Source: Rosa chinensis (taxonomy: Eukaryota > Streptophyta > Magnoliopsida > Rosales > Rosaceae). Taken from it: DNA of 64,000 nt. Both the position numbers and the translations under genes were made by a program. Below, piece by piece: positions 1 to 64,000 of this stretch; position 1 is the first letter of the stretch, and each line of letters starts with the position of its first letter. Location of the stretch: positions 82,856,347 to 82,920,346 of the forward strand of contig NC_037089.1 of NCBI RefSeq assembly GCF_002994745.2, written 5' to 3'. The notes under the pieces were generated by a model. That model did not search any database. It saw nothing but the letters and a program-made list of their open reading frames with translations, and was not told the origin of the DNA.

Positions 1-1712
1 ATTCTGTTTAGTTTAATCAATGAGATAATCACTTTGTTGATGCTGAGGATAATATAACTTGGGGAGCAGCTAGAGTTTGGTTCATGATCCAAAAGGGAAT
101 TAATCGATTAATTTGCGTAATCTTCTTCTTCTTCATCTTCTTCTTCTTCTTCTTCTTCTTCTTCTTCATTAATTAATTAATTAATTAACTAATTAACTAA
201 TTAATGGAAAAGTAATCCATTTTATTGTCCCCGTTCCTATGAGAATAAGCTAGCTGAAGCCTGCAGGGTGCTCCTTTTTCTTTTTGCACAAGATTTGTTG
301 TTGTTTCTGAATCTACTGTCTCATCACATATAGCTAGAGATTTTCTTATCATGCATGTGTCTGATACAAAGAAGCAGAAAGTGAGTTGCAAAAACAGAAG
401 GGGGGGATTGGTGGCGGTTGTTAATTATTCTAGTTTATCCCATTAGCTTTACGCAATTCTTTTTTCACTTTTAATTATGAAAGGGAGAAGGATAAGAGAT
501 CTCAGAAACAAGCTTTTTTAATATTGGAGTTTTGGGTTAGCTTAGATTTTGGATAATTAATAATGGAGTATGGTCCTAAGTGAAATCCCATCATGGCTTT
601 AGGTTTTTATATTGAGAATAAAGTATGGGGAATGTGTTACCCTTTTTGGGTTGGTTTGGTACTTTGGATGGTAGGCTATAATTAAGGAGTACTCAATCTT
701 TGATTAATATTAAATATGCTATTATAAGCATAACCTAATAAGGGAATTAGGTTTATGACTTACCTTTTAAGAGAAGCAGATCAGGTTGGTGATTAATTAA
801 GTTAATTGATGAGTTAGTTTAATAAGATGGATGATGAAGGATGACCAAAGTGGTATTTAAGAAGGAGCGTCTTTTCCACCAGAAATGGTGTGTGGTTTTC
901 TGTGGGTTTGTTTTTTGGGGTTTTGGGGGTGTCATGGGATGAAGGATGAAGTCAGTAGTCTTGTTTTTGTGGGGGCGTGTCCTTAGACCTTACTGCATGC
1001 CTTTCAGGATCCAACTGCCTAGTATGGGTCTTTCACTAGGTCAATTACCCTATAAACCCTTTTGTGGGGAATGGGGAATGGGGAATAGGGGATGGGGGAT
1101 GGGGGATTTTGGACAAAATTGTTGGTCCTAAACTAAAATGCTTCACATCTTGTATTAGACTCACAGCCGGTGTATCATTTTTTTGTAAATATCGCTAAAT
1201 GTTAATGTGAAAATATGGATTACCAAACGCTTTGAGGATCGGATATAATGCGATTGCGTAACTATATGGCCTCGTTTTGTTTACGGAATGGAAAGCTTGG
1301 GAATGATAACTTTATCCTTTTCTGTGTTTGGCACGGCCAAGGAAATAAACAACTTTTCTGTATGAAGGAAAAATAAGGGGGAATGTAGATCCTCCCACAC
1401 CCCATGGGATTCACTTTCCCTTCTACTTTCTTTTCATTAATTACACATTAATTGGCTATTTTAAAGATTATTATTACTAATTTATCGAAGAAATTTTTGA
1501 ATTTTGAAGTGTTTATGTTTTTATATTAAGGATACTATTGAAAATTTGATGTTGCTTACTTTCCTATTCATGCACAAACCAAACATTAGAAAGGAAAGTA
1601 AAATACATTTTCAAATTACTTTCCTGACATTCCCAAACATTGGAAGGAAAATTAGTAGTAAATTTAGTTTCCCATGCTCATAAAAAAGGCTAAGGAAACA
1701 ATTTCTTTGACT
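1..1712. other. Intergenic, no gene seen
   Basis: AT-rich sequence without a convincing open frame on either strand. It holds a CTT/TTAA microsatellite near the left end and a short G-rich run of GGGGAATG/GGGGGAT units at about 1068-1107. From about 1265 there is a stretch rich in GGAAAG and CTTTCC words that may be an old MITE, but I could not find matching ends. Confidence 0.5.
121..204. repeat. CTT microsatellite followed by TTAA repeat
   Basis: About 16 CTT triplets with one CAT interruption run directly into repeated TTAA units. This is a simple sequence repeat with no coding signal. Confidence 0.9.
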
Positions 1713-2590
1713 GATTTGATTAAAACTATTTTTGAAGAAGAGAAACATCTCTTGCCAAATAGTGGACGACATAGTACAATCTACAGATGCAAAAACCTCG
1801 AAAAGTGATACTCCATTAAGGGCATTGATTGCGTAGTTACGGTTTAGAAAGAAAAATTATTTGACCCATTTTATCAAACTCTTTTTCTGAATTAGAGAAA
1901 TCAAACATTGCCAAATGATGTGCAACATAAAGTGACATATGAATTTAGAGATATGCAAACCTTGAAAATGGATCCTCTAATGTGGAGATATAGTCCGAGT
2001 GCGCAATTACAATTCTGAAAAAGGGGGTCATCGACCCGTTTAATCAAGACTTTTACCTAAACAAGAAAAACATCTCTCACTAAATGGTGGACGACATGCA
2101 AGGGGGATGATTCAGTGCACCGACATAAATGGATGGTTAGATTATATTAAATACACTCTTAGGTTATTAATAAAAATATTAATTATAAATATCAAGGGTT
2201 GAGATCATCTTATAAGTGTTTGGTCATTTACACCGTCGGTGCATAGAATAATTTCCAGACATGCAATGACATTTGGATCTAGAGATACACAAACTTTGAA
2301 ATGCAATACGCCAATATGACAATATAATGCAAGTATGCAGTTATGATTTAGAAAGAAAATGTCTTCAACCGTTTCATTTGAAACTATTTATTGAATATAT
2401 CTTGCTAAATGATGTGTAATATAAAATGACATTTCAATTTAGAGTAACCCAAATCTTGAAAAATGAACCTCCAACTAGGGCGTATAATGTCATTGTGTAT
2501 TTACGATTCAGAAGAAAGTGTCCTAAACTCATTTAATCAAAATAAATTTCTTGAACGAGAGAATGCATATCCTACCGAATAATGAGCAAT
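1713..2590 (+). repeat. Decayed tandem repeat, period roughly 160-170 bp
   Basis: Five diverged units follow one another. Each begins with a TTTNATCAAA-like word, then has an AGAGAAACAT-like and a CCAAATGRTG-like block, then CAAACCTTGAAAA, and ends with a TTACGATTYAGAAAG block. Copies start near 1715, 1870, 2038, 2370 and 2535. The third copy is interrupted by a MITE. The units are too diverged to be recent and look like a degenerate satellite or element-internal repeat. Confidence 0.6.
2102..2257. mobile_element. Small MULE-type MITE inside the tandem repeat
   Basis: The 156-bp insert is flanked by a perfect 9-bp duplication GACATGCAA (2093-2101 and 2258-2266). Its ends are imperfect inverted repeats that share ATTC and TGCACCGAC. 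A 9-bp target duplication suits Mutator-like elements. Removing it restores the third copy of the surrounding tandem repeat. Confidence 0.7.
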
Positions 2591-3574
2591 TTACAAAGAC
2601 ACTAAAGTGGAAAGATACACGAAATAGCTATAAATTAAATAATTATAAACCGAGACATAAATGATATAGGATCCAATAATGATTAATGCGAAAATTAAGA
2701 TACAATTTGTCCCGTATACAACCACTCTAAAAGTTTGGGACCATATGCTATAATCAAAACCACTTACAAAATCCAATATCTCATATATAGGAATTTCATA
2801 GTTCAATGGTAGGAGAAACAATTTTCATCCTATTTAGGCAATACCTACAATTCTTCAATGAACTGGTAGTAATATATGGTGTAAAATTTCAGGCTTATTG
2901 AAGAAAATGAGTTATATATAGGTGTAACTACAAGTAATATTGCCCCTTGTCGAAAAAAGAAGAAGTAATATTTGCCTCAAAAGGGAGTTTTTAGTTCAAA
3001 TTTGAGACTTTGAAGTGAGCAAGTAATTTATCTTTCACGTCAGGCTTTTGCCAGAATCAGAATATATGGCACATGGGTTTGGTGAATGAGAGTGTACTCT
3101 GAAACTAATTACAACATGGGTTTGGTCAGAGACTGTACCCAGAAACTAATTGCAGACTACTACTTCCCCAAATTCAGTTTCATATACCCCGCAATATGAT
3201 TAACACAAGATTGAGGCAAATATTTGATTGTGTATGAAACCTAGAACACTGGAACCCACTTCTCCAAATCACATGGAGCATATTATGTGCAAGTGCATTG
3301 TTTCTATCTTTGTTGGAGCCCAGAATTGCTTGGGAAGAAAGATATTATGTTCCTCATAGATAAGATTATCTACGAAGCTAGTGACAGATTCATGAATTGT
3401 TCTATTTATGAGCGAAACAAGCCTTATTTTGATTGCTTGGTTATATTATTCTTAACTTATTTGAGACAATTTGTTAAACACTTTATAATTATGCGTGAAC
3501 TATTTTGATTTTTTTAACTGTCAGTGTTAATTTAAACATTGTTACGAATTAATGAGATAAGATTCCTTAATCAC
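2591..3574. other. Intergenic, no gene seen
   Basis: AT-rich DNA with short unconvincing open frames only. No RNA gene or element end was recognised. Confidence 0.5.
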
Positions 3575-3577
3575 TAA

Positions 3578-4305
3578 GAGCAACTCCACCGGTGGAGTTT
3601 TGACTGGCTGCCATGTGGGATTGCTGATGTGTTGACTGGGCAAGGGGAAAATATTGCCTCCACCGGCCCAATTTTAGCTAGCCAAACCTTGGCTTTCCTT
3701 GACCAACGCCAAGAAAAATTCCAAGCCCATGACATTTTTCTTACCCAAGCTTGGCCGGCTGCCAGCTCGGCTCGCATGAGAACGTGGCTGACGTCATATG
3801 GTGACGCACAGAGAGAGACGCAGAAGAGGTAATGCGTGGAGAGCACGAACGAATGGGGGAGCGCCATGTGGCCAACCACGTCTGCTTCCGTTTTTTGTCG
3901 CCTAGCGATAGTGAGTAGGACGACAGGGGACAAGTGGCGTGTATCCGTTGCTTTGTTCAGAAAATTTGAAACCAACGGTCCTTTAATCTGGGCCGTTGGT
4001 TTCAATTAATGTTGAGAATCCGACGATTTAGGAATTAATATGTATATATAGGGTTGTAACGGTAAGAAACGGGAAGAAAAAAAATTCTAAAAAGCATACA
4101 AAAATTTCCTCTATAAATACATAAAAATCAATGGATAGTAAAAATGAACAGTTAAAAAGGGAACAGTTAAATCGATGAACAGTCTTAACCGGTCAAGAAA
4201 AAAAACGGGTGGAAACCCATGTCCAATGGCAGTGAACAATTACTTGACTGGGCAAATTCTTAACTTTTCGACCTTAACATTTCTTAACTACGGGTGGACT
4301 TGCTC
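3578..4305. mobile_element. PIF/Harbinger-like MITE
   Basis: The element begins GAGCAACTCCACC and ends with the inverted form GGTGGACTTGCTC, and it sits between two TAA triplets (3575-3577 and 4306-4308). The 3-bp TAA/TTA duplication is typical of the PIF/Harbinger superfamily. The 728-bp body has no transposase, so it would be non-autonomous. The open frames inside, on both strands, do not resemble known proteins. Confidence 0.7.
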
Positions 4306-4308
4306 TAA

Positions 4309-5403
4309 CTAGTAGCAAAATGTTACTATCATTGCAAAAGGGGAGTACTGGTGGGGGCGGGAAAGGATTCTTACAATCAAGAACCACCATTCTACTTTCA
4401 CTGTCATAATGCAATGTCTCGTCTCCTTTAAATCTTATTTCCCTTAATTGCAAAACCAACCAAGGTGTGATTATGACACTGTTCTATTGCTTTTGCCCAA
4501 ATTAGTATCAAACTACATCATGCTAGCTAGCTCCCATGTGTTGGAATTGAAAGATGAAGTATTTAGATGCTTAAGCACATTTTCAATGTGCATAATATGG
4601 GCAGCATGTGAAGAGAGACAACAGTACAGGGAACTGGGGAACACATAGAACCACAGATTGATTCACATGGTGTTAATCTCAACTCTTGTATATTGGGAAA
4701 TTAGGCATGCCAATTCAGAGTGCCACAATCTTGGCTTCATGGTGTAGTCATAGTCTATCTTCCCTTGGATTCTGGTAGAGTACCTTTCAGTGTTATTAGG
4801 TTTTTTTTTTTGTGTCATTATAGGGCCTTTTGTCCATAGACTCTCTAGACTAGTGGACACTGTCTTGAATTGAAACTAATCTAAAAAGGGGGTGATATTA
4901 CCAGCAAGCCACTTTTGAAGAAAGATCCAATAACTAATTAAGGAAGGCCTACCAAGTTCTTTTGATTTTCAAATTTACACAAAACTTCTTCCCAAACAAC
5001 TCTTATTTTAGCTATAAGATTAAGAGCCATGAAATCAACTTTGAGAAAAGAAAAAAAGAAAAAATAAAAAGGTACAAATCATTGCTATGTTGGGGAGATT
5101 AACATATTAGTTGTGCAGTAAAAAGAAAATCATAATAATGCACATGAGTGAGTGCCATTACCAATCTTAATATTTCATAGGTGTGCGTAGTGTTGTAAAT
5201 TCTAGATGATTTGCGACTTCTCCTATCTCTCACTTAGAGATTTAAATTTGACGTGAGCTCGTTGGGGCAAAAAAAATCTAGGCACTCACCCATGAGCTAT
5301 TATAAGTTTATAACCAAGCATGTAATTTCATGGCACCCACACTATACCGCAAGGATGATTCGTAATTTACATGTACTTAATTTAAAAAAAAAAAACTAAC
5401 TTA
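4309..5403. other. Intergenic, no gene seen
   Basis: AT-rich sequence with short frames only and no recognised element or RNA gene. Confidence 0.5.
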
Positions 5404-5747
5404 ATTCAAATTAGGATTAATTTCAGTTTACCCCCTGAGGTTTGGGGGTGTCATCTCTCTATTCTCAATTTTGAATTTTTACCCCCCAAACTTTCCAATT
5501 TCAATAAGTCATGTCCAATTTTTCATATTTCGTCCAAATTGGACGTTAACTCTGACGATCGGACCCACTTTAAGGGCTAAAATAGTCATTTCAAGAAAAA
5601 AAACTAAAAAAAAAAAATTCTATTTCTTCGTTTTATTTTTATTTTTTATTTTGTCTTCAACCTATACACCACAAGTTATAATAGGTTTATAAAAATAAAA
5701 AGATACTCTAGGTGGTTGAAAGCCGCTCGTTAGTCTACGATATTTGT

Positions 5748-5978
5748 GATATATCTCTGATAAAGTGAAATTTTTTTGGATATATCCCCAATAAAATGAA
5801 TAAATATTTGTAAAAAATGAAGAATTTTAGGATATATCTCAAATAAAGTAAAGAATTATCTGTGTAAAATCATTTTTTACAGATATTTACAGATAAAGTG
5901 TAAAATCGATTTTTACAGATATTTCTTCACTTTATTGAGGATATATCCTAAAATTCTTCACTTTATCGGAGATATATG
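5748..5978. repeat. Foldback (palindromic) MITE-like sequence
   Basis: The left end (GATATATCTCTGATAAAGTGAA) region and the right end are inverted copies, and inner segments containing GGATATATCC and TTTACAGATATTT continue the symmetry. The transcript or single strand could fold into one long hairpin. No target duplication was established. Confidence 0.65.
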
Positions 5979-5986
5979 ACAAATAT

Positions 5987-6939
5987 TAGGTTGGGCTTGG
6001 GTCTGGCCGGGCTGAAATTTGGTAAAACCGAGACCGAAATAATCGGTCGGGGCAGGTTCGGGCTTTTTCAAAAATGGAAACCAACAGAAACTGAGCCCAA
6101 ACAGGCCAGTTCGGTCTTCGGGCTTTTCGGGCCCAAAATCAAGTTTCCCAGCTCTAAGTCCAGTAATATGCAAAATACAGTCAAAATTCGGTAAGAGGCG
6201 AGATTTGAACCCCCGACCACTTACACGAAAGCTTTGCTCCCCGACCACTGGGGCACGAGACACTCTCAACATACTATCTCCAAAATTTATATTTATTTCG
6301 TCCTAGGCGGTAGAAGTAAAACAAAACTTACAAAACACTAAAACAGAACCCAGATCTGAGGCTTTTGCCTCTTGGTTCATCTTTTTTTTTCTCCGTCTCG
6401 TTCCCTTCTCCTTCCATCTTGCCCTAATTTTCTTTCTGAACCTTAGTCCCAAATGTTCTCTAACCTATTCCTCACCACCCATCACCTTCTTTTACCCACG
6501 ATCTCTCATCTCCAGATCTTGTTGCCTAGATTTTTTCTTTTCCTTTTCAAATCGGTACCATGGCAATCTGTGGTTGTTGCCCAGATTTTTTCTTTTCATT
6601 TTCCAAATTTTTTACCCACCCATCACCTTCTTTTACCCACCATCTGTGGTTGATGGGTTGCTGTTTCAAGTCGTTGGAGCATTTAGGTTTGCAAATGCCG
6701 GAAAGGTTCATGAGGAGGATGAGCTGGCTTGGGAGGAGAGTGAGAGAGGCTGAGATGGAGGAGAAATCGGTTTGTCTCGGTCTCTCAGTCCCGAAAAATA
6801 TCAAGCCCGACACCGACCCGATAAACTGTAATTCGGTCGGGCTTTGCACCTAACCGAAATTTTCCAACACAAAACTGAACCGAATATGGCTTTTTTGATC
6901 TGTTAGGGTTGGGTTCTCGGGTTCAGATGCCCAGCCCTA
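5987..6939. mobile_element. hAT-type non-autonomous element, copy 1
   Basis: It begins TAGGTTGGGCTTGGG and ends GCCCAGCCCTA, with a perfect 8-bp duplication ACAAATAT (5979-5986 and 6940-6947), the hallmark of hAT insertions. Subterminal regions are rich in GGGTCGG- and CCGAACC-like words. A second member of the family lies at 50743-52002 and shares the internal tRNA-like block and the segment around GGTTGATGGGTTGCTGTTTC. No hAT transposase is present. Confidence 0.85.
6190..6262 (-). other. tRNA-like block with Pol III A- and B-box motifs
   Basis: Read on the minus strand, this segment has an A-box-like TGGTCGGGGAGC (plus positions about 6236-6247) and, about 25 bases later, a B-box-like GGTTCAAATCTCGC (6199-6212). 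It resembles a tRNA-derived SINE head or a decayed tRNA embedded in the hAT element. I could not fold a complete cloverleaf by eye, so it is not called a functional tRNA. Confidence 0.5.
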
Positions 6940-6953
6940 ACAAATATCATAGA

Positions 6954-7938
6954 TAGAGGTGGCAAACGGGTCGGCCCGGCTCATTTTAAGCGGTCTTAGT
7001 CGTGCTTCGTGCCGTGCTTGGGCTGGCCCATTTATTATCGTGCCGGGCTCGTGCCGGCCTATTTACTTAAACATTAAGCCCGGCCCGGCCTATGGCCCGA
7101 GCCCATATCGTGCCGGGCCGTGCTCGTGCCTACCCACTATAAAGCACGATTTTAAAATCTTAATTTGAACAAATAAAAATTAATTTTATTTAACTATTTA
7201 GAAAATTAAAATAAATTAAGTTCTACAACATTTTTCTTAATCTTAGCTTTTTAAGATTAGATTTGTAATAATTTTTTATATTTCACTATAAGAAAGAAAG
7301 AAAGAAAAAACTCAAAATATATTGTTTTTAGTATATTATTGTGAGATTAATTTTTATTAATATAATGAAGATTTAGTATCTATTATTTTTTCCTTCATTC
7401 TATAGTTGTATTATTATGAGATTAGTTTTTATTAATAAACATATATTTAATATTTAGAAAAAATACTTATGTCATGAGATTTGACAATATAAAAGAAAGT
7501 ATTGGTGGAATTGTCATGAGATTTTGACAAAAGTGGTGTTAACTCAGTGGTTAGAGCACCTACGTACTACCTATGTACGAAGTCAGGGTTCGAGTCACCA
7601 TGGGAGCAGGAGTGAAACCCTTTGATCATCTTTTTTTTTTTAAAAAGAGGAGAAAAAACAATTGTCATGAGATTTTAAATAAAAAGGTCTCATATTCAAA
7701 TCTCATCATTGTAGTTTTTTAATATTAAAAATGAAATTTTTTGTTTGTAACGGGTTGGCCCACAATATGTCGTGCTCGGGCCGGACCAATGGGCCAATAT
7801 TCTTAGGCCAGCCCGACCCGTTATTCTAACGTGCTTGGGTTGTGCCGGGCCACTAACAGACTTGGGCCGTGCCGGGCAGCTTTTAAGCGTGCAGGGCCCG
7901 TGCCGTGCTCGTGCTTTGTGGCCCGTTTGCCACCTCTA
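6954..7938. mobile_element. hAT-type element with TAGAGGTGGCAAACGGG ends
   Basis: Perfect terminal inverted repeats of at least 17 bp (TAGAGGTGGCAAACGGG) bound a 985-bp element. Subterminal parts are rich in GGCCCGGC and GCCGGGC words, as in many plant hAT elements. The flanking 8 bp (ATCATAGA and ATTGTAGA) agree at six positions, so the duplication has decayed or the ends have shifted. A SINE is inserted inside. No transposase frame is seen. Confidence 0.8.
7526..7659 (+). mobile_element. tRNA-derived SINE
   Basis: A 134-bp insert with a perfect 17-bp target duplication AATTGTCATGAGATTTT (7509-7525 and 7660-7676). Its head looks like a tRNA: an A-box-like stretch around CTCAGTGGTTAGAGC and a B-box-like GGTTCGAGTCA. 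It ends in a T-run followed by an A-rich tail. These are the usual marks of a tRNA-derived SINE retroposed by LINE machinery. It sits inside the hAT element, which in turn sits inside the MULE. Confidence 0.85.
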
Positions 7939-8287
7939 ATTGTAGACCAGCGAGTGGCTTTCAACTGCCTAGAGTATCTTTTTGTTTTTATAAACCTATT
8001 ATAACTTGTGGTGTATAGGTTGAAGTCAAAATTAAAAAAAAAAAAACTAAAAAATAGAAGGAAAAAAAAAGATTTTTTATATAGTTTTTTTGTCTTGAAA
8101 TGACTATTTTAGCCATCAAAGTGGGTTCAATCGTCAGAGTTAACATCCAATATCCTAGGAGAAATTGGACACGGCTGATTGAAATTGGAAAGCTTAGGGG
8201 GTAAAAATTCAAAATTTAGAATAGAGGGGATGACATGATTACAAATTTGGGTTTAAGGGGGTAAACTGAAATTAATCATTCAAATTA

Positions 8288-9684
8288 ATGGTCTGCCAAC
8301 ATGTACATTTTGCTTTTACAATTTGATAAGAAATGGAATCAAATTTTAAGTACGTACAACTGTAGAAATTTTGCAGTAATCTAAACATAAGAGTACATAA
8401 TAATTGAGAGAGGAGAAGTAAGTTTGAGATCGATCAGATAAAAAGACGGAGGTTTGGGATCCCAGTCCTAGCGTGAGGAATATTTTGAAAGTTGTGGTGG
8501 TTGCACAGTTGTTACCAAGCTTATGATGTTCTATTTCCATTGGATCGATGGTGATTGGAGGCTAACATATCCTCAGCTAAACAAAATACCTTTCTATAGG
8601 GATATAATATATGATCGAAGATCAAAGATCATGGAAAATAAAGAATAAAAGAGTAGAAGAGTGAGGCTAAGAAAGCAATATGTGCAACTTATCAAACCTT
8701 TAATCATATATAATCCAACAAAAAAAAAGACCCTTCACTCCACTTGCTTGATATTAGCACAATTAGCTTAGCAAGCAGATATATTCGCCAGCTCCATCAT
8801 GATGTGATTTTTGGTTTTGTTTCCTTTAAACTTTTTAACGAACCGAAAACCACTAGTATTTAGTTAATATCCTTTTCATAGTTCATTTAACATCCTATAT
8901 AATTAAGTGTACAACGAGATAAAGCTAGGTGGAAGAAGAAGAAGAAGCATTGGAAAACAGATGTAATCTGAAAAAGAATTGAATCACTTATTGCACGTCA
9001 ATGAAGGACCACGCAATAATATGCAATTGCAGCATAAAGATTTATGCATCAGTGACTTAGTGGTCCTTGTATATATGAGGCTATCTCTATAACAATCTCT
9101 ATCTTTGATATTCCTTATTTATCGCTTTATTAGTGCTAATTCTAATGCACTGTTAACTAGTTGCACAAACCCTAATTTATATTTTCCTTTCTATAATGAA
9201 ACCCTATCTCAGAAACTGAAAAGAGCCACCGCTTTTGCTCAGGGTTACAGCAAATTATCTTGGGGATATACGAGGTTTTGCAGTACTCTTATTTCTGCAG
9301 AAAACAGAACTCGGAAATGAAAAAGAGATCAGTACATGTACATTTACTCTTAATTAACTTTTCTTTTCTCATCTCGATCTATCTTTTCGAAGTGGGACAG
9401 ACATAATATGAGCTCAAAACCATCGCATTGATTGTCTTCACGATAGAACTGCGTGTTTCTAGCTACTTGATCTAGGCTTGCTGGTTTTACAAATACAATG
9501 ATGTTAACAACTGTCGACAATTGGTTGCATAATCATCAAGTGAAATGTGATCATATACACAAGCTGCTTGGTTTTTTTTTGTTTTTTGTTTTTTGTTTTT
9601 GGACAGAAAGCTGCCTAATTTTAAGTGGTAATGTCTATATTTTTCAATTTGGCCGACTTCCTTTGTTCACCATGTAATTCAACT
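8288..9684. other. Intergenic, no gene seen
   Basis: AT-rich, with only short frames. A T/G-rich stretch lies near 9570-9600. The last 18 bp before 9703 form one copy of the target duplication of the LINE that follows. Confidence 0.5.
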
Positions 9685-9724
9685 ATCTAATATAAAGATG
9701 GTAAAGGAGTCAGAAAGAATTTAG

Positions 9725-10650
9725 TAGGGCTGGATTCGGTTCTGAAAATACAAAAATTCTCCGGAACCGGAACTGAAACCGGAAAGGGAATGAACTTAGG
9801 TTCGGTTGTTGTAGTTGACAGTGCCTGAACCGACGGGAACCAGAACCAAGAACCTTCGGATCGGTTTTCGGGTTTCAACGGTTCCTTGATGAAGTTGAAA
9901 AAAAAACCCAGAAACTTAATTTGGAGACCTGCTTGGGGACCCCGACATTCTCGACTCGCGGGGCTTTGAAAGCGGCTTTGATGATGTTGAGCATTGAGAC
10001 CCGATTGTGGAGGCGGGTGATGGACTTGGGCGGGTAGAGGATGACGGTGTGGGGATAGAGAGACGAGTATTCCTTCAATTGCTGATTTCAGTCGTCGTCG
10101 TAGAGCTTGTGGATGATGCAGTCGAATGGGCCCTGCTGGGTCAAGGCCTTGACGACATCAACGGGGACCAAATCGATGCCGTGTTGTCCGACGTGGGCGA
10201 TTAGCGACGGTTGGATGAAGATCTGCTCTTTCTTCGGTGAGAAGGCATAGCCGATGCGGTTGTGTCGCGGAGGCTGCGATCTGGAGAGAGAGAGAGATGA
10301 GTTTTGAGAGGAGTTTTTGGGTTCTGAACCTTGATCGAAGAGAAAGGGATGAGAAAGCTGAAAAGTAGAGAAAGTTTTCATTTTTGTATATAAAATAGGC
10401 CTGAGATCTCCTATAGCAGAGTTTATTTTAGGGAAATAAGCTTGGTCAAACCTCCAATGATACAAGGACATATGTCTTTCGGTTCCCAGCAAAAAAAAAA
10501 AAAAAGAACCGGAACCGAACCAAACTTGCTTCTTCTAGAACCGAACCGAAAAAAACTTAAGTAAATATATTCGAGAACCGAACTGAACTGAGTTTTTTGG
10601 TCCAGTTTGGTGCGGTTTTGTCGGTTTTACGGTTCTAAATCCCAGCCCTA
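9725..10650. mobile_element. hAT-type element that captured an ITPK gene fragment
   Basis: It begins TAGGGCTGGATTC and ends in the inverse AATCCCAGCCCTA, flanked by a perfect 8-bp duplication GAATTTAG (9717-9724 and 10651-10658). Subterminal zones are full of CGGTTC and GAACCG words. The centre is a GC-richer piece of a host kinase gene on the minus strand. No transposase is present. It lies in the 5' leader of the ORF1-only LINE. Confidence 0.88.
9918..10258 (-). pseudogene. ITPK: Inositol-tetrakisphosphate 1-kinase N-terminal fragment
   Basis: The minus strand reads RIGYAFSPKK, then a GIDLVPVD block, then GPFDCIIHKLYDDD, and after a stop LKEYSSLYPH, RLHNRVSML and GVPKQV. These are in the order of the N-terminal domain of plant inositol 1,3,4-trisphosphate 5/6-kinase (ITPK), a cytosolic enzyme of phytate and inositol-phosphate synthesis. 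The ATP-grasp catalytic part is missing. A TGA at 10088-10090 replaces a position where family members have Trp, and similarity ends at the hAT subterminal sequence near 9918. An upstream in-frame extension to 10492 looks like former 5' leader. It cannot make an active kinase. The fragment is intron-free, as some ITPK genes are, so the sequence does not decide between DNA and RNA capture. Confidence 0.85.
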
Positions 10651-10658
10651 GAATTTAG

Positions 10659-10757
10659 AGACAAAGACCCAAGCGTGCCGCTGCACGCACCTAAAACCTA
10701 AGCACCAGTCCAGATGGCTTCCGTTTGTCGTCACCCCACTGAAACCATCACACCATG
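10659..10757 (+). other. 5' leader segment of the ORF1-only LINE
   Basis: About 99 bp between the hAT element and the CACTA element. The CACTA inserted exactly at the ATG that begins the ORF1-like frame on its far side, so the 3-bp target duplication is ATG. An upstream ATG at 10714 is not in frame with that ORF. Confidence 0.6.
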
Positions 10758-10779
10758 CACTATGTCAAAAAATGCTTCA

Positions 10780-11950
10780 TACCATACCCCTTAGACGATA
10801 GAAGACGTTTTTTCCGTTGTCTGATTTTTTTGAATGCCTTCAGACAACAGTTTTAACTATTTATGTCGTCTAAATGGTATCAAAATCAACACCAATTCAA
10901 CTTTTTCAAGTTTGTTATAATTTAGAAAATTCAGACAACAGATTAAAAATTATTTACCCTTATCTGGACAAAAACTTGTTTTTGGTTGAACTAAAACTTA
11001 ATGTGAACGTACCCCTAGTTTTCTCAACACTTGGTAAAAAAAACAGAAACCTTCTTTCCCTCTCCCTAAGCTAGACCTTGAGCAACTGCAGCTCCCCATT
11101 TTGGTTCTCGTCACCCGATCAGAGACATTCTTTCCCTTTCCCAATTATGGTTATTCTCTCCCTGATCTAGGTTTTTTACACAGAAGAGTCTCATCAACCT
11201 CTCCCCGATATAGGTCAAGAACACACTGTTGGTGGAGTTCTTCGATTTCACAAATGATTTCACGGTAAGTCTTATTCTTCGTCTTAGGGTTTCGATCTTG
11301 ATTTGTGTTGGCTTTTAGGGCTTCCTTGGGATATCGATTTGGGGTTTTAGGGTTTCTTTGGGATATCGAATTGGGGGTTTCCTTTGAAATTAGATTTGGG
11401 ATAATGATTTAGAGACGGGGTGATTGAAATAGAATTGGGTTTTATTCTGGTTTATGGATTTGGGGATGGTTTATGGTTCATTTCGATTTGGGATGGTTTA
11501 TGGTTAATCAGAATCTAAGGCTCTGACTCCTTTCCAATAATGCTCCTCCCTCTCAATCTTCAGCCTCCATGGCTCTATCTCAGATGCCTGAGATTCAGTT
11601 CCTCGTTTTTTCTGTTTGATTTTTTGAAATTTTTACTTTTTATTGATTGGGACATTGGGTATATGAAATCTATGTTTGGGTTTATTGATTGGATGGTTGC
11701 TGGCTTACTGCAATTGCTTATTGTTTGGAATTGATGCTTTGTTAATGGAGTGATGGTTGTTTGACTTTTACTTAAACAATTGTTGATTGTTTAATTGTTT
11801 GGATTATATATGCGAGTCTGTGAGCTTGTTTATTCAATTTGAATGTCTGGGATTATACCTGCGAGTTTGGTTTATATGAATCTCAATTTGTTTAGTCAGG
11901 TTGTTAAATTCTCTAGTTATTCATGTTAAGTTTTCAGGTCGATTGCAAAG
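10780..11950 (+). other. CACTA left interior, no clear gene
   Basis: Holds a few subterminal-type motifs (CAGACAACAG near 10841 and 10932), then T-rich sequence with repeated GGGTTT/GGGATATCGA words at about 11270-11400 that look like an untranslated leader or intron. No transposase exon could be supported. Confidence 0.45.
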
Positions 11951-13987
11951 TGATAGGAGCATTTTAATGCGGTATTTTAATAGTTAATTCCTCACATTTT
12001 GCTTAGTTAATTCCTTAACGAATCGATTTTTAACTCAATTTCTATTTTTTAGGTACATTGGAGTAGATGATGATGAAATGAGCATTTTGGCCTGAGAAAG
12101 TGTGTCTTGGAGAAATTGAGCCAATGAGAAAGCGAGCTAGACAAGAAATGAGGAGTGGCAGACTAACCATCCGAACTTCAAATGAGTTGAAACTTTCCAG
12201 ATTCATTCTAGAAAGCCCAAGGATCATTTCTTATGAAGAATGCCAGAGCAAACTATGAGTGGAAGGCCTTCAAACAATCAGCCCAATTTTCTACAGAAGC
12301 AAAACTGGAAAACTGGACCTGTAAGAGGTCCAGCAGCATTTCCGGCCCAACCACATGGCAATACATTCTGAAATTTTACCACAGTAATCTACATTCATGG
12401 GGGAATATTTGTTATGAAGAAGTCTTGGGCAGAATCTAAACTTTCTGTGGAGATAAAATTGAAGTAAATGAGTAGGAAATCCATCATCATCATCACCCAA
12501 AAACATTCCATGTTTTAGGGTGTAATCATCATGTTTTCTCCATCATTTCTCACACTAATCCACCATCATCATCACCCAAAAACATTCCATGTTTTAGGGT
12601 GTAATCATCATGTTTTCTCCATCATTTCTCACACTAATCCACCATCATCATCACCCAAAAACATTCCATATTTTAGGGTGTAATCATCATGTTTTCTCCA
12701 TCATTACTCACACTAATTTACTCCATCTTTTCCAATTTCACTCTTCTTTCTCTTCCCTATATAAATACATTCTGCTCTCACTCTAAAACATCTTCCTTCA
12801 TCCATCTCATCTTCTTTGTCTCTCCATTTCCTTTCCATTTTTCTCTCCATTATCTAGTTTTAAGTTTCTGCATTTTTAAGCAAAGAGAAGAAGAGAAGAA
12901 GAAGCCATGAAGCCTCCTAGCCGTCATCATCCACCTTGTGCCGTGATAGTGAAGTCTTGCTTTAAAGATTCAAGATCAATGTCTCAAGCTCTTCATCATC
13001 CACTCCCTTCATGGTGTAATTCTATCTTTTTCCTTGTAATTTCTTTTGGTTTTCTTTGTTTAGATTTGTAGAACTATGAATTCTAGTTAACAAATAATGT
13101 TAAGGGCAAAGTTTAAAGCCCGTTTATATGTTTTGAGATAAAGTTGTGATTTCTATATGTTGATTTTTATGTTGCTTTATGATTAATTGAGAATTTTCAG
13201 ATTCATATATTGTGATTCGAGAGTTGCTTATGTGAGTTTGTTTAATTAAATTTGCGTTATAGATAACTTTTGTATTTTAATCTTATGTGGTTGCAAACAC
13301 GTAGGGTTTTGATATGAATGGTGCTAGGTTTAAGAACATGAAATTGACTTTTCGTTTTGTGTAAACTTGAATCAAAGTAGTAAAGGTTTTGTGCAAAGAC
13401 CGAATTTAATTAAAGAGGATTGCAATTAGGTGGACTTTTCCATACTAAGTTGTACACTTGAGTTGATAGCCTTTCTCTATGTGTAATGCGTTAAACATGA
13501 CATGATTGACTAGCTTTCTAGGGTTTGATTGCATGTTTAATAGGATTAATCTAGGTGCTTTCACTTAGATTAATTAGCATTGAAAAGTAAAATATGGGAA
13601 ATTGTTTGCTTTTAACGTTTCACATGATCAACTCCTCTCTCATGACTTGGATGAACAATATTAGGGTTTGAATCAATTTTAATCATATGTTTCGGTTTTT
13701 GATCTTTGTTCTCTCACTCCATTTGTATTTTTATGTTTTTGCATTTTAATTATTTTGTTAACTTAGTTTTATTTTCGAAAAAACCAAAAACAAATTCCCC
13801 CTTTTTCGTAAATAATGTTTATACTTGTGAATATCTTTGTGAATATTATACTTTGTTTTAATTTTAATTGTTTAATTGTTTGACAATGACAGATGTACCC
13901 TCAATCCCCGGAATAGAACGATCCCTACTTGCTTATACTACTATGATATTTTTAGGGTTAAATTATGCACTTGCTTTGAGCGCATCA
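11951..13987 (+). mobile_element. Solo LTR related to the WUS-carrying retrotransposon
   Basis: The 2,037-bp segment starts TGATAGGAGCATTTTAATGC and ends GCGCATCA, with a perfect 5-bp duplication CAAAG on both sides (11946-11950 and 13988-13992). It is clearly similar over its length to the LTRs at 28668-30784 and 35733-37847 but differs by a 79-bp triplication and several indels. A TATATAAATA promoter box is at 12758-12767. There is no internal region, so it is the remnant of recombination between two LTRs. Confidence 0.92.
12482..12718 (+). repeat. 79-bp tandem triplication within the solo LTR
   Basis: Three copies of a unit containing CATCATCACCCAAAAACATTCC and GGGTGTAATCATCATG, spaced 79 bp apart (the word ACCCAAAAAC occurs at 12495, 12574 and 12653). 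It lies upstream of the LTR TATA box and is not present in this form in the two intact LTRs. Confidence 0.9.
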
Positions 13988-15829
13988 CAAAGTTTGCTAA
14001 TTAAGTGAAGTTTCAAAGATTATGTTTTCCAGTTTTCAGTGTCTTCCTTGCCTCTCCAATTCAAGTGAGCTTTTTCTTCAACACCCTTTTTGGATTTTTC
14101 ATAAAGCCAAAAATTTAAAACGTAATCTTTACTGTTTCTTAGTTCTGTTGAATCCCAACTCAGCTAAACATCGTTTCTTTTTGTTAGTGTTGTTGTTTTT
14201 TGCTAGAGCTTGACTTTATTCTTACATGGGAATACTGTTCCTTTTTGTGTTTGGTTGGTGGGTTTAGTTCGGAGGTCTGCTTTGGGTTTAAAAGCTGCAT
14301 TTGTGATGCTGCATCTGATATCTGCTGGTGTTCTTTTTCTGTTTGATGGAGGTTTGATAGAGAAAACTAAAAGAGAATCATGGTATGCTATTTCTTCTTT
14401 ACTCTTCGTTTATCTTGTGTTTTAATTGCATGTCAAATTGTGGAGTGGAAAGTATAGCCTATTTGTGCACTGGGTTACTTTGAATGGATATCCCCTATTC
14501 CAGTTGTATCGAAGTGGAAAGACAAGTAATTGGAATTCTAAATTTAGGATCAGGAAGTTAACTTTATCATATATACACAGATGAGTTTTAATTGGTGTCT
14601 CAAATTAGTGTAAATTAGGTAGAGCTTGTTATTCAGCAATGTGTGCATTGTGTTGTGTGTAAAAGGAGGCAATTTATAATTGCAAACAAATCAGTGGAAC
14701 ATATGAAATTGGAAAATAAATGTACTTAAATGGCATAACTAACTGGGTCATCATATTTGAATTGCTTTATGAGTGTTTTCCTGTCATGCTTTGTCTTTCT
14801 TTTTTCTTTGTCTTTCTATTCTATCATTTTTCATGTATACATGAACGTGTTTGGCTCTTTTTGTAATTACATTGGTTCAATACTTCGTTACTTCTGGTTC
14901 TTCTTCTGGGCAAATCTAATTGCATTCCGAATCTGAACGATTTTATGTATCTCTTTTTTAAAATTTTACTACTCTTCTAGAATTATATACGTGACATCAG
15001 TTTTAATATCCAACTCTCCAAGCTAAATCCCATTTTTCGGCATTATAGATGTTTAGACAAAGCAGTTCTGCAGCTGAAGGAAAACGGTGTAGACCCAAGT
15101 CCTTGGAGGCTTTGCACTGTGACTCAAGTAGAGGAAGTAAAGATTCTGTTGAAACTTATTCCAATCCTAGCTTTCTAGGGGACACGTTTCTAATCTGTTC
15201 TCAGATTTGTATGTTTGATACTCTTTTTTGGGTTTGAATGAGTTATCACATATGCTAGGTAGGAGAATGTGAAGTTTCATATGTTGGATTTCTTTAATAA
15301 TGGGTTTTTATGCAAATGTTGAGTCTTTAGCTTCATTTTGATATTGGCTTTTGCTATTACTATGTTTTTATGCAAAGCATGGGAATGTTCTATATATCTG
15401 TATAACTACAAAAGTTTCTAGGTAAGGGGCAGCAAAATTAAATATCTCAATTCATTTATACAAAAACAATAAAGTTTGGTCCTCTACTACTTTCCTAGTA
15501 TAGGCCGAACTAGTTTTTGCTGAATTCATGTATCTAGTAGTCCAGTACCATAATACTGTTTAATACTAGTATCTTCAGTGTAGACAGAGGTAATGCATAC
15601 TGCAAACTGCAAAATGCCTCTTTGTACTATTTCTATGACGCTCCTTGAAAAGTTTGCCAGGCTATCTGAGGGCCTGTAAGTAAATAAATGAAGTAACAAT
15701 AACGTAGACACCTCCTGTGGCCTTCCAGAATGGTCGAAGGTTTATGTTTAAAATTTCTAGTTAGCTCTCCCTTTCATATGGATATCCAAATAAAAATATA
15801 TCTTTCCCTTAAGCTATTTTGTTACGTCC
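13988..15829 (+). other. CACTA interior, no clear gene
   Basis: T-rich sequence with short frames of about 60 codons but no recognisable domain. It may contain 5' exons or introns of the protease gene that begins to be recognisable at 16992. Confidence 0.4.
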
Positions 15830-15941
15830 TAAGAAGCACCGATATGGGTATGGGTATCCAGATACGATACGAGCGGATACGTGGATATGGCAAATCTTAA
15901 ATGTAATAGGATATGGGTACGTGAAGGATACGTCAATTAAA

Positions 15942-15978
<37 letters not shown>

Positions 15979-16685
15979 GCAAATTACTAGCACCGCGTTA
16001 TCATTCCAGCTGGCAGTCACACTCCACCACGAATAAGAGTCTCCGGGTTGGAAATCAAAACGTTCGAAGCAACAAACAAATATGAAGCACATGCCGTATA
16101 GAATATGTACCCGCTTCAACAAATGTGAGAACTGAGAGGAAACTCTATGCAGCTAGAAACTGAAGAACAAATATGAGAAGAAGAGCAGAAGATGTAGAAC
16201 AAACGTACCCGAAGCAGCAACAAATTGAAGCTCCAAGCTCCAACCGAATCGGCTGCAGAACGAAGTGAATTTCAGCAGAAGGTCGTCTCGATCTGGGTTG
16301 AGCAAGAAGGCTTGCAATTTACGAAGAAGACCAGAAGAAAACAGACGCAAAGCATGAGAAAGAGAAGAAGTCTTGAGCAGAGAAGGTTGTCTCGATATGG
16401 GTTTAGCAAGAAGAAGAGCAGAACAAAAGAAACGCAGAGCTTGAGAAAATCTGAGATTAGGTTCATCTCGATCTGGGTTGATTTTTTTGTTTTTCAGGGT
16501 AAAAAGTCAACATTACCCCTATGTATCCGATTTATTTGCATACTTACGTATCGGCTTAGGATACGGACGTATCCAAACCGTATCCAAATCCAGATATGCG
16601 TATCCGGACATATCTGAGCGTATCGTACCCGGATCCCGTATCGGTACGGGATACGAGGCCAAATTCATGTATCCGTGCTTCATAG
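15830..16685. mobile_element. MULE-like non-autonomous element inside the CACTA
   Basis: Flanked by a perfect 9-bp duplication GTTACGTCC (15821-15829 and 16686-16694). The ends are imperfect inverted repeats sharing GAAGCAC and CGATA/GGATAC words, and the subterminal zones are rich in GGATACG/CGTATCC. It includes an AT dinucleotide run at about 15945-15974. The open frame at 16225-16617 crosses into the subterminal repeats and matches nothing I know. Confidence 0.75.
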
Positions 16686-18236
16686 GTTACGTCCATCATT
16701 TTTTATTTTATTCTATTTGTGCAATATGAACTTGTTTTATACTACATACTGTTGATCATGTTTTTTTTTGTTGTTGTTCGTGCTGTGTAGTGAAAGGTTG
16801 GAGTTAGGCTCATTAGGCTAGCGTTGAAAGCAGATGATTGGCTTAGCTCTGACTTAAACAAATTGAAGGTAAGTATTTATAATCATCACAGAGTTCGTTC
16901 TTCATTTTAATTTTGTGAACTTTCTGTTCTGGAAGCACATGAATTATTGAAATTTTATAGTTATGGTTTAACATGTTTCATTGTGTTATAGAATTGGATG
17001 TGGTTGGCTTTATCGACCCTGCACCCACCGATTTAATTGGATGTGGAAATCCCACTGAACGGGCACGGTCTATGTCAAATCTGTACATGTTAGGGAAACC
17101 GGGGCAAATATTTTTGGTTCTATATAACTCAAGGTATGTAATCAGTATTATGTTAGGCATGTTATATTGCTTGTTGATAGCTTCTATGTATAGATTTAAT
17201 GGACTTATTCAAAAAATTTTTTTTAACATCTTTTCCTATAGTGCTCATTGGATGTTGTTGGTGGTGAACCCGGATGAAGAAGTCATGCATTTCATAGATC
17301 CACTAAAAAAACGAAAGTGCCGGTGAATGGAAAACTATTGTCGACAAGTAAGTCTGCTTTCCAATTTTTTTTTTACTATATTGATCAGTTGATGTTGTTT
17401 CTTCACGTACTGAACTTGCTACTTACTAATTATAATTTTTGTGATCATCATTTTCAAGCTTCATTAAAATCTTCAATGCCCAAAAGAGTAGGAAATGAAG
17501 GAAAATAATCTAATGGAAGAATCTTGCTGTAAGTTGGTTGGAATTTTTGTAGTCTCCATTAAGTCGTACTTCCTCATATGGTATGGTATATTTCCCGATG
17601 GTTAATCTTAATTTATTATTTTTAGGGTATTCTCGAGCAAACTGATTCTAACACCTGTGGTTATTTCATCATGCGTTATATGAAAGAAATTGTGGAGCAC
17701 AACAACTTGGAGTTTGCTACCAAGGTAAGAATGATCAACTGCATAACTTGCTGCTTTTAGAGGTAGGGAAAAATTCACCAACGGTGTGTGGACATTTTGG
17801 TGACTTTCACAATGATACCTGAACTCTGAATGTTATCAATGTGATACCTGAACTTATAATTGGTTGTCAACGTAGTACCTACGTCAACTTTCCCCCATGC
17901 CTCCGTCCATTTTGATCACATGTGACGCACGTGAGGCTGAAAATGAGGGCAAAAAAGACTTTTTCACTCCATTAAACATTAAAGAGAATAAATTCAAAAT
18001 TCAAAATAAAAACTGAATAAATTATTATATTAAAAATAAAAGTTGATATTTTTTTTTCTTTCTTCTATTAATCAAGATCGCAATCAAATACATTCTAAAA
18101 AAGACAAAAAGTCCCAATCCAATAAGTATCTGAACCTAGGAATTTCATGTTCATCTTCTTAAACCCAGCAAAAAAAAAAAAGCAAAAGAATTCCTAGCAA
18201 TTGTTCATGTTCTTGAACCCATTCATGTTCATATTC

Positions 18237-19330
18237 TTAAGCTGGACAGACCCATTTTGGGAGAGAAGTGAACCCTTGATCCACAGTTGAGTATTCCAAT
18301 CCACAAACTTTCTCACATTCGCCGTCTCCGTCAGTTTCAACACAAACACAGCCACACCTATTCTTAGGCTTGTCCAGTTCATGGTTGACCAAAATATGGA
18401 TGAGAAGGAGCATTATACATGGCAAAATTGGGATTGAAACAAGCCGAACATTCTGTTTCATATTCCTTTTCTGCATAAAAGAACATACATAATTACATAA
18501 CTCGAATCTTAACATTGGGTGATTAAACCAATACATAATCTTTGTATCACTATAATTTAGCAACTGAAATGGACCCAGAAAAGTAACAGCTTGACAAAAA
18601 AAACAACCAAAGAATCGATCTTTATGTACCAAAATGAAAGAAAAGCACAAAAACAAGCAAACCCAGAAATCTTGAGGCTCTTTCATTTCATAAAAAACCA
18701 AATTTGAACCCAAACAAGAATCTTAACATTGGGTGATTAAACCAATACATAATCTTTGTATCACTATAATTTAGCAACTGATATGGACCCAGAAAAGTAA
18801 CATATTGACAAAAAAAGCAACCAAAGAATCGATCTTTATGTACCAAAATGAAAGAAAAGCACAAAAACAAGCAAACCCAGAAATCTGGAGGCTCTTTCAT
18901 TTCATAAAAAAACCAAATTTGAACCCAAACAAGAAGAGAGAGAGAGACCTGGAAAGTTAAGTTCTTTCTGAGCAGCGCATTTGCTAGAGTACAGAAGCTA
19001 GCACGGCCATTCCTCATCCTCCATTCATGTTCATCTTCTAAAGCTGGACGACGATTTCGAGGCCTCTCCTCCCTCCGCCGCTGGTACGCCTCCATCCTCT
19101 GCTTCCTCCCTCCTTCCCCTCACCCCACCAAGAGCGTCCTGCAAGTTCTTGAATTGATCACGCACAATTGTGATCTCCCAGAAAGTGCTCGTCACCGGAG
19201 GGTTGGGCGGCACCATAGCATTGGTGGCATCATTGGAAGGCTAGGCGGCAGCATTCGAGGCCCAGGAGGTGGAGGTGCTGTAGGTTGGTATGGATTTGGA
19301 TTCATCGCTAGTTGGCTACCAAAGTAGACT
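18237..19330 (-). pseudogene. Unidentified captured sequence inside the MULE
   Basis: On the minus strand the sequence reads, in broken frames, a Pro-rich start (MNPNPYQPTAPPPPGPRM), a short EITIVRDQFKNLQD block, an Arg/Glu-rich stretch, a hydrophobic part and a Cys-rich tail (CGCVCVETDGDGEC). At least one frameshift separates the first two blocks, and part of it is duplicated. I do not recognise the parent gene. Splice-like signals suggest it is a piece of a spliced host gene captured by the MULE, but this is inference. Confidence 0.4.
18507..18934. repeat. 214-bp direct tandem duplication
   Basis: The block starting TCTTAACATTGGGTGATT at 18507 is repeated starting at 18721 with only a few substitutions. 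It explains why two minus-strand frames share the same hydrophobic segment. Confidence 0.92.
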
Positions 19331-20459
19331 AATAAAGAACCCTAAGGCCTAGCGGCAGAGACGGCGGTTAATCAGAAGGAGGTGAGGTTTTGGGTAAGAG
19401 ACGCAGGTAGAATTTAGGGGCTGAGTGAGTGTGAAGATCTCTGAGCAAATAGAGGTTCATCGGTACTGTTCGCAATTCGCAAAGCGGCTTCTAATTATCG
19501 GAGGCTAGTGAACATAAACGAAGCCCCGAGAAGAACAATTGTGTGTAGCTGATGATGAATGAGAGAGAAAAATTTCTTTTTTAATTATTTCTTTATTTCT
19601 TTATGTTAATTATAAAATTTATTTTAAGAATTAATTATTTTATTCATTTAAATTAATTATTTTTTCATAAAAAAGTAATTTGAGGGCATATCAGTCATTT
19701 ACTTCTCTTTTTGGGCCTCAGGTGAGTCACACGTGGTCAACTTGACAGTTCCGTGACGGAAAGTTGACGTAGGTGCTACGTTGACAACCAATTGTAAGTC
19801 CAGGTATCACATTGATAACATTCAGAGTTCAGGTATCATTGTGAAAGTCACCAAAGTGTCTAGACACCGTTGGTGAATTTTTCCCTTTAGAGGTATTTCA
19901 TCATGGTACTTCCATATAATGGACTTGCTGCATTTGCTTCTCAAATTTAATGAACTTTATTATGTCCAAATCTAAAATATGCCTATAATATGAAATCTGA
20001 TTGCATCATAATAACTTGCTGCATTTGCTTGTTTCAGTGGGAAAGGAAATCAAATCTTGCTTACACACAGGATGATATTGATGTGGTTCGAGCTGAATGG
20101 GCAAATCATGTTATGCAGTTCTAACTTGGGTTCTGTTTAAGATAGATGAGTAGCACTTGGAACTGCTTTTGTGCATTTATATATAACTGAAGGAAAGTAT
20201 TGATGAACCTAAATTATGCATGCAGATTATGCATGCAGTTGCTCTGCCTTGCTACTCTTTCTTTACCTTATAGGTTTTGGTCCTCTCGATCATTATGTAA
20301 CTGTTGGCTAGGTTTGGAGTTGGAGCTATGGATTGTATTTTGGATGATGTTGATGCAATGAAACGTAGGGATCATTTTGAATGCTGATTTTAGTCCAATT
20401 TTATGGTTTTGATGATTGTAAATGAATGAGTTGAAATGGTTCAAAGGCAACAGATATAT

Positions 20460-21400
20460 GCAGGTTTCACAATTTATGTTGTATCAAGAAAATAGAAACA
20501 ACAGAAACAAATAGATCATTTGTTGTTTCTACCAACTTCAAACAACACAAAAGTAGAGTTCAAACAGCTCTCAGACAACAGAAGTAGGTGGTTGATACGT
20601 TGTTTCTACCTACTTCAAACAACAGAAAAGTGGAGTTCAAACAACACCCATACAACAGAAGTAGGTGGTTAATCTATTATTTCAAACTACTTCAAACAAC
20701 ATAAAAGTATACTTCTAATCACTCTCAAACAATAGAATTAAATGGCTCCTGTATTTCTATTAACACTCAAACAACAGAACATAACTAAAACAATAGTTCA
20801 AAGTCCAAACAAGCGACAGAAAAATGAGATTGAATACTACTTCAGACAACATAAATTTGAGTAAGACTATACTCCAAGTGAGATTCAAACAACATAAAAA
20901 AACTAAAACTGTAGTTGGAAATCAAATCTAACCACAAGAATCAGAATTATCTGTAGTCCAAACAAATCTCAAACAACATAACTCATGGTATAAATGTTGT
21001 TGCATACGAAATCAGTTGACATATAAATGTCATTGTGCTTTCAATCAGACGACAGAAGCATCCACTAAGCTTCAATATTGGTTCAATCAAACGACAGAAA
21101 CAACAAAAATTCTATCATGTTACATTAACTACATCGACGGTTATTTTTTAATCTGTCGATGAAGTAAATTTCCAACGACATTAATATGTAGTGGTAAGAT
21201 GTTTCAAAGGACAGATAGACCCCGATTCTTCAATATTAGGTACTTGAGACGACAGTACCTTAAACTGAATGTATTGTCTGAGTGCATTATCAACGACGGA
21301 GAATATCTGTCGTCTGATTGGCTTAGAGATGGCAGCCACCTAGACAACAGATTTTTACTTCATTAGACGACAAATCATATCTATCTTCTGAAGGCTTTTT
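20460..21400. repeat. CACTA subterminal repeat region
   Basis: More than a dozen copies of CAAACAACA/CAGACAACAG-type words in direct and inverted orientation crowd the last kilobase of the element. In En/Spm-type elements such subterminal motifs bind the transposon-encoded DNA-binding protein. The counterpart at the left end is thinner. Confidence 0.8.
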
Positions 21401-21410
21401 TGGCATAGTG

Positions 21411-24400
21411 ATGGCATCCATTGAAGACATTGCGTCTTTTGCGGCCTCGTTCGCTTTAGTTGGAAACGAGGTCATTGATCTCGCACGAAGAACTGGAGGT
21501 GCTTAGCACCGCCTAAGCAATCCTACCTGCTTGCCAAACTTTTGACGAAACAACCTACTTCTCTGAATGAGTTGAGATGCTTGTTCAGGTGAGTTTTGGT
21601 TTTGGATAAGGGTTTCAAGATCCAAGAACGGGAACATAACTGCTTCGTGTTGGCTTTTGATCTGCTCAAGGATCGGAACAAGGTCCTACGGGGTGGACCA
21701 TAGAGATTCAATCACGCTCTTGTGGTTCTGCAAGGATACGATGGCATTGCACCTCTACAGACTGTTGAAATGAACTCTCTTTTATTTTGGGTGCACATCA
21801 CTAACATCTCACCCTCTGTGGCTAGTAAGTTCATTGAACTTGATCAGAAGCTTTTTGAAAACATGGGAAAGGTTAGGGTTAGGCCAGGGTTTCACATGAG
21901 CTCTCTAAACCATTCTTTCTCTAAAACCTATGACTTGCTTCAAGTGTGGAGGCTGACATATCCTTCTTCTTTGAGAATCTAGTATGCAAGTGCAACCTGT
22001 GTCATTTAATTGTTCATGAAGAAGATTATTTCCTCTAGGCAGTTCATCTTCAAGACTATTGCCTCTAGGCAATTCATCTTCAAGACTTGAGCGTGACCCT
22101 CTAGAGAAAAGACTTGAAATGGAAGCTCTTCTTTAGGGTTTACTACCAATAAGTTCATGGACGGTGTGCATTTAGGTTTCAGGGCATCCAAACTCCTATT
22201 CTACCTTATGTTAGTAGATCCCTATTTGGCCCTCTTGAGCATTCTAGACACAAACCTATTATACTGCGTGAGAAGATTGTGTCCTCCAAGGCCAATGCAA
22301 AGTCAATGGCATTAATCCCGGCCACCAAACCAGTGACCAATGACTCCCCTTTTGCACAAGGTGCTGCAACTATACCTGCTTCTAAACTGCCATTTGAGAA
22401 GGTAAGTGAATGTGGAATGACTCTGCCATTGAGGGAACTGTTGTACCAATTATGTACGAGTACTTGAAATAGCGGCTATGGCTGCTTTGCCTCCACCTGA
22501 GAAATCGAAACCTGAGAAAAGAAATAGCCTTCATCATCTGCTTCATCTCCCAAAAAATTGAAAATCTTATTGCCGGAGCTGGTCAAAGAGATAGCACTTG
22601 GTATACGTAAAATAGGCATAATAATTTAATCCTGCAATCACAACTATTAGTCAATCATAGTATAGGAAAGAAAGGGTCTCCCGCAGAGAATTGTGCTTAA
22701 TATGCAAATCTAGACTCGAAAACAGACAAAACATTCAAACTGACCTATAATAAAAGACGAAATTAAAAACCCTACCTAGACTCAATGAAAAATTATAAAA
22801 ATTAATAATCACAAACTAGACACGCTAAGAATGACTCAAACAAAATTTCAGGAGAATCGGAGTTGATTTACTATACTAAATTAATAAAATAAAAAAGAGA
22901 ACAGAAAGTGACGAAAATAAACAATTGTTTTTAGTTTTTAAAATAGATGAGATAAACAATAGCTAGGAACAACTATACACCACTAGCCCACATTTCACCT
23001 AAGATTTGTTAACCTATATGCCTGTTTTCAATTGAATGTCTTTACTCAAGCTAAGCCAATGATGTGTTGAACTTAACCTATTAACCTTTCATACTTGATA
23101 TGTTAAGTGCATGATGTGTGCATCCTAACCTAGCTTCTGACATGGAACCTAGAGTGATATTCTCGCATAACTCTCAAGTCAAAAGTCATTAAGAACAAAA
23201 AGGTTGTGAATAAAGCTAGGTAATTTCGGTACTGATGTTGTCCTAATCTACCTAGATGCTAATTCATATGAATGGGGCTCAGATCACTTATGTGCTACTC
23301 TAGATAACATGCTTGACATGATGATCTAAACACAAAATCATAGCAATAAAATCCTAGCATGCTTACTACGTTTGCAACCATAATAAACGAAACCATAATT
23401 TATCAATGAGAAACCAATGAATTAACAAAAATTCAATATCCAAGAAACTATAAAATTAATGCCAAAATCTTAGTTTACACATGTCTAGGGCTTAGGCAGC
23501 CCCTAACTATCAAAAACTAGTACCAATACATAAAAGAAATAAAAGAAAACATGAAAAGAGAGGGATGATAAAATGCGGCAATGGACTGATGTTGTGTGTC
23601 CAAAGATGTCTACAATGATGCCCTAGACTCATTTTTATATAGTTATTGTGTTAAGACTTCTTCTCCTCCAAGAATTAAGGAATTTGATCTCTAATTAAAG
23701 AAGGACTTTTAATTCTTCTTCCCTTATAGCTCTAGGAGACAATCTTTCCTTGTTTGTTCTCAGATTCGCGCACAGCCTGACCTCCTTGTACTAAATCCTC
23801 CATAACTTCTTCTAGAAAAATCATATTCACGAACCATAATAAGCTCTGGAAACTAGACATCCGAGGATTTCTATAAATATAAAGAACATTATCTGGATCA
23901 TCCTGAGCTTCTCTTAGTACTCTATCGAAGTTGACTGATCTGCACAGACAAATTTGTTGATTTTTGTCTTTCAATCCCTCTTTTGCTTCTTTTCTTCTTC
24001 TTTGCTCTAAAATACCTACAAAATAACTAAACAAAGTAAATAACTGGAAAATATCAAGAACTAACAATGAAAATATAAAAGAATTTGATATAAATAATGT
24101 ACAATTACGCTCCTATCAGCACTACATGATTCACCAATAAAGAAACTAAAAGTACTGGAATCCCCTATCAAATTCTCTGCTAGGTCTCTTGGATTGATTG
24201 AGGCACCTAGCAGCATTTTAGTGCCCAAGGACATGATGCCGGAAGTGAAAGCTGAACCAAAGAAGAAGTGAGGGTGGCCATATGGATCCAAGAACAAGAA
24301 CCCTCCTAAATTGAAAAGGGTTATTGAATCACAGGAGACTTGCCTTGCTTATCTTACCAAACCTCCTAGCCCTAGTAAGAAGGGAAAATCTAAGCTTTTG

Positions 24401-24430
24401 CTTGTGTGTGACTTATCCTATTTGCTATAT
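21411..24430 (+). pseudogene. LINE ORF1-like region (DUF4283-type), broken
   Basis: After the CACTA, the sequence opens with ATG and encodes MASIEDIASFAASFALVGNE before stopping at about 21506. Later fragments in other frames include GYDGIAPLQTVEMNSLLFWV (about 21731-21790) and a Cys-X2-Cys FKCGG segment near 21937, resembling the DUF4283 plus zinc-knuckle ORF1 of plant L1-type LINEs. This protein normally binds the LINE RNA. Several stops and frameshifts are present, and a reverse solo LTR (22599-24118) interrupts it. A Lys/Pro-rich tail resumes at 24124 to about 24430. Confidence 0.6.
22599..24118 (-). mobile_element. Solo LTR, minus orientation, second family
   Basis: Read on the minus strand it starts TGATAGGAGCGTAATTG and ends CGTATACCA. 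A perfect 5-bp duplication GCACT flanks it (22594-22598 and 24119-24123). Only the first ten bases agree with the family of the solo LTR at 11951; the rest differs, so it is another family with a similar LTR terminus. No internal retrotransposon sequence remains. It interrupts the LINE ORF1 remnant. Confidence 0.88.
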
Positions 24431-24610
24431 TCTTTGCATAGTGCATAGGCTCACTTTGAATAAGTGAGCATTGATTGTCAATGGTGAGTGGTGCTAGCAT
24501 GCCACGGTTCTTACTCGTTCGTTAGCAGTGGAAAGTATTTATTCGTGCCATTCTGGCTTTTGTTAAATGAAACTATCTTTAGTGATTCAAAAATCTAATA
24601 TAAAGATGGT

Positions 24611-24791
24611 CAAATAATAAATTGTATATAGTTATCTTGTTATCCTCAATATTATTTCAAAATTATATTACGATCAAAATAATGGGGACCGAAAGCCGGT
24701 CTTAAGTACATTAGGTTGTATTTTTATTAATATTTGTATGGTCGACCAGAAAAGTTCAAACAAACTAAAAAAATGAATCTCTAGAATTTAT
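24611..24791. other. Short intergenic spacer
   Basis: AT-rich. The word ATTAGGTTGTATTTTT and a GGG(A/G)CCGAAA block occur here and again at 27809-27925 on the other side of the next solo LTR, suggesting an old local duplication. Confidence 0.4.
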
Positions 24792-27700
24792 CTGATGCCC
24801 CGGAAATTCGTATTTATTTTTCAAGGATTTTTCGGAATCTAAATTGTGATTATTGGACGGTTTCGTGGCTCGTGGATAGAGCGGAAGTGTTTCGGGTGAA
24901 TAATTATTCAAAGAATATGGTTTTAGGGGGGTTGCAAAGGTTGACTTTTTATTCATTGGGATTCTCCAAAAACTTCATTCACGAAAGTTGTAGAGCGCGT
25001 CGATAAGAGTTCGTGGACATGCGAAACACGTCAATTGGAGTTCGTATGAGGAAGTCATGGCTTTCGGAAAAAGTTTCGGTTTTAGTATAAATAGGGAAAA
25101 TCTGAAAATATCTTCATAATTTCATTTCCTTATCCGGAAAGCATTTATTCTCTCTCGGCTGCACCTTCAGTATCAAAGTTTTTCAACTGACCCGACCCGG
25201 ACCTGGTCGATCCGACTAGGCATTTCCAGTGAACTCCAGTGGTCTCCGACAGTGAAACCTTCCAGATCAGATCGCCTCCTTGCTCTGGTCGTCCCTCTGG
25301 CATCCTCTACCAGCGATTCTCAGTGATGGCGGCACTAGAAGGCGGCAAAGTTTGAGGAAATCGGACCCGATCGGTTCTCCAATCTCCAAAGTCAGTGAAG
25401 CTTCAAACCAGGCTTGGGAAGCTCGCAGCAGCCTCCTGGATCTATCTGTGGTGGTTGTTTGGATCGATTCACATGAAACTTGGTTCAACTCGGATTGAAT
25501 AGTAATCAAGGGTTTACGAGGTAGTTTTTGACCATTTATGCTTCGATTTTGACTTCGTGCTAGTTATGAAAATGGTTAAGCATGCTGGGATGAACAACTT
25601 TGATGTTGGGAGTTTTGTGAAATATTGAGTTTTGGCCGGTGGCGGTGGGCCACCGTCTGTGGAGGCGTTCTGGCTGCATTCTGGCCATATTAGGAACTTT
25701 TTCTGGTATTATATATGTTCTACTCGTCGATACGAGTGTTTCGATATATAATATGCAATTTTGGAGTTCGTATGGATTTGTTATGATTTTTACGGTTTCA
25801 TACAGGTTGATTATTCTATCCGTGAGGATCCGAGCTTCCGATCGACTTGTGGTTTTGTCACATCGATCGTAGAAGTGTTCTGGAGACTTAGGGAGGTCTC
25901 GGATGAGGTTTCGCCTCGATTGGCGTTACTCATGGGAATTTAGTTCAAAACGAGGGTTTCAAACTTTAATTACTTTGTGATTCGTGCACTGAATCAAAAC
26001 CCTATGTGTTCATGTGCTTGTTAGACTTGTTGAACGGATTGCGGCGATTGTGCTTGCTTTGGTTAACGTGTGAAGACGCAGCGAGATTCTGAGGTGAGTA
26101 AATCTCACGATATTTGTTATGAGCATGATCGATATTCGTTATGAGCAAGATTACCCTATTGTCTTGGAGTTATTAGGTTAACTATAACTATAGTTGGTAT
26201 TAGTGGTATTCCTGAGTGAATGACTATGTGTGTGTGTGTATATATATATTTATATGAAATATTGATGAATATTTGTGATGATTGCCATGTAAAGCTTGTG
26301 TAGGAATATCTGTGTATGAATCGTTGAAATCAATACGATGAATCTTTGTGATGATGGCCATGTAAAGCTTGTGTAGGAATATCTGTATAATGAATCGTTG
26401 AAATCAGTATGATGAATCTTTGTGATGATTTCCATGTAAAGCTTGTGTAGGAATATCTGTGTAATGAATCGTTGAAATCAGTATGATGAATCTTTGTGAT
26501 GATTTCCATGTAAAGCTTGTGTAGGAATATCTGTGTAATAAATCGTTGAAATCAGTGTGATGAATCTTTGTGATGATTGCTATCTATATGATGACTCGCT
26601 GGAAAATGGCTATCTGCGTGATGACCGGCGAAATCTGTGTGATGATCAGCTGGACAATTGCTATCTGTGTGATGATCTTTGAAATCTATGTGATGATCAG
26701 TAGGACGATGACTATCTGTGTGATGACCAGTGAAATCTGTGCGATGATCAGTGTGACGACTGCTCGGTAGCGGAGCTAAATTGTTATTAAGTTAACAATA
26801 ATCGAGAAGACTGTTGTGATGGCCGGGGCTACCTACGGACGTCAGAGTGTGGGGGTTACGATGATAACTATGATTTGAATTGCTTGACTTAGTTTGACCT
26901 CCTGAACTAAATTATATGCAGAGGTTACCATGAAATTTTTTACTTGTTTTGAAATGTGATTGCCTTGTTTCTTCTGGATTGTATTGATTGATGGTTTGAT
27001 TTATCTTAAGAGCCATAGTGGTGACGAATTGTACTCTGTGGTGAGGATAGGAAGGTGACTAATTGTTTTCACCTTTGATGTCATGTTGATGACAAAAGCT
27101 CCTAGGGGGGAGGGAATGAGTGTCATTTGGAATTCGCCGTAGTGCGTTAGAATGGTGTCAAACATTGCTTGAGGAAGTCTTGTTTGATTGAAATTTGTGT
27201 AATGGATGCTAGGTTAAGAATCTGAGCATGAGGCTTTAGCCACCATTTGACTTATGTAGGCACGATATGGAAGGTTATGGAATTGATGGTCGTAGGTGTG
27301 AGATATGTGCATATCGTGTTTAGGTTGAGGTGACTTAAGAATGTATTTATGCTTTGTGATTTTGAGTTTACTCATACGCGCTTGCAAAAGCTTACCGGGT
27401 TTGTTGTGTGGCAACCCGGTGCACCATTCAAACGGTGTCGGGGTTAATCTTGCAGGTCAGGGTAGTCGTGGCTGAATCGGAGGCGGCATCCTTGTACCTT
27501 TACGGTAGGCAGTCATTTTTGTGACTTTATTGTTGATAAGGACTTCCGTTGTGTAGTTAGCTCTGATGAGCATTTACGTTTTATTTTGTTGTTGGCAATT
27601 AATTCGTAAGCTTTTGTAATATATGACTCTATGGAGCGAGTCAATATTGACACAGTGGGTTCAGGGCATCAATATGTATTTAGTTTAAGGGGAATGTTCC

Positions 27701-27794
27701 AGGTTTTTGTTATTGATGACTGAACGATCACGTATGTATAATTATGAGATTATATATCGATTTTTATTTGTGTTAAAAATCAGGGGCGTGACAC
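24792..27794 (+). mobile_element. 3-kb solo LTR, third family
   Basis: The left end CTGATGCCCCGG and the right end GGGGCGTGACAC are near inverted copies, and TTTAT stands on both sides (24787-24791 and 27795-27799). A TATAAATAGGG promoter box lies at about 25087-25097. The sequence has no long open frame and contains internal tandem repeats, as large Ty3/gypsy LTRs often do. The exact first and last base are uncertain by one or two positions because the canonical TG/CA ends would not fit the duplication. Confidence 0.75.
26250..26575 (+). repeat. Tandem repeat of about 80 bp in the 3-kb LTR
   Basis: Four copies of a unit with GATGAATCTTTGTGATGATT, CCATGTAAAGCTTGTGTAGG and AATCGTTGAAATCAGT follow one another. 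They grade into a second, shorter repeat of TCTGTGTGATGATC-like words up to about 26760. Confidence 0.85.
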
Positions 27795-27965
27795 TTTATG
27801 TGTGGTCTATTAGGTTGTATTTTTCTTTGGCCTAATATAACAAGATAATATACGTAATTATGTACATACAAGACCAATAGGGCAACAGATCCCGCGAATC
27901 TTAATAATGGGGGCCGAAAAGCAGCCGTAACTACACTCAAGTTAAGGACTAATTCAGTTACTGGT

Positions 27966-28667
27966 TTGTTTGGTAATCAGGGAATATGGCAGATGGAGTC
28001 AGATGTTATTGGGCAGTTGTTTTGTTCTTACTTTGCTAAACTTTTCAGCAAATCTGGTGGACTAAACATGAACAGAGTGTTGGATTGTGTTCCACGGTTA
28101 GTTACTTTACAAATGAATCGGCAGTTGCTACAACCATTTGAAAGAAAAGAGGTGGAATTCACTCTATTCCATATGTCACCTTCAAAATCACTAGGAGATG
28201 ATGGATTATCAGCAATCTTCTTTCAACTGTTTTAGAGCCTGGTTGGAGATGAAGTCTCTGCTATTTGCTTGAATGTCTTGAATGGATCAGCATCAGTCCA
28301 GCCTTTCAACCATACACTGTTGGCTTTGATTCCTAAAGTTTCCTCCCCAACAACTATGGCATATTTTCGCGCAATCAGCCTTTGTAATGTCATCTATAAA
28401 CTGGTGGTCAAGACTTTTGCAAACAGGTTAAAAAAGGTGTGGCCAACTGTTATTAGTTCTACCCAGAGTGCTTTTATTGCACATAGAAATATTTTGGATA
28501 TTGTTATGATTGGCTTTGAGGTGATGCATTTTGTGAAGAAGATGGAGGATGGAAATATGGGGGCAATGGCAATTAAGTTGGATATGGCAAACGCTTATGA
28601 TAGGGTGGAATGGTGCTTTTTGGAGGCAATGATGTTAAGGTTGGGGTTTTATCGCTTATGGGTACAA
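27966..28667 (+). pseudogene. LINE reverse transcriptase, first part
   Basis: Shows a MSPSKSLGDDGLSAIFFQ block (normally KSPGPDG), ALIPKV, FRAISLCNVIYKLVVK and STQSAFI, then KLDMANAYDRVEW with the first catalytic Asp of RT. A TAG at about 28233 interrupts the frame, which then resumes unchanged. It is cut at WVQ by the retrotransposon and continues in the same frame at 37853. Confidence 0.88.
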
Positions 28668-30784
28668 TGATAGGAGCATTTTAATGCGGTATTTTAAATG
28701 TTAATTCCTCACATTTTGCTTAGTTATTCCTTAACGAATCGATTTTTAACTTAATTTCTATTTTTAGGTACATTGGAGTAGATGAAGAAGAAATGAGTGT
28801 TACGTCCATAATTACCTAGAAATGATGGAGAAGAATGAAAATGCACTAAAAAGTCAACCTTGAATATTTTCTTACTCCGGCTAGGAGAATCAGAGCCAAG
28901 CAAGGAAGAAGGAGCGGCCACCTGACCAAATGAACTTGAAATGAGCTGAAACTCTCCAGATCCATTCTAGACACCCAAATGATCATTTCTTATGAAGAGT
29001 GCCAGAGAAAAATATGAGTGGAAGGCCTTCAAACAATCAGCCCAATTTTCTACAGAAGTAAAACCGGAAAACTGGACCTACAAACAATCCAGCAGCATTT
29101 CCGGCCCAACCACATGGCATAAAGCTCTGAAAATTTGTCAGGATGATCTACACTCATAGTGGAACATTTTTTATGAAGAAGTCGAAGGCTCATTCTGAAG
29201 TTTTGATGGAGAAATAATTGAAGGAATAAAGGGGAAGAAACTGACCTGAAAACAGCTCAACACCACATATTCATGTTTCCCACCCATATGAAGAAAGCAT
29301 TTCTTTTTCCTTGGATATATTTTTTCTACCCTAAAAGATCATCATCACTTCCACATTTCTTCACCTTCATGCTTTGTTTTCATCATTACCTCATCTTTTA
29401 CATATTTTACAAACCACTCTCATACTCCACTTTCATTATTTTTCTTCATCTCATCATTTCACTCTTCTTTTTCTTCCCTATTTAAACACCTTCTCCTCTC
29501 ACTCTCAATCACCAATTCCTTCATCCATTCCATCTTCTTTGTCTCTCCATTTCCTTTCCATTTTTCTATACACCAATTCCTTCATCCATTCCATCTTCTT
29601 TGTCTCTCCATTTCCTTTCCATTTTTCTCTCCATTCTCTAGTTTTAAGTTTCTGCATTTTTAAGCAAAGAGAAGAAGAGAAGAAGAAGCCATGAAGTCTC
29701 CTAGCCGTCATCATCCACCTTGTGCCGTGATAGTGAAGTCTTGCTTTAAAGATTCAAGATCAACGTCTCAAGCTCTTCATCATCCACTCCCTTCATGGTG
29801 TAATTCTATCTTTTTCCTTATAATTTCTTTTGGTTTTCTTTGTTTAGATTTGTAGAACTATGAATTCTAGGTAACAAATAATGTTAAGGGCAAAGTTTAA
29901 AGCCCGTTTATATGTTTTGAGATAAAGTTGTGATTTCTACATGTTGATTTTTATGTTGCTTATGTGGGTTTGTTTAATTAAATTTGCATGATAGAAAACT
30001 TTTGTATTTTAATCTTATGTGGTTGCAAACACTTAGGGTTTTGATATAATTGGTGCTAGGTTTAAGAACATGAAATCGACTTTTCGTTTTGTGTAAACTT
30101 GAATCAAAGTAGTAAAGGTTTTGTGCAAAGACCGAATTTAATTAAAGAGGATTGCAATTAGGTGGACTTTTCCATACTAAGTTGTACACTTGAGTTGATA
30201 GCCTTTCTCTATGTCTAATGCGTTGAACATGTCATGATTGACTAGCTTTCTAGGGCTTGATTGCATGTTTGATAGGATTAATCTAGGTGCTTTCGCTTAG
30301 GTTAATTAGCATTGAAAAGTAAAATATGGGAAATCATTTGCTTTCGAATGTTTCACATGATCAACTCCTCTCTCATGACATTTAAAATCAACTATAGGAA
30401 TTGTAATTGGATTTCTTGCATATGGATGTGGTTTTGATCTTTGTTCCTTGCGTTCCACCCCTGTATATATGTTTTTACGTTTTCTTTATTTTATTTATTT
30501 TAATTTTAATTTTAAGAATCCTAATCCCCCCCTTATTTGTGTTTACTTGTATATATTTATTCTTTATTTTATTTTTGTAAATAATACTTTATTATTTTAA
30601 TTCTTTATTTGTTTATACAATTGTATATATTTTTATTCTTTATTTTATTTTTGTAAATAATACTTTTCTTTATTTGTTACACAATTACAGGTGTACCCTC
30701 AATCCCCGGATAGAACGATCCCTATTTACTTATATTACTAACGACATTTCAGGGTTAAATTGCGCGCTTGCTTCAGGCGCATCA
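28668..30784 (+). repeat. 5' LTR of the WUS-carrying element
   Basis: Starts TGATAGGAGC and ends GCGCATCA. A TATTTAAA box at 29479-29486 lies just before a CT-rich stretch and is the likely promoter. Two 59-bp direct repeats with CCAATTCCTTCATCCATTCC follow at about 29510-29630. Compared with the 3' LTR I see three isolated substitutions, two single-base length differences and one cluster of six changes at 29080-29088. Confidence 0.95.
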
Positions 30785-31580
30785 ATTTTTGGCGCCGTTG
30801 CCGGGGATTGAAAAATCACTTGCTAAATTGTGTAATTTATTGTATATATTTGTTGTTTAAAAATTGTTTGAAACTTAGTTTAAATTAACTAGGATATTAT
30901 TTATATTATTGAACACGAATTTTAATTGTAGGTTGTAAATTGAGAGGAATAGGTGAAGTCTCTTTTATTAATATTGGCCTAAACCCCTTACTGGTACCTA
31001 GCTCAGGTCCCTTAAGGTTGAGGGCGGCCTTTATTAACACTTGATGAACTGTCTTCACACTTATGAACTTTCTCATCTTAGTAAGAAAGCCTATGTGAAA
31101 TGGTGTCTAGGAAGGGGACAACGTTCATGACGGGTTTTTGAATCCAGAAGTGCTTGCAAATGGGCATAAACCACTATGTGGGAGTAGCTCATGCCAAAAT
31201 GGATTTTTCCTCTCGTGTTCGTCCTCCCCCACCTGGCCATTTCAGTAAGGTTGCCCAAAAGATTTGAAAGGGAGTTTGTGTCTAGGCGACTATACTTGGG
31301 CCGCACGTCCACTTGATTTACCGCTTGGAATTTGATTCGATATCAATAATGTTTATAATAAAAGAAATACTTGTGAATACTCTATACGTGTAAATTATTT
31401 TGTTGTTTCACACTTTAAACTTGTAAAAATACTTTTCACATTTTATACTCACTTGAGTACTTAACTTGTGTCTTATGTACAATATACTTGTTAATTATAC
31501 TTGTAGTTTGTAATTAATAGTTATACTTGTTTTTATTTTGTATTTCTTTGTTAATTATAGTTACTAACTTTATTTATTGT
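30785..31580 (+). other. 5' untranslated interior of the retrotransposon
   Basis: Begins with the primer-binding site. No gag-like frame follows. The text around 30980-31320 has only short frames and is probably a remnant of leader sequence. Confidence 0.6.
30790..30808 (+). promoter_or_regulatory. Primer-binding site for tRNA-Asp
   Basis: TGGCGCCGTTGCCGGGGAT begins five bases after the 5' LTR. It is complementary over 19 bases to the 3' end of plant tRNA-Asp(GUC) including CCA, as I recall that tRNA. This site primes minus-strand DNA synthesis. Confidence 0.9.
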
Positions 31581-31830
31581 AGGTACCGTCTGGCTGCAAG
31601 ACGTAAAAAACAAGCGCTACTTGGGAGGCAACCCAATTCAAAATATAATCAGATTTGCTTTCTCTTTCCCTATTTCTTTTTATTTTTCAATTTTTCTCTA
31701 TTGTTTTTATTTTAGGATTTGTTTTCGTAAATGTCTTCTATCTATGCTTACTTATTTCATTGCATGCTTTTAATTGATTACATTGAAGATAATGCAATAT
31801 TTAAGTGTGGGGGAAGGGATTTATATTTTT
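31581..31830 (+). repeat. Athila-type 3' module, copy 1
   Basis: Contains AAGCGCTACTTGGGAGGCAACCCA (31612-31635 region), then CAGATTTGCTTTCT, CATTGAAGATAATGCA and TTAAGTGTGGGGGAAGGG. A diverged second copy lies at 33730-33980. The two copies bracket the WUS gene and the 176-codon ORF. Confidence 0.75.
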
Positions 31831-31884
31831 GTCTTTCATTTTGAGTCCTATATATATTTATATTTGTCTTTTATTTTTGAGTCC

Positions 31885-31992
31885 TTTATATAAAAAAAAA
31901 ATAAATAAATAAATAATAAAAAAAAAAAAAACTGCATTCATTCAGTCTTATTAAATTCAGCTATTTACAAAAAAAAAAAAAAAAAAAAAATT
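31885..31992 (+). repeat. A-rich simple sequence beside the WUS 3' end
   Basis: Three A-runs, the last of about 23 bases, end ten bases before the WUS stop codon region. In WUS orientation they are T-runs, so they are not a poly(A) tail of a retroposed WUS transcript. Confidence 0.8.
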
Positions 31993-32001
31993 TACTCTAT
32001 A

Positions 32002-32589
32002 CTAAGCTATGTCTGCATTTCCGTAGGAGTTGAGGCTGAGCTCAAGGGAAATGCGAGAGTCACCGCCATAGCCGCTACCTCCCTCGGAAGTAGTCTTCAT
32101 GTTGCCAAAGATGTCCTCACCATGCATGGGGAACAGTGGAAGGGTTTCAATCTCCTGGTGATATTCTCCTCGTTGTTCCATGATCGATCCATCAACACCA
32201 TAGCCGACACGTGACCCAAAGTTTAGATCAATGGATCTACCATCATCAGTAGAACTAGTGGATCCAAAATTGAGATCGAGAGATCCACCAACCGGAACGT
32301 TTCGAAATTCCTTCAACTTCTGCCTCTCACGAGCCTTGAGGTTCTGGAACCAAAAGAAGACGTTTTTGTCCTCGATCTGCCCATACTGTTTTAGATGGAG
32401 GCAGATCTCTTGAATCTGCTCTGGAGTTGGGTACTTAAAACCCTTATCATAGTAAAGGCCCTTGAGGATTCTTAGTTGAGGCGGTGTGGGAGCCCACCGG
32501 TTATTAGTCCCGGCTGCTTGGTTGTTTCCTCCATCCTCGATTTGTTGCTGGGTCTGTTGCTCCATTAGTTGCAGAGTTTGTGGTTCCAT
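32002..32589 (-). CDS. WUS-like: WUSCHEL-like homeobox transcription factor in a retrotransposon
   Basis: An uninterrupted 195-residue frame. Residues 30-95 form a WUS-type homeodomain with the extra Tyr in GLYYDKG and helix 3 [12 protein letters not shown] (80-91). TLPLFPMHG (149-157) is the WUS box and SLELSLN (181-187) a C-terminal EAR motif that recruits TOPLESS-type co-repressors. All three hallmarks are intact. Family members act in the nucleus to keep stem cells undifferentiated. Differences from typical WUS (about 290 residues): it is shorter, with much of the central region missing; helix 3 has Leu where His is usual after WFQN; and DLNFGS occurs twice (105-110, 121-126). The start at 32589 is chosen because the homologous protein begins there; an in-frame ATG at 32790 lies upstream of the TATA box. 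It stands antisense to the retrotransposon. No intron is visible. Expression is unknown. Confidence 0.92.
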
Positions 32590-32699
32590 GTTGATGAAGA
32601 AAGGATTTGAGTTTCGAAAGAAAGGCTGAAGGGTTGAGAGAGAAAGACTGGAACTAGGAAGAATTTTCTTTTGGAGTGAACAGTCGCTCAGAATGCACC

Positions 32700-32707
32700 T
32701 ATTTATA
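32700..32707 (-). promoter_or_regulatory. TATA box of the WUS-like gene
   Basis: The minus strand reads CTATAAATAGG, 111 bases upstream of the chosen ATG. That spacing leaves a leader of about 80 bases, normal for a plant gene. It implies the WUS copy kept its core promoter when it entered the retrotransposon. Confidence 0.75.
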
Positions 32708-32813
32708 GAACGAGTGAGCAGATCTCCACCGTTGGATCGACGATCTCTGAGATTAAATCTACGCGTTGGATTAAAGTCACCCGAAAACACGGAAAAGCTG
32801 TTGGCTCGTGAAG

Positions 32814-33010
32814 GACACGTGGGGGAACCAAACTGATCTCGAGGAGCTGTGACAGATAAGCTACAGCCGAAAGCAGGTTTAATTGCCGTGAATCAAGGAA
32901 AAGAAAGGACGCGTGGGGGAATCAAACGAATCTCGAGGATCCGTGACAGACAAGCTATAGCCGAAAGCATGCCATAAATCCAGGAAAAGAAAGGAATATT
33001 TACACGTGGG
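32814..33010 (-). promoter_or_regulatory. Duplicated G-box-containing upstream block
   Basis: A block of about 65 bp beginning GGACACGTGGGGGAA (32813) recurs diverged at about 32907 (GGACGCGTGGGGGAA), both followed by ATCTCGAGGA, GTGACAGA and AGCCGAAAGCA. A third short piece, ACACGTGGGGGAG, lies at 33002. Two perfect CACGTG G-boxes occur (32816-32821 and 33003-33008). G-boxes bind bZIP and bHLH factors. The region lies between the divergent WUS gene and the 176-codon ORF. Confidence 0.65.
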
Positions 33011-33192
33011 GGAGTTTCTTGGGCCGTGAACTATCATAACTCTTCTCCTTCCCGGAGAAGCTTTGTTAAAACCGTATGCTTGTTGAGATTTCTAAACCTA
33101 TTTTGTGCTTCATATATACATCTTTTTTTGTCTCCTCCAGATTTTACTAAGGTTTGTCTAAGCGTGCAGTTTCAAATTCCTTCTACTTCCTC

Positions 33193-33723
33193 ATGGCTCG
33201 AACCAAGGTTACCCCTCGCAGGGGCGTCAATCAACGCCGTGTTCTCTCTTTGGAAGAAGAAGGTCGTCAAGCGGCCACTAGAGCTGGGCTTACTCGTCCA
33301 TGGGACCATCGTCCTATCCGTGAGCGTACCCGCAGTCCCCCTCCTCTGCCTCGTCGCTCTCCCAGACTGCATCCCGGAGAGTCTTCTTCCTCACCAGCTG
33401 CTCGTGCTCCTCGGCCTATGGCCACCCTGGAAAGCTTGTCGGATTTGATTGATGATTTGCGTTCCTCTCTCCGCGATGGTATTATGGTGACAGATTGGAG
33501 AGTCAATTGCATGATCGATTACATCTCTGAGATGAACTGCTCTTTGATCCGCTGTCACACTGCAATAAACAAGCTTGCTCAGGAAGTCAATAACTTGCAG
33601 AGTTATCCTCCTGGGTTTCCTCGCAAGGACGCTACTGCATCACAACATGAGGACCCACCTCCGAAGGCTGAAACCAGCAAGAGGGCTGCCACTCGCCCGC
33701 ACACCGCTCCTCCAAAGGAGTAA
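33193..33723 (+). CDS. 176-residue ORF of unknown function in the retrotransposon
   Basis: An open frame starting MARTKVTPRRG (an ATG 39 bases upstream is also in frame) and ending at TAA 33721-33723, right before the second Athila-type module. The N-terminal third is basic, the middle is rich in Ser, Pro and Arg, and the C-terminal half (residues about 90-150) has regular Leu/Ile spacing that could form helices or a short coiled coil. I do not recognise it. Its position before the 3' module suggests a remnant of a retrotransposon ORF. A run of Ts ending in TCCTCCAG at 33122-33140 could be a splice acceptor in its leader. Confidence 0.5.
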   Translation: MARTKVTPRRGVNQRRVLSLEEEGRQAATRAGLTRPWDHRPIRERTRSPPPLPRRSPRLHPGESSSSPAARAPRPMATLESLSDLIDDLRSSLRDGIMVTDWRVNCMIDYISEMNCSLIRCHTAINKLAQEVNNLQSYPPGFPRKDATASQHEDPPPKAETSKRAATRPHTAPPKE

Positions 33724-33729
33724 ATGGAG

Positions 33730-33985
33730 GTACAAGTCTAGGCTGAAAGACTTTAAACATTAAGCGCTGCATGGGAGGCAACCCATTTCAACCGTATCTG
33801 TGGAGGAGCCATCAAACGCAGATTTGCTTTCTTGAACTCTTCCTTCTATTTTATTTTCATGAATTTTAAGTTGTTTTAGGTTTCGTTGTGTTAACTTTCT
33901 CTTCTATGCTTGATTCATGCTTTGCATGCTTTATATTTGTTATACATTGAGGACAATGCATGAATTAAGTATGGGGGACGGATTA
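33730..33985 (+). repeat. Athila-type 3' module, copy 2
   Basis: Contains GGTACAAGTCTAGGCTG, AAGCGCTGCATGGGAGGCAA, CAGATTTGCTTTCT, CATTGAGGACAATGCA and TTAAGTATGGGGGACGG, in the same order as copy 1 at 31581-31830. Confidence 0.75.
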
Positions 33986-35716
33986 TTGCTTTATTGTGTT
34001 TTTAGTAGTTAGTAAAAAAAAAAAAATGTTTATAACAAAAGAAAATGTTGTGATACACTAAGGTATATTGGATTAAACATAGTCTTGAAAAAGGGTAGCT
34101 GTTTCAGTCCCATTGCACATCGAGACTCCCTGTTCCCGTACCTAAGTGTTGAAATTAAATTAAATTGTAAAAAAAAAAAAAAAAAAAAATGTTGGTTTTA
34201 GAGTGTTTTTGTGTGTTTGAGTCTTAGGATGCTCCTAACGTCTAGGATGAACATGTCTCTAAATTCATGGCTGAAGGTTTTCACAATCGAAATAGGACTT
34301 AATTGAATTCTGTGGTTAATCAACATTGTGATGCTTGTATGAAGATTTGAGATTGGATTGTAACTTGGTTCATTAAGCATGCTAGGATTAAGTCTGATTC
34401 ATTTGACCCAAAGTGAGTTTTTGTGCTAAAATACTTTCTTTTCGAGTGCTTATTGATAATTCTAGAATTTCGTGGCTGTATTTGCAAAACCTCATCATTC
34501 TTTGGAAATCCAATGATCATGTGCCATAGATTTTAATGGACTAGAGAGTACTAGAACTCGGCTGTTGTGACTGTCAAAACTTGTATGCCATAATATGCAC
34601 TGATCCTGGATAGGATAGAAGGCATTAGGGTAACCACCATAGCCAAACAAGCATGTGTCCCCAATTGTGCCCGTCGTGGGACTCCTTAGAATGAACCCAT
34701 TTGAGCCTACGTTGAAAACTTTTGTTTCATCACCCTCACTACCCTACCATGAGCTTAGTACAGGATATCTCTACCCTTGTCTTAAGGACTTAGTAGAGCA
34801 TGACATAGTATGTAGGGGTGCCGATGAAAGACAAGTGTGGGGTGGGGAAAATCCAAGAAGAAAAAAAAAAAAAAAAAAATTTTTGCCTTGAAAAAAAGAA
34901 AGAAAGAAAGAAAGAAAAGCGGCAAAAGAGAAGAAAAATTGAAAAGAAAACTCTTGGGAAAATGTTGAAGTGTGGTTTTGGACTTGCAAATTTGTAGAAG
35001 GCTCAAAGTTGAAAATTATGCCTTTGTCCATTCCCATGTTGGTTAGAGTGAAGGTTTGGCCCAAAACAATGATATTTGGTCTACAAAAACAATGACATAA
35101 GGTGGTCCTTATATGCTCTGCTAGGTCCTTAGGATTTTTTTTTGTATCCTTAATCTTCATTTCGAAAACCCTAGCTTAGCCCCATTACAACCTGTTTTAA
35201 GTGCTGACTTGATCCTTGAGATGGGCAGTCTTTGGTTAGTGGAGTCAGTTATGCAGTCGAGCTTATGGTTTAGGTCCATTTGTGCACTTAGTCATTTCAT
35301 GAGGTCTTTAAAAATTCTTCACAAAATGTGTTTATTGATGAAATATGCAAGCTGTTTGTTGCCTTACAATTTGTTCTCTTGCATATACTTGAGTGTGAAG
35401 CTTTTAAGCATAGCCATTTCTGAGAGAAAAATCGAGAGTATGCCCTGTAAGTTTGGATTGGACTTGTTCGAAACATGCTATCATTCACTGTATAACTTAA
35501 GTTCTCCATATCTTGCTTAGTCATATGAATGTCACAGGTTTATTAACCATAGAATTATCTTTGTGATTTTGATTAAGTGTTTAACGTGAAAGCCATGAGT
35601 TTGGAGTCTCTGAGACAACAGTTAGGAGCAATAGAGTCATTTACTTGCTTTTTGTCAAGTCTTTGTTCTGTTTTGGATTTTTTTTTGTTTTGTTTTGCTA
35701 AGGGACTAGCAAAAGC
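33986..35716 (+). other. 3' untranslated interior of the retrotransposon
   Basis: Non-coding, with several A-runs (34013, 34168, 34861) and an AAAG microsatellite at about 34893-34917. Short frames here have no similarity that I recognise. Confidence 0.6.
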
Positions 35717-35732
35717 TAAGTGTGGGGGAATT
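35717..35732 (+). promoter_or_regulatory. Polypurine tract before the 3' LTR
   Basis: CTAAGTGTGGGGGAATTT directly precedes the 3' LTR start at 35733. A purine-rich AAGTGTGGGGGAA core of this kind primes plus-strand DNA synthesis. The same core also ends module copy 1. Confidence 0.75.
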
Positions 35733-37847
35733 TGATAGGAGCATTTTAATGCGGTATTTTAAATGTTAATTCCTCACATTTTGCTTAGTTATTCCTTAAC
35801 GAATCGATTTTTAACTTAATTTCTATTTTTAGGTACATTGGAGTAGATGAAGAAGAAATGAGTGTTACGTCCATAATTACCTAGAAATGATAGAGAAGAA
35901 TGAAAATGCACTAAAAAGTCAACCTTGAATATTTTCTTACTCCGGCTAGGAGAATCAGAGCCAAGCAAGGAAGAAGGAGCGGCCACATGACCAAATGAAC
36001 TTGAAATGAGCTGAAACTCTCCAGATCCATTCTAGACACCCAAATGATCATTTCTTATGAAGAGTGCCAGAGAAAAATATGAGTGGAAGGCCTTCAAACA
36101 ATCAGCCCAATTTTCTACAGAAGTAAAACCGGAAAACTGGACCTGTAAGAGGTCCAGCAGCATTTCCGGCCCAACCACATGGTATAAAGCTCTGAAAATT
36201 TGTCAGGATGATCTACACTCATAGTGGAACATTTTTTATGAAGAAGTCGAAGGCTCATTCTGAAGTTTTGATGGAGAAATAATTGAAGGAATAAAGGGGA
36301 AGAAACTGACCTGAAAACAGCTCAACACCACATATTCATGTTTCCCACCCATATGAAGAAAGCATTTCTTTTTCCTTGGATATATTTTTTCTACCCTAAA
36401 AGATCATCATCACTTCCACATTTCTCACCTTCATGCTTTGTTTTCATCATTACCTCATCTTTTACATATTTTACAAACCACTCTCATACTCCACTTTCAT
36501 TATTTTTCTTCATCTCATCATTTCACTCTTCTTTTTCTTCCCTATTTAAACACCTTCTCCTCTCACTCTCAATCACCAATTCCTTCATCCATTCCATCTT
36601 CTTTGTCTCTCCATTTCCTTTCCATTTTTCTATACACCAATTCCTTCATCCATTCCATCTTCTTTGTCTCTCCATTTCCTTTCCATTTTTCTCTCCATTC
36701 TCTAGTTTTAAGTTTCTGCATTTTTAAGCAAAGAGAAGAAGAGAAGAAGAAGCCATGAAGTCTCCTAGCCGTCATCATCCACCTTGTGCCGTGATAGTGA
36801 AGTCTTGCTTTAAAGATTCAAGATCAACGTCTCAAGCTCTTCATCATCCACTCCCTTCATGGTGTAATTCTATCTTTTTCCTTATAATTTCTTTTGGTTT
36901 TCTTTGTTTAGATTTGTAGAACTATGAATTCTAGGTAACAAATAATGTTAAGGGCAAAGTTTAAAGCCCGTTTATATGTTTTGAGATAAAGTTGTGATTT
37001 CTACATGTTGATTTTTATGTTGCTTATGTGGGTTTGTTTAATTAAATTTGCATGATAGAAAACTTTTGTATTTTAATCTTATGTGGTTGCAAACACTTAG
37101 GGTTTTGATATAATTGGTGCTAGGTTTAAGAACATGAAATCGACTTTTCGTTTTGTGTAAACTTGAATCAAAGTAGTAAAGGTTTTGTGCAAAGACCGAA
37201 TTTAATTAAAGAGGATTGCAATTAGGTGGACTTTTCCATACTAAGTTGTACACTTGAGTTGATAGCCTTTCTCTATGTCTAATGCGTTGAACATGTCATG
37301 ATTGACTAGCTTTCTAGGGCTTGATTGCATGTTTGATAGGATTAATCTAGGTGCTTTCGCTTAGGTTAATTAGCATTGAAAAGTAAAATATGGGAAATCA
37401 TTTGCTTTCGAATGTTTCACATGATCAACTCCTCTCTCATGACATTTAAAATCAACTATAGGAATTGTAATTGGATTTCTTGCATATGGATGTGGTTTTG
37501 ATCTTTGTTCCTTGCGTTCCACCCCTGTATATATGTTTTTACGTTTTCTTTATTTTATTTATTTTAATTTTAATTTTAAGAATCCTAATCCCCCCTTATT
37601 TGTGTTTACTTGTATATATTTATTCTTTATTTTATTTTTGTAAATAATACTTTATTATTTTAATTCTTTATTTGTTTATACAATTGTATATATTTTTATT
37701 CTTTATTTTATTTTTGTAAATAATACTTTTCTTTATTTGTTACACAATTACAGGTGTACCCTCAATCCCCGGATAGAACGATCCCTATTTACTTATATTA
37801 CTAACGACATTTCAGGGTTAAATTGCGCGCTTGCTTCAGGCGCATCA
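35733..37847 (+). repeat. 3' LTR of the WUS-carrying element
   Basis: 2,115 bp, TG...CA, with a TATTTAAA box at 36543-36550. Almost identical to the 5' LTR, which points to a recent insertion. At 36145-36153 it reads GTAAGAGGT, as does the solo LTR at 12321-12329, so this is the ancestral state of the cluster that differs in the 5' LTR. Confidence 0.95.
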
Positions 37848-37852
37848 TACAA

Positions 37853-39521
37853 CGTATTATGGATTGCTTGATAACAGTTTCCTTCTCGGTGATATGGAAA
37901 AGGAATCCTCTAGGGTACTTTGTTCCATCACGTGGAATCAAGCAAGGCTGTCCTTTGTCACCATACTTGTTTCTTTTTATGGCAGAAGGCTTCTTAAGGC
38001 TGCTCCAACAGGCAGAGGCTACAACACAGATCTATGGTGTTCGAATTTCAAGGTTCGCACCCTTAATATCTCATTTATTCCATGCTGATGATAGTCTTCT
38101 GTTTTTGGAAGCAAATCAGGCCACCCCACAGGTTATAAAAGATATTCTCTGCATATATGAAGAACTCTCAGGGCAGCAGATAAATTTTCAGAAATTAGCT
38201 TTGTCTTTCAGCCCAAATGTGAGGGAAGAATATCAAGAGTTTCTAAGTGGTTTTCTAGGAATTCCAGTAGTAGCCTGTCATGAGAAATATTTGGGTTTGC
38301 CAACTCTAGCAGGAAGAGGCCAAAGATGTTTGTTTAAGACTATTCGAGACAGGATTTGGTACAAGATAAATGGCTGGAAGGAAAAGCTTCTTTCCGAGGC
38401 GGGTAAAGAGATTCTTCTAAAATCAGTGGTTCAAGCTATTCCATCTTACTCAATGAATGTTTTCCGGATGCCTGTGACTTTGAGCCATGAACTATTGGGT
38501 TTGTCAACCAGGTTTTGGTGGGGAAGGCAGAAAGGTAAGCGTGGTCTTCATTGGCTGCGATGGGATTCTTTATGCAGAAACAAGGTGAAAGGTGGGCTAG
38601 GATTTAAAGATTTTGTTGATTTCAATCAAGCACTTTTGGCTAAATAATGTTGGAGAGTGTTCTCTCTTCCTGATTTGTTTGTCACGAAGGTGTATAAAGG
38701 GCGCTACTATCCCTTTTCCTCTCTTCTATCTGCATCTGTTGGGAGATCAAGCTCACTGATTTGGAGATCTCTCATTTGGAGCAGGGAATTATTTGCTTCT
38801 GGTCTGCGATGGAGGGTGGGTGATCGTAGGTCTATTTTCATCTTTCGTGATGCTTGGATTCCTATTCCATACACATTTCGCATTTACTCCCCACCAAATT
38901 TGCCCTTCAATTCTCTTGTTTCTGAGTTGATTACTGTGGATGGTTATTGGAACATTGAATTAATACATCACAGCTTTTGGTCACGAGAGTTTGAAGCAAT
39001 TCTCTTAATTCCTCTGCTGATAGCTCCTACTCCAGATAGATTGTGTTAACATTACACAAGAAATGGATTATATAAGGTCAAGAGTGGTTATCAATTGGCA
39101 CAAAATTGCAGATTTCGAAAGGAGGGGGGGCGAAGGCAGTTCTAACTCACAAGAAGACCCAGTTTGGAAGTATGTGTGGAATCTGAAAGCTCCAGCTGCT
39201 ACAAAGGTCTTTTTTTGGCGTGCAATCCATGACATCCTGCCTTGTGATTTTAATTTACATCGACGACATCTGTTGTTTTCTCTGGTCTATTCCCGCTGTA
39301 AAATGGGCTATGAAACTACAATACATGCCTTATGGTCTTGCTCTAAAGCCAAAGAAGTTTGGTTGCTCACTTCTTTTCGTACTGCCATGGAAGGGTGGAA
39401 ACATAGCTCTTTTAAAGAACTTTTCAGATTTGGTATTTCTGTTCTTTCTAAATCGGAATTGATCTTTGTCTTAATGTGTTGTCGTCGAATCTGGCAAGCA
39501 CGGAATGAAGAAATTTTCTAG
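37853..39521 (+). pseudogene. LINE reverse transcriptase, second part, and zf-RVT domain
   Basis: Continues the RT in frame after the retrotransposon: GIKQGCPLSPYLF, then HADDSLLFLEA, the catalytic box that is usually FADD or YADD, and the thumb region. A TAA at 38645-38647 is followed by the same frame up to 39049. A frameshift near 39050 leads into the zf-RVT domain, with VWKYVWNLKAPAATKVFFWR, LPCDFNLHRR and a HALWSCSKAKEVW block. Together with the stop in the first part, the LINE is inactive. Confidence 0.88.
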
Positions 39522-39659
39522 AACAAATATATCTCTGTTTCTGTTCTCTTCTTACATATTCAAGCTTCAGTTGTAGAGTAGGTTTCCCTACAAACTCGGC
39601 CTCCTCAACATTCACCTTTAACAAGTAATTCTGACAGATGGGTAACACCAGGCTTCCCT

Positions 39660-40071
39660 TTCCTCAAATTAAATGTAGATGCTGGTTTGGATGATGTACA
39701 TGGTGTTAGAGGTATGGGAGCAGTCTTACGCAATGAGAGAGGTGATCTTCTTATTGCGGCTTCTAAAGGATTTCGTGGAAGTTTTGGTGTTAAGGCAGCG
39801 GAGATTTATGCGGCTGCGTTGGGTTTGCAGGTCTCAATCTGGTTTTCATACCTTTCATCTCATTCTGGAATTAGATGCTTTATCTGTAGTGAATGATCTT
39901 TGCAAGACAAGAGTTGACTGGTCTGTGGAGGGGATGCTAATTGAAGAGGTTAAAGACTTGTTTCATCTTTTTTCCTCTGTTATTTGTACGTATTGCCCTA
40001 GGAAATGTAATCAGGCAGCGCATGGTTTAGCTAAAACACGCTTTTGTTTCCTGCATTTCAAGTTTGGGTAG
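39660..40071 (+). pseudogene. LINE RNase H domain (RVT_3 type), frameshifted
   Basis: KLNVDAGLDDVHGVRGMGAV carries the first catalytic Asp, and KAAEIYAAALGLQ the Glu. A frameshift near 39832 follows, after which LELDALSVVNDL supplies the next Asp, and the region ends in CNQAAHGLAK. The order matches the C-terminal RNase H of plant L1-type LINEs. Confidence 0.82.
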
Positions 40072-40204
40072 AAGATGGGCCACAATGGCTCTCTGATGTA
40101 CTTCAAGCTGATTTATCTATCTAATTTGTTTATTAATGAAAGTTTCTTCTTCTCAAGTGAAAAAATCTCAAGTGCAAATCCAGTAAAAAAAACTACACTC
40201 AAGT

Positions 40205-40785
40205 GCAAAAATCTCATTTTTGTTATTTCTTGGCAAAACTAATATCTACAATATATTGTGTGTAAAAAATAAATTGTTTCGATAGTTGAATTTCATAATA
40301 CAGCCCTACACACACGGTGTGTAGGAAAGTAGGTTTTTTTTTTTTGGGTAGTTAAAAATAGTGGGAGTTTTCACCCTCCACGTTTCCACCCAAGTGAAAA
40401 ATAAGAGAAGAAATAGGTCAGTTGTCTAACCCAAATACGAAACTTTGTCGTAGCCCATTTGATCGGTCTAATTTCCGTTCTTGCATTCCATTCTTGACAA
40501 CTTTGTTTTTCTACTCTTTGGTAAAGCTTTATTTGGTTTATATTGTGTGTTTGTTAACAGTGTCATAGATTTTAGTTGGGTTTTAACTTTTAAGCTTGGG
40601 AATTTGAAATCCAGTACAAAATGAAAAACCATGAGAACGAATCAAATGGAGATTATGACTGAAAAACTACTTTTCCAAACAGTAACAAGTAAATAAGACT
40701 TGTACTGGGGTAATTAACGGTACTATGAGAATTAGTTTCATACTTTCATTGTTTTGATAGAATATATTATTTTATAAATTATAAA
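40205..40785. other. Intergenic, no gene seen
   Basis: AT-rich spacer between the LINE and the Pack-MULE with no recognised feature. Confidence 0.5.
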
Positions 40786-40794
40786 TTAAAATAA

Positions 40795-42323
40795 GAATTA
40801 AATACTCGTTACTCCTCATACTTTTTCTTGAAAAACAGTTTGGTCTCTCGCCTTTTAAATTAAACTGTATAGTCCTTATTCTCTCTAATTCTCATATAAC
40901 AAGTCCAAAATGATCCGAAATGACTATTATGCCCCTCATTTTCTATTATTATTATTATTTTTATTTTTTTCTCTATTTTTTAAAAAATTTTCTCTCCTTT
41001 TTTTATACTCTCTCTCTCTCTCCCTCCCTCTCTCCTGGCCGCACGGTCTCTCTCTCTCTCTCTCTCCCTCGACCTCTCTTCTTCTTCTCTTCCTCTACTA
41101 TCACCGGAGACCACCATCTCACAGCGCTACCATCACCAGTCGAATCCAGACCATTTTTATCAAAACGAAGCCTCTGAAAACTTAGAGAGAGAAACAAAGC
41201 GACGACACAAACACTCAGATCCAGAAGAGAGAGAGAGAGAGAGAAGAGCTATGGCAGACGACGAGCAATCGATCGTGACCTGGAGGCGAGGCGTCGGCGC
41301 AGTCCAGAGCTCTGGAGCACCTCCGAGCTCTCCGGCAAGGCTGCCGCCGCTCTGAAAACACCGATGACAGGTTTCAGATCAAGATGGAGAAGCCGATCTA
41401 CGACATGGTCGACGAGGACGAGTACGACGCTATCATCTCCAAGCGGGCTTCCGACGTAGTCGGATGAATCGGACGGTGATATGAGACCCAAGAGGAGGAA
41501 GACGGTGGAGAAGAAGGAGAAGGAGAAGGAGCCGCGACCCAAAAAGCCCAATTCGTCGCTTACGGCGGCGGCGGCGATGATGGGAAAGCAGAGGCTTTCG
41601 TTGATGTTTAGGTCGTCGGTGTTTAATAAAACTAGGGATGGTGACAAGGCCAAAGGATTGTCTTGTGATAGCATTGTGGATGATGTGATTGCCGAGTTTG
41701 AGCCGAACGAGGCTGATAGAGAGAGACGGAGGAGGGCACAGCTGGCGAGGAGTTTCGTTCTGATTACTGGAGTTAAGAGTGAGAGAGTGAGAGAGGCGGT
41801 GCATGTCGATGGTGAGGCTTGGGCTCGGATCGGATTTGAGTGCTGGATCGATTAGAGGTGGCGGCGTGATGAAATGGTGGCCGGAGATGGTGTTCTTCGG
41901 TGGTTGCAGAGGGAAGAAGAAGAGAGAGGGAGCGAGAGGTCAGGGGAGAGAGAGAAGGGCGCGCGGTTGAGAAGAGAGAAAGGGAGAGTTTAGGTTTTTG
42001 GTGAGATGGTGGCCGGAAGTGGTGGTCTCCGGTGATGGCAGAGGAAGAGAAGACGAAGAGAGGTGGGAGAGAGAGAGAGACCGTGCGACCAAGAGAGAGG
42101 GAGAGAGAGAGAGTATAAAAAAAGGGAGAAAAATTAAAAAAATAGAGAAAAAAATTAAAATAATAATAAAAATAGAAAATGAGGGACATAATAGTCATTT
42201 CGGATTATTTTGGACTTGTTATATGAGAATTAGATAGAATAAGGACTATTCAGTTTAATTTAAAAGATGAGGGACCAAGCGATTTTTCAGGGAAAAGTAT
42301 GAGGAGTAACGAGTATTTAATCC
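40795..42323. mobile_element. Pack-MULE with long inverted repeats
   Basis: Inverted arms of about 300 bp start ATTAAATACTCGTTACTCC at both ends and continue through GACTATTATG and CT-microsatellite blocks. A perfect 9-bp duplication TTAAAATAA flanks it (40786-40794 and 42324-42332). The centre is a GC-rich piece of a DNA polymerase alpha gene. There is no transposase, so this is a Pack-MULE in the usual sense: a non-autonomous MULE with a captured host fragment. Confidence 0.92.
41251..41745 (+). pseudogene. POLA1: DNA polymerase alpha catalytic subunit, N-terminal fragment
   Basis: Begins with ATGGCAGACGACGAG, the usual MADD-type start of plant polymerase alpha, and in shifted frames shows FQIKMEKPIYDMVDEDEYDA, SDESDGDMRPKRRKT, KKPNSSLTAAAAMMGKQRL and LSCDSIVDDVIAEFEPNEAD. 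These match, in order, the N-terminal regulatory region of the replicative DNA polymerase alpha catalytic subunit. The catalytic B-family domains are absent. At least two frameshifts or small deletions lie in the first 220 bases; from 41481 one frame stays open to 41855 and runs into arm sequence. It is a captured fragment, not a polymerase. Confidence 0.85.
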
Positions 42324-42332
42324 TTAAAATAA

Positions 42333-45181
42333 TCTAGATTCTGTACATAAGCCAATCCTCCCTTCCACACTCAATCGGGGATGTAGAGGTTTCTAGTAGA
42401 TTTATTAAAAAGATTTAAAGAAATGATTTGCGATCTGGAAAAAAAAAAATGCTGGGAAGTTCACAAGCGTGACCTCTGCGCTTTAAGGTCACGCTTTAAG
42501 TCTGGGTTTCTTTAAACTGTAGGCATAAATATTTTCCAGAATCGACAATGGATGATTTCTTATTTTCTTCTCAGCAAATCTAAGATTCCAAACATTCGGT
42601 AGGATCTTTTATGTAGCCCAACTCATATTTCTATTTCTACGATTGTTCAGAGAAGACTTGGTTTTTGAATAGTCTAGTTTACTTAGCTCTCCATGGCCCG
42701 AAAGAAAGTGCAGCTAGCCCTCTCAAGGCCCAAAATCCCAAAAGAAAGAACGTACTTCAGTTTTACGGCAAATTGCCAATCACCTGATTATGTTACACAA
42801 AATGATATGGCAAACGTAGACCATAGTAAGTTTACCAAAGCAAGAACCGTTTGGCCAGGTCAAACGAAAGAAAGACAAATTCTTTTGCAAGGTGCGAATG
42901 AATATGATAGAGTAATATGAGTTGCATAATCAAAAGTACTCGATAATGTCTTATAATACACTGATAAGGTCTCACATTTTCAATGTAGAACAATAGTCCA
43001 CGTTCAGTCATTCCTCATCAGTAGTACTTTACTTCTAGAAAGTGTAGGATATGTCCTCTCATCCAGCTTGTATTTTCCTATATTTTTAATAAAAAAAGTC
43101 TCCTCACAAATTATTTTTTTTTAATAAAACGTTCTCAAAAAATGTCCACCGATCACTACAACTTAGTTCCACAACATGTAAGTTTTGCTTCCCATCTTGT
43201 CTAGGATGACTAGCAATGCTGAATTGGAGAAAGTAGCCTCGGATGTAAGGGTAGTGCAGTCTTAACCAATTATACACATCCCAAGATTTGCTTACTAGCT
43301 ATTTAGAGCGTGAATTTTGCCTTATTGTTTCGAATTTCAATCCAAATATACAAGTATTTATCTAATGCCGTCGTGCACACAGAAAAAAAATTGCTGGGGA
43401 TTTTTTAACTTCAGTCAAATAGATCATGGCTAATATAACTAAATAATGCATTCTAACTAGCTAGTAGGAGTGGCATTATTGTTGTGACTGGGTTAAGTGG
43501 CACATGTTACTAAAATTAAGAGTGACATTGTGCAACACAACTTCAACTCCAACATTAACTAATACATGCAACAGAAAGTAAAGAAGAAAATATTCATCAT
43601 TTTCTCCACATATAATACTAGTTAAACGGGTCCATCGTGTCAATTAGAACACCATGGTTCATATTGAATTCGGTTCATGTTACGTCTCACATCTTATTAA
43701 GATTGCCCGTATATCTGGGGTTAAAATATGTACAATTTTGTTTGATTACTCTCTTTTGTTGAGGATGGCAATGGCACCAGATGCAATGAGTTGGCATACG
43801 AGTATCTTCAAAGCACCAAGAGGGGAAAAAAATTAGTATATACAGTATGTGCAAAGCAGATCGATTGCACTGAGTTTTGTCTTTTCTTGATAGAGGCCAG
43901 GGTTGGCTAGATCTTAGCCTCTTACCTTACTAGAAGCAAGAACATGCATGTAGGTGTTGAACATACTGTTCTTTTCCTCTTGGTGCTATGTGCACATACT
44001 GCTTTGATATTCTATAGAATTGACATCTTCCCGACTCAAACACATCGAATGTATATGTTTACCTGAACGTTTGTTCCCTCCATATTCATAGCCTAACTTG
44101 ATTATAACAACTCACATGAAAAATATATATCTAAATTAACCCTTGCTGCTATGAACCATAAAAAAGAAGGAAAGATTCCTCTTGTTCTGCACTTGCCATT
44201 TTCAGATATACCACACAAACGCACATGGTATTAATAATTTTAAGTTCATGTTCTGTAATGTGTTTAAGCTCTCGGTTTTTGAAGATCCTTGGGATTATCA
44301 ATACTTTGACCTACCAAAAAAGAGGTTGTTTTAGCTCAACCAATAATCATAGTGGTTTGATTAGATTAAGCGCGCTTTAATCACCTTTTCCAGTAGTTGC
44401 TAAAGATCGAAAATTCTCCATTATAACAACCAACACGATTAGATATATGTGGGCCTGAAGTCTTAAATACAAAGTAATCTCAATCTTAATTTTACTGATA
44501 AGTGTAGAAGGAATAATTCCAGAACTGCTGTTTAGATCAGTCAGCAAACATTCATGAACTGATATCTTTATGCCAATTATATACAGTAATCAGGCCCAGA
44601 AGTAAAGAGGTTTCAATCTACTTACACTAGAACCATTATATATTAAAAAAATTAAACAATCAAATATATAGATAATAGATTGCAGAATCAATTAGCTATC
44701 TAGCTAGGTTACTAAATTGATCAAAGCTAGGGCAGAATAATCATGATTACATGAAGCTGGCTTCTGTAATTTTGGGGTTGTTTGTAGACACACTACATTA
44801 TTGTACACCAGCTACAAAGATGGTTTCGACAAAGAGATTTAGAATTAGGTATGATAATACAGCATAGTTGCTGTTTTATGTTTTTGGTAGGACCAATGCT
44901 CTTGTTTTTGGTGCTGCACAGTTCAAATCAACAGAGAAATTATATACCATAATTTAAATTTCTCTAGATCTCCATCCAAACATACATATATATAATAGAC
45001 GGTCTACTCATTTTCATATCAAACTAGAAAACTAACAAACAACACTCTCAAACCCCCAGAAAAGCAGAAGAGAAACACAGCAAGCAGTGAATACCAATAG
45101 TACTACATCATGCATTAATTAACTCCGATCCACCAGTAAAATAAAACAAATAAATCAAGTGCTATTACTTATTCTTGAAGA
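42333..45181. other. Intergenic, no gene seen
   Basis: AT-rich sequence downstream of the MIF gene. Apart from one short perfect hairpin, nothing was recognised; the open frames are short and compositionally random. Confidence 0.5.
42465..42496. other. Short perfect hairpin
   Basis: AAGCGTGACC and its inverse GGTCACGCTT are separated by 12 bases, giving a 10-bp perfect stem. No gene ends nearby, so a terminator role is not supported. Confidence 0.6.
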
Positions 45182-45442
45182 TCAAGCCTCGGTTGAAGTA
45201 GGTGAAGAGCACTCGCACACAGTCTCAACTTCTCTTCGGTGGAAGTTCCGGTGGCAGCCGCAGGCGGCGCAGGTGAGTGCAGCTGTGCCCTCCTCTCCAC
45301 TTGCCATGAACTCCCTGCACCCATCAACAGCATACCCTCCGACTCCGGCGGCATGATTCTTCTGGCACTCTACGTATCTGACGTTCCTAATGGTGTTAGA
45401 TGAAGGTTCTTCTCTCCTCACGACAACCTGGCGCTTCCTCAT
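45182..45442 (-). CDS. MIF2-like: MINI ZINC FINGER (MIF) protein
   Basis: An 86-residue intact frame. After a basic start ([10 protein letters not shown]), residues 20-70 form the ZF-HD dimerisation zinc finger: [19 protein letters not shown], then EFMASGEE, then [14 protein letters not shown]. The Cys/His set is Cys26, His30, Cys42, Cys58, Cys61, Cys63, His64 and His68. There is no homeodomain, as expected for MIF proteins, which pair with ZF-HD homeodomain factors and block their DNA binding and nuclear function. MIF2 and its tomato relative IMA are known to act with KNUCKLES to switch off WUSCHEL at the end of floral meristem activity. The length suits the family (about 80-100). A TATA box lies upstream. 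It is the only clear ordinary host gene here. Confidence 0.95.
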
Positions 45443-45620
45443 TACTTCAATCGGACCTATCAGATCCCCAATCCTAATTAGACTCTCCCCAAATAGCTAA
45501 ACAGGGGCTGGGTTTCATCAAAGGAAGGTAATTAGTTTGAGAGTGAGTGACAGGAATAGAGAGAGGATATTGATAGAAGAGTTTGCTATGCTTTGTGGGT
45601 GGTAAAGCCCTAACCCTAGA

Positions 45621-45632
45621 TATATATTTATA
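45621..45632 (-). promoter_or_regulatory. TATA box of the MIF gene
   Basis: The minus strand reads TATAAATATATA, about 180 bases upstream of the MIF start codon. This would give a leader of about 150 bases. Confidence 0.7.
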
Positions 45633-45699
45633 GCATATTAGCATGTAAACTTTTCTATTAATTCTTGCTTTAGTCTTAGTGCCACAGGTAGGCACGCTC

Positions 45700-48600
45700 C
45701 TAATTATTATTATTCTTTTTTTTCCTGGCCTTTTATTTGTCTACGGACTGGAGGTGGGGTACGCTTCATGACCAACTTTTTACTACTGTAAGAAAACCCT
45801 AAAATTTGTGGTTGTGAATTGATGGTCCAACAACCTCACTACAACTCGATCACCAGCGCATAAAAGAGAATAGGAATCATTCTGTGTGGTAAATAACAAG
45901 GCTGAGAAAACCCTAATTGCTGAATATGACGATAAAGCTTTTGGTTTCGACCATAACTGGAATTGATTTAATATAGAATGACCAGCTAATAGGCAGAAAC
46001 TTAATTAATTAAGAGATGGAGTTCGATCTGTGTGTACCTAGCTAATAAAATTGGTGCAGTGAGTTCTAGTAGTAGTACTTGGCCCTCAAAAGTGATCGAA
46101 AATCTAAAAGGGAGGAGTCGTTTTGTGGGGTGCAATGAAAGATAGCAACCACAATTGTCTATCTTCATTACCTAAAAACTCGAAAATGAAAGCTAAGCTC
46201 GCCAAACCCTGTACGGAAATCCCACCATTTTATCTTCTTTGTTTGCTTGCTTAGATTGGCCAAAGACACTTGTATTGGTAAATGGGGGTTGCTCGTGATA
46301 ACTTGCAAGATATAACAGAGTGTCCCTTGAATACCTGTGAGGGCAGTATTTATTCTTTCCACTTATATGTCATGTGTACGGGTTCAGATCAACCCAAATT
46401 GTAGTAGTCGTGATTATGACTCGAATGTGATAATACTTGATTGTACCAAATGGTGGTGGCACCTTTTAATTAGAGGTGAAAAGATGTCAAGAATTTCCTC
46501 GCGTCAAATCTTATATTGTAATAAGTAAATGAAAACTGCAAAAAGATGAAAACAGCTCAGATAGCATCTTCCATTGAAATTGACATGTTTTAACATTTCA
46601 ATTATTATTATTATTATTATTTTTTATGTATGTAGAAGAAAGTTCAACCGATCGAATATTAAAAAAGATACTACAAATTTTTAGATTTTAAGATCAATGT
46701 AACCACAATACCATTTGAAGGCCGCATCCAGAGCATTTCTCAAGGAGAATGAGCATTACTCGAGAGAGTTGGAGCCCTAGTACAGAGTGTTGGAGTATTT
46801 CTGGAGAAGGGTGAGTGTTATATACTTATATTAATGAAAATCTAATAAGTTGGTTAAATGTGTACAAATGTGTGTGTGTAAGATATAGACTATTTTTATT
46901 TGTTATTTTTGGAGTTATATATGGATTTCTCCTTTAATTGTGTGGTATATTTATACACAACTATTCAAGCTCCAGACATTGCACACGACTTGACTTGTCA
47001 TCCAATTTCCCACTATGTCTATGTGCATGTGGTTGTAGTGGTATGTGTAGTAAATGACATAAGCACATACGTCATTGAAGATAAATAGGTTGTAAAAGTT
47101 TGGTGCTTGGACTAAATGTTAATTCTTTTCTCTCTATTTTATTCACACTCCATCGATCTATTAATGATGTCAATAAAATTTAAATATGTGATTTTCACAA
47201 TTTCAACTAGACTGATTATTTAACACGTCATAAATCACCAGCATGTTAACGCTTTGTCGATCATAAAATTAATCCGACTTAATTAATTTAATTATTAATA
47301 CGGTTATTTGATAAAGGGAGAAGGACATAAAATTTGCAGAGATCCAATCACATACAGACACACAGCCGGTCCTGAGTGCACGACTCTAGTCAATTGCGAA
47401 GAAACATATGATGATTTCAATCATATTTCAATCGATATGACTCTGGTCGATCACTTCATTTGCTTTTTATATATATGTGATTTCTAACCACAAATTTGTT
47501 TTATTTTTGCGCCAACTTTGCACCTGACAAAATGAATATTCATGTGCTTCTAGCTAGGAGCTATAATTTGCACATGAACAAGCAGTATGGGAGACGAAAC
47601 ATTGGTTTAAAAGTTAGAATGAAAGAAACGGACTAGCACGTCAACAGGTAATGCGCATGTGATTAAGTAACATTTTGTGGTATATAGCATCTGATTAATC
47701 TCGATGGAAGGACTATAGCCATTCAACTTTTTGCCATTTTTGTTCATTCGGCACTTGATTTTTGATTCACAATTGCATGCATACACCTGATTATGTGCTT
47801 TTCTAACAAAACCATTCATGTAAAGATATCCATGTCCATGATGATCATGATCAGGATATAATTAGGACGTATGCTAAGGATCAGATTGTTGTTGAAGGAG
47901 TATAACCCTTCAATTGAAACCCCAGTTATGGTAATGTTGTGGGTGTATAATTTAATGGCCTAATCTATTTTTACCCAAAATACTACTTTTCACTGTTTGG
48001 GCAATCCCAAAACGAAAACTTGCCATGCGAATAACATTTCCGTTCCGCGCTAATTAAGACCACTAGGCAATTGGCAGTTCACATCGTATCAAAGAAGGAA
48101 GCAGAGTAGTGTAAGATACCGAACAAGTGACATAATAACATACGACATACAATTTGATGATTCATTACCAATGGATTTGAGATAAAACTCCACCCTTTCA
48201 TCTATGCATGTAGGTGGTCAAGTCGAGAACTTATCGAGACTTAACCAATTGGTGTTTAAAAAGCCAAACAAATAATCAATGGGCGGTTTCACTTTAAGTG
48301 CCCGGCACAACTACTTGTATTTACATCTACACACACGCACGTGAGTACGTGCGTGCGTGCGTGTGAGATATTTCAAATAATTATACATCTTTAGTGGAAT
48401 AAAAGCCCAAAATTAAAGATAGATTTAAGAAATGATGGGGACTTTTAATTAGCATGATTATGTTTTGAGAAGATGGCGAAAGAAAGGAGCATTTTGCCTC
48501 TCAACAACCCAACCCAATTTTGTGATGCCCATTCTCAAAGGCATAGTGATCGATTTCTTATGTGCCTTTTGGGTATTGGGGATAAAAGCAGCTTTACTGA

Positions 48601-49549
48601 GCTTACTTCAATTTAACCACGTATTTATTCCCCTTAATTTTATAATTCAAACTTGCAGTGCTATTCAATGACGTACGTAATAGTTTAACTACTGCTCACT
48701 AATCAAGTCGATCAATAATACAAAGTGAAATGGAAATGTTACACTCCTCTCGAAGTTATTACAAACTAAAACAAGAAGTTTGATAACAACTCTTCTAATC
48801 AAGTTGATAAATTGAAAATGGCAACTTGGCCTTGATTGATGCTACTTGACCTAGATCAGCTTATCCTTGCACATTAAGTTAATTGACATGGTTCACGTAC
48901 AGGTGATACGGTAGAAAGGCTGACTTGTCAATTGCCAGAGAAAAATTTGTGTCTGTATAATAAGCAAAAGATGATGCCTCGTAATCAAGCTTGGAGGATA
49001 TGTAAATAGAGAGTTACTGTTCTTTGATTTGATGTAAACAATATGTTCCAGGGTTACTTTGATTAATTAGATTAGAAATTACTAGCTAGGCATACAAAAA
49101 TAGAAACCTATCTAGTGATGTAAGGATCGAATTTTAAACTAACTTTGTATCATGATGAAAAGTTAATTGATATTTCTGATGGAAAACTTCTTTTCTGATG
49201 GAAAGTTTAACTAGCTAGAGATTCTACACTACTATGCATGTATCCATATTCCATATGTGCTCATGACAGTTTTTGCAGAGACATAAAAGTGAGGAAGAGC
49301 TAGAGTGAATTTTTGGGATCTGGCGTATTATTTAATTTTATTTGGGTATAATAATTTGTTTTGTAGTTTTAAAAATTGGTCTTAGTTATATAAATCTTTA
49401 CTCGTGAAAATTGACTTATTCCTTGGTAATTAGTCGGATGTGTAAAGCATCTACGATATACTTTAGTGGATCAAAATTCTCATATAGAATTCCTCATCCC
49501 CAGTTGAACTAAGGTTGTCATCTCATACTATTTTTTTTTTAAAGGGTTG
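45700..49549. other. MIF upstream region and intergenic DNA, no gene seen
   Basis: AT-rich. Contains an ATT microsatellite at about 46603-46623 and an alternating GTGC tract near 48330-48362. No protein or RNA gene could be supported. The part next to 45700 presumably holds MIF control sequences. Confidence 0.5.
48330..48364. repeat. Alternating purine-pyrimidine tract with hairpin potential
   Basis: CACACACGCACGTGAG is followed by TACGTGCGTGCGTGCGTGTG. The two halves are near-inverse copies and alternate purine with pyrimidine. Confidence 0.7.
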
Positions 49550-49557
49550 GTGCGGCT

Positions 49558-50138
49558 TAGGGATGGCAAAACTCTCCAGTGGGGCGGAGCTCCATTGGAT
49601 ACCCGCCCCTAATTGGAGGGAAAATTCGGGGACAAATGGGGAATGAGGATGAGAATTCCCAATCCCTGCTATCTAAGATCAGGGATGGGGCGGGGATGAT
49701 ATTATGATCTCCATCCCCAAACTCGCCCCAATGATATTTACATATATTTAATTTATATATATATATATTTATAATATAAATCACAAATATATACATTTAC
49801 TACTTTACTTTAATGACTACATTTTTACTTTAATGGTGTTTGACTTTTACACTCACTGAATTATGATTTAATCATGTTTTAATTTTACTTGTTGTAGATT
49901 TTGATTTTAATAAAGGCAATATGAGAAAAAATTTATTCTATTTTTAAAATTCTTATAGGGAATTTGGGGCGGGTTTGGAGGCTTCATCCCCAGTGCGGAT
50001 GGGGACGGGGAATCCTCAATATATTTTTATTGGGGATTGGGGCGGGGATGAGGGTGGAGAATTACCCCGAGGATGGGGATTCGAGGATGGCGATGGTATT
50101 GTGATCCCCATCCCCAACCCGCCCCATTGACATTCCTA
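49558..50138. mobile_element. hAT-type element
   Basis: Begins TAGGGATGGCAAA and ends in the imperfect inverse TTGACATTCCTA, with a perfect 8-bp duplication GTGCGGCT (49550-49557 and 50139-50146). Subterminal areas are rich in GGGGCGG and CCCCGCCCC-like words. 581 bp, no transposase. Confidence 0.88.
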
Positions 50139-50289
50139 GTGCGGCTGTCCTCAAGTCTTGATTAATGAAATTCCATAATACAAGAGGGGGACGTAGAACT
50201 TGAACCCTAGATTACAATAAGCATAAAGAGAACATTTTGAAATAATACCAAGACTCTCTACAAAATTTATGTATTCTAACAAGCATCAA

Positions 50290-50583
50290 TTAGCAAAGAG
50301 TGCACAAATGACTATTCCATTTGCTTTGACATAGTGGTGACACTGAAAAGATAACTCTATTACGAAGAAGCATCAGTACAAATAGCATAGTTTTCCCACT
50401 ATGTTGCCGCACGTATATAAATCCGGCGACACTCAATTTCATTCTGCCACTAGGAGGCTGCCTCCATTTGATCAAGTAATCTGCTCGCCACCTCGCTAGG
50501 CCAGACAAATCACACTGAATGTGCAATCCTGGACAAAGCCCATGTTGTCGTACCAAAGTATGGTAGGGACTTATTACTAGCAT
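50290..50583 (-). pseudogene. Possible retroelement RNase H fragment
   Basis: A 97-codon frame contains IKWRQPPSGRMKLSVAGF, which resembles the W-PP-G--KLNVDG start of plant LINE RNase H domains, but the catalytic Asp is replaced and the later part does not match. It could be a decayed LINE piece or chance. Confidence 0.3.
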
Positions 50584-50742
50584 ATAGCCACCATTACCTA
50601 GAAAAATAAAATAAACTAAAATAGTAAAACAAACTAAAATTACTCCTGGACCTAGCTGAGCGCACGAAACTTCTCCAGCCTAATCAAAAATGGACCTACT
50701 ACAGCCCACTAGCCAAGCCAACATACCTTGCACTAGACCAAC

Positions 50743-52002
50743 TATGGCTGGGCTCGGGTCGGGCCAGGCCTAAAATTTAGTAAAACCGAGACCGACCCAA
50801 AACAATCGGTTTGGGTCGGTTGGGGCTTTTTCAAAATTGGAAATCGACAGAAACTGATCCCAAACGGGCTGGTTCGGTCTTCGGGCTTTTCTGGCCTAAA
50901 ATCCAGTTGTGCTTTGCTGGCAAGTCCAATAATATGCAAAATATGCACAAAATTGGGTAAGAGGCGAGGTTTTAACCCCCGACCTCTTACACAAAAGCCT
51001 TGCTCCCAACCACTAGAGCACGAGACTCTCTCAATATGTTATGTGCAATGTTTAAATTTATCTCATCCTAGGTCATCCCAGAACCCTCTTTTTACTTTCT
51101 CATCTCTCTTTCTTTTCTTCGACACTCTTCTTCTTCTTCTGCAATTCTACTTCATATCTTCTTCTTCTTCTTCTTGTTTTTTTTTCTTTTTCTTTTTTCT
51201 TCCTCCCCAATCCCCATTATGCAATTCTCTATTTACCATATATTCATCAAATTAACATCATTAGATCATCCTCACCGAAAACTCATATTCTTTCTTTAGT
51301 TCTTTCCTCTTCCTCGTCTTTCATCAATTAGATCATCCTCACCGAAGGGAATGATTGCCAGCGAAGCAGAGCAGAGAAAAGAAGTGGAAGACGATGAAGA
51401 AGAAGAAGAAGGGCCTGAATTCAAATGATTATGGTTATGATGAAGTGATTGTGCAGAGAAGACAGAGTAGCAGAGTGGGATAATGAAGAAGGTATGGGTT
51501 CCTCATTCAATTTTGGATTTGGGTTTGGTGATGGTGAGTGATTTAGCTTTGGAATTAATCAAAGTGGGTAGTGGCAATGACGTGTTAGACAAACTGGGTT
51601 TCAGATTTGAAATCAAAATCCAATCTTTTTGACCTTCCGCTCTTCTTCTTCGATCTAGGTTTATGAAATATTATTTGTGTCTGTGTTGGATCTGGAAATG
51701 ACACAGCTGTGGTTGATGGGTTGCTGTTTCGGGTCGTCGGAGCATTTAGGTTTGCAAATGGAGGGGAAAAGTTTAGGAGGAGGAGGAGGAGCTGGCTTGA
51801 AAGGAGAGTGAGAGAGGTTGAGATGGAGGAGAAATCGGTCCATCTCGGTCTTTTGGTCCTAGAAAATATCAAGCCCGACCCGATAAACTGTAATTCGGGT
51901 CGGGCTTTGCACTGAACAGATATTTTTCAACACAAAACCGAACCGAATCGGGTTTTTTTGATCTGTTCGGGTCGGGTTCTTGGGTCAAGACGCCCAGGCC
52001 TA
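50743..52002. mobile_element. hAT-type non-autonomous element, copy 2
   Basis: Ends TATGGCTGGGCTCGGG and its inverse GCCCAGGCCTA, with a perfect 8-bp duplication AGACCAAC (50735-50742 and 52003-52010). It matches copy 1 (5987-6939) at both ends, in the tRNA-like block and in a 200-bp segment near its right side, but is 300 bp longer and has CTT-rich sequence at 51125-51200. Confidence 0.85.
50956..51027 (-). other. tRNA-like block in hAT copy 2
   Basis: On the minus strand it has an A-box-like CTAGTGGTTGGGAGC and a B-box-like GGTTAAAACCTCGCC at the same spacing as in copy 1. Its presence in both copies shows it belongs to the hAT family and was not a later insertion. Confidence 0.5.
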
Positions 52003-52010
52003 AGACCAAC

Positions 52011-52569
52011 CACTATGGCATCACAAGTTCTGTCGCACCACCTCCAAACCACTACCACCGACACCCCACAGTGTCGCCCTATGCACCAAGGCCTCCACCC
52101 ATCAGCTCTTTCAGAGAAAGCTGGGATAGATCCCATACAACTCAAATCCTGGTTGCTCTCACAAGCAGGCCTCTCTTCCCCAGCACCTATCGAACGAAGG
52201 ACACCCCAGCCCCTCTGCCCCAGCACCACCACTTAGAACCAGCCACCTCTCCCAGATCCAAACGTCCTCCAGCATCACTCCGACCAGATCATAACCCGTG
52301 ACCCAAACCAGATTAACCAATGGTATCCACCAAACAAACGACATCCAATCACCGCTAGCAGCTGCAATTAATCCTGCCATCAAGCTTCGAAAAGAACCAC
52401 GTTCACACGTTGAAAATGAACGGCGGGAAAGAAAGCAACCCGTCCAACGACAACGCCGCAAGGATGTGTTGTCAGACGAGCATAAGAGATAGTTGGGGAA
52501 GTCCTAAACGCGTGCGGCGTGTTCTAGGTTTTGGGTCTTTTTTTTAGGGTCCTTGACCCAAAGCCCCAA
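52011..52569. other. Unassigned CT/CA-rich sequence
   Basis: Frames are open on both strands for up to 100 codons because of base composition (rich in CCA and CCTC). No domain is recognisable. Confidence 0.35.
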
Positions 52570-53790
52570 AATGAGGGAAAATTATCCCACATACCCCAGC
52601 AAGAGATTTTTGTTCTCACTTGCCCATTTTAACAGAAAATGACCATTTTACCCTCAATCCAATTAAAATATTACAACATGCCACTATGTCCTCTCTCTCT
52701 CTCTCTCTCCAGCGCGACCCCGTCGCAGTTCCTCTCCGATCAGTCTCTCTCTCATCTCTCTCTCTCTCTCTCGGTCCTTGTTCACGCCGACGTCGATGCC
52801 ACACCGGATCTCGTCGGCGCTAAGTCGCCTGGGATGGGTCGATTTTGCCTGCATAGTTCGGATCTTGGTCGGCTCATCGGCGGCAAGGAAGCGATCTGAA
52901 GCTACGTGGTAGCCGGAGTCGAACGAAGAGAAACGCCGGGGTCGGAGGTTTGGTAGGTTCGCGGCGGCCGGAGTCGAGGAGCGACGACGAAGATGTTTGA
53001 AGACGACCTGGTACGCTATCTCGGAGTCACAGATCCGAAGCACCGGCACCGGCTTTTGACTTGGGTGCCCAGCCGGAACTCTAACTCTCCTCCAGAAAGC
53101 TCCGGATCTGGACCTTCCTTTGATTCTTTGTCGGAGACAAAGACTGGATCCCTCAGCAATTTTTTTTTTCCGTCTGAGATCGACCATTTCTTCCTTTTTT
53201 TTTTTTTTGGACGACGTCCTTTTTTTTTTGGGAGATTTTTTTTTAATAAATAACATGGGGCAGGAGGCCTATAATCAAAGAAAAAAGAAAAAAAAATGTT
53301 TTATTTGGGGGCAATAAACGTCTATTGCCCTCCAATAGACATGCAATAGACGTCTATTAGAGGGCAATAGACGTTTTGAATTGATGTAATCTCTGCGTTT
53401 TTTTTCTTTAATGGAAGTTTTATTTGTTTAATGTAGAAAAATTAGTTTTCATTCCGGCGATCGAAAGTTGTTTTGGGGGGCAATAGACGTCTATTGGGGG
53501 GCAATACAGGTGTATTGGGGGACAATAGACGTCACGTCTATTGGGGGCAATAGACTATTGGAGGCAATAGACATCTATTGGGGGCCAATATACATCTAAT
53601 GGGGGCAATAGACGTTTATTGAGATAATAAACATGTCCGGCGGCCGGTGACTGGCTCCGGCGAAGTCTCCTATGGTTTCTCTCTCTTCCATTTTCTCTAA
53701 GTAACAAAAGGGTGAGGGGTAAAATGGTATTAAAAAAAAATCAAAACAAAAAAAAAATCTTAATGGGGTATTAGGGAAGACTCCCTTAGA
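52570..53790. mobile_element. Possible inverted-repeat element with GC-rich cargo
   Basis: The left end (GGGAAAATTATCCCACATACCCCA) region and the inverse of the right end share ATACCCCA, an AAGA-T-run-GTT stretch and CCATTTTACCC, suggesting imperfect terminal repeats of about 90 bp. The cargo (52690-53160) is GC-rich and CT-microsatellite-led, like a 5' gene end, but I could not identify a protein. No target duplication was found, so the boundaries are tentative. Confidence 0.4.
53306..53625. repeat. Minisatellite of palindromic CAATAGACGTCTATTG units
   Basis: About ten units of 20-25 bp, each a G-run followed by CAATAGACGTCTATTG or a variant. The core is a 16-base perfect palindrome centred on GACGTC. 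The array is split into two clusters (53306-53377 and 53476-53625) by about 100 bp of other sequence. Confidence 0.85.
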
Positions 53791-53808
53791 GTGTATTGGG
53801 TAAGAGAG

Positions 53809-54324
53809 TGTTAATGTCTAAAAGTTTAGCGGTAGCTGGACCTTAGTTAACGCTGATCCGGTGGGCGGATCGGCACTTGTGTCGTTACTGTAGTTCCCGT
53901 TACCTGTCAAGTAAAATACAATGGGCGTCAGAGGGAGACCGCGCTGGGCGGTCTTCAACTCTCCGATGCCTAAGTTAGTCAATGTATTTATGTTGACAAA
54001 GTAACAGTAGGTAAGTATTGAATGCGTAATTAATGAGGAGAGAGGAGAGAACCTTTTATAGGTGAGGGAGGGACTGATCTTGTCTTTGTTTTCGATGTGG
54101 GACTGATATGCTTCAGTTCTCAGTTTCAGAAGCTTCTGACGCTATTTTGGCGTGGCGTGTGGCGGCGCGTCGCCGGCGATCTGGGGATGGTCCAACGCTG
54201 AGGTTGTGGCCCGCCTGGCGGTGCGTCTACATGTCATTCCTTTAGTTGGAATTAGTACCTTTGGCGGTACAATGAGCGTGGCTCATTATAGCTAATTATG
54301 CTTGCAAATGTACATGTATGTACA
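53809..54324 (-). repeat. 3' LTR of the Tat element
   Basis: 516 bp. On the minus strand it begins TGTACATACATGTAC directly after a purine-rich tract and ends ACATTAACA. A CTATAAAAGG box (plus positions 54052-54061) lies where a minus-strand LTR promoter would. The left boundary rests on the TG/CA rule only, because the partner LTR is outside the window. Confidence 0.7.
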
Positions 54325-54342
54325 AGTCCCCCAAGTCCCCAG
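54325..54342 (-). promoter_or_regulatory. Polypurine tract of the Tat element
   Basis: The minus strand reads CTGGGGACTTGGGGGACT immediately before the LTR start. Such a G-rich tract primes plus-strand synthesis. Confidence 0.65.
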
Positions 54343-54920
54343 TCAAGGAGGGCAATCTTGGTTGGGGAGTTGTTCGGCGGTTTGAAGCGTTTTCTTCCGC
54401 TAGTCTTTGCAAGAGCATAATTAGCGTCAGTGCGTTGTCAACCGTTGGTTTTACTGATCAAACGCTTTATACCCTTTCGGGTGGGCCCCTGCTGGGCCCC
54501 CCCAGGGAGTCCCCCACTCCCCGGCGAAGATAGACCTCCGGACGGTCGGTAATTTGTTTGATGAGGGGGAGCTGCACGGAGCAGAGGGTGTTGGGTAGCG
54601 AGCCCAATGTTTAGCACCCAAATGACGAGGGTCACCGTGCCTGATCAGGGCCGTCGTAGACTGGTTGACTAGTCCCCGTGTCCCGTAGGGACGGTCTGAC
54701 GGTAACGCCGCGTGGCGGTCGTTGTCAGTGAGGCGTAGCCTCGGGATTTTCCGTTTGGCGGATATCCCCCAGCTAGATGCAGCAGCGTCCGATAGACGTG
54801 CCTGGCGGTATTTTTGCATGATGAAAAGAAAGGTTCTGCCAGCGGTGTGTGGCGACAGTCACCCCGCCTGCAGGGTAGCCAGGAGGAAGTCCTGCTGGCG
54901 GGGTTTTGTTTCTTGGAAAA
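54343..54920. other. 3' region of the Tat element, no gene
   Basis: GC-rich sequence between the polypurine tract and the 60-bp array, with short frames on both strands and no recognised domain. Confidence 0.5.
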
Positions 54921-55805
54921 TGACAAGGGAGAAGTTCCGGTGGCTGGGTTTGCTCAGCGGAGACTTCGCCTCTTGGAGAGTGACGAGGGAGAAGTTCCGC
55001 TGGCTGGGTTTGCTCAGCGGAGACTTCGTCTCCTGGAAAGTGACAAGGGAGAAGTTCCGCTGGCGGGTTTGCTCAGCGGAGACTTCGCTCCTTGGGAAAA
55101 TGACAAGGGAGAAGTTCCGCTGGCTGGGTTCGCTCAGCGGAGACTTCGTCTCCTGGAAAGTGACAAGGGAGAAGTTCCGCTGGCGGGTTTGCTCAGCGGA
55201 GACTTCGCTCCTTGGAAAAATGACAAGGGAGAAGTTCCGCTGGCTGGGTTTGCTCAGCGGAAACTTCGCCTCTTGGAGAGTGACGAGGGAGAAGTTCCGC
55301 TGGCTGGTTTGCTCAGCGGAGACTTCGCTCCTTGGAAAAATGACAAGGGAGAAGTTCCGCTGGCTGGGTTTGCTCAGCGGAAACTTCGCCTCTTGGAGAG
55401 TGACGAGGGAGAAGTTCCGCTGGCTGGGTTTGCTCAGCGGAGACTTCGTCTCCTGGAAAGTGACCAGGGAGAAGTTCCGCTGGCGGGTTTGCTCAGCGGA
55501 GACTTCGCTCCTTGGAAAAATGACAAGGGAGAAGTTCCGCTGGCGGATTTGCTCAGCAGAGACTTCGCTCCTTGGAAAAATGACAAGGGAGAAGTTCCGC
55601 TGGCGGGTTTGCTCAGCGGAGACTTCGCTCCTTGGAAAAATGACAAGGGAGAAGTTCCGCTGGCGGATTTGCTCAGCGGAGACTTCGCTCCTTGGAAAAA
55701 TGACAAGGGAGAAGTTCCGCTGGCGGGTTTGCTCAGCGGAGACTTCGTCTCCTTGGAAAAATGACAAGGGAGAAGTTCCGCTGGCGGAGTTTTCGAAGTT
55801 GCCCC
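54921..55805. repeat. 60-bp tandem array, about 15 copies
   Basis: Units start TGACAAGGGAGAAGTTCCGC and continue with TTGCTCAGCGGAGACTTCG. The TGACAAGGGA/TGACGAGGGA words occur every 60 bases from 54921 to 55762. Copies differ by a few bases and single-base length shifts. Because 60 is a multiple of three and the unit lacks stops, three long frames stay open across it (two on plus, one on minus), but these are by-products of the repeat. Arrays in the 3' untranslated region are known in Tat/Ogre elements and can seed satellites. Confidence 0.93.
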
Positions 55806-56023
55806 TTCGGTGGTTAATACGTGTCGCGCCCATAGCGGGTTAGCGTGCGTAGGTTTGTCTGCTAAGCCTGTCCGTCTTCTAGCCTTTAATGATAGTAACT
55901 GTGGGTTTCGTAACCGAGATGAAGCCTCGGGCAATCCGGAGAGTGAGTGGAGACGTACGACACGTGTACGGCTAACAAGGGATGTCGGTATGGAGCGGAC
56001 GGCCGAGGACGCGTTGGGGCCGA

Positions 56024-56033
56024 TATAAAAAGG
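56024..56033 (+). promoter_or_regulatory. TATA box of the antisense gene in the Tat element
   Basis: CGATATAAAAAGGGG on the plus strand, about 460 bases upstream of the ATG at 56491. A leader intron is plausible: GAGGTTGGTACTC near 56190 as donor and GGGTTTTAG at 56473-56481 as acceptor. Confidence 0.6.
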
Positions 56034-56490
56034 GGGGAAACTCTGGGGGATTCGACACTTTGTGAAATTTTTTAAAGCTTAGCCACTGTTTGCCCGAAAC
56101 CGGAGAAGGAGCCTACCGAAGTTTGGGTATACCACTCCCAGAGACGTCGGTCGTACTTGTGCACCACCGTGCCGGAGATTGCACCACTGAGGTTGGTACT
56201 CGGGTCCCTGTTTCTTTGCTATTTGTTTCTGTTAGTTTCTGGGTTTCGTTGTGTTTGTTTTTCTGGGTGTGCTCTGAGGTGTGAGATGGGTTTTTTGTGG
56301 GGGGGGGTTGAATGATGGTTGGCCAATGCGTTCAGTGGTTTAGGATTTGGATAGCCGAGTCTGGGTTGAGTGTGTTTGTTTACACTTTGGATTTTTCTGG
56401 GTGTTGTTCTTGATTGTTTTGGCTATATCTGATGCGAGAATAGGCTAGATCTATGTTTGTGCTAACTGATGTGGGTTTTAGGATTTTGGG

Positions 56491-59198
56491 ATGGCTAGCG
56501 TTATAGAGATTTCGAGCAGTGAGGATTCCGGGTCTGACGTGTCGCTCAGCGCGGCGGATGGGGTTTTTATTGACTCGTTGCGTCCGTCTGCCCCTGCAGG
56601 AACCTCACTGCCAGAAGTGCTAGACGTCGAGCCGCTACAAACCATCCCCTGGGAAGTAGTTATGGGTCGGGGTTCGCGTCCGGAGAGTTCTAAGGCGGGC
56701 GAGGCTGCTGCCGCCAAAGCCAGGCGCGACGAGCTTCTGGCGAGTAACAGTGCCGCCAGCGGCTCCGCTGGGGAGGGAGAAGCAGCGGGGCAGAATGTTG
56801 AGTCAGCGTGGTTCCTTCCGGATGGGACAGCCGTTGACGAGGCGGGAGGGGGATGAGCGGTGCTGCTGTCGCTCGGCTGAAGCAGGCGTTCCGGTTGCCG
56901 GGGTCGGTGAAGCTACGCCCACCGACGGCTGATGAGAAGGCGTCAATTCTCCCGACGGGGTGTGCGGCCGTGCACGAGGCCATATTCCGCCAATGGGTGA
57001 CACTGCCGCTGGTGCCCAATCTCCAAATCCTTGTTTGCGAGTTTGGCCTTGCCTTTGGTCAGATCTGTCCAAACATGTGGCGGTTGATGTTGGCGATGAA
57101 CTCCTTGTGGCGCTTGTCGGGGTGCGAGGGGCCTACCGTGGCGGAAGTGCTCCATTTCTACGAGTTAGTATATGTGAAGCGCCAAGGCTGCCACGGGCAA
57201 GTAAACTTGAGTCGCCGGCAGGGAGCGCCCAAGTTGATCGAGAATCTGAGGGACTCCATGTCCTATTGGCGGGGGACTTTTTGCGTCGCTACCGACGGTT
57301 GGGAGTACCACGCTAGGTCTAACGAAGAAGGGCCGTCATTTAGGATTAAGTCTGAGTTCCAACCTATTCGAGGTTGGTGGCCGGTGTCCGCTGAAAATGT
57401 TTGGCGTGCTTACACGCTTGAACTTGTATTCTTACTAACGACGTGTTTTTTTTGTGCAGCGGGACTTCGGTATACGCTGACGCGTGAAGAAGAGTGCCGC
57501 GTGGCGAGGATCAGAGGTTGCTGGCGGAACCGAAACCTGCTTGACTTTCGCCTGCTGACTGGTTTGGAGTTATTGGTCGACCTGCGACTGACACGCTCCA
57601 TTGGTGAGGAGTCTACCCTGTCGTTTCATTTTATGATTGAATTGTATCTGACTGGTAGCTGTCTTTCCTCCTCTCTTTTTTTTTTTAGAAACTCCGCCGG
57701 GCAACAAATCAAGTCGCGCCGCGTTTGAGAAAGCCATGGATCGGGCGGAGATAGAAATTTTTTTGGAGGCCATGTACGCCGAGGGGCTGGCGGCCCAGCA
57801 GACTGTAGTGAACCCGGAGACGTTGGCGTTGAGCCAGTCCGAGGTTCCGGTGGTGATGGCGATGCCGCACCAGTCCCACCTTGGTGAAGATGGTCTGCCT
57901 GTGGTGCAGGCGGGGACCCAGACGACCGGCGGGGAGCAGAGGGGAAGTGCTGCGGCCGGGCCTCAGAAGGAGCGGATGCCTGCCCAGAGGCGTGGTTCTC
58001 AGGTGGTTCAGCCGGCGGGAGAAGCCATTGTGACGAGGGAGGAACCGCCAGTCAGGGCGACGAGGGCCGCCGCTGGGGGCCAGAGGGCGCTGGAGAAAAA
58101 GCGCCGGACGGTTGAGTCTCCTGACGAGGAAGAGGGAGAAGAGGTGGAGGTGGTTGGTGCCCGCCGACAGAAGAAGGCCCGGCCAGCTCCTGCAAAAACG
58201 GTGGCGGTGGAGGGTGAGGCGCCCGCCGTCAGCGATCTGGACTCCTTCGCCGAGTACGCGCCATTCATGACAGAAGGGGAGCGGGAGTTCCTCTTTCATC
58301 TGTGCGAGCGGCTGGGATTCGGGGGTCTGGCGGGCATATCGCGCCCGACGGCAATTGATCAATAGCCCTTCAGCTCGGCGTTTGGTCAAATATCGGCGGG
58401 GTTACACGATATGTTCTTGGCGGCGTCCAAGCAGCCCCGGGTTGAGGAGGAGCTCAAGGGAGAACTCGGAGATATCCAGAGGGAGCTGGCGGAGGCCAAG
58501 GAGAGACTGGCGGAGCTCGAGCGGGGACTAGCCAAGGCGGAGTGTGATTATGCGGACGCCCGCGGCAAGCTTAATGCGGCTATTCGGCGGGATCTGGAGA
58601 GGAATGAGCATGTCTCCAAGTTGGAGCAGGAGATTGGGCTGCTGAAGGAGAAGATAGCCGCCAAGGACAAGAAGCTTATTATAGTGCAGCGGGAGTCCGC
58701 CGAAAGGATGGCCGAACTGAAGCGGCTGGGGGGTGAGGTTACCCGTCTGAGAGCTGAGGGAGCACCGCTGCGGCCGCTGCTGTTGAATCATTCAAGCAGT
58801 CGGCGGAGTTTAAGAAGACACTAACCGAAGCGGCGAAGTCTGGGGCCCGGGCCAATATAGATATGTTGAAGCGGAAGGGTGCCATTGACTTTGTAAAGGC
58901 GTCACAGCCTGACGTGCCGCCGGTCGATAGTGTCCGCGCGGAGACAGAGGTCGTGCCTGCCCCAGCTGTAGGTACTCACTCGGGCAGCGGGGAAAGTGGC
59001 CCACATCCGCCGGAAGGGTCGCAGCAAACTCCCCAGCAGACCCCGTCGGAGGTGTCACGTGCCGGATTTCTGGAGGCACACACCCGGGCCGACGGCACCA
59101 TAGAGACCCCCAGTCCGACCGCCCGAGGGTCTGATCAAGCGAGCCGATCGGTCGCGCCGCCAATCGCTGAAGCTGCCGAGGCCGACACCAACCGCTGA
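56491..59198 (+). pseudogene. Antisense extra gene of the Tat element (putative gypsy-type transposon protein)
   Basis: On the strand opposite to pol. The first frame (56491-56856) is acidic and Ser-rich. It overlaps by ATGA, in another frame, with a region resembling the plant 'putative gypsy type transposon' family (PF04195), with LPLVPNLQILVCEFGLAFGQ and LYRLS-like WRLSGCEGPTVAEVLHFYEL. A GT-AG intron at 57604-57688 joins two frames correctly. A Gly/Glu/Arg-rich linker follows, then a coiled coil (58411-58760) and a Pro-rich tail. A TAG at 58363-58365 and a frameshift near 58770 disable this copy. Its function in retrotransposons is unknown; similar antisense ORFs are known in Tat elements. 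Confidence 0.7.
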
Positions 59199-59276
59199 AC
59201 CTATCTGAGAACCACCAAAGTTTTTTTTTTTTTTGTGTAACCGTTGGGGCATCCTTGTTTGTAAAGACTTTTGTGG

Positions 59277-59282
59277 AATAAA
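59277..59282 (+). terminator. Poly(A) signal of the antisense gene
   Basis: AATAAA 79 bases after the stop codon, preceded by T-rich sequence. With the TATA box it frames a separate plus-strand transcription unit. Confidence 0.55.
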
Positions 59283-59603
59283 GTAAATTTCTGACTTGGT
59301 TTGGTACAATGTGTGTGTAGCGTTTTGAGCTATATTTTTCTTTTGTCGATCAATGGAACATTAAAGGAATTAAGATTGGTCCAAGTGCACTACGTAGCGG
59401 ACTTGGTCCGCTGACGATCGCTGGCGTTGCCAGTTGCCCTCAGTGCCAGACTTAGGAACAATGGTTTGAATAATTCCTCGTTTCATTGGTGGCTGACTTA
59501 TGAGCGTACAAAAGTGGGGTAGTACCCGTTGGGTAGCTTCCCTTAGCTAAACATTTGAACAAAAGATTTAGCTAAGTCAAGATGCGCATGGGTAGCGGTT
59601 TGA
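59283..59603. other. Spacer between the antisense gene and pol
   Basis: Non-coding stretch where the antisense unit and pol converge tail to tail. Nothing else seen. Confidence 0.5.
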
Positions 59604-61292
59604 CTATTTGTAATAATACCGAAGGTGTTCAGTATTCCAAGGGTGGGCCGACGTGACGCCGTCCTTGTCCATTAAGTAGAAGGTGCCTGGGCTAACGACT
59701 TCCACGATTTTGTACGGGCCCTCCCACGTTGGGCGGAGTTTTGTTGGTGGCGGAATGACTTCCTTCATGACCAAGTCCCCCAATTGGAGGTTCCGGGCTC
59801 TGACTCTGGCGTTGTAAAAACGTGATACCCGTTGCTTGTTTTGTAGATTGTGTAAATGGGCCTCGAGTCTTCTCTCTTCTAGGAGGTCCCTGTCCAAATT
59901 GACGCCGGCGCTGTTGGTCTCTGGGCAGTAGCCTTCGACTCTAGCGGTAGGTTGAGTAACTTCAATGGGTAAGACAGCCTCTGTGCCGAACATCATACAA
60001 AAAGGAGTTTCTCCGGTGGCGGAGGTTGGAGTTGTTCGGATGGCCCACAGGACTTCTGGGAGTTTCTCCGCCCATAAACCCTTGGCGTCGTCGAGCTTCT
60101 TTTTTAACAACTTTTTGATTATCTTGTTTGCCGCTTCGACCTGGCCGTTGGTCTGGGGGTGGGCGACAGATGCAAACCTCAACTTGGTGCCTAAGTCGGT
60201 GGTGAAGGAGATGAGCTCATCATTGTTGAACTGTGTGCCGTTGTCTGTGATGATTGTGTGTGGGACACCGGAGCGGCAATAGATATTCTTCCAAAGGAAG
60301 TGAATTACCTTGGCGGTAGTTATTGCCGTCAATGGCTCTGCCTCTATCCACTTGCTGTTATAATCAATGGCAACAATGATGTATTTGAACTGACCCTTGG
60401 CGGTTTGGAACTTTCCCATCAGGTCAAGGCCCCACGTGGAATGAATCCATGGGCCCACGATGATTGATAGTGGTTCCGCTGGTGCGTGTGGGAGATCTGC
60501 AAACTGTTGGCATTTGTGGCAAGACCTCGAAATCCGCCGGGCGTCATCGCCAAGTGTAGGCCAGAAGTAGCCTTGTCGCATTGTGCGGTTGGTCAGGGAC
60601 CTGGTGCCCGAGTGGTTTCCGCATTCCCCGCCATGGATTTCAGTTAGGACAACCCTTCCCTCCTCTGGGGTTAGACAGCGGAGATTAGGATGGCTGCATC
60701 CCTGGCGGTAGAGCTTGCCGTGCTGGATGTTGTAGCGGGTTGCTCTTCGTTGGAGCTGCCTTGCCTGGACCTTGTCTTCTGGCAACGTTCCGCTGCGCTT
60801 GTATGCAATGATCTCGTCCATCCAGCTGGGGTTGACTTGAACGTTGAAGATTTCCGCCAGGGTTTTTGTAATACTTGGCTTGTCCAGGCATTCCACCCTT
60901 GTATCCGCTGGACTCTGATGTGGTTGGGCGGTTGCCAGTCTGGCCAGTGAATCAGCCTTGGCGTTCTTTTCCCGGGGGATCTGTGTGATTGTATGGAATT
61001 TGAACTTTTTTAGCAATGTTTTGACGTATCCCAAATACGCTGCTAACTGCTGGTCCTTGGTTTGGAAGCTGTCGTTGACCTGGTTGACGACTAGTTGGGA
61101 GTCGCTGAATATGTTGACGCTGTCAGCTCCTGAGTCAATGGCGAGAAGCAGGCCGGCTATGAGCGCCTCGTACTCCGCCATATTGTTTGAAGCTTTGAAG
61201 TTGAACTTTAATGCGTACTCTGCGTTCAGTCCCCCGGGTCCGGTTAAGATGACTCCGGCGCCGCTGGCCTTGGCACAGGCGGAGCCGTCCAC
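59604..61292 (-). CDS. pol: Tat-type pol, C-terminal part: second RNase H and integrase
   Basis: A 562-residue frame from the first Met after a stop. Residues 1-120 are an archaeal-type RNase H with Asp2 (MDGSA), Glu41 (MAEYEAL), Asp64 (SDSQL) and Asp114 (KADSLA), the extra RNase H of the Tat lineage. Integrase follows: the zinc site His220, His227, Cys258, Cys261, then the catalytic Asp290, Asp350 (TDNGTQF) and Glu386, giving DD35E spacing. The C-terminal part holds the GDLVMKEV and GPYKIVEV blocks usual in gypsy integrases. A single TAG (about 61308-61310) separates it from the preceding pol frame without a shift, so the two were one polyprotein. All catalytic residues are intact, but the stop should prevent its synthesis unless it is read through. 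Confidence 0.92.
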   Translation of the reverse strand: MDGSACAKASGAGVILTGPGGLNAEYALKFNFKASNNMAEYEALIAGLLLAIDSGADSVNIFSDSQLVVNQVNDSFQTKDQQLAAYLGYVKTLLKKFKFHTITQIPREKNAKADSLARLATAQPHQSPADTRVECLDKPSITKTLAEIFNVQVNPSWMDEIIAYKRSGTLPEDKVQARQLQRRATRYNIQHGKLYRQGCSHPNLRCLTPEEGRVVLTEIHGGECGNHSGTRSLTNRTMRQGYFWPTLGDDARRISRSCHKCQQFADLPHAPAEPLSIIVGPWIHSTWGLDLMGKFQTAKGQFKYIIVAIDYNSKWIEAEPLTAITTAKVIHFLWKNIYCRSGVPHTIITDNGTQFNNDELISFTTDLGTKLRFASVAHPQTNGQVEAANKIIKKLLKKKLDDAKGLWAEKLPEVLWAIRTTPTSATGETPFCMMFGTEAVLPIEVTQPTARVEGYCPETNSAGVNLDRDLLEERRLEAHLHNLQNKQRVSRFYNARVRARNLQLGDLVMKEVIPPPTKLRPTWEGPYKIVEVVSPGTFYLMDKDGVTSAHPWNTEHLRYYYK

Positions 61293-61307
61293 ATGTAGGT
61301 CCCAATC

Positions 61308-64000
61308 TGACTATTGGGAAGTTGCCTCTGTATTGGTTACTATTTCTGTTCCGGGCATTGTTTGAGTATCGGGTTCCGGCTGACGCTCAGTAAGTTCAGC
61401 GATGAAGTCCGCTACCGCCTGGCCCTTCATGGCGGTTCTTGGTTTGTATTCTATGTCAAATTCGCTGAGTTCAATTGCCCACTTGCTGAGGCGTCCTGAG
61501 TGTTCAGGGTTCTGCATTACCTGCCTCAGCGGTTGATTGGTTAACACATGGACTGTGTGAGCTTGGAAATATTGCCTGAGGCGTCTGGCGGCAACGATAA
61601 GTGCGAGGGCCAGCTGTTCCAACGGTGCATATCTTGTTTCTGCTCCGTTCATGCCTCTGCCGGCGTAGAATACCGGGAGTTCGTCCCGGTCTTCCCGCCG
61701 AACAATGGCGCAACTTATTGCCGTTGCCGAGACCGCCAAGTATATGAATAATGTCTCTCCTTGCACAGGAACAGAAAGGAGAGGGACCGCCGCCAGATAT
61801 TCTTTTAGGCCCTGGAACGCCGCCTGACACTCTGGGTTCCAGTCGATGACCTTCTTGTGAGTTGTTTTGAGGAGTTTGAAGAATGGGGCGCACTTGTCAG
61901 TAAGTCGAGAGATGAATCGAGAAAGGGCGGTTAACTTGCCTTGGAGACACTGGACGTCTACCTTATACTTGGGGTCCGATAGGTTAAGGATGGCCTGTAC
62001 CTTATCTGGGTTAGCCTCGATACCTCGCTCGCTGACGATGTAGCCCAGAAATTTGCTAGCGGTGACCGCAAAGAAACATTTTTCTGGGTTGAGGCGCATA
62101 CCGTAGGCCAGGAGGATGGTTATTATGATCCTGAGGTTTGTGACATGTCCGCTGGCCTTTATGCTCTTAACTAGCATGTCATCCACATAGACCTCGATAA
62201 TTTTTCCCAGATGCTCAGCGAACATGGCGTTCATCAACCGCTGATAAGTTGCACCGGCGTTCTTCAGACCAAAAGGCATGACATTGTAGCAGTAGAGGCC
62301 TTTGTCGGTGGTGAAGGTGGTGCATTCTTGGTCGCTGGGGTCCATTCTGATCTGATTGTACCCGGAGAAGGCATCCATCATGCTGAGGAGTTCGTGTCCG
62401 GCGGTTGCATCGACCAGCTGATCGATACGAGGTAGCGGGAAACTATCCTTTGGGCATGCCTTGTTTAGGTTTTTGAAGTCGACGCACATCCGCCACTTGC
62501 CGCTGGGCTTCTTCACCATTACCAGATTTGAGATCCATTGAGGGTAGATGACCTGGCGGATGAATCCAATGTCCCGTAGTTTGGCGACCTCCTGTCCGAT
62601 TGCCCGGTATTTTTCCTCATCAAAAGCCCTCCGCTTCTGTTTGATGGGATAGAAGGAAGGTTTGATGGTCAGCTTATGGGTGATTATTTCAGTGGAGATG
62701 CCAGGCATGTCCGCATAGGACCATGCAAAGACGGTGGCGTTGTCACGTAGGAATTGAGTGAGTTCTGCCTCTACTTCTGGGTCTAGCTGTGCGCCTATGC
62801 GGACTGTCCTTTCAGGATGCTCGTCTGAGATGCAGACGACCTTCAGCGATGTGTCCGGGTTGACCGGCTCCTTCATTACATATTTCTTCTCCTCATCTCT
62901 AGGATCCTCAAAGATATTCGGTGGTGGTGGGTCATTACCTACTGTCAGGATTTCATGGCGGCGCGTTGACCGTGCTACAGTTGTTGAATAGCATTCTCGT
63001 GCCAGCTGTTGGCTTCCCCTCATGCAGCCTGTGCCGTTGGGCGTGGGGAACTTCATGAGAAGCATGTATCCGGCAATGATGCACTTGAGCTTATTAAGCG
63101 CTGGTCGACCAATGATGGCGTTGTACGAACTAAAACAGTCGACAATGATGAACTCCGTGTGTACCTCCGCCATACAGGGACTAGTGCCAATAACTAGTCG
63201 CATGTAATCCGACCCCAGTGGTTGTGTGATGTCACCGGAGAAGCTGAGCAGTGGCTCGTGATCCTGGAGTAGTTTTCTGTTTCGCTTGAGATGGTCGTAG
63301 CAACCGCTGAAGATGACGTTGACAGCGGACCCGCTATCCACCAAGATTCTCCCCACCGAGAATTTGCCAAGAATGGCATCGACCAAGAATGGGTCGTCAT
63401 GGGGTAAATGTACTCCGCGCTCCTCCTCCTCTGAAAAGGTAATAGGTTCCCAACCTGATTTCGGTAGTTTGGCGGATCTTTCGTAGCGGATGTTGCAAAC
63501 TTCCTTTGGGTGGTTGGCGCGCTCATAGCGCTTTCTTGCCCTGTGAGACATGCTGGTGATTGGAGCACCGCCATCGATGGTGTTGATGCGGCCCAGGGTC
63601 TCAACGTTGGCAATCACTGGTGGTGGTTGGCGCACCTTGAACTGCTCCAACTTGCCGTCTCGGTACAAAGTCTCAATGGCTGTTTTGAGAGCATTGCAGC
63701 TGTTCGTATTGTGGCCGCTGTCTGTGTGGTATTTGCACCACTTGCCGGTGTTCCTGGGTTTGCCTGTTTTTGGGTACTTTGGAGGGGGTGGAGGCGGGAT
63801 CTGATCTTTGCACTGATTATAGATATCTTCATATGAGGCCGTTAGGACCGTGAACACTGCATACCGCTGCGAGGATTCTGTCTGCTTGTTGTTGTTATCC
63901 CCATGAGTTGGACGGTTCCCCTTGTAAAAATGCTGCCCCTTCTGCCACTTGGTTTGGTGGTGGCCCTGCTGCCACTCTCTTTTCTTGTCAGTTGGCGGTG
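61308..64000 (-). CDS. gag-pol: Tat-type gag-pol, partial: zinc knuckle, protease, RT, RNase H
   Basis: The frame is open to the right edge, so its start is outside. Counting from the Met at 63857: a gag zinc-knuckle-like CKYHTDSGHNTNSC (41-54), aspartic protease LVDSGSAVNVIF (172-183), RT with WISNLVMVKKPSGKWRMCVD (441-460), MDAFSGYNQI (494-503), MPFGLKNAGATYQR (527-540) and the catalytic YVDD (557-560), then the usual gypsy RNase H with FYAGRGMNGAETRY and a degenerate KGQAVADFIAEL end. It makes and cuts the element's proteins and copies its RNA in virus-like particles. It ends at the TAG at 61308-61310. No other break is seen. Confidence 0.93.

What the first reader, a model, noticed from the sequence alone, without database searches (positions are those of the whole stretch)
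31997..33010. Intact WUSCHEL-like gene with its own promoter carried inside a recent LTR retrotransposon
The sequence shows a full WUS set (homeodomain, TLPLFPMHG box, SLELSLN EAR motif) in one unbroken frame, antisense between two almost identical LTRs with a perfect TACAA duplication outside. A TATA box and G-boxes lie upstream of its ATG. The element lacks gag and pol, so the gene is cargo. If the element has several copies, it would be spreading a stem-cell master regulator around the genome, or producing WUS antisense or small RNA from the LTR promoter.
Basis: partly seen in the sequence, partly recalled or inferred. Interest (0 to 1): 0.93.

Follow-up and report, generated by a model that had tools for sequence, protein, structure and literature searches.

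The report
Retrotransposon carrying a rose WUSCHEL gene
In rose, a jumping element of the retrovirus-like kind carries an open gene derived from WUSCHEL, the plant stem-cell regulator, and has copied it to many, probably hundreds, of places in the genome, which probably explains a large gene-family expansion that had been reported without a cause.

Summary
The host is Rosa chinensis (contig length equals that given for its proteins). Window 28668-37847 is one clean LTR-retrotransposon insertion (LTRs 9 substitutions/2115, TSD TACAA, inside a LINE), with no gag/pol found.

Antisense inside lies an open 195-aa WUSCHEL-derived homeobox gene, head-to-head with a second ORF (176 aa). I read 25 of the 39 other scored copies: 25 of 25 carry both genes intact in the same order. 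24 of 25 measured LTR pairs (window included) differ by 0-9 substitutions; 13 of 26 copies have a perfect TSD, all different. An ORF2-selected sample had intact WUS in 14 of 18.

The donor type, a 3-exon WUS, sits elsewhere (C2:11.71 Mb). The element gene is old (homeodomain dS 0.97, dN 0.15), its homeodomain constrained, and its conserved promoter is not that of WUS. This offers a mechanism for the published 381-member rose WOX family, for which genome duplication was hypothesised.

Not shown: expression, protein function, benefit to the element. Against: nearly all rose-only WOX genes were silent in the published rooting data.

The parts
28663..28667 (.). target-site duplication TACAA, left
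28668..30784 (+). 5' LTR, 2117 bp, TGATAGG...GCATCA
   Evidence: 99.5% identical to the 3' LTR
30790..30808 (+). primer-binding site TGGCGCCGTTGCCGGGGAT (complementary to the 3' end of tRNA-Asp; tRNA identity recalled)
   Evidence: the searched pattern is found in 18 of the 20 other copies examined
31578..31817 (+). internal non-coding repeat, 69% identical to 33725-33981
32002..32589 (-). WUSCHEL-derived homeobox gene, 195 aa, intronless
   Evidence: intact in 26 of 26 WUS-selected copies (window included) and 14 of 18 ORF2-selected places
32311..32505 (-). homeodomain (residues 29-93)
   Evidence: dN/dS estimates among copies 0.07-0.33
32113..32148 (-). WUS box [12 protein letters not shown] (residues 148-159)
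32029..32049 (-). EAR-like motif SLELSLN (residues 181-187)
32590..33192 (.). 603-bp divergent intergenic region between the WUS gene and ORF2: TATAAATA 32700-32707(-), CACGTG 32816-32821 and 33003-33008, imperfect ~94-bp tandem repeat 32811-32995
   Evidence: the 431 bp before the ATG have 99.3% median identity over 20 copies (query-selected)
33193..33723 (+). ORF2, 176 aa, basic, no known domain; the two named hits are from R. chinensis, the other four from unnamed contigs
35718..35732 (+). polypurine tract AAGTGTGGGGGAATT
35733..37847 (+). 3' LTR, 2115 bp
37848..37852 (.). target-site duplication TACAA, right
28236..28667 (+). 5' part of the interrupted LINE reverse-transcriptase frame (continues at 37853-38647)

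Best explanation
This is one recent copy of a non-autonomous Ty3/gypsy-type (probably Athila/Tat-like) LTR retrotransposon family of roses. The family has adopted a WUSCHEL-derived homeobox gene as a standing accessory gene. Proposed history: processed (spliced) WUS copies arose in the rose lineage [shown that such copies exist]; one was trimmed and came to lie antisense in the internal region beside a promoter not related to WUS's and an element ORF [inferred]; the element was then copied, with gag/pol supplied in trans [inferred], carrying the gene to many places [shown for 26 copies read over their length and 18 read in part; hundreds indicated by first-look counts and annotated proteins]. 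Throughout, the homeodomain stayed under purifying selection [supported by dN/dS, modest P values]. The protein is most likely made from the element's own conserved TATA/G-box promoter and acts in the nucleus as a WUS-type DNA-binding repressor with WUS box and EAR motif [inferred from domains]. It probably favours the element, for example by acting on stem-cell or germ-line precursor cells or on the element's own G-box-containing divergent promoter [inferred, untested].
For: One clean insertion. 25 of 25 further WUS-selected copies have the WUS gene and ORF2 intact, in the same order and orientation; LTR sequence flanks them on both sides in 24, L013 showing only the 5' LTR in the stretch; L025 has about 1.8 kb extra between PBS and WUS. 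Of 25 measured LTR pairs, window included, 24 have 0-9 substitutions over 602-2,366 aligned bases, L014 has 97 in 1186; 13 of 26 copies have a perfect 5-bp TSD, all different. 18 flanks compared share nothing beyond one 19-base match. Intact WUS in 14 of 18 places chosen by ORF2. Selection among copies: dN/dS 0.47 (0.30-0.76) over 40 copies, homeodomain 0.10 (0.03-0.45). With a neutral spectrum taken from the element's own non-coding DNA: WUS 0.58 (P 0.02, 20 copies), homeodomain 0.24 (P 0.021), ORF2 0.47 (P 0.0016, 26 copies). Versus the host WUS, homeodomain dS 0.97, dN 0.153. TATAAATA in 21 of 21 and at least one CACGTG in 21 of 21 copies examined. Processed full-length WUS copies exist (L053, L054: exons 1, 2 and 3 joined without introns).
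Against: No expression or protein data of mine. The published rooting transcriptome found 359 of 364 rose-only WOX genes almost silent (PMC11405225 section 4.2, read). 4 of 18 ORF2-selected places have a broken WUS. A related short element that lost most of WUS and ORF2 (L055) also sits between close LTRs, so the gene is not needed in cis for copying. The P values are modest and come from about ten tests; linker and C-terminal part are not significant. The read copies are those most similar to the WUS region or to ORF2, so intactness and conservation are biased upward. LTRs show no enrichment of WUS-type binding words. The intended neutral controls L053 and L054 also show low dN/dS against the host WUS, so they were not neutral.
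Confidence: 0.72

Rival explanations
1. Passive passenger: the WUS-derived gene is hitch-hiking cargo with no effect. It is open mainly because the copies are very young, and the constraint dates from an earlier phase when the source gene was functional.
For: Most insertions measured are about 0-0.3 My old by LTR divergence, so few disabling mutations are expected. Nearly all rose-only WOX genes were silent in the published rooting data. A WUS-loss derivative exists. 4 of 18 ORF2-selected places have a broken WUS.
Against: Copies differ by dS about 0.05-0.06 with dN/dS 0.47 and homeodomain 0.07-0.10, and the signal survives a neutral-spectrum control. The promoter is more conserved than the LTRs (99.3% against 85.5%, with query-selection bias). 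ORF2, outside the query, is 98.9%.
Confidence: 0.25
2. Antisense or small-RNA device: sense transcription from the LTR across the antisense WUS gene gives WUS antisense RNA or siRNA that tunes the host WUS gene.
For: The gene is antisense to the LTRs. 40 of 40 intact copies share an exact 38-42 nt stretch with the host WUS coding sequence.
Against: Outside that stretch similarity to the host gene is low (73% over most of exon 1, 80% over the second half of exon 3). Amino-acid-level constraint in the homeodomain points to a protein.
Confidence: 0.08
3. Ordinary host gene-family expansion by whole-genome, segmental or tandem duplication, as hypothesised in the rose WOX paper.
For: Chromosome 2 holds 226 of 381 annotated genes and 25 of the 40 places scored here. 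One tandem trio at 7.0-kb spacing on C7.
Against: Copies lie inside LTR pairs, 13 of 26 with individual TSDs, and 18 compared flanks are unrelated. The paper itself reports 0 collinear genes within the genome.
Confidence: 0.02

Closest known systems
Retroduplicated NLR genes inside non-autonomous LTR retrotransposons of pepper (PMC5664825, passages seen)
   Same: A host gene family multiplied inside LTR elements, about 72% of them without gag or pol; lineage-specific.
   Different: There, 86-123 NLRs per genome lay inside LTR elements. Here one WUS derivative sits antisense at the same place in the WUS-type copies read, with a companion ORF, a shared non-WUS promoter and homeodomain constraint.
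Antisense additional ORFs (aORF-3R) of Grande, RIRE2, Retand, PvRetro13 (PMC7264820, passages seen)
   Same: Antisense gene in the internal region of an LTR element, present in most copies, with its own promoter (shown for Grande gene23); nuclear function suspected.
   Different: Those ORFs lie between pol and the 3' LTR and are stated to have no clear similarity to other proteins (apart from an SMC and a transposase-28 domain), origin unknown. Here no pol was found and the origin is a named host gene.
Bs1 of maize and the rice/sorghum captured genes (PMC7264820 passages; PMC3726574 one passage)
   Same: Host gene sequence captured by an LTR retrotransposon.
   Different: The review says transduced genes are usually in sense and in one or a few copies. 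Here the gene is antisense and highly amplified.
Rose WOX family, clades I-V (PMC11405225; outline, abstract, sections 3.2 and 4 and passages read)
   Same: Same kind of proteins: a published clade IV motif is identical to, and the clade V motifs closely match, the window product.
   Different: The paper lists 381 genes, hypothesises genome duplication, asks for further evidence, and has no word beginning 'transpos' in its main text. The retrotransposon carrier is the new part.
ATHILA elements of roses (PMC12222009, passages seen)
   Same: Ty3/gypsy lineage found in all centromeric regions of R. chinensis, a possible source of gag/pol in trans.
   Different: No word beginning 'wus' or 'homeobox' in that main text; I did not establish a link between the two element families.

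Membership tests
LTR retrotransposon | Two near-identical LTRs with TG...CA ends and a target-site duplication | tested here: met
   9 substitutions/2115, TSD TACAA; empty site
LTR retrotransposon | Primer-binding site after the 5' LTR and polypurine tract before the 3' LTR | tested here: met
LTR retrotransposon (autonomous) | gag and pol coding capacity | tested here: not met
   no such domain in the four internal ORFs scanned; hence filed as non-autonomous
Athila/Tat lineage of Ty3/gypsy | Reverse-transcriptase phylogeny | not testable with these tools
   No RT in the element. Placement rests on the tRNA-Asp type PBS (recalled) and on a gag-C-terminus-like fragment in the related short element L055 (likeness recalled)
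LARD (large retrotransposon derivative) | Very long LTRs (over 4 kb, recalled) and non-coding interior | tested here: not met
   LTR 2.1 kb; the interior has two conserved ORFs
WUS/WOX modern clade | WUS-type homeodomain, WUS box, C-terminal EAR motif | tested here: met
WUS (orthologue of the stem-cell gene) | Full-length three-exon gene, close to WUS of related genera | tested here: not met
   The host gene fitting this is at C2:11.71 Mb; the window gene falls in a 23-row clade (support 100/100) of rose-named and two unnamed-contig proteins
Processed retrogene | Loss of the parental introns | tested here: inconclusive
   Window copy: the missing stretch spans both introns, so a DNA deletion would do as well. 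L053 and L054: joined exons 1-2-3 without introns, met
Processed retrogene | Poly(A) tail at the 3' end in gene orientation | tested here: not met
   The runs next to the stop are A on the + strand, i.e. T in gene orientation
[quoted passage not shown]
   Antisense and in 26 of 26 WUS-selected copies, but there is no pol to place it by, and a sister type without it exists

The most novel reading that the evidence does not exclude
A plant retrotransposon family has domesticated the host's stem-cell master regulator: it encodes its own WUS-type transcription factor, kept by selection at the level of the element, to create or exploit stem-cell and germ-line-precursor states in which it can copy itself. 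This would be a plant counterpart of a retroviral captured regulator gene, and would show that an antisense accessory gene of an LTR element can descend from a named host transcription factor.
Probability: 0.35. Interest if true: 0.96.

Novelty: new variant of a known kind. Interest (0 to 1): 0.88.

Why it matters
It offers a concrete cause for an unexplained 'WOX gene family expansion' in roses; if the copies I read are typical, most of the 381 listed rose WOX genes should be re-annotated as transposon genes and left out of family counts. It gives a traceable host origin for an antisense gene of an LTR element, a class whose origin is described as unknown (PMC7264820). It also makes a sharp question testable: does a retrotransposon gain by carrying a stem-cell transcription factor? 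The 38-42 nt exact stretch shared with the host WUS also matters for reading rose WUS expression, small-RNA and in-situ data, because probes and reads could come from the elements.

Tried and rejected
Nested insertion of WUS into a resident element after landing: rejected, because 25 of 25 other WUS-selected copies have the same arrangement and 18 of 18 ORF2-selected places have at least part of the WUS gene beside ORF2.

Only WUS of the species: rejected, because a three-exon WUS lies at C2:11.71 Mb.

WUS promoter carried along: rejected at the sensitivity of blastn word 7 against 4.4 kb upstream.

Binding of the product to the LTRs: TGAATGAA and TTAATSS counts in the LTRs are near the shuffled level. 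No support; not excluded.

Histone-H3-like start (MARTK) of ORF2 as a mimic: dropped, because 15 of the 21 copies listed read MARTK, 5 read MARTR and 1 MAQTK, and three related proteins start MIRTK or MVRTK.

Processed copies L053 and L054 as a neutral control for dN/dS: failed, both show low ratios, so they seem to stem from constrained lineages. I used the element's own non-coding spectrum instead.

Viral-contig scan with the WUS protein: no relative confirmed. Rfam over 28000-38500 at gathering thresholds: nothing.

The first LTR alignment script picked the wrong 5' LTR start (the solo LTR at 11951) and was redone.

Full report
WHAT IS THERE. The window lies at G000:C2:82856347-82920346 of a 515-Mb assembly whose contig C2 has 88,556,329 bases. 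That is the contig length given for Rosa chinensis proteins, including a RchiOBHm_Chr2 entry, so the host is R. chinensis. Positions 28668-37847 form one LTR retrotransposon: LTRs of 2117 and 2115 bp with 9 substitutions and two one-base gaps (six of the nine within eight bases, so perhaps one conversion event), TGATAGG...GCATCA ends, a perfect TACAA duplication, a PBS and a polypurine tract. At 1.3e-8 (rate used in PMC5664825) or 7e-9 (recalled) per site and year this is about 0.16-0.31 My. The element sits in a LINE; joining the flanks restores a 408-aa open reverse-transcriptase frame whose halves match RVT_1 1-88 and 107-193. Pfam found no gag or pol in the four internal ORFs scanned.

THE GENE. 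On the minus strand, 32002-32589 encodes 195 aa with a WUS-type homeodomain (PF00046, 6.7e-11; WUSCHEL 6ry3, 4.4e-22), a WUS box and an EAR motif. The AlphaFold model is confident only over the homeodomain and its best PDB matches are WUS-HD chains. Head-to-head with it, 603 bp away, lies ORF2 (33193-33723, +, 176 aa), without known domain. Its six listed relatives are two R. chinensis hypothetical proteins and four from unnamed contigs. The space between holds TATAAATA and two G-boxes.

A FAMILY, NOT A SINGLE CASE. In the protein database 64 of the 120 listed clusters are named Rosa (R. chinensis or R. rugosa), standing for 367 member sequences; 45 of the 64 representatives keep homeodomain, WUS box and EAR motif (278 clusters matched in all). 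A tree of 61 proteins puts the window gene in a 23-row clade (support 100/100) of rose-named and two unnamed-contig proteins, apart from the WUS of Fragaria, Argentina, Prunus and Malus; deeper forks are weak. In the genome the WUS-plus-promoter query flagged 682 places and scored 40, near full length at 95-100% identity, window included: 25 on C2, 7 on C7, 5 on C3, 3 on C1. ORF2 flagged 509 and scored 40. The LTR flagged 6300 and scored 40. The flagged numbers are a loose first look, not copy counts. I read 25 of the 39 other WUS places over about 9.7 kb each. In 25 of 25 the WUS gene and ORF2 are intact and in the same order and orientation; LTR sequence flanks them on both sides in 24, L013 showing only the 5' LTR in the stretch; in L025 about 1.8 kb extra lies between PBS and WUS. 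Of 25 measured LTR pairs (window included), 24 have 0-9 substitutions over 602-2,366 bases (L028 the most divergent of these, 9 in 809) and L014 has 97 in 1186. Thirteen of 26 have a perfect 5-bp TSD, all different (boundary shifts up to 6 bases allowed). Eighteen 5' flanks compared share nothing beyond one 19-base match. Copy L018 sits inside the ORF2 of another copy, whose two ORF2 pieces overlap by 5 bases, the TSD length. Three copies on C7 at 7.0-kb spacing look like a tandem LTR-interior-LTR array.

DONOR AND AGE OF THE GENE. The species has its own WUS at C2:11.71 Mb: three exons, two introns of about 84 and 330 bp; its protein is 89%, 96% and 78% identical to Fragaria WUS over the three exon pieces. 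The element gene lacks the end of exon 1, exon 2 and the start of exon 3. The missing stretch spans both introns, so intronlessness alone does not prove an RNA step. Other rose copies (L053 on C2, L054 on C7) do join exons 1, 2 and 3 without introns, so spliced WUS copies have been made; I did not read enough around them to say whether they lie in LTR elements. The homeodomain of the window gene is 44/62 identical to the host's, dS 0.97, dN 0.153: an old branch that stayed constrained. The upstream 603 bp show no similarity to 4.4 kb upstream of the host WUS.

SELECTION. Pairwise dN/dS is 0.47 (bootstrap 0.25-0.85) for 21 copies and 0.47 (0.30-0.76) for 40 copies; the homeodomain gives 0.07 and 0.10 (0.03-0.45); ORF2 0.35 (0.20-0.63, 21 copies). 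Because mutation bias can mimic constraint, I took the mutation spectrum from three non-coding internal segments: WUS 0.58 (P 0.02, the 20 copies of 588 nt), homeodomain 0.24 (P 0.021), or 0.33 (P 0.024) with the 39 of 40 intact copies whose homeodomain block was found, ORF2 0.47 (P 0.0016, 26 copies); linker and C-terminal part not significant. These are modest P values from about ten tests. The copies were chosen by similarity to the WUS region. As a check I took 18 of the 28 places that the ORF2 search scored and the WUS search had not: 14 have a full WUS ORF, three are truncated early and one is shifted near its C-terminus; among those 14 plus the window dN/dS is 0.44 (0.27-0.76), homeodomain 0.16 (0.03-0.89). 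Across 20 copies, median identity to the window is 85.5% for the LTRs, 89-96% for the other interior segments, 97.6% for the WUS coding part, 98.9% for ORF2 and 99.3% for the 431 bp upstream of WUS. The last figure is inflated by the choice of query; ORF2 lay outside the query. TATAAATA is kept in 21 of 21 and a G-box in 21 of 21, the second G-box in 20 of 21.

WHAT SPEAKS AGAINST A FUNCTION. The only expression data I read are published: 359 of 364 rose-only WOX genes were almost silent during rooting (PMC11405225 section 4.2). Among 11 LTR pairs that I picked out by hand, 7 have 6.9-7.3 kb spacing as in the window and 4 have 5.2-5.4 kb (LTRs 91-96% identical to the window's). The one short element that I sampled (L055) keeps only the last about 30 coding bases of WUS and has a gag-C-terminus-like fragment in place of the rest and ORF2 (the gag likeness is my reading), so a loss derivative also spreads. 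LTRs show no excess of WUS-type binding words. My intended neutral controls were not neutral.

HOW IT MOST LIKELY WORKS. Shown: an element in which no gag/pol was found carries the gene; the gene is part of the element in the WUS-type copies read; most of these are very recent; the homeodomain is constrained. Inferred: transposition proteins come from an autonomous relative in trans; the gene is transcribed from its own promoter; the product is a nuclear WUS-type repressor; it benefits the element. The simplest benefit would be action in stem-cell or germ-line-precursor cells or on the G-box-bearing divergent promoter (a solved WUS-HD/G-box complex is among the hits, 6ryi). I put the whole reading at 0.72 and the bold version, a selfish stem-cell regulator, at 0.35.

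AGAINST WHAT IS KNOWN. PMC11405225 reports 381 rose WOX genes, 364 in rose-only clades I-V, 226 on chromosome 2, 170 in R. multiflora and 105 in R. rugosa, no collinear genes within rose, hypothesises genome duplication and asks for further evidence; its main text has no word starting 'transpos'. A clade IV motif is identical to, and the clade V motifs closely match, the window product. I found no paper linking rose WOX genes to retrotransposons in the open-access PMC library (searches; listings only, apart from the papers named here); most subscription papers and bioRxiv are not covered. The review of antisense ORFs in plant LTR elements (PMC7264820, passages) says they have no clear similarity to other proteins and that transduced genes are usually in sense and in few copies; this family departs from both. 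A 2026 review of gene capture (PMC13317346, passages) has no word beginning wus, rosa or homeobox. Pepper NLRs (PMC5664825, passages) are the nearest quantitative parallel. I file it as a new variant of a known kind: a gene-carrying non-autonomous LTR retrotransposon.

Noticed in passing
window 11951-13987: Solo LTR of the same family with TSD CAAAG on both sides, holding three near-identical about 79-bp tandem units at 12478-12717.
   Followed up: partly
L055 (G000:C7:10912100-10913950): Short element type with close LTRs that keeps only the last about 30 coding bases of the WUS gene and has a gag-C-terminus-like fragment in place of the rest and ORF2: a WUS-loss derivative.
   Followed up: partly
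window 32084-32121 (minus strand) against L034: An exact 38-nt stretch (38-42 nt in 40 of 40 intact copies) shared with the host WUS coding sequence although the homeodomain dS is near 1; gene conversion, small-RNA related constraint or chance. Coordinates derived by me from the printed stretch.
   Followed up: no
window 29080-29087 against 36145-36152: Six of the nine LTR differences lie within eight bases (LTR positions 413-420), more like one conversion event than six mutations.
   Followed up: no
L018 (G000:C1:62480661-62490374): This copy is inserted into the ORF2 of another copy in opposite orientation; the two ORF2 pieces (1-202 and 198-531) overlap by 5 bases and a TSD GTGAG was found. 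The family jumps into itself.
   Followed up: no
rose WUS-like proteins P0001-P0035: Variable number (1-4) of [12 protein letters not shown] repeats, seemingly derived from GSISHNFGS of WUS exon 3, and mosaic combinations of N- and C-terminal types that suggest recombination between copies.
   Followed up: partly
window 54905-55792: About 60-bp tandem array inside a 384-aa open frame 54689-55843.
   Followed up: no
window 59604-61310: Minus-strand RNase H-integrase frame of another LTR element.
   Followed up: no
G000:C5 82.33-82.45 Mb and 85.35-85.73 Mb; C2 82.19-82.60 Mb: Clusters of WUS-like matches to Fragaria WUS, some without stops; possible older or local amplifications.
   Followed up: no
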